Below are positions 1 through 25,490 of a stretch of 25,490 bases of DNA, in pieces. This DNA is from a virus, in IMG/VR virus record IMGVR_UViG_3300034523_000102, positions 1-25,490 of that record, one strand, 5' to 3'. The position numbers and the translations under genes were made by a program. The notes under the pieces are model-generated. The model did no database searches, was not told the origin of the DNA, and saw only the letters and a list, made by a program, of their open reading frames with translations. Position 1 is the first letter of the stretch, and every line of letters begins with the position of its first letter.

Positions 1-28
1 GCCCCATTCTATACGTATAGAATGGGGC
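1..28. other. Candidate telomere-resolution (tel) palindrome
   Basis: The first 28 bases are a perfect inverted repeat: GCCCCATTCTATAC followed directly by its reverse complement, with no spacer. The centre is TATACGTATA, flanked by CCATTC and GAATGG. Protelomerase targets of N15-type linear plasmid prophages are perfect palindromes with alternating pyrimidine-purine centres; N15 itself has CCATTATACG...CGTATAATGG. The site sits next to a partition operon, as telRL does next to sopAB in N15. Whether the palindrome extends to the left cannot be seen because the window begins here. The alternative is a strong dyad operator or an assembly artefact at a contig end. Confidence 0.6.
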
Positions 29-30
29 GC

Positions 31-44
31 GGGTGCATGCACCC
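31..44. repeat. Second perfect palindrome beside the tel-like site
   Basis: GGGTGCATGCACCC is a 14-base perfect palindrome two bases after the 28-base palindrome. It could be an outer binding element of the same protelomerase site or a separate operator. Nothing in the sequence decides between these. Confidence 0.5.
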
Positions 45-62
45 TTGGCCCTATTATGTTCT

Positions 63-103
63 AGGGCTTGGGGTGTATGCTGTCGCAGGGCTTGGGGTGT
101 ATG
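63..103 (+). repeat. 17-bp direct repeat pair (subtelomeric)
   Basis: The 17-mer AGGGCTTGGGGTGTATG occurs at 63-79 and again, identical, at 87-103, a 24-bp period. The second copy runs into an inverted repeat, GGTGTAT (96-102) with ATACACC (117-123). The repeats lie between the tel-like palindrome and the parA promoter, so they may be protein-binding sites (partition, replication or protelomerase). No function is assigned. Confidence 0.6.
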
Positions 104-123
104 GATGCGCACACATATACACC

Positions 124-375
124 TTTAGCCCTTAATGCTTTAGGGATAACAAGGCAGGAGAGCGGCGCGCGATTGCTGGCAATGGATAGCAGGAGGCAAG
201 GGGCGACAAGTCGAAAAACTACACGACGGCGGCCATGCACCATAAGGACGGCGCGTTGCGCCTGCTTGTTTATGGCGCGGGAAACCCGCGCCGGCTGGGG
301 CTTCCAGATCCTGCAGAAAGGACGGGCCATTGCGGGCGGACAATGTCGGCGCTATCGCGCCTGCTGTTTTTTCTC
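124..375. other. Gene-free leader upstream of parA with three GC-rich dyads
   Basis: I see no convincing gene here; open frames exist on both strands but overlap each other and read as low-complexity Arg/Pro/Cys-rich protein. The stretch holds three inverted repeats sharing GGCGC...GCGCC: 250-262 (3-nt loop), 274-292 (GGCGCGGG, AAA loop, CCCGCGCC) and 348-361 (4-nt loop). A partition centromere would be expected close to parAB, and these dyads are candidates; simple GC-rich coincidence is possible. Confidence 0.4.
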
Positions 376-377
376 TT

Positions 378-422
378 TTGTACTTTTGGCCCGTTGTACT
401 TTTTCGCCAATGGCCCTATATT
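378..422 (+). promoter_or_regulatory. parA promoter with 10-bp direct repeat operator
   Basis: A sigma70-like promoter is readable: -35 TTGTAC (394-399), 17-bp spacer, -10 TATATT (417-422). Transcription would start near 429, about 27 bases before the parA start codon. The decamer TTGTACTTTT occurs at 378-387 and again at 394-403, the second copy covering the -35 box. Direct repeats over a par promoter are typical binding sites for ribbon-helix-helix partition proteins, so autoregulation by the downstream parB-like product is inferred. Confidence 0.6.
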
Positions 423-455
423 GTGACCACACCAACAACCGAGGAGGGCGCGGCA

Positions 456-1109
456 ATGGCTGCAAAGGTGATAGCGGTACTCAACCAGAAGGGCGGCACG
501 TCGAAAACGACCACCGCCACCAACGTGGCCAGCTGCCTGGCCGTTAAGCATGGAAAGCGGGTGCTACTGGTCGACCTAGACCAGCAAGGCTCTGCAACCG
601 ACTGGGCGGCGTCCAGGCCAGAGGCCGAGGGCGACGCGGGCCTGATCCCTACCGTATCCATGGGCAAGGCCCTGGCGCGCGACCTGCCGCGCGTTGCGGG
701 TGGCTATGACTACGTCGTCGTCGACGGCGTGCCGCAAATCAGCGAGCTGACTGCCGCGGCCATCCGGGCGGCCGACGCGGTACTGATCCCGGTGCAGCCG
801 AGCCAGTACGACATATGGGCGTGCGGCGACCTGGTGCAGCTGGTGAAAGACCGCCAGGAGATCGCCGACGGCAAGCCGGTGGCGGCGATGATGATCGCGC
901 GGGCAATCCCGGGCACCGTGCTCGAGCGCGACGTGCGCGGCATCCTCGAGGCCTACGACCTGCCAATACTGAGCAGCCAGACCTGCCAGCGGCAGTCCTA
1001 CGCTAGCGGCATCGAGAAGGGCCGCAGCGTCATGGATCTGCCAGACGACAACAAGGCGCGCCTCGAGATCGAAGCGCTGACCGCCGAACTATTGGAGCTG
1101 ACCCAATGA
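456..1109 (+). CDS. parA: ParA-family partition ATPase
   Basis: A 217-residue P-loop ATPase of the short (type Ib) ParA class, which positions low-copy plasmids on the nucleoid. The deviant Walker A is at residues 12-18 (KGGTSKT), Walker A' at about 37-42 (LLVDLD), and Walker B ends at Asp90 (YVVVDGVPQ). There is no N-terminal helix-turn-helix domain, as expected for type Ib. I chose the ATG at 456 because GAGGAGG lies 8 bases upstream and because translation from here begins directly with the first beta strand; the frame stays open to 330 but without a comparable start. Two family positions are unusual: Ser replaces the second Gly of KGGxGK, and the Walker B has DGVPQ instead of D-x-P-P. It overlaps the next gene by 4 bases (ATGA). 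Its presence argues that the phage is maintained as a plasmid. Confidence 0.93.
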   Translation: MAAKVIAVLNQKGGTSKTTTATNVASCLAVKHGKRVLLVDLDQQGSATDWAASRPEAEGDAGLIPTVSMGKALARDLPRVAGGYDYVVVDGVPQISELTAAAIRAADAVLIPVQPSQYDIWACGDLVQLVKDRQEIADGKPVAAMMIARAIPGTVLERDVRGILEAYDLPILSSQTCQRQSYASGIEKGRSVMDLPDDNKARLEIEALTAELLELTQ

Positions 1110-1420
1110 GCACCACCGCAAGTAAGCCGACCATCGAGCGGCCCGGGCGAGCGCAGCCGCTGGCCGAGGAGCACGTCGAGAAGGCCCGCAAGGCCGTAGT
1201 GGCCGACAGCGACGAGAAACAGCTCAAGGTGCTGGCCGCGCCCAAGTACCACCGGGGCATGGCCGAGCTAAAGAACATGACCACCGACAGCGTGCCGGTT
1301 AAGCACCTGCTGCTCGAGGCCATCGAGGATCTGTTCGAGAAGTACGGGCGGGGCGAGGGGCGGTTCAAGGTTGACGACGTGCCAGAACTGCGCCGCCGGC
1401 TTGAATCGCTGATGAAGTGA
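1106..1420 (+). CDS. ParB-like centromere-binding protein (ribbon-helix-helix type)
   Basis: A 104-residue basic/acidic protein starting within the parA stop (ATGA overlap), so the two are translationally coupled. Residues about 40-85 can be read as a short strand followed by two helices (KVLAAPKYHRGMAELKNM, then VPVKHLLLEAIEDLFEKY), the ribbon-helix-helix pattern of small type Ib partner proteins such as ParG or StbB. The first 40 residues look flexible and charged, as the ParA-stimulating tails of such partners do. The call rests on gene order and fold pattern; I recognise no close family from sequence alone. It would bind the repeats upstream of parA and link the plasmid to ParA. Confidence 0.65.
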   Translation: MSTTASKPTIERPGRAQPLAEEHVEKARKAVVADSDEKQLKVLAAPKYHRGMAELKNMTTDSVPVKHLLLEAIEDLFEKYGRGEGRFKVDDVPELRRRLESLMK

Positions 1421-1427
1421 AGAAACA

Positions 1428-1458
1428 GCCCGGCAGCGGGGGCAACCGCTAACCGGGC
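1428..1458 (+). repeat. Nested hairpin after the parB-like gene
   Basis: GCCCGG (1428-1433) pairs with CCGGGC (1453-1458), and inside it GCGG (1436-1439) pairs with CCGC (1446-1449). No T-run follows, so it is not a clear terminator. It could be an mRNA processing or stability element between parAB and the next gene block. Confidence 0.45.
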
Positions 1459-1488
1459 CAGACACATAGACCTTAGAGGGTTCCGAAT

Positions 1489-1638
1489 ATGTCCGCACGC
1501 GACTATACCACCGCGGCAAGCCTGCCGCTGCACCTGGCGCGAGATCCGCGCTATCGCGACCTGGTGCGCCAATTCGCCGAGCAACAGTGCCTGACGGCCT
1601 GGCACGGCATCCTGCGCATGATCGGGGAGGCCGCCTGA
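1489..1638 (+). CDS. Small hypothetical protein (49 aa)
   Basis: A short frame starting ATG TCC GCA CGC and ending TGA at 1636-1638, whose last base starts the next gene (TGATG). A weak purine-rich site, AGAGGG (1475-1480), lies eight bases before the start. The product begins MSARDYTTAASLPLHLARDP and ends ILRMIGEAA. It is predicted mostly helical, with no membrane segment or recognised motif. Support comes from the tight overlap with the following gene, codon use like its neighbours and the ribosome site. No function can be given. Confidence 0.55.
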   Translation: MSARDYTTAASLPLHLARDPRYRDLVRQFAEQQCLTAWHGILRMIGEAA

Positions 1639-1925
1639 TGAGCATCACAGAGAACGTATCCAGCGCCATCGAGCCCGAGGATCTGCACCGCGTCCGCGCC
1701 ATCGCCGCGGCCATCCTCGAGCACCAAGGCTTCCAGGCGTGCGAGCTGCTCGACCTGGTGATCACCGAGGAGGCACCGGCCGACACAATCACCCCGCGCC
1801 GGGCGCGCGCCGAAAGCGCCGTGCAACTGGCCGCCGTGATCGTCAACTACCTTCGCCAGGAGTTCGAGATCCCAGGCGTCGACCACGAGCTCCTGCGCGC
1901 ACTGCAGCGGGAGGCCAACCTATGA
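1638..1925 (+). CDS. Hypothetical protein (95 aa), acidic helical
   Basis: The start is the ATG sharing a base with the previous stop codon; an earlier in-frame ATG at 1587 lies inside the upstream gene and is less likely. The product (MSITENVSSAIEPEDLHRVR...) is acidic and helical through most of its length, with no membrane segment. It ends with an ATGA overlap to the next gene. I do not recognise a family. The position in a coupled cluster that ends in an exonuclease suggests a phage accessory or DNA-metabolism role, which is only a guess. Confidence 0.65.
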   Translation: MSITENVSSAIEPEDLHRVRAIAAAILEHQGFQACELLDLVITEEAPADTITPRRARAESAVQLAAVIVNYLRQEFEIPGVDHELLRALQREANL

Positions 1926-2080
1926 GCCGCAACGCATCCAGCCCCGCCGAGCAGCTTTTCGGCCTGATTTTCGCCGGCCTGGCCGCCCTGGTAGCCGCCG
2001 CCGTATTTATCCGCCGCATCTACACCATGCGCCTCGAAGAGGCCGCCAACGATCACCAGCAAGGGAGCGATAACGAATGA
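1922..2080 (+). CDS. Small single-pass membrane protein (52 aa)
   Basis: A 52-residue product with one clear hydrophobic segment at about residues 12-30 (LFGLIFAGLAALVAAAVFI), followed by a basic stretch (RRIYTMR) and an acidic tail. The basic flank predicts the C-terminus on the cytoplasmic side. Both ends overlap neighbouring genes by 4 bases (ATGA), which supports real translation. The size and single membrane segment would also fit a small holin-like or toxin-like protein, but no lysis gene is beside it and I do not claim that. Confidence 0.6.
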   Translation: MSRNASSPAEQLFGLIFAGLAALVAAAVFIRRIYTMRLEEAANDHQQGSDNE

Positions 2081-2631
2081 AAACCCCAGCAGCACGCGCC
2101 GCACAGTGGCTCGAGCACAACGCCCTGATCCTAGACACCGAAACCACCGGCCTTGATGGCGATGCCGAGGTGATCGAGCTGGCCGTCATCGACTGCACAG
2201 GGCAGGCACTAATCGACACGCTGGTACGCCCGGCGCGCCCTATTCCAGCTGACGCGACAGCTATTCACGGCATCACCGACCAGATGGTGGCCACAGCGCC
2301 AAGCTGGTCGGATGTTCGCGGCCAGCTGCTCGAGCTGATCGCCTCGGGGCGGCACCTGGTGATCTATAACGCCGGATACGACCTGCGCCTGATCCGCCAG
2401 AGCGACGCCATGCACGGCCTCGAGACCCCAGCCATGGCCGCGCACTGCGCCATGCTCACCTACGCCGAACACTGGGGCGAACTTGACCGACGCGGCACCG
2501 GATACCGCTGGCAGCGCCTTGGTAATGCCGCAGCACAGCAGGGCGTCGAGATCCAAGGCACCGCCCACCGCGCCCTAGCCGACTGCCTGACAACGCTCGG
2601 CATCCTGCGCGCGATGGCGAAAGCCGCGTAG
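2077..2631 (+). CDS. DnaQ-like 3'-5' exonuclease (DEDDh)
   Basis: A 184-residue protein with the whole DEDDh exonuclease signature: Exo I LDTETTGL with Asp20 and Glu22, Exo II YNAGYDLRLI with Asp102, and Exo III HRALADC with His164 and Asp169. These residues bind two metal ions and hydrolyse DNA or RNA from the 3' end, as in DNA polymerase III epsilon. The protein is just the catalytic domain; it lacks the C-terminal tail that binds the polymerase alpha subunit. It therefore probably acts alone in DNA repair, degradation or replication. It is the last gene of the coupled 1489-2631 block and is followed by a terminator 20 bases later. Confidence 0.88.
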   Translation: MKTPAARAAQWLEHNALILDTETTGLDGDAEVIELAVIDCTGQALIDTLVRPARPIPADATAIHGITDQMVATAPSWSDVRGQLLELIASGRHLVIYNAGYDLRLIRQSDAMHGLETPAMAAHCAMLTYAEHWGELDRRGTGYRWQRLGNAAAQQGVEIQGTAHRALADCLTTLGILRAMAKAA

Positions 2632-2650
2632 CCATGTAGCCCCATCCACA

Positions 2651-2675
2651 AGCCCGCCCACTCGGCGGGCTTTTT
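2651..2675 (+). terminator. Rho-independent terminator after the exonuclease gene
   Basis: AGCCCGCC (2651-2658), five-base loop, GGCGGGCT (2664-2671), then a run of T. It ends the rightward transcript that begins at parA or within the small-gene block. Confidence 0.88.
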
Positions 2676-2715
2676 GTTACCCTGCGCACCTGCCAACAAG
2701 GGAGAAGCGCACGGC

Positions 2716-3120
2716 ATGAAGAAAAGCACCAAGATCGTCCTGGCCATTGGAGCCGTAGGCCTGCTGTTAGCCGGCTATCAGGACGTAAAAAACCGAGAAA
2801 CCAACGGGCTGCGCCGTGCGCACCTAACCGCCTGGCCAGACCGCACGGTAAGCTGTGAGCACATGAAGGACAACGGCGAGACCTGGGCGCTGTGCCGCTT
2901 CTGGCGCGCCGCCCCGAGCGTCTGGCTCAAGCGCGGCGACGCCTGGGCCGCCGCCGACGGCAATGCACAGATGGTAATCAGCCACCTCGAAAACACGGAC
3001 ACGACAGGGCGAGAACTGCCGCGACTGTACGTCGACCGAAAGACGCCGGTTTATATGACAAAGCCCGTTATGGCCCGATTCGAGGCCGTGAAGGACGAGA
3101 TCCGCGACGAAAGGCGCTAA
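2716..3120 (+). CDS. Hypothetical membrane-anchored or exported protein (134 aa)
   Basis: The start is the ATG at 2716, preceded by AGGGAG (2699-2704). The N-terminus is a signal sequence or anchor: MKKSTK, then a hydrophobic segment (residues 7-20, IVLAIGAVGLLLAG). The remaining roughly 110 residues look periplasmic and contain two Cys residues about 13 apart (VSCEH and ALCRF) that could form a disulfide. I recognise no family. It stands alone between two terminators and is convergent with the Rha operon. Such isolated exported genes in prophages are often lysogenic-conversion or superinfection-exclusion genes, but no residue here shows that. Confidence 0.7.
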   Translation: MKKSTKIVLAIGAVGLLLAGYQDVKNRETNGLRRAHLTAWPDRTVSCEHMKDNGETWALCRFWRAAPSVWLKRGDAWAAADGNAQMVISHLENTDTTGRELPRLYVDRKTPVYMTKPVMARFEAVKDEIRDERR

Positions 3121-3129
3121 CAGCAGCAC

Positions 3130-3145
3130 GGCGTAATTTTGCGCC
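3130..3145. repeat. Imperfect palindrome with AATTTTGCG core
   Basis: GGCGTAATTTTGCGCC is a partial dyad (outer GGCG/CGCC) just after the stop of the exported-protein gene. It resembles the CAAAATTG-centred palindromes at 3923, 4413 and 4431. Confidence 0.4.
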
Positions 3146-3164
3146 CTGCGTCTCCAGAAACGAA

Positions 3165-3200
3165 GAAAGCCCCCACCGCCGCAAGGCAGTGGGGGCTTTC
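3165..3200. terminator. Bidirectional terminator between convergent genes
   Basis: GAAAGCCCCCACCGCC (3165-3180), GCAA loop, GGCAGTGGGGGCTTTC (3185-3200). The stem has 15 pairs with one mismatch and CTTTC on both sides, so it can stop transcripts from the rightward gene ending at 3120 and from the leftward rha gene ending at 3212. Confidence 0.85.
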
Positions 3201-3211
3201 TCGTTATGGCG

Positions 3212-4096
3212 TCAGTGCGTTTTGTTGGCGCGCGGCAGCATCGGGTGATGCTCCTCGACAGACATTGCCGCAAGGTAAATCGGCTCAGCAGCAGCCGCCA
3301 CGGCGCTGACCAGCTCGTTACTGGCCGTCGCAATGCGCTGGAAGTGCTCGCCACCCTCCCGCGCCGTGCGCGCCAGGCGCAGATAGCGCTCGCGGTCTAC
3401 CTCCATCATCTGAGGCGGCACGTAGTACTGCACCGCCGCCAGGCCGAGCTTTGACGCAAGCCGAACGGTTGACCGGCGGGCGATCGCCTCCCAGGCCAGC
3501 GGTGTGAACAGCGCGCGCTGCTCGCCTCGGTCGTCACGGAAAAGCCAGACGCTGCCGGCCGGAAACTCTCGCTCGTAGCGATGATAAAGACTCAGCGTCG
3601 AGTTGCGCAGGCGGTAGCCGACCAGCACGTCGATCTCCTGATCGCTCAGCCACAGATTGCCGGCCGTATCCCACTCGGCACCCACCACGCCCTTGCCGAA
3701 GTCCAGTTCGACTACGCGCCCGGTGAACTCCGCGCCCACCTCGGCGTTGTATTGCTCGGACTGCTGGCGCAGCAACTCGGCCTCCATGCGGTTGAAGGCG
3801 GCGATGTAAGCCTCTTTCCAGCGCGCAGCCTCTTTGCCGGTGAAACCCATGCACAGAAAGGTGAAGCCGTCGCGCGTCATGCGAAAGAACGGCTCCGGCT
3901 TGTTGTTTGAGCCGCGCCGGGAACACTCCGCAAAATTGCGGAGTGTGAATTCTGGCGAGCAATCTAGGCTCCTGATGCGCTTTAGAACGTCATCGTGGCG
4001 CTTGCCAAATACCTCGGCGACAACCAATGAAGTTGTAGTCGGGCGACCATCCTCCATGGTTACGGCGGACGAGTCCAAGACGTGTTGGTCGGTCAT
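3212..4096 (-). CDS. rha: Rha-family phage regulatory protein
   Basis: A 294-residue protein. Residues about 20-110 match the phage pRha domain: SLVVAEVFGKRHDDVLKRIRSL, then RNFAE, PFFRMTRDGFTFLCMGFTGKEAARWKEAYIAAFNRME. Members were first noted as lambdoid phage proteins that block growth in IHF-deficient hosts and are often linked to the lysis-lysogeny choice. The C-terminal 180 residues (acidic, with DQEIDVLVGYRLRN and FTPLAWEAIARRS) are not a domain I recognise and may be an antirepressor-like effector part. The ATG overlaps the stop of the preceding small gene (ATGA). A near-perfect 24-base palindrome lies inside the pRha coding region (3923-3946). The mechanism of Rha is not known in detail, so the regulatory role is taken from the family. 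Confidence 0.85.
   Translation of the reverse strand: MTDQHVLDSSAVTMEDGRPTTTSLVVAEVFGKRHDDVLKRIRSLDCSPEFTLRNFAECSRRGSNNKPEPFFRMTRDGFTFLCMGFTGKEAARWKEAYIAAFNRMEAELLRQQSEQYNAEVGAEFTGRVVELDFGKGVVGAEWDTAGNLWLSDQEIDVLVGYRLRNSTLSLYHRYEREFPAGSVWLFRDDRGEQRALFTPLAWEAIARRSTVRLASKLGLAAVQYYVPPQMMEVDRERYLRLARTAREGGEHFQRIATASNELVSAVAAAAEPIYLAAMSVEEHHPMLPRANKTH
3923..3946. repeat. 24-base palindrome inside rha (CAAAATTG core)
   Basis: ACACTCCGCAA (3923-3933) and TTGCGGAGTGT (3936-3946) are perfect 11-base arms around AA. The sequence also encodes the conserved RNFAEC part of pRha, so coding constraint may explain part of it. The close match to the non-coding palindrome at 4431-4460 (shared CAAAATTGCGGAG) suggests a real binding site. 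Confidence 0.5.
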
Positions 4097-4293
4097 TCTT
4101 CTTGCTCCCTGGCTGCGATCAGCAGCCGATTAATTACCTTCGGCGCGGACTCTCCGCGCTGCTCAAAAAAAGCCAGGGCGGCGGCCGCCTCTGGCACAAG
4201 TCGGATAGCGGAAAGCTTTCTCCCCCCTTTTTCCAGCAGGCGCGCCTCGTACTCCTCGACACGCTGCGTCACGCTTTTCGGTTTCTTTTCCAT
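4093..4293 (-). CDS. Small ribbon-helix-helix-like DNA-binding protein
   Basis: A 66-residue product. After a basic N-terminus (MEKKPKSVTQR), residues 25-62 can be read as strand (RKLSAIRLVP), helix (EAAAALAFFEQRG) and helix (SAPKVINRLLIAAREQEE), the Arc/MetJ-type ribbon-helix-helix order. GAGGGG lies just upstream of the ATG. It is the first gene of a two-gene operon, coupled to rha by ATGA. Its promoter contains two TTG...CAA palindromes, so I infer that it represses its own operon. The fold call is from pattern only. Confidence 0.6.
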   Translation of the reverse strand: MEKKPKSVTQRVEEYEARLLEKGGRKLSAIRLVPEAAAALAFFEQRGESAPKVINRLLIAAREQEE

Positions 4294-4306
4294 CCCCTCC
4301 CTCTCG

Positions 4307-4353
4307 CGTTGTGATGCAACGTCCGCAGATTATCGCGCGTTGTGTTACAACGC
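4307..4353. promoter_or_regulatory. Two operator-like palindromes at the RHH-rha promoter
   Basis: Site B is GCGTTGT (4337-4343), GTT, ACAACGC (4347-4353), placed between the -35 and -10 boxes. Site A is CGTTG (4307-4311), five bases, CAACG (4317-4321), placed at the expected transcription start. The shared half-site CGTTG and the positions are what a repressor-controlled promoter would show. Confidence 0.6.
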
Positions 4354-4355
4354 AA
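4327..4355 (-). promoter_or_regulatory. Promoter of the RHH-rha operon
   Basis: On the minus strand: -35 TTGCGT (4355-4350), exactly 17 bases, -10 TAATCT (4332-4327). Transcription would start near 4320, about 27 bases before the ATG at 4293. Confidence 0.6.
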
Positions 4356-4369
4356 CAAATTTCAGGCAC

Positions 4370-4402
4370 AAAAAAGGCCCCACCGCCGCGAGGCGATGGG
4401 GC
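4370..4402 (-). terminator. Terminator of the leftward late operon
   Basis: Read on the minus strand, GCCCCATCGCC, TCGC loop, GGCGGTGGGGC, then C and six T (complement of 4370-4375). Eleven-base arms with one mismatch. It lies about 60 bases after the stop of gene D and so closes the structural-gene transcript. Confidence 0.88.
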
Positions 4403-4412
4403 AGGAACATCT

Positions 4413-4426
4413 GCGCAATTTTGCGC
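4413..4426. repeat. Palindrome GCGCAATTTTGCGC
   Basis: Six-base arms around TT, between the late terminator and gene D. Same AATTTTGCG core as the sites at 3130 and, on the other strand, 3923 and 4431. Confidence 0.55.
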
Positions 4427-4430
4427 GCAT

Positions 4431-4460
4431 GATCATCTCCCCAAAATTGCGGAGATGATC
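4431..4460. repeat. Long palindrome GATCATCTCC...GGAGATGATC
   Basis: Perfect 10-base arms (4431-4440 and 4451-4460) around CCAAAATTGC. It starts 3 bases past the gene D stop in the leftward direction. There is no T-run, so it is not a terminator by itself. It shares the CAAAATTGCGGAG string with the palindrome inside rha. Confidence 0.6.
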
Positions 4461-4463
4461 GAA

Positions 4464-5483
4464 TCACTCTTGGCGTCCGTCTGGATAGGTCGCCTCGAGG
4501 GTGCAGCGGTAGCTTTGCTGGCGCGATCCGCTGGCGGTCACCTTGTCGATTGACCAGGTACCGCGCATGAAACTGGGCCAGCTGTCATCGAGCTCGAGCA
4601 GCCCCTCGGCGCTTAGCGCCGGATTCCCTGGGCAATCAATCCGCAGCTTTGCCGCCTCGCGCTGCGTCTTGCGCTGCTCGCCCTCGGCCGCGGCCTTCGC
4701 CTCGGCTTCGTTCTGGTAACGCTGGCGCACCGTCTTGAACGGCCCCTCGCCCACTTCCACCACGCATTCCTTGCCGGCGCTGCCGTCCCACCAGGTGGTC
4801 TTGCAGCCCTTGAAGCGCACGCGGCTGTCCTGGTCGATGCTCGCCGCAATAAAGGCGCGCTCGCCCGGGCGGTTGTCCTTGGTCACCGACAGCGTCACCG
4901 GCGGCAGGGTCTTGCCGCTCAGCGTCTTGACCTGGCCCCGACGGGCCAACACGTAGAGGTCATTGACCGGCTTTGTCACCGCGTCATAGCGGCGCGCGAG
5001 CCGGGTCAGAAAGCCCATGTCCGTTTCGTTCGACTGGTCGATGTGGGCGATTGGTATCGCGTCCAGCTCGGGGGCCACGCGCGGCGAGAAGCCGTGCTTG
5101 GTGGTCAGCTGGCGGAATACCTGGCCGAGCGTGGTCATGGCGTAGCTTGCCGAGCGCCGGGCCTTGAAGCCGGTCTCGTCCTTTACCTTGAAGGGGGCCG
5201 CGGTGGCCACGATCAGCAGCAGGGCCGGGAACAGTTGGGGCGTGGTGCGCGTGACGACAAACTCGCCCTTATCCACCAGCCCCGTTTCCTTGTAACCGAC
5301 CCGCAGCCCCACCTTGCCGTCGACGCTGGGCAAGCCGTCGAGGCCCTCGATGTTCACCGTTAGCTTGAGGGTGTCCGATTCGACGCCCGCGGCGTCGACG
5401 TGCTCCCAGTCAACCAGGCGCGCATTGATCAGGGCGGCGTTGCTGCCGTAGATCTCAACCGCGGGCGTGTACCCTATCGACAT
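4464..5483 (-). CDS. D: Late control / tail hub protein gpD
   Basis: A 339-residue protein of the P2 gpD family (related to VgrG gp27-like hubs). The N-terminus GYTPAVEIYGSNAALINARLVDWEHVDAAGVESDTLKLTV and the motif DGKVGLRVGYKETGLVDKGEFVVTRT are typical. In P2 gpD forms the hub joining the tail tube to the gpV spike. Gene D is the last of the late operon, as in P2 (FETUD), and is followed by palindromes and a terminator. It starts ten bases inside the upstream small gene. A Lys/Glu/Ala-rich stretch around residues 250-290 is probably a helical linker. Confidence 0.92.
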   Translation of the reverse strand: MSIGYTPAVEIYGSNAALINARLVDWEHVDAAGVESDTLKLTVNIEGLDGLPSVDGKVGLRVGYKETGLVDKGEFVVTRTTPQLFPALLLIVATAAPFKVKDETGFKARRSASYAMTTLGQVFRQLTTKHGFSPRVAPELDAIPIAHIDQSNETDMGFLTRLARRYDAVTKPVNDLYVLARRGQVKTLSGKTLPPVTLSVTKDNRPGERAFIAASIDQDSRVRFKGCKTTWWDGSAGKECVVEVGEGPFKTVRQRYQNEAEAKAAAEGEQRKTQREAAKLRIDCPGNPALSAEGLLELDDSWPSFMRGTWSIDKVTASGSRQQSYRCTLEATYPDGRQE

Positions 5484-5701
5484 AGCGCACCACCACAGCG
5501 GCAGCGGGGCACCTCCTGATAGCGCCCAGTCGAAAGCGCCATTACCAGCCCCTCGACCAACTCCTCGGGCGACGCACTTGCCAGCGCCTGCCGCCAGAAC
5601 TGGCGCGCACGCACGGCGTCAATGTCGCGACGGATCTGCATTCCGATGATGCTCTCGAGGTCAGCAGAGCTCAGCGGCGGGAATGACTTTTCTTCTGACA
5701 T
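5474..5701 (-). CDS. Small hypothetical protein between X and D (75 aa)
   Basis: The start is the ATG at 5701 (MSEEKSFPPLSSADLESIIGM); the frame is open further upstream but into the end of gene X. The product is helical and acidic at the N-terminus and ends with a Cys-rich tail (RCRCGGALCR) that could bind a metal. The stop overlaps the gene D start by ten bases, which supports translation. I recognise no family. By position it may be a small tail or assembly factor. Confidence 0.6.
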   Translation of the reverse strand: MSEEKSFPPLSSADLESIIGMQIRRDIDAVRARQFWRQALASASPEELVEGLVMALSTGRYQEVPRCRCGGALCR

Positions 5702-5709
5702 AAATCCCC

Positions 5710-5922
5710 CTAATCCCACGCGGTAAGCGGTGCAGCCTGGGCCGGCTTGCTGGCCAGCTCGGGCAGGTTCACCCATAAGCCAGCCGGCAGGGCCGGGCCA
5801 TACTCGGCCAGGCCAGGGTTGACCAACCACAAGGCCTCCTCGGCCTCGTCGTCAGATCGCCCCAGCTCGCGAAAGAGCAGCACGTTTGCCGTATCACCGG
5901 CGATGGTTCTAACCCGTCGCAT
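5710..5922 (-). CDS. X: Tail protein X
   Basis: A 70-residue protein of the P2 gpX / phage tail protein X family. These are LysM-like small proteins of the tail tip. Visible features: start MRRVRTIAGDTANVLLFRELGRSDDEAEEALWLVNPGLAEYGPALPAG, with the hallmark NPGLA and a proline-rich end typical of the family. The ATG at 5922 sits 14 bases inside the end of U. Order U-X-D is shared with R-pyocins and VHML-type phages. Confidence 0.88.
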   Translation of the reverse strand: MRRVRTIAGDTANVLLFRELGRSDDEAEEALWLVNPGLAEYGPALPAGLWVNLPELASKPAQAAPLTAWD

Positions 5923-6298
5923 TGACGAACTCCTGCAGCTCAAGCGTCCACGACAACAGCGTCGCGGTACCGTCGTCGATCACGCGCTCCTGGTCTTCGC
6001 TCACGGCGTCGATTCGCCAGCGCCCCCACACCCGGCCGACGCCGTCGACCAGGGTGTAGGGCTGGCGCGCGTCGGCCATGGCGCGCAGCTCGTCGAGCTT
6101 GGCCATGCCGGCCGCCAGCTGGGCCTTGCCGCTCAGCCGCAGCGACTCCAGGCCCTGGCCGGTGTTGTGCGACATCGGCTTGCTGCTGATGATGTCCAGG
6201 TCTACCCAGCCGCCCGTGGTCTTGCGCGCGAGGCGCTCATACGGGAAGCCAGAGGCGAGGCCGAACACGAACTCGCCCAGGGCCATCTGCTGTCGCAT
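5909..6298 (-). CDS. U: Tail protein gpU
   Basis: A 129-residue protein of the P2 gpU family: MALGEFVFGLASGFPYERLARKT, then HNTGQGLESLRLSGKAQLAAG, and VDGVGRVWGRWRIDAVSEDQ. gpU is needed for tail assembly between tape measure and hub. Its first ATG overlaps the stop of T (TGATG); a second ATG five codons on is a possible alternative. Confidence 0.9.
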   Translation of the reverse strand: MRQQMALGEFVFGLASGFPYERLARKTTGGWVDLDIISSKPMSHNTGQGLESLRLSGKAQLAAGMAKLDELRAMADARQPYTLVDGVGRVWGRWRIDAVSEDQERVIDDGTATLLSWTLELQEFVNATG

Positions 6299-8859
6299 CA
6301 GTCGCTCCCATCAGTCAGAGACGCGCCACGCCGAACGGCGAGCGGGTCGGCCATCATCAGCGGCACAAAGTCGCCGCGCATTTTCGCCATCACCTGGTTG
6401 GCCAGCGCTTCGCTGGTTGCATGGTCGGCCCCGTTGACTTGGATCTGAGGCGCGAAAGTGATCTGCCGGTTGTCCGCGTTGGTCACCGCGGCCGCGACCT
6501 CGTCAGGGCTGCGCAGTCGGTCGACCGCCGAGCCGGCCATGCCGCCCAGCGCGCCGCCCGCTTCGCTGCCCAGCCACGCGCCAAGCGCACCGCCGAGCAG
6601 GCCACCGATGGCGGTGCCGATAATCGGCACCATCGAGCCCACCGCAGCGCCTGCAGCAGCACCGGCCCACATGCCGCCCATGCCACCGGCCGTCGAGCCG
6701 ATTGATCCGCCGAGGTCTTCACCGTTTGAGTCGGGATCAGCAACCACCTGGCCAAGCTCTATAGCGCCGGCCGCCAGCATCAGCGCGCCGCCGCCTTTCA
6801 TGCCCAGGCCCATGCCGCCACGGCCTGCCCGACCGCCAGCGCGCCCACCCTTGCCGGCGCGACCACCGCCGCCAGGGCCAACGCCACCAACGCCCAGGCG
6901 GGCCATGGCAGCGTTCAAGCGCATGACCGCAGCGTCGGCCGTCATCGCCGAGCGCGTGGTGGTGGCATCCAGCTTTACGCGCGCCAGGCCGGCCTTGTTG
7001 AACGCCTGACCGACCAGCAGCCCGGCAAACTTGAGGCCCAGCGCGCCGACCTTCATCGCGGCCAGGCCGCCACCAACTACCGCGATAGCGCCGGTTATCG
7101 ACGGGAACTCGCGTGCGGCCCAGCTCAGCCCATCGACCAGCGCGCCCAAGGGGATCAAGACAACATTCAGCGCCGGCAGCATTGACTCGCCGACCAACGT
7201 CGACAACTCGACCAGCTTGGCCGTGAAGGCGTTCCAGTTGGCCCGCGAAGTGGCCGCCACACCTGACGCCTCGTCCATCATCGAGCTGCTATAGCTCGCC
7301 TTGTCGGACACGGTAGCGAACGCTTTCTCGACCGACTCGAGGTTTTGCAGCAGCGGCATGATCGCGCCAATCGACTCAGAGCCGAACAGCTGGGTGGCGA
7401 GCGCGGATTGCTCCTCCTCGGGCGCAGCTTTCAGCGCCTCGAGCACCGTCTTGATGGTGGCCGGGGCGTTCTGCTGCATGCCCAGGGCCAACTCCTCGGG
7501 ATCGAAGCCGAGCTCCTCCCAGGTCTCGCGCTGGCCCTTGGTTGCTGCCTTGCCCTTGGTCAGCGCGCCGAGGAAGTTCTTAAACCCGGTACCGGCGATT
7601 TCCTTCTCGGTGCCAGGGTTGAGGAACGCCGCAGCAAGGGCCGCGCTCTGCTCAGGCGCAAGGCCAGAGGCCTGACCTATCGCGCCATAACGCTTCGTTA
7701 CCGCCGCAATCTCGGGCGCTTTGGCGTTGAAGCCGCTATTGCTCAGATGGTTGGAAGCGTTGGCGAGGTTCATCGCGCCGGCCTGGTCCAACTTCATCGA
7801 GGCACGCCAGCCGGCCATGGTCTCGCCGGCTTCTTTGGCTTCCATGCCAAACGCCGAGGCCATGATCGCAGCGTCGCGCGTAAAGCTGATGATCTCGGCC
7901 TGCTTGCCAGCAGCGCTAAGCCCATCGCCCACACCAGACTGACCAGCCGCTGCTTGGATCTGCGCCAAGTCGACAGCTGTCAGGCCACCGGCGGCGATCT
8001 CTCGCTCGCTGGCCATGCGCAGGTTGGCGTGCGCCATTTCCTTGCGCTGCTCGCCCTCGAAGTTCACCACCTTGGCCACATCGGCCATGGCTACTTCGAG
8101 ATCCATCGCCTGGCTGACCGGCTTGGCCGCCAAGTAACCGATAGCAGCGGTCTCCATGACCTGCCCGCGCAGATCCGCACGCGCGCCGCGGTTGGCGTCG
8201 ATGCGGCCCTGGGCGGTGCGCACGGCATCGAGCCGCGCACGCTGCGACTGCAGGGCGGCGTTGGCTTGTTCCGTGGCGCTCTCTAGGCGCTTCTGCTCGG
8301 CTGCCAGCTGGCCAGTGTCCACACCAGCCTTGGTCAACTCGGCCTGCAGACCCTTGAGCTGGTTGCGCTCAGCCCGCTGCGCCGCTTCCAGGGTGCGCAG
8401 GCTGGCGGTGTTCTTGTCCTGCGCCCCGTCCAGGCGCTTGACCTCGGTCGTGGCGCTGGCCAGCTCTCGCCCGAGCCGGTTCTGCTCGATGCGCGCCGCC
8501 TTCACCTGGGCCGTGGTGGCTTCGGTCGAGCCCTCCAGGGCCTTGGCCGAGGCCGCGGCCTGGGCATACTCCTGCTCGAGGCGCTGCACCTGGGCCGCAG
8601 CGGCCTGGTGCGCCTTGCCCAGGCTGACCTGCTCGACCTTGGCCGCCTGCAGGGCGGTCTTGGTCTTGTCTAGCTTCTCGGTCAGCTTGCTGTAGCCGTC
8701 GGCCGAGCGGGCCAGGCGGTTGAGTTTTTCCAACTCGGCGCGCTGGCCCTTGATCTCGTCCTGCAGCTTGTCGGCTTTCTTCGAGAAGTCGCCGAACGTC
8801 TTCGAGTAGGCGTCCACGGCGGCCAGCCGTAGCGAGTACTTCGACTTGGTGTCAGCCAT
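6298..8859 (-). CDS. T: Tail tape measure protein gpT
   Basis: The longest gene of the window, 853 residues, sets tail length. Residues about 20-230 are an almost unbroken coiled coil rich in Ala, Gln, Lys and Glu. Residues about 240-440 match the conserved phage tape-measure core (MDLEVAMADVAKVVNFEGE, then AAGQSGVGD, and MASAFGMEAKEAGETMAGW). The C-terminal third has hydrophobic helices and a Gly/Ala-rich region (about 650-790, repeated GG and AG steps) that may insert into the host membrane on infection. It starts just after the frameshift product E', as in P2, where G-protein and tape measure are coupled. Length agrees with a tail of medium size. Confidence 0.94.
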   Translation of the reverse strand: MADTKSKYSLRLAAVDAYSKTFGDFSKKADKLQDEIKGQRAELEKLNRLARSADGYSKLTEKLDKTKTALQAAKVEQVSLGKAHQAAAAQVQRLEQEYAQAAASAKALEGSTEATTAQVKAARIEQNRLGRELASATTEVKRLDGAQDKNTASLRTLEAAQRAERNQLKGLQAELTKAGVDTGQLAAEQKRLESATEQANAALQSQRARLDAVRTAQGRIDANRGARADLRGQVMETAAIGYLAAKPVSQAMDLEVAMADVAKVVNFEGEQRKEMAHANLRMASEREIAAGGLTAVDLAQIQAAAGQSGVGDGLSAAGKQAEIISFTRDAAIMASAFGMEAKEAGETMAGWRASMKLDQAGAMNLANASNHLSNSGFNAKAPEIAAVTKRYGAIGQASGLAPEQSAALAAAFLNPGTEKEIAGTGFKNFLGALTKGKAATKGQRETWEELGFDPEELALGMQQNAPATIKTVLEALKAAPEEEQSALATQLFGSESIGAIMPLLQNLESVEKAFATVSDKASYSSSMMDEASGVAATSRANWNAFTAKLVELSTLVGESMLPALNVVLIPLGALVDGLSWAAREFPSITGAIAVVGGGLAAMKVGALGLKFAGLLVGQAFNKAGLARVKLDATTTRSAMTADAAVMRLNAAMARLGVGGVGPGGGGRAGKGGRAGGRAGRGGMGLGMKGGGALMLAAGAIELGQVVADPDSNGEDLGGSIGSTAGGMGGMWAGAAAGAAVGSMVPIIGTAIGGLLGGALGAWLGSEAGGALGGMAGSAVDRLRSPDEVAAAVTNADNRQITFAPQIQVNGADHATSEALANQVMAKMRGDFVPLMMADPLAVRRGASLTDGSD

Positions 8860-8862
8860 GCC

Positions 8863-9554
8863 CTACCCCTTTTGCTTTACGCCCAGGCGCGCCATGGCCA
8901 GCTCGTAGCGGCGCAGCCCTTTTCCGGCGTCCCACTCCAGAATCTCCGCTTCGCTTACGTGGTAAACGAGCGGCACGACATCGAGGATTACTTCGATGTC
9001 GCGCTCGGAAAGTAGGCCGCCGGCTTGTTCAAAAAAGCGTGCAGGCGCTCCTGCAGCTGCGTCCAATCGGGGATGCTCAGGCGCAGCACCTCAACCGTCG
9101 ACAGGCCGGTGCAATGCGCGCTGATAAAGTCGGTGCGCTCGTTTTCGGTCTTGAGCTTGCGCATGACCTTGGTCGCCTTCATCGCCGGCACCTGCAGAGC
9201 CAGACGGTCAACCGTGCGGCCGATGGCCTTGATCGGCACCAGGAGCGGTGCGTCGTCAGGATCCTCGGGCTTGCGGCCCAGGAAGTAGCTGGCCGGCAGG
9301 TTCACGTACTCGTGCATGCGCGTGACCAGGGCCACGTAGTCGGGGCGCTTGATCTGCTCGAGCACGCCGACCGGCAAGCCGGTGGCCACCAGCAGCAGGG
9401 CCTCGAACTGTTCTTCTTCATCGGTGCCGACACTGGCCAGCGCGGCGCGGTGCTCCTCGACAGTGAAGGCGCGCAGCTCGATGGTGGTCAGGATCTCGCC
9501 GCCCTCGAGGGTGACGGGCCAGCGCAGGGGATGCGGTTCGGGTTTCCAGCTCAT
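8863..9554 (-). CDS. Tail assembly chaperone, -1 frameshift product E+E'
   Basis: Predicted 230-residue fusion: 175 codons of E, then a -1 shift and 55 codons of the overlapping frame, ending at 8863. The shift site is T TTT TTG (minus strand 9036-9030) in the right phase for tandem slippage (codons GCT TTT TTG become TTT TTT). The E' part (DIEVILDVVPLVYHVSEAEILEWDAGKGLRRYELAMARLG) looks like the P2 GpE' family. In P2 and many long-tailed phages the shifted and unshifted chaperones coat the tape measure during assembly. E' has no start codon or ribosome site of its own that is better than the frameshift. Confidence 0.82.
8988..9554 (-). CDS. E: Tail assembly chaperone gpE (unshifted)
   Basis: A 188-residue protein of the Mu gp41 / P2 gpE tail assembly chaperone type: PLRWPVTLEGGEILTTIELRAFTVEEHRAAL is the conserved N-terminus (members begin with a phrase on the beta-strand substrate and then 'lrept'). 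It is longer than P2 gpE (about 91 residues), closer to the Mu-type proteins. Its last 13 codons overlap the E' frame. The stop TAA lies in the loop of a 9-bp hairpin (8976-9001). Confidence 0.85.
   Translation of the reverse strand: MSWKPEPHPLRWPVTLEGGEILTTIELRAFTVEEHRAALASVGTDEEEQFEALLLVATGLPVGVLEQIKRPDYVALVTRMHEYVNLPASYFLGRKPEDPDDAPLLVPIKAIGRTVDRLALQVPAMKATKVMRKLKTENERTDFISAHCTGLSTVEVLRLSIPDWTQLQERLHAFLNKPAAYFPSATSK
9030..9036 (-). promoter_or_regulatory. Programmed -1 frameshift slippery site
   Basis: TTTTTTG on the minus strand, read as T TTT TTG in the zero frame (third base of GCT first). This is a canonical X XXY YYZ heptamer and the same kind of site as in P2 gene E. Twenty-eight bases downstream a 9-bp stem with 8-base loop forms (CGACATCGA with TCGATGTCG, 8976-9001). 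Confidence 0.85.
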
Positions 9555-9575
9555 TGCGGGGATTCCTTACAGACA

Positions 9576-9600
9576 CGAAAAAGCCGCCCGCAGGCGGCTT
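9576..9600 (-). terminator. Terminator/attenuator after the tail tube gene
   Basis: Minus strand AAGCCGCC, four-base loop, GGCGGCTT followed by TTTCG. It lies between FII and E, so it should reduce transcription of the low-demand chaperone and downstream genes compared with sheath and tube. Confidence 0.8.
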
Positions 9601-9617
9601 GGTTCGAGGGTTGAGGG

Positions 9618-10124
9618 TTAAACCATCAGGGCCAGGCGGCGCGCGCCCTTGAGCAGATCCACGCCGTTGACGACGACCTTTTGGGTGCGCGTGTCGATGT
9701 CGATCACCGGCACGCCCATTTCCAGGCGGGTGTAGGTGCGCAGGGCGATTTCCAGCACGGTGACCGGCTTGTCGCCCATCTTGAGGGTCTTCTCCTCGAG
9801 CTTTTTCAGCTTGCCGCCTTGCACGTGGTAGGTGAACCACTCGTTGCCGTCCTGGTCTTCGCCGGCCTCCTGCACAGTCAGCAGGATTTCGTCGCCGCCG
9901 CTGACGCCCAGGGCCGCCATGATCGGCAGGCCGACGCCCTGCAGCGTCAACTTGCCGGACAGGGCTTTCATGCCGGTGGCCATCTCCTCGGGGATGTAAC
10001 GGCCACCGCGCATTTCTTCCATGTCGAACTCGATCACCGGCGGATCGTAGTCGTCGATGGTCGCGTTAAGCGGCAGGCCCTGCAGGGTGGCAGTGATGAT
10101 CTGCCGCACTCGGTTAGTCAGCAT
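9618..10124 (-). CDS. FII: Major tail tube protein gpFII
   Basis: A 168-residue protein of the P2 FII family. It polymerises into the inner tube of the contractile tail. Visible family features are a start with VRQIITATLQGLPLNATIDDYDPPVIEFDMEEMRGGRYIPEEMATGMKALSGKLTLQG and a beta-rich end (YTRLEMGVPVIDIDTRTQKVVVNGVDL). Length is typical (about 170). The ATG overlaps the FI stop by one base (TAATG), as expected for the sheath-tube pair. Confidence 0.94.
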   Translation of the reverse strand: MLTNRVRQIITATLQGLPLNATIDDYDPPVIEFDMEEMRGGRYIPEEMATGMKALSGKLTLQGVGLPIMAALGVSGGDEILLTVQEAGEDQDGNEWFTYHVQGGKLKKLEEKTLKMGDKPVTVLEIALRTYTRLEMGVPVIDIDTRTQKVVVNGVDLLKGARRLALMV

Positions 10125-11290
10125 TAGAGAACGTCCTCAAGAAATTCTTCGATGATCGCGTCAGACGCATTGAGCTGGTAAATCATGTGCTCGTTGGGCG
10201 CGTAGCGGCCGTAGTCGATGCACAGGTACCAGGTGCCGTTCTTGTACTTCTCGACGCTGTTCAGCTCGGGGTGCAGGTACACCTTGCCGCCCGGGATGGT
10301 CTCGTCGGCGACCAGGGTCTGAATCCAGTCGTTGATCCGCTTGACCTCCTGCTCCATGAAGGTCTTGGTCAGGTTCTTCGCCATGACCTTCTGCGCCGCC
10401 TTCACCAGCTTGCGGGTGATGGCGTCCTCGAGGCCCACGTAGCTGATGAACTTGCCGGTGATCGAGCGGTTGCCCAGCAGCGAGAAGCCGCCCAGGGTGG
10501 TGCGTGCGTAGTAGCTCACGCCGTAGCGGTTGAGCAGGTCGCCCTCGGTCGACTTGTCGAGGATGTTGTACTCGACGGTGCGCGCCACGTCGGCCGCGTA
10601 GGTCACCTGGTTGCCCGGGCTTTCCCACTGCTTGACCGCGGCCATGGCCGCAATAGCCAGGCTCGAGGGTGGCAGGAACACGTTGGCCTTTGCCGCCTTG
10701 GAGTAGACCGCCGGCATCTGGTGAACCATGTAGCAGCGGTCATAGCCCAGCTCGGCACCGCCGATTGCCTGGCTGTTGACCACCTGGCCGGCCACGTCGG
10801 TGTCCAGGCCATCGAAGACCACCCGCGCGCGGATCCGCTTACCCAGGCTGGCCAGCTCGCTATGCACGGCCTGGGCGTCAGAGAAGCCAGGCGCGCCGAT
10901 GATGGTCGGCACCTCGGCGCACAGCGCCAGAGCGCCCAGGCCTGTGACCTGGCCCGAGGTAGCGTCGACGCCGCCGATCACGTTGTTAAGCGTGTCGGCC
11001 GGGGTCGCGCCCTCCTCGACCACGATCACATAGACCGGCACCTTCACCACTTTCAGGATGGCGTGGACGGTATGGAACAGCGAGCCAGCCTCCGCCGCGG
11101 TCGGATCCAGCAGCGCGGCCAGAGTAAAGCTGTTGATGCGGAACGGCGAATTACGCGGCACGCTCATATCGGCGTTCGGCGCGGTACCGACCAGGCCGAC
11201 GACGTTGTCGCCAAGCCCACCCATCGCCTCGGGGGATTCGGTCGTCTCGACGGAGACGCCGTTGTGCTCGAAATTGGTTACCTCGGCCAT
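10124..11290 (-). CDS. FI: Tail sheath protein gpFI
   Basis: A 388-residue protein of the P2 FI / phage tail sheath family; length is typical. The contractile sheath drives the tube through the cell envelope. Features: N-terminal linker EVTNFEHNGVSVETTE, NVVGLVGTAPNADMSVP, the core VYVIVVEEGATPADTLNNVIGG, and the C-terminal sheath domain with LTKTFMEQEVKRINDWIQTL and YAPNEHMIYQLNASDAIIEEFLEDVL. It proves that the virion has a contractile tail. Confidence 0.96.
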   Translation of the reverse strand: MAEVTNFEHNGVSVETTESPEAMGGLGDNVVGLVGTAPNADMSVPRNSPFRINSFTLAALLDPTAAEAGSLFHTVHAILKVVKVPVYVIVVEEGATPADTLNNVIGGVDATSGQVTGLGALALCAEVPTIIGAPGFSDAQAVHSELASLGKRIRARVVFDGLDTDVAGQVVNSQAIGGAELGYDRCYMVHQMPAVYSKAAKANVFLPPSSLAIAAMAAVKQWESPGNQVTYAADVARTVEYNILDKSTEGDLLNRYGVSYYARTTLGGFSLLGNRSITGKFISYVGLEDAITRKLVKAAQKVMAKNLTKTFMEQEVKRINDWIQTLVADETIPGGKVYLHPELNSVEKYKNGTWYLCIDYGRYAPNEHMIYQLNASDAIIEEFLEDVL

Positions 11291-11292
11291 GA

Positions 11293-11493
11293 TCAGTCCT
11301 TAGCAGCGGTTTTCTTGGTGGTCACCGGCGCGGCCTGTTCGGCCTCGAGCTCGGCAGTCAGTTTGACGCGGCCAGCCTGGCGCAGAGCCAGGGCCTCGAC
11401 CTCGAGCAGGTCGACCTTGTCGCCCTTGCGCGTCCAGTGGCCGCCCCCTTTCGGGTACGGCACGAGCACGGTGTAGTTTTTGCGGTCTGCCAT
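11293..11493 (-). CDS. Small hypothetical protein before the sheath gene (66 aa)
   Basis: Sixty-six residues: a short beta-like N-terminal part (NYTVLVPYPKGGGHWTRKGDKVDLLEVEALALRQAGRV) and a Lys/Ala-rich tail. It lies two bases before the FI start codon and has a good ribosome site (GGGAGACC) upstream of its ATG. Small proteins in this position are common in Mu- and P2-like tail clusters, without an agreed role. I can only call it a tail-cluster protein. Confidence 0.7.
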   Translation of the reverse strand: MADRKNYTVLVPYPKGGGHWTRKGDKVDLLEVEALALRQAGRVKLTAELEAEQAAPVTTKKTAAKD

Positions 11494-11506
11494 GGTGGCG
11501 GTCTCC

Positions 11507-12181
11507 CTAGATGGCTTTCGCCGGGTTGATTTTGAAGGTCATGCCCTTGCCGGGCTCGGCGGTGCCTTGGTGCGCGGGCTTGATCTTGTAGCCAAGGCGC
11601 ACCACAAAGGCCCTGGCAGGCCCATAGGGCAACGCCAGATAAAAGCCATACCAGCGGGAGACCCCGCCCCGGCGGCGCGCGCTGACGAACTGCCAGCCGC
11701 CTTGCCCGGGGTTATCCTCGACGGCGTAGTCGCCGAGGTAGCGGATCTCGCACTCGCTCACCGGGCAATTGAAGCCAGGCACCAGGCGCAGGTTGTTGAC
11801 CGGGTTGCGCACCGCAGCCCACCACCAGCGCGCGAGCCACGAATCGGCGGCGAGCCAGTCGACCGTAAAGCCGAGGCGGCGCAGCAAAGGCAGCAGGCCG
11901 AACAGCACCAGGTCGTCGCAGTTGTCAGCCCACCAGCGGCGCTTGTCGCCGTCCAGGCCGTCGAAGTCATTGCCGAACAGCCAGGCCCAGGCCGGCACGT
12001 TCCAGATCCGGCGGCCATCGCTCAGCGACACACCAGGCACCGCGAACTGCAGCGCGATGGCCACCACCGGCAGGCCGACTACGATCAGCGCCACACGCAC
12101 CACCAGGAGCACCGCCCATTGCACCAGGGCGAGCAGGATCTCGAGGCACCAGGCGGTGCCCCGTTTGAATTTTTCGAGCAT
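11507..12181 (-). CDS. Membrane-associated phage protein of unknown function
   Basis: A 224-residue protein whose N-terminus has a long hydrophobic region (residues about 12-48, WCLEILLALVQWAVLLVVRVALIVV...) that could form one or two membrane helices. The rest is rich in Trp, Gly and Arg (IWNVPAWAWLFGNDFDGLDGDKRRWW; GGWQFVSARRRGGVSRWYGFYLALPYGPARAFVVRLGYKIKP). I believe similar proteins recur in phage tail clusters under a DUF7338-type label, but no function is known. It is preceded by GAGGAT 6 bases before the ATG and by two terminators, so it begins the FI-to-D transcript. A role at the host membrane (exclusion, lysis or receptor change) is possible but unproved. Confidence 0.72.
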   Translation of the reverse strand: MLEKFKRGTAWCLEILLALVQWAVLLVVRVALIVVGLPVVAIALQFAVPGVSLSDGRRIWNVPAWAWLFGNDFDGLDGDKRRWWADNCDDLVLFGLLPLLRRLGFTVDWLAADSWLARWWWAAVRNPVNNLRLVPGFNCPVSECEIRYLGDYAVEDNPGQGGWQFVSARRRGGVSRWYGFYLALPYGPARAFVVRLGYKIKPAHQGTAEPGKGMTFKINPAKAI

Positions 12182-12201
12182 TACGGATCCTCAGAAACGC
12201 A

Positions 12202-12241
12202 AAAGCCCCCAGGGCGGGGGCTTTCTGCAGGTGTAAAAAAA
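12202..12241 (-). terminator. Tandem terminators after the fibre-assembly gene
   Basis: Reading leftwards, first a weak CCGC-GTAA-GCGG stem followed by seven T (complement of 12235-12241). Next comes a strong stem, AAAGCCCCC (12224-12216 minus strand), five-base loop, GGGGGCTTT (12210-12202) with a further T. They separate the baseplate-fibre genes from the tail FI-D genes. Confidence 0.8.
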
Positions 12242-12258
12242 CCGCTTACGCGGCGGGC

Positions 12259-12666
12259 TTATTCGCTGGTTGCCAGAAAGGCCGGCGGCACCGGCCTGTG
12301 CTCAGCCAGCGGGAAGCCCTCAGCCTGCGGCCAGTCGCGCAGCTGCTGGATGTAACCCAGCAGGTCGGCGAACTGCGCGGCCGTCAGCGTGGTGGCGATA
12401 GCCAGCTCGACCTCGTCGCGGTGGCGATCACGCGCCGCGCAAGGCGCAGCCAGCGCCGCGTCACGCCAGCCGCGTTCGGCGACGGCCAACTCGGCGGCAG
12501 TCGGCGCTGGCAGATCGACCAGCACCGGACGGCCGTTTGCGTCGGCCGCGATGCGCACGCCGATGAAGGGGGCAGCGAACAGCGCCGCATACTCCTCGTC
12601 GGTAATTTCGACCGATCCGGGAACCTCTTCTTCGAAGAACCCTAGTGTTTCAGCTAGAAAATACAT
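12259..12666 (-). CDS. Tail fibre assembly protein
   Basis: A 135-residue protein; start ATG at 12666 (MYFLAETLGFFEEEVPGSVEITDEEYAALFAA). The mid part has the usual pattern of tail fibre assembly proteins: ADANGRPVLVDLPAPTAAELAVAERGWRDAALAA, then RDEVELAIATTLTAAQFADLLGYIQQLRDWP. It is a chaperone for fibre folding and joins the P2 gpG / lambda Tfa type. It starts a few bases after the fibre stop codon, as expected. An upstream extension of the frame to 12855 overlaps the fibre gene and is rejected. Confidence 0.86.
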   Translation of the reverse strand: MYFLAETLGFFEEEVPGSVEITDEEYAALFAAPFIGVRIAADANGRPVLVDLPAPTAAELAVAERGWRDAALAAPCAARDRHRDEVELAIATTLTAAQFADLLGYIQQLRDWPQAEGFPLAEHRPVPPAFLATSE

Positions 12667-12670
12667 CAAC

Positions 12671-14269
12671 TTAATACCCCCATACCCGGATACGGCCCGA
12701 GATGCCACTGGCCATCGCCGGGCCGCCAGTTCCGATGATGTTCCTGACCCGCGCCACCACGATAGAAGTGCTGCTGGCGGCCAGGTCAAACCCCCATACG
12801 GAAACGCTGTTGGCGAGCCACCCCACTGGCGAGGCCTCGTTAGCGATCCCCCCAAGGATTGCGTTCGGAAACTGAATCGGCAGGGTGAGGGCCATGTTGC
12901 TATTCACGTCGGACGCCCCTGTTACCCACTGCTCGATAAAGAACCCCGTCGGGCTGTTGGGATCTGCTATCCGCTTATATCCGTTTGAGGTCAGTGAGCT
13001 TCCGAACGCACCACCGCCAACGCCACCCAGAATTATGTACCAGTCCCCTGCTGGCCCGTTTGACACAATCATCGCTGACTCGTGAGACGACAGCTGGTAC
13101 GTGTTGACTATCGAGCCACCAGGTGCGTGGATAGCCTCGGCTCCATTAGCCTTGATCACGCACCCTTTACGACCATTTGCCCGGAACGTGTAGGCCGTCA
13201 GCCCTTGGGCTGTCGTCGCTAACGCAGGTAGTGTCACCGTGGAATTGTCAGCATTGAACTCGCACCATCCACCCGACTGCGCCAGCGTCAGCGAGATGTT
13301 CTCCGCTATTGAAATACCGAGCCCACCCCGGGCGCATAGCCCCAACAACGTGGCGAACTCAGTCGTTGCAATACTATCTGAACTATTGAACTGCGCCGGC
13401 GTCGGCGCGGTTGGATTGTCGGTAAAGGCCGGCGACGACAGCGGCGCGTAGCCCTTGGTCACGTCCTGAAATGTCAGCGCCGTGGTTCCCAGTACAATGG
13501 CCCCATCAGTCACCAGCTGCCAGCGCGTGTCGGCAAGGAACGCGCCCTGCTCTACCGCTACAACCAGGCCAGAAGTCACCTCGGCGCTAATGTCGGCGTC
13601 AGTCGAGCGCACCCATGCGCCACCGGCGACGACATAGATCCCGTTATCCTTAGCCGCGGCTTGGCTCTTCACCAGCACGCGATCACCAGCAGTCAAAGCA
13701 GCGGCCCAGTCGCCGCCAGCCTGTACGCCAAGACCAGAAAGCACGACATCGGCGGTCGTGGCGTAGCGCACCGACTGCTTGTGATCGAGCTTGGCGAGCT
13801 CGCGCTGCACATAATCGACCGTCGCCATGACCGTGGTCGGGTCAGTTTTCAGCGTGACCGCCGAGGTACTCGAGACCAGGATCACCATGCGGATGGTCTT
13901 GGTCTCGTCGCTGCCCTGGCTCTGCACCGGCTTGTACTGCTCGGCATGGTTGCCGATGAAGATCAGGTCGCCGTCAACGTCATAGAGCGCGATCTCGCGA
14001 ATCGTCCAGCCGCCAACCTCGGCAGGCAGCACGAGCTCGGCCACCAGCCAGTTGGGGTTGTCCGGGTGCTGGTACAGCTGGTTAAGCTGCGCGCGATGTA
14101 CCTCGCGGGCCAGCGCTGGCCAGGCGGCGGTCGGGTTGACGGCCACGCCGTTGCCGTCGCCGATGGCCATGTGCGAAATGTCCACGGTCAACTGGTTGGC
14201 CATGGCGTAGGCCAACTTGGCCGCGCCGACGTTGGTCGGCAGGGAATAAATCGGATCTTGTGGGGTCAT
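12671..14269 (-). CDS. Tail fibre protein
   Basis: A 532-residue fibre, in the gpH place. Residues 1-160 are the baseplate-binding N-terminal domain of phage tail fibre proteins (YSLPTNVGAAKLAYAMANQ, then ISHMAIGDGNGVAVNP, VGGWTIREIALYDVDGDLIFIG, and ETKTIRMVILVSSTSAVTLKTDP). Residues 180-270 form a repeat-like beta region also seen in other fibres (DRVLVKSQAAAKDNGIYVVAGGAWVRSTDAD). The C-terminus (GYKRIADPNSPTGFFIEQWVTG...LPIQFPNAILGG) looks like the receptor-binding tip domain of gp53-like fibres. By eye the C-terminal half (12.7-13.4 kb) has lower GC than the surrounding genes, which suggests exchange of the tip. It overlaps gpI by ATGA. Confidence 0.9.
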   Translation of the reverse strand: MTPQDPIYSLPTNVGAAKLAYAMANQLTVDISHMAIGDGNGVAVNPTAAWPALAREVHRAQLNQLYQHPDNPNWLVAELVLPAEVGGWTIREIALYDVDGDLIFIGNHAEQYKPVQSQGSDETKTIRMVILVSSTSAVTLKTDPTTVMATVDYVQRELAKLDHKQSVRYATTADVVLSGLGVQAGGDWAAALTAGDRVLVKSQAAAKDNGIYVVAGGAWVRSTDADISAEVTSGLVVAVEQGAFLADTRWQLVTDGAIVLGTTALTFQDVTKGYAPLSSPAFTDNPTAPTPAQFNSSDSIATTEFATLLGLCARGGLGISIAENISLTLAQSGGWCEFNADNSTVTLPALATTAQGLTAYTFRANGRKGCVIKANGAEAIHAPGGSIVNTYQLSSHESAMIVSNGPAGDWYIILGGVGGGAFGSSLTSNGYKRIADPNSPTGFFIEQWVTGASDVNSNMALTLPIQFPNAILGGIANEASPVGWLANSVSVWGFDLAASSTSIVVARVRNIIGTGGPAMASGISGRIRVWGY

Positions 14270-14895
14270 TGCGGATACACCGTGGTGGTCGAGATTTCAA
14301 CGAGGCCGACGCCGTAGTACAGGAGCCCCTGCACCTCGCTCTCTTTCTCTGAATAGGGGTAAACAGTGGTCAGACTGCCGGTGCTCACGGCCGCGCCGTA
14401 GTACAGGAGCCCCTGCACCTCGCTGACGATGCTTAGCGACAGCTCGTCGCGCTCGGCCATGGCATCCGCCAGGCGAATGCCCAAGCGCCGGTTCGACTCC
14501 TCGTCGAAGGCACCCAGGGCGCGAGCGACCACGCGAATGCCGTAGGGGCTGCCGGCGGGGCTTTCCTTGTGCCAGGCAACCACCTCGGGCAGCAGACCCA
14601 TGGACTCGACAGCCAGGGCCAGCGCCTTGCGCGTGCCGGCGAGGCGCTTGATGGCCCAGGCATTGGCCGCGGTGGCGCGTTTTTCGCTCTCGAGCGCTGC
14701 AGAATCCCACTCGCTGACGCCGCGATCAGCCGCTAGGTATGGCAGGAAAGCGACAGGCGAGCGCTGGGCGTCCATCAGCTCGGGGAATGGCGGGTCGATA
14801 CGCTCGAGCAGCCGAGCGAATGCGAGATCGAGACCCGCCTCGAGCAGCGAGCGGTTAGGCGGCAACACACTAGGCGCACAGGTCTCGGCGGTCAT
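14266..14895 (-). CDS. I: Baseplate wedge protein gpI with duplicated C-terminal motif
   Basis: A 209-residue P2 gpI-family protein; start ATG at 14895, which overlaps J by ATGA. N-terminal features: SVLPPNRSLLEAGLDLAFARLLERIDPPFPELMDAQRSPVAFLPYLAADRGVSEWDS, then KRLAGTRKALALAVESMGL. gpI links the baseplate wedge to the fibre. The last 52 residues are a tandem repeat, SEVQGLLYYG...TTVYP twice with a period of 28 residues. The DNA shows a 30-base perfect direct repeat at 14311-14340 and 14395-14424. Most gpI proteins end before this, so the repeat is an added tail, possibly for fibre attachment. Confidence 0.9.
   Translation of the reverse strand: MTAETCAPSVLPPNRSLLEAGLDLAFARLLERIDPPFPELMDAQRSPVAFLPYLAADRGVSEWDSAALESEKRATAANAWAIKRLAGTRKALALAVESMGLLPEVVAWHKESPAGSPYGIRVVARALGAFDEESNRRLGIRLADAMAERDELSLSIVSEVQGLLYYGAAVSTGSLTTVYPYSEKESEVQGLLYYGVGLVEISTTTVYPQ
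14311..14424 (-). repeat. 30-bp direct repeat in the 3' end of gene I
   Basis: Identical 30-base copies at 14311-14340 and 14395-14424, 84 bases apart start to start (28 codons). They encode SEVQGLLYYG in both repeats. The perfect DNA identity indicates a recent duplication or ongoing exchange. Confidence 0.9.
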
Positions 14896-15887
14896 AGCGT
14901 CCTGACCTCGATATTGATGCCAGTGCAGTACGGGGCCTGGTGCGCCTCGCACTCTATCGGCGCGAGCGGGGCCAGCAGCTCGAGGCGCTCGGCCCCCGCT
15001 GCATGCAACTCGTAGTCGATGCGGCTCGGATCCACATAGCTGTTTAGCCGGTGGCGGCTGGCCGCATAAGCGCCCAAGGCTGCGTCGGCCGCAGCCTGGG
15101 TAAGCTGGGCGTCAGGCCCAGGGCTGATATAGACCACAGCGTCGATCTGGTAAGGCACGATCTCGGCCGCCTGCACTATCACCTGGTCGGTCTCGGGTCG
15201 CACGTCATCACGGGCGAAGTGATCCTCGACCGCTTCCAGCAGCGCGGCGCTCGGGGTGCCGTTGCCATCGCGCGACAGCACGGTGACGGTCACCTGGCCC
15301 GGCGCAGTGCGCCGGCCGGTGGCGTCCTTCATCTGCGCCGCGAAACCGTCCTCGGCGAAGGTGTACGTCACCACCAGCTGGCCGGCGCTGGGCGCTTCCA
15401 CGGTGACCGTGGCGCGTTCGCCCAGTGTCATAGCCTCGCGCCGGTACTGCAGGCGCGAGCCGGCGGCCGGGGCGTGCGGGGCCAGGTAGTAGCGCAGGCG
15501 CAGGTCTGCGTCATCCTCGAGCAGCGGGTCGACAGGCGGGAAGGCGCTCGGGTCGCCCTCGTCGATGGTGCGGCGCGCGAGGCCGAGATCCGCGGCGCGC
15601 GCGTCCAGGTTGCTGCCAGTTGCCCACCAGGCCAGCATCTGCTTGATGCGGGCGTTGTATTTGCGTTCATGGCCCTGCAGGCGCAGCGTCATGGCCTGCA
15701 GCGCCATCGACAGCAGCTCGCTGTCGTTTTCCAGCGCCTCCTGCAGGCGGGCGGCTTTGGCCGGATCCCGCGCCGCCACGTAGGCCAGCACCTCGGCCTT
15801 GAACTCGGCCAGCAGCGTCTCGAAGTTTTCGACCTTGACGATCTCGGGCTCGGCCAGCTGGTTGAGCCCCGGAATAAGCATGCTCAC
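14892..15887 (-). CDS. J: Baseplate assembly protein gpJ
   Basis: A 331-residue protein of the P2 gpJ / Mu gp47 baseplate family. It has NFETLLAEFKAEVLAYVAARDP at the N-terminus, then the signature WWATGSNLDARAADLGLARRTI and later LLEDDADLRLRYYLAPHA. gpJ forms the wedge body with W and I. The ATG overlaps W (ATGA), and a second Met two codons later is an alternative start. Confidence 0.93.
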   Translation of the reverse strand: MSMLIPGLNQLAEPEIVKVENFETLLAEFKAEVLAYVAARDPAKAARLQEALENDSELLSMALQAMTLRLQGHERKYNARIKQMLAWWATGSNLDARAADLGLARRTIDEGDPSAFPPVDPLLEDDADLRLRYYLAPHAPAAGSRLQYRREAMTLGERATVTVEAPSAGQLVVTYTFAEDGFAAQMKDATGRRTAPGQVTVTVLSRDGNGTPSAALLEAVEDHFARDDVRPETDQVIVQAAEIVPYQIDAVVYISPGPDAQLTQAAADAALGAYAASRHRLNSYVDPSRIDYELHAAGAERLELLAPLAPIECEAHQAPYCTGINIEVRTL

Positions 15888-16216
15888 GTGGTCACCTCGA
15901 ACGTCATCTTGCGGTTGTGCCAGGTACCCGCCAGGCGCAGGCGCAGGCCGGCACCCTCACGGGTGGCCACCACCACCTCGGGCTTGAAGTCGGCGAGGCC
16001 GTTCGCCTCGTTGTAGAAGGCGTCGACGGCGTCGCCCTGGGCGAGGATCAGCAACTGGTCGCCCAGGTTGCGGCCCAGGCGCGTCGGCAACCTGCAGCCG
16101 TACAGCGGCCGCTTTTGCCGGGTGCCAAGCGGGGTTGTCAGGGCGCGGGTGGCGCGCTGCACAAAAGCGGGCCAGTCGTCGACTGTCGCGCCGGTGTCTC
16201 TGTCGATGCCGATCAT
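15884..16216 (-). CDS. W: Baseplate wedge protein gpW (gp25-like)
   Basis: A 110-residue protein of the P2 gpW / T4 gp25 family. MIGIDRDTGATVDDWPAFVQRATRALTTPLGTRQKRPLYGCRL is typical of the family's N-terminal half. The EPR triad common in gp25-like proteins is not obvious; RPLYG sits at that place. It nucleates sheath assembly at the baseplate. It overlaps both V and J by ATGA. Confidence 0.92.
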   Translation of the reverse strand: MIGIDRDTGATVDDWPAFVQRATRALTTPLGTRQKRPLYGCRLPTRLGRNLGDQLLILAQGDAVDAFYNEANGLADFKPEVVVATREGAGLRLRLAGTWHNRKMTFEVTT

Positions 16217-16824
16217 GCTGGCTCCCCGCCGAGGCTCGGGCCGCCCGAGTTCAAATGCTTGTGATCCTTGCCGATGTTCTTGCCCTCGTGATCGACGCCA
16301 GGCCCGACCAGGTGAACGCCCGAGGCGTCAATGCGCACGCCGCTGCCATTGCTCAGCAGCTCGATGCCAGCCTGGTCGGCCTTGACCGTGGTCGGGCCGT
16401 TCTTCCATTCCAGGGCATGGGCCGCGTGGTCGTAGCTGCTTTCGGTGCCGTCCGGGTAGGTGCGGCGGTGCAGCTCGGCGCGATCGGATACCGGCGGAAA
16501 CTGCGCCGAGGGCAAGCCGAGGATGGCCACCGACTGGGCGCTACCGTCGCCGCCGCCGTAGTTGATCAGCAGGCACTGCTCGCCGGTGGATGGGTGGCGC
16601 GTCTCGCTGATGCCGCCCGCGGCCAGATTGGCGTACTTGATCCAGGGCGAGCGCAGCTCGCCATGGCTGACCTGGCAGACGCCCTTCGCCGGATCCACAG
16701 CGGCAACGGTGCCGATCCGGTTGTGCCCTTCGGCACGGCGGCGCAGATCCTCGAGCTCGGCCTCCAGCGCCGCCAGGCGCTCGATCAGCGGCCCCAGCTG
16801 GATACGCAGGTAGGCGTCAAACAT
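16213..16824 (-). CDS. V: Baseplate spike protein gpV
   Basis: A 203-residue P2 gpV family protein, the membrane-piercing spike at the tail tip. An N-terminal coiled coil (IERLAALEAELEDLRRR) leads to the OB-fold (NRIGTVAAVDPAKGVCQVSHGELRSPWIKYANLAAGG) and the motif STGEQCLLINYGGGD. The beta-helical part ends in the apex KDHKHLNSGG. In P2 gpV an H-x-H pair from each of three chains binds iron at the tip; H-K-H here fits that. The P2 V-W-J-I order follows. Confidence 0.93.
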   Translation of the reverse strand: MFDAYLRIQLGPLIERLAALEAELEDLRRRAEGHNRIGTVAAVDPAKGVCQVSHGELRSPWIKYANLAAGGISETRHPSTGEQCLLINYGGGDGSAQSVAILGLPSAQFPPVSDRAELHRRTYPDGTESSYDHAAHALEWKNGPTTVKADQAGIELLSNGSGVRIDASGVHLVGPGVDHEGKNIGKDHKHLNSGGPSLGGEPA

Positions 16825-16827
16825 GGG

Positions 16828-17358
16828 TCAGGTCTCCAGCTGGTGGTAGTTCTCCGGGTTGTCCAGGTCGTCGACCTGCCAGCTGTAGGCAACCAAGGGG
16901 GCGGTGTTGAGCAGGATCTCGGCCGGCGGCTCGCCGGGCGTCACCACCTGCTGAAACGTAGCGGCCCAGGCGTCGTAGCCGTCGGCACCGCGCTGGAACA
17001 TCGAGGGGCCGCTGCGCAGCTCGACCGGCAGCTCGCAGTTGCGACCGTGAAAGCCCCAGCGGTTGCGGTCGGCCAGGCGCTCCAGGCAGGTGGCCAGGTT
17101 GACCGCCTCGAGCGCCGAATGCTTGCGCCACCGGCCGACAACGCCGTGCAAGGTGACGGTGACGGCGTGCGTATAGCGCCCGTCGTTTTGCTTGACGGCC
17201 GGGGTGGTGCGCTCGATCTCGATCAGCACCGACGCATGGCGCACAGCGCCGTCCCAGTCATCGTAATTGACCACGTCGACGCCGATGCACGCGGCATGGA
17301 TGGCGTCGCCGATGGCGAAGAAAAGGTCGGAGACCTGGTTAAGCGGTTTGAAGGGCAT
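16828..17358 (-). CDS. Tail terminator-like / gp37-like protein
   Basis: A 176-residue protein; start ATG at 17358 (MPFKPLNQVSDLFFAIGDAIHAAC), 20 bases inside the end of the Z-like gene. A start at 17430 would lie deep in that gene. The pattern of a helical start followed by YTHAVTVTLHGVVGRW, helix and beta strands resembles tail terminator/completion proteins that cap the tail tube under the head. The place between the Z-like gene and V supports this. Family identity is not certain. Confidence 0.68.
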   Translation of the reverse strand: MPFKPLNQVSDLFFAIGDAIHAACIGVDVVNYDDWDGAVRHASVLIEIERTTPAVKQNDGRYTHAVTVTLHGVVGRWRKHSALEAVNLATCLERLADRNRWGFHGRNCELPVELRSGPSMFQRGADGYDAWAATFQQVVTPGEPPAEILLNTAPLVAYSWQVDDLDNPENYHQLET

Positions 17359-17863
17359 GACGCGCCTCGTGCTCGAATAGCTCCATGAAGCGCTCCATCG
17401 CGCGACGCTCCCAGCGCTCGAGAGCGCCAAGGGCTGGGCCTTCCCAGTCCTCGGTCACCTTCTCGATGGGCAAGCGCTCGCGACCCTTGCGCCGAAAGAC
17501 GAGCCGCTGGCTCGACTTCATCGGCGATATGAAGGCGTCGTCATAATCGCGATGCCCAACCTTGACGCCCGTCGCCGTCTGCCTGGGCGTGCCCAGGTAG
17601 TGAACGCCGATAGGCTGCAGGCCGACCCAGAGCTTTACCTCGCGGGCCGTCGACTGGCTGTAAATGTTGTAGCGGTGGCGTACCGGGCTTTGCGTGATGC
17701 CCAGCTCGCGGGCGATTTCCCGCGAGCTGTGCGTGCGCAGCCATTGCGCCGTCTTGCGCAGGGCGCGGGCGGCGGCCAGATCCAGCTTGCGAGGTGCATC
17801 GGCCAGGGCGCTTTCTACGCCGGCCCAGCCGTCCACCTCGAAATTCAGTTGGAAGCCTGCCAC
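17339..17863 (-). CDS. Minor tail protein Z-like tail completion protein
   Basis: A 174-residue protein like lambda minor tail protein Z (GPZ). Features: GWAGVESALADAPRKLDLAAARALRKTAQWLRTHSSREIARELGI, then VKLWVGLQPIGVHYLGTPRQTATGVKVG and VEKVTEDWEGPALGALERWERRAMERFMELFEHE-type ending (VTEDWEGPALGALERW). gpZ is needed for correct joining of tail to head. It overlaps the neighbours on both sides by about 20 bases. Confidence 0.8.
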   Translation of the reverse strand: MAGFQLNFEVDGWAGVESALADAPRKLDLAAARALRKTAQWLRTHSSREIARELGITQSPVRHRYNIYSQSTAREVKLWVGLQPIGVHYLGTPRQTATGVKVGHRDYDDAFISPMKSSQRLVFRRKGRERLPIEKVTEDWEGPALGALERWERRAMERFMELFEHEARHALQTA

Positions 17864-18225
17864 TTGCCACGCTCCCCGGCCGGGGCCGAGCGGTCACCGT
17901 AGGGGATCAGGGTCAGCAGCGAGCGCAGCCGGCCCAGGGGTTCCACGTTGGCGATTGAGTACTCCACACCCTCGAGCACCACCTTGGCGAGCTGGTAGTC
18001 GGCCGGGACATCGCCCCGGGCCAGCTGCAGCTTCACCTGGGCGGGCTTCACCCGCAGGCTTGAGGCGTTCGGATCCACGCCAGAGCGATACAGCCGGCCC
18101 GACGCACCCGGCGCACCCTCGAGGGCGCTGACCTGGCGCGCGGGCTGGCCCGGCACGATCAGCTGCGCGGTGGTACCGAACTCGTCGGGGTCGAAGAAGT
18201 CGACGAGATCATCGGCACCTATCAC
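17845..18225 (-). CDS. Head-tail joining protein
   Basis: A 126-residue beta-rich protein. The start codon is GTG (18225-18223), overlapping the previous stop as GTGA. It opens IGADDLVDFFDPDEFGTTAQLIVPG and continues ASSLRVKPAQVKLQLARGDVPADYQLAKVVLEGVEYSIANVEPLGR. This pattern (acidic start, 'f...eFg..a' then a beta barrel) is that of lambda gpFII-like head-tail joining proteins, which connect portal complex and tail. Gene place after capsid and before Z agrees. Confidence 0.75.
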   Translation of the reverse strand: MIGADDLVDFFDPDEFGTTAQLIVPGQPARQVSALEGAPGASGRLYRSGVDPNASSLRVKPAQVKLQLARGDVPADYQLAKVVLEGVEYSIANVEPLGRLRSLLTLIPYGDRSAPAGERGKWQASN

Positions 18226-18632
18226 TTGCCGGCCGCCTTCTTGGCTTTCTCCAGGGCGGCGACTTCATCTGCCAGGGCCTTCTTCTGCTTGCCCAGGTCG
18301 TCGACCTCGGCCTGCAGGCCCGTGCGCGCCTCGGTCAGCTGCTCGACCGACTCCTGCAGTGTGGCAAGGTCGCCCTTCTTCGCCTCGATGTCGGCGAGCA
18401 ATTGCGCCTGGTCGAGCTGCAGCTGCTCGTCGAAGCCGTCGGCGGCGTGCTCCTGCCCGCGGTACTCGGCGATTTCTTCGACCGTCGCGTCGCGGCACAG
18501 CTTCGAGCCGAACCAGTCGTTGCGGATCGGGCGCTCGACCTCGAGCACGGTCTTTTCGGGGATCACGTCGCCGTGAACCATGAGGTCAGTCAGCAGCACC
18601 ACCAGGGCGGTGCGCGTTTGAGTGGTAGACAT
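18222..18632 (-). CDS. Coiled-coil protein downstream of the capsid gene
   Basis: A 136-residue protein. Residues 1-60 form a small globular part (TRTALVVLLTDLMVHGDVIPEKTVLEVERPIRNDWFGSKLCRDATVEEIAEY), seen in short phage proteins after the capsid gene. Residues about 65-131 are a heptad-like coiled coil (LLADIEAKKGDLATLQESVEQL...). It may act in the head, as a decoration or completion protein like lambda gpFI, which stands at this place. No direct evidence of function. Confidence 0.72.
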   Translation of the reverse strand: MSTTQTRTALVVLLTDLMVHGDVIPEKTVLEVERPIRNDWFGSKLCRDATVEEIAEYRGQEHAADGFDEQLQLDQAQLLADIEAKKGDLATLQESVEQLTEARTGLQAEVDDLGKQKKALADEVAALEKAKKAAGK

Positions 18633-18664
18633 AGGGGTCGCCTATTCAGGGAAAGGGGCAAAAC

Positions 18665-18680
18665 GGGGGCCGGAGCCCCC
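18665..18680 (-). terminator. Attenuator hairpin after the capsid gene
   Basis: Minus strand GGGGGC, four-base loop, GCCCCC, followed by GTTTT. It lies 25 bases beyond the capsid stop. The T-run is short, so partial termination is expected. Confidence 0.6.
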
Positions 18681-18704
18681 TACCTGCCCGCTTTCAGGTT
18701 CGGT

Positions 18705-20588
18705 TTAAACGCCTTTCACGCCAACGCAGAAGGCTTCCTTGCGGCGCACGGCGGCGTCGACGTCTTGGAACACGCGCAGCATCAGGCCGTCGCTGCCTGC
18801 CAGGGCATACGGGTCGGGCTTGAGATCCAGCACGCCCCACAGGCCGCACACCAGCTGCGAGAAGTCGCCGAACAGCCACTTGTCCGCCGGCATCTGGTTG
18901 GTCGCGTGCGCGCCGTAGCCGTTGACCTCACCGCTCTGCCAGATACGCTCGCCGGTACCCTCGAAGGCTTGCTTCTTCTTGGCAGCGCCACGTTGGGTGA
19001 TGCTGGTCAGGTAGGCCAGGCCGTCGCCCTCGACGTTGAAGGTGCCCGCTTTGGTCTCCATCTCGACGACAGAATCCCAGTCGATGCCAAGCGCCGGATA
19101 GGTCACAGACGGCAGGCCGACTTGGTTCAGCAGGCCCAGCGGCTGGTTGTCCGCGCCGGTACCGAGCAGCATCGCCAGGTCGATGGCAACGCCCAGGCCC
19201 TCGACCAGGTCGCTGATGATCAGCGCCTCGACAGACTTCGCCGCTTGCTTGCGCAGCTTGCGGGTGATCGGGATCGCGCCCGCGATGGTCTTCGGCGTCA
19301 GCGGGATGGTGGTCAGGTCGAAGTCGCTCGGGGTGACGTTGTCGCCCTCGCCCAGCCAGTAGAAGTTGGAGCCGTTGACCTTCTTCGGCAGATCCAGATC
19401 GCCGACCAGGCCGCCGAGCATGCGCATGCCGAGCTTGGCCATCATGGTCTTGTTGCGCAGGATGTCGATAAACTGATCGACGCGCAGCTCAGTGGCCACC
19501 AGCTCGCCACCCTTGCCGGCCTCGCCCTTCGACATACCACGCACGAGCAGGTCATGCGGCACGAAGAAGCCGCGGGCCTCTTTCTTGAGGGTGTCGGCCA
19601 GGGCCAGGCTGACCTCGCGCTCCAGGCCGGCCTTCGACCAGTCCTTATCCGCGTAGGCGTTCATCGCACGCATCAGCGAGAACTGATCCATTTCCTTTTC
19701 GGTCATGCCCATGCCGCGCGCGGAAACATCCTTGACGAAGCCCGGCAGGTCGCGCTCGCCTTCCTTCGGAGCCTTGGGCGCGAGTGGCTTCGGCTGGCCT
19801 GGCATGGCGCGCTCGAGCAGCACAGCGCGGAACTGATCGAGCGACTGACCGGAGCTAACCGCGCTGGCCGCCAGGTCGCGCTGGTTGTAGCGCTCGCCCA
19901 GGATGTTGATGTCGGCGATGCGCTGGCGCTCGATCATCACCGGGTCGGTGGTGACAGTTACGGCCGGTTGTGCGCGGGTCTGGCCGTCGTCTTGGGGTTC
20001 GTTTGCCTTCGGCATTGCAATACCTCGAATAGTGATGGTGTTGGTCGTTGCTTCTTTGGAGCGCCCCACCCCGACGGTCGGGTCTGCAGGCACGGATACG
20101 CTGGAAACCTCGTAGGGCTCCCAGCGGGTAACGCGGTAGTGATCGAGGCCGTTCTCGGAACGCTCGAGCACCATTTCATGCACCAGGTAGCCGCAGCTGA
20201 TGTTGCGGCGGATCCCGTCGGCGACGTCCTGCCAGATCTCCTCGGCGTACTGGCCGCGGGAGAAGCGCACCAGGGCGCGCAGCTTGCGGTCGCCGTCCAG
20301 CCATGCCTTCTCGACTACGCCGATCTGCCGCCAGTGCTGGTCGAGCAGTGGCGCGCCGGCATGCAGGCGCGTGAGGTCAATCGAATCGGGCGAGTGGTCG
20401 AGCACTTCCATGCCGAACCAACGGCGCACCGGGTATTCGCTGGATACCGCGACCTCGACGGTGCGCTGCTCGGTATCCAGGGTGCCGATGTCTACAGCGA
20501 GCGAGCGCTGCAGCTGCTGCCCTTCAATCTGGCGAATGACGGGCATCGGCTCCCCGCTACTCGTCTTCTTCGCGGTCGTCGCCGGCAT
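18705..20588 (-). CDS. Fused prohead protease and major capsid protein (HK97 type)
   Basis: A 627-residue fusion. Residues about 45-175 are an HK97-type prohead protease (peptidase S78): likely catalytic His85 in LLDQHWRQIGVV, Ser131 in RRNISCGYLV, followed by WEPYEVSSVSVPADPTVGVGR. Residues about 180-330 form a Gln/Ala/Lys-rich linker or scaffold (delta) domain. Residues about 330-625 are the HK97-fold capsid (ELRVDQFIDILRNKTMMAKLGMRMLGGL; YWLGEGDNVTPSDFDLTTIPLTPKTIAGAIPITRKL; GTGADNQPLGLLNQVG). The fused protease would cut the chain and free the capsid protein, as in some siphophages and linear plasmid phages. The ATG at 20588 overlaps the portal gene by 32 bases; the ATG at 20546, just after GGGGAG, is a good alternative. 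Confidence 0.92.
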   Translation of the reverse strand: MPATTAKKTSSGEPMPVIRQIEGQQLQRSLAVDIGTLDTEQRTVEVAVSSEYPVRRWFGMEVLDHSPDSIDLTRLHAGAPLLDQHWRQIGVVEKAWLDGDRKLRALVRFSRGQYAEEIWQDVADGIRRNISCGYLVHEMVLERSENGLDHYRVTRWEPYEVSSVSVPADPTVGVGRSKEATTNTITIRGIAMPKANEPQDDGQTRAQPAVTVTTDPVMIERQRIADINILGERYNQRDLAASAVSSGQSLDQFRAVLLERAMPGQPKPLAPKAPKEGERDLPGFVKDVSARGMGMTEKEMDQFSLMRAMNAYADKDWSKAGLEREVSLALADTLKKEARGFFVPHDLLVRGMSKGEAGKGGELVATELRVDQFIDILRNKTMMAKLGMRMLGGLVGDLDLPKKVNGSNFYWLGEGDNVTPSDFDLTTIPLTPKTIAGAIPITRKLRKQAAKSVEALIISDLVEGLGVAIDLAMLLGTGADNQPLGLLNQVGLPSVTYPALGIDWDSVVEMETKAGTFNVEGDGLAYLTSITQRGAAKKKQAFEGTGERIWQSGEVNGYGAHATNQMPADKWLFGDFSQLVCGLWGVLDLKPDPYALAGSDGLMLRVFQDVDAAVRRKEAFCVGVKGV

Positions 20589-22068
20589 CGTCTGGCTTCT
20601 CCTGGTTGGTTGGTGTTGGTTCGGCGAGCAGCCCCATTTCTCGGAGCTGCTGCTCCTCTTGAGCGAGCTCGTCGAAAACCTCGTCGGGGTCGTCGCCGTT
20701 GAGGCGGATGTAGTGGCTGCGCGACTTGATGCGGCCGGCGACGCTTTCGCGCGAGGCCTTCGAGTCCTTCAAGGGGTCGACCCAGTCCCAGCCGCGGGCT
20801 TGCCACTCCTGGTCGCTGCAGCGAGCCAGATCGCGCGGGGCGATCTTGATCGCGCCCTTGAGCAAGGCGCAGTTGAACCACTCCTCGCCCACGCGCTCGA
20901 GCAGCTCGCTGATCACGAGCTCTTGGCAGCACTTGTAGAAGTCGCGCTCGTCCAGCTCGCCAGAACGCAGCGAGGAGAAGCTGACGCCCTCCAGGTCGTT
21001 GGCCAGCCGGTTGTAGCTCGGCCCAAGGCCAGCGGCACCGCCGCGCAGGGTGTCCTTCACGAACGGCGCGTAGTCGCTACCGGGCGAGGCGTTCTGGTGC
21101 GGCTTGTAGGTCAGGCCGTAGGGCAGCACCTTGGTGGTGCCTGCCTCGACCTCCTCGACCACGTCGACGTCGCCCGTCTCGTCGTCGGGTGGATCCAGCC
21201 ACTCGGCGTCCTGCTCGTAGAAGCCGGTGATCTTGGCCGCGTGTTCGGCCTTGACCAGGGTCGCCGAGCGAAACTCGCCCAGGTGGTGGATGTCCACGGC
21301 CGCGGCGTGCGTCCAGGTGAAGCCGCGCGACTGATGCGGCCTCCAGGGGTCGAAGGTGTGGATCAGCTCGCTCGCCGGGATCCGCTCGTAGCGCTCCTCG
21401 GCGCGGCGCAGGATGTCGCCCGGGTGGTCGTTAAGCATCCAGTACGCGACCGGGCGCTCCCACTCGTCGATCTCGACGCCCATCCTGATGCGGTTGCCGT
21501 TGTCGAGCAGCTGGTTAAGGTTCAGATCGAGGCGGTCGGCCTCGAGGATCTGCAGGGCGAAGCCCCAGCGGTTCGGCCAATTGCGCACCAGACGCACGAG
21601 CACCTCGCCATCGCGCGCCAGGGTCTCGAGCCAGAGCCAGGAGAAGGTCACGTAGCTATAGCGGCCGGTGACGTCGAAGACGCCCTTCTTGCAGAATTTC
21701 CGCCATTCCTTTTCGATCAGCCGGCGCGTGACGCGGTCGGGCTTGCCGTCTGGCAGCAGCGCCTTGGATTGCAGGCGGATGCCGTAGGGGCCGATCACGT
21801 TCTGCCGCAGCAGGCGATAGAAGCGCTTGAGGTAGGAGGTGTTGATCGACTGCTCGCGGGCGCGCTGTCGCAGCGTCTCGTGGTCGGCGTAGATCACCTG
21901 GTCAGCGTCGGCACCGCTCGAGCGCCCCGACCAGGCTTTCGCCAGGCGGCCACCGCCGGCCATCTTGAATCCGCGGCGACGCCCCACTTGCGGCTCGACG
22001 CGCTCGGCGGGCGGCGCAGGGGTACCGCCCAGGCCGAGGAAACGGCCCAGGGCTTTAAACGGTTGCAT
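20557..22068 (-). CDS. Portal protein (lambda gpB family)
   Basis: A 503-residue protein of the lambda portal family. It has the N-terminal SWSGRSSGADADQVIYADHETLRQRAREQSINTSYLKRF-type sequence (read: ADQVIYADHETLRQRARE), then RQNVIGPYGIRLQSKA, WLWLETLARDGEVLVRLVRN, LQILEADRLD, and IPASELIHTFDPWRPHQSRGFTWTHAA. It forms the dodecameric DNA channel in one head vertex. Acidic tail DDREEDE. It begins three bases after the gpW-position gene. Confidence 0.94.
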   Translation of the reverse strand: MQPFKALGRFLGLGGTPAPPAERVEPQVGRRRGFKMAGGGRLAKAWSGRSSGADADQVIYADHETLRQRAREQSINTSYLKRFYRLLRQNVIGPYGIRLQSKALLPDGKPDRVTRRLIEKEWRKFCKKGVFDVTGRYSYVTFSWLWLETLARDGEVLVRLVRNWPNRWGFALQILEADRLDLNLNQLLDNGNRIRMGVEIDEWERPVAYWMLNDHPGDILRRAEERYERIPASELIHTFDPWRPHQSRGFTWTHAAAVDIHHLGEFRSATLVKAEHAAKITGFYEQDAEWLDPPDDETGDVDVVEEVEAGTTKVLPYGLTYKPHQNASPGSDYAPFVKDTLRGGAAGLGPSYNRLANDLEGVSFSSLRSGELDERDFYKCCQELVISELLERVGEEWFNCALLKGAIKIAPRDLARCSDQEWQARGWDWVDPLKDSKASRESVAGRIKSRSHYIRLNGDDPDEVFDELAQEEQQLREMGLLAEPTPTNQEKPDDAGDDREEDE

Positions 22069-22071
22069 AGG

Positions 22072-22587
22072 CTACCCCATGGACAATTTGACCACTCGGC
22101 CGGTCGGCCAGCGGCGGTTCTTTTCGCGCATCAGCTCGCGCCGGTACTTGCTGCGCAGGGCATCGAGGCGCTCGATGGGGATCCGGTCGAGCCGCAGGCC
22201 GTCGATCTCATAGCTCTGCTGGTCTTTCGGGATCCGCTTCTCGAGCGCAGCCTCGATCAGCGCGAGCATTCGCTCGGCATGGCTGCGCACGTCGTAGGGC
22301 TCAGCCGTGGCCAGGTTGGCCGCAACCTCGAGACGGCCGGTGGCCACCGTCTTGCGCGTTTCGCCAAGCTCGACGAAGGCGGCCCAGCGGTACGCCCCAG
22401 GCGACCAAGCCGCGGTGGTCGCGGCGGCGACCTCGATCCGATAGGGCTCGGCGGCAATCGCCTCGAGCACGTACTGCGCCGGGCCGATCAGGGCGTAGAA
22501 CAGTCGCCAGCCATCGGCCGCCGGATAGCCCGGCACGGCGCGTTCCCAGGCGACAGAGTCGCCCGCGTGCAGTTGTGTCGGTTCCAT
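22072..22587 (-). CDS. Hypothetical protein in the gpW position (head completion?)
   Basis: A 171-residue protein between terminase and portal, the place of lambda gpW. The first 90 residues are a beta-rich part (TQLHAGDSVAWERAVPGYPAADGWRLFYALIGPAQY, then YRWAAFVELGETRKTVATGRLEVAANL). The last 45 residues (YEIDGLRLDRIPIERLDALRSKYRRELMREKNR) resemble the C-terminal 'R.v.r.s.eeL..lr..ye.e' of gpW-type head-tail proteins. Role in head completion is inferred from place and this tail only. Confidence 0.65.
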   Translation of the reverse strand: MEPTQLHAGDSVAWERAVPGYPAADGWRLFYALIGPAQYVLEAIAAEPYRIEVAAATTAAWSPGAYRWAAFVELGETRKTVATGRLEVAANLATAEPYDVRSHAERMLALIEAALEKRIPKDQQSYEIDGLRLDRIPIERLDALRSKYRRELMREKNRRWPTGRVVKLSMG

Positions 22588-22610
22588 AGGGTTGCCTCAA
22601 CCACCGGCGA

Positions 22611-24761
22611 TCACCGCCGGGGCTTTCTGATGATGTTGAAGCGGGGCTTGGCCTTGGCTTTCGGCGCGTCAGCCTTGCGCGTCGGCGCAGGCTTGGCGGG
22701 CTTTTCCTCAACCAGGGCGGGCTCGCTTGCCGGCATTACCGGCTCGGGATCTGCAGCCGGTGACGGATCCGCCTCCTCGTCGGGCAGGCGCTCAGCCATC
22801 GGCCCGGCCTTGATCGCCTCGCGCAGCTGCGCCTTGGTCAGCTGGCCCGCCTTGCGGCGGTGCAGCTTGGCGTGCATAGCCATGACGTATTGCATGGCCT
22901 CGCAGTCGAGGTAGTGGTTTTCGCCAACCTGGTGGAACTTGCCCTCGGCCTCGCGCCACTCCTCGCCGACCAGCTGCTTGCAGTAGTCGTCGGTGACCTG
23001 CTGATGCAGCAGCCACCAGCCCGGGCGAGTGTCAGGGCGACCGAAACGGCTATGCACCCAGCGCTTGGCCAGGGGCGAGTCGAACGCCCAGCGGGCGTCG
23101 CCACGCTTGCGGGTCTTGCCCTTGCGGTCGACCTCGACCATTTCCTTGCGGAATGGCTTGTCGAGGCGTTCGCGACCGCGCAGGGCCATGGCCCGGCCCT
23201 TGTGCTCGTTGATAAAGCGGTAGACCTGGTCGTCGCGGTAACCGATGTCGATGCCGGTCTGGTTGATCGGATGGCCGTCGTAATCGGTGTCGATCAGCTC
23301 GCTGAGCTGCTCCCATACCGCGTCCTGGTCAGTCTCACCCCATAGCTCGCCGTGCTCGAGGAGCATCGAGCCGAGGCCGGCGTACCAGGCGCGCACCACG
23401 TAGACCAGGCGGTTTTTCTGCACGTCGATAGTGCAGAAGATCCGCAGCGGCTCGAGCAGCAGCACGGTGGCGGCGTAGCCGTAGCACTGGGCGCGAACCT
23501 CCTCCCAAGTAGGCACGTCGCCTGCCTGGGCGTAGCACTCGCCGAAGCCGGTGTTGTAAACCGCCAGCAGATCCGCCGGATCGTTCGACAATTGCGCCGC
23601 GAGCAGATCCTTTGCCAGAGCGCCGTAGGTCTTTTTCGAGCTAAACGAGCACAAGCCAGACGCGGCAAAGGTGAAGTGCGTCGAGCCCTCGGTGTCGGCG
23701 ACGCCGGTCACTTCGCCGGCCTTGCTGACCGACTGACCCGGTGCCACAGCAACTCCGCGGGCGTTCATGGTCGGCCGCCATTTGCTTTCGATCATGCACC
23801 CGTGCGACGGACAGGTAAGCCGCGCCGACTTCTGCGCCTCGTCCGGCGTGCATTCGGTCTCTGAGCCCTTGCCCGGCCACCAAAGCAACCCCGACCAGGG
23901 GATGAAGTACTCGCCGCACTCGGGACAGGGCACGGCCCATTCGTGGCGAGTGCCCGACTGCCAAAGCCGCCAGACCGCCGAGCCCAGCGACTTGGCCGGC
24001 GCGACCGCCCAATGCTGCAGCCCGGACTTTTCATGTTTGTGTTTGCTCACGCGGCCATGGGTCGGCGTGGCGGTGTAGCCAATTTTCGAGCCGTCGTAGG
24101 CGTCGCCGCGGCGTTCCACCAGGCTGACGGTCGAGCCCTCGCCGGTGTTCACGATACGGTCGACCTCGTCGACCATGATCAGGCCGGCAGAGTCGGCCGA
24201 CAGGCCGGACGGCGAGCCCGCCCACACAAAGCGCAGCTTGGTGCCGGCGATCCACTTCACGAACATACTCGAGCGGTTAACGTCGAGCTTGGCAGTCAGC
24301 GACTCGCATTCGCTGATCATGTCGTCGAACTTCGGCACTACTGCGTCTTTCAGCAGGGGCGCAGTGGGGGCGATATACATGATCGGCGTCGGATCTTCAT
24401 CGAGCCGGTGGCCGATGATGTTCTCCATCGTCACCGACTTGCCCATTTGTGTGGCCGTGATGAAGGTCACCCGGTCAAAGCAGGGCTGCGCAAACGCCCA
24501 GGAGACCGGGCGCATGTACGGATTAACGTCGGGATTGAACTTGCCGGGGCGCGGCGAGCTCGGCGGCATGATGCGCTTGTCGCGCGCCCACTCGTCAGCC
24601 GTCCTCGGCGGTGGAGCCTGCACCAGATTCGAGACGTAATGAATCGAGGCGGCTAACGTCTTCAGTGAAATCGCGTGCGCGACGTTCGAGGCGCTCGGCA
24701 GTAGCTGCGCGGATGCTCCGCGTTTCCTCAAATAGTCGAGCTCGGATTGCGGCAGGGTCAT
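22611..24761 (-). CDS. Terminase large subunit (lambda gpA family)
   Basis: A 716-residue packaging motor. The ATPase motif ITATQMGKSVTME is at residues 101-113 and Walker B LIMVDEVDRI at 194-203, followed by the coupling motif YTATPT (about 229-234). A Cys cluster (CPECGEYF, then LTCPSHGC) at about 275-330 fits the family's zinc-binding region. The nuclease domain has IDIGYRDDQVYRFI (about 500). Lambda-type enzymes cut cos, so this supports cos packaging. The ATG at 24761 makes a 167-base overlap with the small subunit; a GTG at 24623, before the conserved APPPRTADEWA, is an alternative start. A Pro/Ala/Lys-rich C-terminal tail of about 60 residues probably binds the portal. Confidence 0.94.
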   Translation of the reverse strand: MTLPQSELDYLRKRGASAQLLPSASNVAHAISLKTLAASIHYVSNLVQAPPPRTADEWARDKRIMPPSSPRPGKFNPDVNPYMRPVSWAFAQPCFDRVTFITATQMGKSVTMENIIGHRLDEDPTPIMYIAPTAPLLKDAVVPKFDDMISECESLTAKLDVNRSSMFVKWIAGTKLRFVWAGSPSGLSADSAGLIMVDEVDRIVNTGEGSTVSLVERRGDAYDGSKIGYTATPTHGRVSKHKHEKSGLQHWAVAPAKSLGSAVWRLWQSGTRHEWAVPCPECGEYFIPWSGLLWWPGKGSETECTPDEAQKSARLTCPSHGCMIESKWRPTMNARGVAVAPGQSVSKAGEVTGVADTEGSTHFTFAASGLCSFSSKKTYGALAKDLLAAQLSNDPADLLAVYNTGFGECYAQAGDVPTWEEVRAQCYGYAATVLLLEPLRIFCTIDVQKNRLVYVVRAWYAGLGSMLLEHGELWGETDQDAVWEQLSELIDTDYDGHPINQTGIDIGYRDDQVYRFINEHKGRAMALRGRERLDKPFRKEMVEVDRKGKTRKRGDARWAFDSPLAKRWVHSRFGRPDTRPGWWLLHQQVTDDYCKQLVGEEWREAEGKFHQVGENHYLDCEAMQYVMAMHAKLHRRKAGQLTKAQLREAIKAGPMAERLPDEEADPSPAADPEPVMPASEPALVEEKPAKPAPTRKADAPKAKAKPRFNIIRKPRR

Positions 24762-25167
24762 CTATTACCGCCAAGTCTGCAGCGCATCGGCTCGGCAGTG
24801 CGTCGAGCTGGGTCGAGTAGACCGCCGCGATGCTTGTGTTAAGGGTGACCCAAGCGTCGAGCGGGATCAGCCGGCCGCGCACCTGGTCAATTTCAAGCTG
24901 CAGCTTTTCGCGCCGAGCTCGCTTGAGCAGGCGATCCTCGGTCGAAGCCGAGCCAGCGCCCTCGTCGTCGTCACCCTCCTCGCCCAGCTCGCGCCGAACT
25001 TCGCGGGCGATCAGCCACTCGATGGCGGCCTGGCTGTCGATCTCGACCGCCACCCCTCGACCGCCACCGCCCACCGTTGGCAGGCCCTCGTCGATCAGGT
25101 TAGAGATCCAGCGGGGCGACTTGCCGAGCAGGTCGGCCAGGTCTTTCTTGCTGATGATCTTGGCCAT
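24595..25167 (-). CDS. Terminase small subunit (Nu1-like)
   Basis: A 190-residue protein of the Nu1 type, which recognises the cos DNA for the large subunit. Residues 5-31 are a winged helix-turn-helix (SKKDLADLLGKSPRWISNLIDEGLP). The middle is a charged coiled coil (DRLLKRARREKLQLEIDQVRGRLIPLDAW, the typical 'k.rlqle...g.lip'). The helical C-terminus contacts the large subunit. No purine-rich ribosome site precedes the ATG on this strand (the leader is CCTTTCTCCCCT), which is unusual. The first gene of the late block; DNA upstream is the cos candidate. Confidence 0.88.
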   Translation of the reverse strand: MAKIISKKDLADLLGKSPRWISNLIDEGLPTVGGGGRGVAVEIDSQAAIEWLIAREVRRELGEEGDDDEGAGSASTEDRLLKRARREKLQLEIDQVRGRLIPLDAWVTLNTSIAAVYSTQLDALPSRCAADLAVIDDPAAIRARLFEETRSIRAATAERLERRARDFTEDVSRLDSLRLESGAGSTAEDG

Positions 25168-25203
25168 AGGGGAGAAAGGACTAAGGGTTAAAGGTACAAA
25201 AGG

Positions 25204-25242
25204 CCAAAGGCGAAAAAGTCCTTTCTGTCTTTTGCCCTTTGG
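25204..25242. repeat. Imperfect hairpin in the terminase leader
   Basis: CCAAAGGCGAAAAAG (25204-25218) can pair with CTTTTGCCCTTTGG (25229-25242) across a ten-base loop. The surrounding 25165-25245 is biased: purine-rich on the plus strand, then pyrimidine-rich. It could fold in the leader of the late mRNA or be a terminator for transcripts entering from the right. Confidence 0.5.
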
Positions 25243-25260
25243 TCTTTCAGTGAATAGGGT

Positions 25261-25490
25261 CGAGGCCTAGCCGCACCTGGCCGCGAGGTCAGTCGGGCGA
25301 TGCAGGACGGCAGGCCTCGAGATAGGAAGAACGGACTGGATTCGCAAACCCAAACACGCGCGAGGCCCGCGAGTTTCACACCCGTGAAGGGGGAGGGGCC
25401 GGGGGAGTACCTAAAACCCGTGGCGCACCAACCTGGGGCGAGATCAATAGACGACGCCTTCTGTATTGATCGCTTCATTGCAGCGAACGC
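25261..25490. other. Gene-free region upstream of terminase: candidate cos region
   Basis: I see no convincing gene; the one long frame on the minus strand (25188-25478) is rich in Arg, Pro and Ser with no ribosome site and no family. The region holds an inverted repeat CGAGGCCT (25261-25268) with AGGCCTCG (25312-25319), TTCAC-ACCC-GTGAA (25375-25388), and a GC block GGGGGAGGGGCCGGGGGAG with nearby GTAC (25389-25411). ATCAATA (25443-25449) with TATTGAT (25464-25470) follows. Lambda-type terminases bind and cut in such a region just before their own genes. The exact cut cannot be read. Confidence 0.4.

What the first reader, a model, noticed from the sequence alone, without database searches (positions are those of the whole stretch)
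1..28. Perfect 28-base palindrome resembling a protelomerase target
The palindrome has no spacer and a TATACG-CGTATA-like centre with CCATT flanks, much like tel sites of N15-type phages, and stands next to parAB. If true, the phage lives as a linear plasmid with closed hairpin ends. That would be a telomere phage in a high-GC, probably pseudomonad, host, with a P2-like tail. The palindrome falls exactly at the window edge, which would fit a contig that ends at a hairpin.
Basis: partly seen in the sequence, partly recalled or inferred. Interest (0 to 1): 0.85.

Follow-up and report, generated by a model that had tools for sequence, protein, structure and literature searches.

The report
Telomere site of a Pseudomonas phage
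The 28-base palindrome at the edge of this phage fragment is the centre of the site that a phage enzyme cuts and seals into hairpin ends, so the phage most likely lives in its Pseudomonas host as a linear plasmid; such phages are already known, and this is a further member.

Summary
The palindrome is real: GCCCCATTCTATAC|GTATAGAATGGGGC, perfect, no spacer. It is the core of a telomere-resolution site (telRL). The 22-bp core recurs in 18 other IMG/VR contigs and 3 Pseudomonas/Stutzerimonas genomes; 17 of those 21 records carry a TelK-type protelomerase, divergent from parA across the palindrome in typical sites with both flanks. The nearest relative (98.2% over window 1-11,484) has protelomerase about 0.2 kb left of the site, just beyond where this fragment stops. 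Three Pseudomonas plasmid records are inverted dimers, a fourth is a noisier one, and two isolate contigs are perfect palindromes of 43.3 and 31.7 kb; every axis found falls on this core, as hairpin read-through or replicated telomeres would give. Gene order matches VP882 and phiHAP-1, whose cores differ by one base per half.

Corrections: the centre is TATAC|GTATA; nearest kin are VP882/phiHAP-1, not N15; the full site has arms of 29-38 bp; the fragment probably stops where left and right telomeres diverge. Pseudomonas telomere phages of this type were reported in 2025 (PMC12042878): a new member of a known kind. I found no report of the site's modular anatomy with matched left/right changes.

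The parts
1..28 (.). core of the telomere-resolution site (telRL): perfect 28-bp palindrome, predicted turn-around at 14/15
   Evidence: same 22-bp core in 21 other records; axis of inverted dimers; CP096940 record begins at the base matching window 15
15..52 (+). right half-site (right telomere arm), including the outer module; the left half-site beyond base 1 is missing from the fragment
   Evidence: pairs with the left half in G007 (40-nt arms, 95% complementary); alignment A3 and pair counts
31..44 (.). nested palindrome GGGTGCATGCACCC, outer module of the half-site
   Evidence: arm positions 20-29 change only in matched pairs across the family
64..131 (.). telomere-proximal repeats: GGGCTTGGGGTGTATG at 64-79 and 88-103, inverted copy ATACACCTTTAGCCC at 117-131; possible partition or protein-binding sites
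456..1109 (+). parA, 217-aa Walker ATPase, reads away from the telomere
   Evidence: Pfam AAA_31 5e-28; PHROG ParA-like partition protein 8e-54; start codon chosen by comparison with relatives
1106..1420 (+). 104-aa putative ParB-type partner (weak ribbon-helix-helix match)
   Evidence: PF20605 below cut-off and phrog_15913 of unknown function; position only
2077..2631 (+). 3'-5' exonuclease (DNA polymerase exonuclease subunit)
   Evidence: similar place in VP882
3212..4096 (-). Rha-family phage regulator
4464..17863 (-). P2-like contractile tail and neck genes: gpD hub, gpU-like, tape measure, tube FII, sheath, fibre and fibre assembly, gpI, gpJ-like, gpW-like, gpV-type baseplate
18705..25167 (-). 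major head protein, portal, head-tail joining, large and small terminase
   Evidence: 71.6% DNA identity to VP882 terminase genes
25365..25386 (-). candidate cos region (conserved CACGGGTGTGAAACTCGCGGGC)
   Evidence: aligns with the start/end junction of the VP882 record; inference only

Best explanation
The palindrome is the core of telRL, the target of a TelK/TelN-type protelomerase, in a VP882/phiHAP-1-like myophage of Pseudomonas. On infection the virion DNA circularises through cos, and the protelomerase (gene just left of window base 1, divergent from parA) binds the near-palindrome as a dimer, makes staggered cuts around 14/15, and folds and seals each half into a hairpin. The genome becomes a linear plasmid prophage of about 37-41 kb with protelomerase at one end and parA at the other, partitioned by ParA. 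Replication gives inverted L-L' and R-R' junctions that the same enzyme resolves. Shown here: the site, its conservation, the neighbouring protelomerase in relatives, the inverted junctions in relatives, and no tyrosine integrase. Inferred: that this phage has the gene, the exact cut, and the hairpin chemistry.
For: Perfect palindrome beyond chance. 22-bp core in 21 other records; 17 of those 21 have a PF16684 protelomerase. Protelomerase and parA diverge from the site in typical records with both flanks. G007, 98.2% identical over window 1-11,484, has a 560-aa protelomerase about 0.2 kb left of the core matching TelK 2v6e at 1.9e-57; R275, K300, K380, R383, H416 and Y425 of TelK are kept in the Pseudomonas enzymes (their catalytic role is from my own knowledge). 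NZ_CP096940, NZ_CP102178 and NZ_AP022474 are 77,056, 75,476 and 79,236-bp inverted dimers, NZ_CP115281 a noisier one, and isolate contigs G017 and G001 are 100% self-palindromes; axes lie on this core. Arms covary: 18 of 37 pairs with two-sided changes, score 0.320 against 0.092 in shuffles. Same gene order as VP882 and phiHAP-1. No tyrosine integrase in the window or nine records.
Against: The window itself contains no protelomerase; it is a fragment. Several short-read contigs, including from cultured P. alcaligenes and S. kunmingensis, run through the L-R junction with 127-base end overlaps, so unresolved DNA exists in those samples; this fits virion or spontaneously induced DNA but is not a hairpin. 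Inverted dimers could be replication intermediates or assembly products rather than direct images of sealed hairpins. No raw reads were available. Only tyrosine integrases were searched.
Confidence: 0.96

Rival explanations
1. The palindrome is an operator for a dimeric repressor or partition protein between two divergent genes, not a telomere.
For: It lies between divergent transcription units and the flanks hold repeated GGTGYAT motifs. Telomere and operator roles can coexist.
Against: An operator does not explain inverted dimers and self-palindromic contigs whose axes fall on its centre, the co-occurring protelomerase, or one-base-per-half similarity to VP882/phiHAP-1 cores.
Confidence: 0.02
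2. Assembly artefact: a fold-back at a contig end produced a false palindrome.
For: It lies exactly at the window edge, and chimeric fold-backs give palindromes.
Against: The same core lies inside contigs with unique flanks on both sides, e.g. G007 with an identical right flank, and across independent samples and isolates.
Confidence: 0.005
3. Telomere site of a defective or integrated relic: the site is real but this phage has lost the protelomerase and is not a linear plasmid.
For: The gene is not in the fragment, and an orphan core does exist in a chromosomal prophage of P. japonica.
Against: The window's structural genes and terminase are open and colinear with complete relatives; the missing part simply lies beyond the contig edge.
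Confidence: 0.015

Closest known systems
Halomonas phage phiHAP-1 and Vibrio phage VP882 (genus Hapunavirus), P2-tailed telomere phages
   Same: Same order: structural genes, ParA, telomere site, protelomerase, replication gene; same core but one base per half (CCCATACTATAC against CCCATTCTATAC); protelomerase 58% and 52% identical to that of G007.
   Different: Vibrio/Halomonas instead of Pseudomonas; only 66-72% DNA identity in patches; outer site modules differ in sequence.
Pseudomonas and Stutzerimonas telomere phages reported by Byers et al. 2025 (PMC12042878)
   Same: Same host genera and same relation to VP882/phiHAP-1; this phage very probably falls in that group.
   Different: The passages read there identify them by protelomerase; the word palindrome does not occur in the main text. 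Supplements were not readable.
N15, phiKO2, PY54 telomere phages
   Same: Same mechanism class; N15 and phiKO2 cores CCCATTATACGC also start CCCATT; protelomerase about 33% identical.
   Different: Lambda-like siphophages with large SopA/SopB-type partition genes and a GC|GC centre instead of AC|GT.

Membership tests
Telomere (protelomerase) phages | large palindromic telRL site between the two genome arms | tested here: met
   left half read in relatives only
Telomere (protelomerase) phages | protelomerase gene next to telRL | tested here: met
   17 of 21 other records carrying the core, including the nearest relative; not in the window fragment itself
Telomere (protelomerase) phages | linear plasmid prophage with covalently closed hairpin ends | tested here: inconclusive
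   inverted dimers and self-palindromic contigs with axes on the core are strong indirect evidence; sealed ends need an experiment
Telomere (protelomerase) phages | plasmid partition genes and no integrase | tested here: met
   parA; no PF00589 in the window or nine records; serine integrases not searched
Hapunavirus-like (VP882/phiHAP-1) group | P2-like contractile tail, gpA-type large terminase, parA | tel | protelomerase order | tested here: met
   protelomerase position by relatives
Hapunavirus-like (VP882/phiHAP-1) group | genus-level genome similarity | tested here: not met
   only short patches at 66-72% DNA identity; probably a separate genus, but no formal demarcation was run
TelK/TelN protelomerase (PF16684) | catalytic domain and active-site residues | tested here: met
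   for relatives: PF16684 about 99-108 bits in nearly all; TelK 2v6e match; residues aligned
N15-type phages | lambda-like tail and SopA/SopB partition pair | tested here: not met
   P2-like tail and 217-aa ParA

The most novel reading that the evidence does not exclude
The two telomeres of these linear phages evolve in concert. Within the resolution site two modules per half (arm positions 1-14 and 20-29) change only in matched left/right pairs (10 and 8 matched changes, no single-arm change), while the linker 15-19 and the outer part 30-37 drift mostly independently. Positions 13-14 vary often yet always match. Left and right halves lie at opposite ends of the prophage, so either the enzyme demands symmetry without demanding a fixed base, or the protelomerase reaction itself copies sequence between the ends.
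Probability: 0.25. Interest if true: 0.55.

Novelty: new member of a known kind. Interest (0 to 1): 0.42.

Why it matters
It identifies the telomere-resolution site for the Pseudomonas branch of telomere phages, a group known mainly from protelomerase genes, and gives a short DNA signature for finding such phages and their hosts. It shows that several 'circular' 75-79 kb Pseudomonas plasmid records are probably inverted duplicates of linear phages of about 38-40 kb, which matters for plasmid databases. The paired, modular variation of the site gives a testable model of what the enzyme contacts.

Tried and rejected
Centre TATACGCGTATA: absent from the window. N15 membership: rejected on tail type, partition genes and core sequence. 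Contig fold-back artefact: rejected, since the core is internal in many contigs. Hairpin tip as the contig end: not favoured, since the fragment goes 14 bp past the centre and stops where the relative's left and right halves first differ; G005 starts at the same point of its own site. Right end of the window as a cos end: the conserved cos-like stretch lies about 100 bases inside the edge. Second axis of NZ_CP115281: no clean palindrome at its record origin. CP075795: single copy, no core, ends inside telomere-type repeats. No record with a Pseudomonas host in the phage collection gave a protelomerase match. Literature on Pseudomonas telomere phages beyond PMC12042878: two further searches gave nothing. 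Structure prediction was not run, because sequence similarity to TelK already settled the fold.

Full report
Observation. The window starts with GCCCCATTCTATAC|GTATAGAATGGGGC, a perfect palindrome of 28 bases with no spacer. Its arm of 14 is twice the next best in the window; base composition predicts about 0.0003 such arms, and 1 of 300 first-order simulations reached 14. The centre is TATAC|GTATA; TATACGCGTATA does not occur. The window is a 25,490-base virus record.

The same core elsewhere. The central 22 bases occur in 19 stretches of 18 other IMG/VR contigs and in contigs of Pseudomonas alcaligenes, Stutzerimonas kunmingensis and P. japonica. A Pfam ResT-TelK_cat protelomerase (PF16684) is present in 17 of these 21 records. 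The four without it are a 5.3 kb fragment, one contig that holds only the parA-side half of a genome (G017), and the two views of what looks like the same P. japonica chromosomal locus. In typical records holding both flanks, the protelomerase begins about 170-275 bases on one side of the centre and parA about 425-460 bases on the other, diverging.

The missing left side. G007 (40,964 bases, 127-base terminal overlap, so a closed circle in assembly) is 98.2% identical to window 1-11,484, with an identical right half-site. It carries a 560-aa protelomerase about 0.2 kb left of the core, which matches Klebsiella phiKO2 TelK (2v6e, E 1.9e-57). TelK residues R275, K300, K380, R383, H416 and Y425 are kept in the Pseudomonas proteins; their catalytic role is from my own knowledge. 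In G007 the 28-bp core is the middle of an 80-base inverted repeat, 95% complementary. The left and right halves first differ at position 15 from the centre. That is exactly where the window begins, and contig G005, whose second copy shows its own L-R junction, also begins at that point of its site. A break there is what an assembler would make if both L-R and R-R' junctions were in the sample. This is inference.

Signs of inverted telomere junctions. Four Pseudomonas plasmid records related to the window are inverted dimers: NZ_CP096940 (2 x 38,528), NZ_CP102178 (2 x 37,738), NZ_AP022474 (about 2 x 39,618), and NZ_CP115281 (97-99.9% identical halves, one axis found). The axes fall on the centre of this core, and NZ_CP096940 starts at the base equivalent to window 15. 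Two contigs of one isolate, 43,314 and 31,688 bases, are 100% self-palindromes centred on the core; one carries parA beside the axis and the other the protelomerase, and their halves together make 37,501 bases. Such structures arise when reads pass around a hairpin, or from replicated telomere junctions; both need this mechanism. Short-read contigs that pass through the L-R junction also exist, including from two cultured isolates. This fits virion or induced DNA; the cycle of cos circularisation followed by telRL processing is established for telomere phages (PMC10612081).

Surroundings. The window encodes parA, a small possible partner, an exonuclease, a Rha regulator, a P2-like contractile tail, head genes and terminase. 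No tyrosine integrase was found in the window or nine related records. Order and content match Vibrio phage VP882 and Halomonas phage phiHAP-1, whose telomere cores are CCCATACTATAC|GTATAGTATGGG, one base per half different. N15 and phiKO2 have CCCATTATACGC|GCGTATAATGG.

Anatomy of the site. In 14 Pseudomonas-type sites plus phiHAP-1, 37 arm positions pair in 96.2% of cells; 18 pairs show changes on both sides, and the covariation score is 0.320 against 0.092 for shuffles and at most 0.074 when slid. Mapped on a protelomerase tree by parsimony (13 tips), positions 1-14 show 10 matched and no single-arm changes and positions 20-29 show 8 and none, whereas 15-19 and 30-37 mostly change singly. 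The sample is small and the tree is simple, so this is a lead.

Known or new.

Noticed in passing
L022 7482-7503 (P. japonica DSM 22348 contig; apparently the same locus as L008 3920-3941): Orphan exact 22-bp telomere core with a decayed left arm and no right arm inside a lambda-like prophage tail module in a large contig; the genome has no PF16684 match. It may be a relic or captured half-telomere, and could be cut if a telomere phage infects.
   Followed up: partly
NZ_CP096940.1, NZ_CP102178.1, NZ_AP022474.1, NZ_CP115281.1 (L059-L066): Plasmid records listed as circular, 75-79 kb, are inverted duplicates of linear telomere phages of about 38-40 kb; annotated gene counts are doubled.
   Followed up: yes
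window 31-131: GGTGYAT motifs cluster beside the telomere: 6 of 11 in the window lie in the first 240 bases, including two exact copies of GGGCTTGGGGTGTATG 24 bases apart; possibly a partition site or a binding site for a telomere protein.
   Followed up: partly
window 25365-25386: Conserved stretch upstream of the small terminase gene that aligns with the end/start junction of the VP882 record: candidate cos site.
   Followed up: partly
window 11485-14630 against G007: 98.2% identity to the nearest relative ends abruptly at 11,484, across the tail-fibre region, and resumes at 75.8% from 14,630: the two phages are mosaics of different lineages.
   Followed up: no
L073 (Vibrio phage VHML record ends): VHML is deposited with terminal repeats marked at both ends but no full telomere palindrome was found inside the record, so its core could not be compared.
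   Followed up: no
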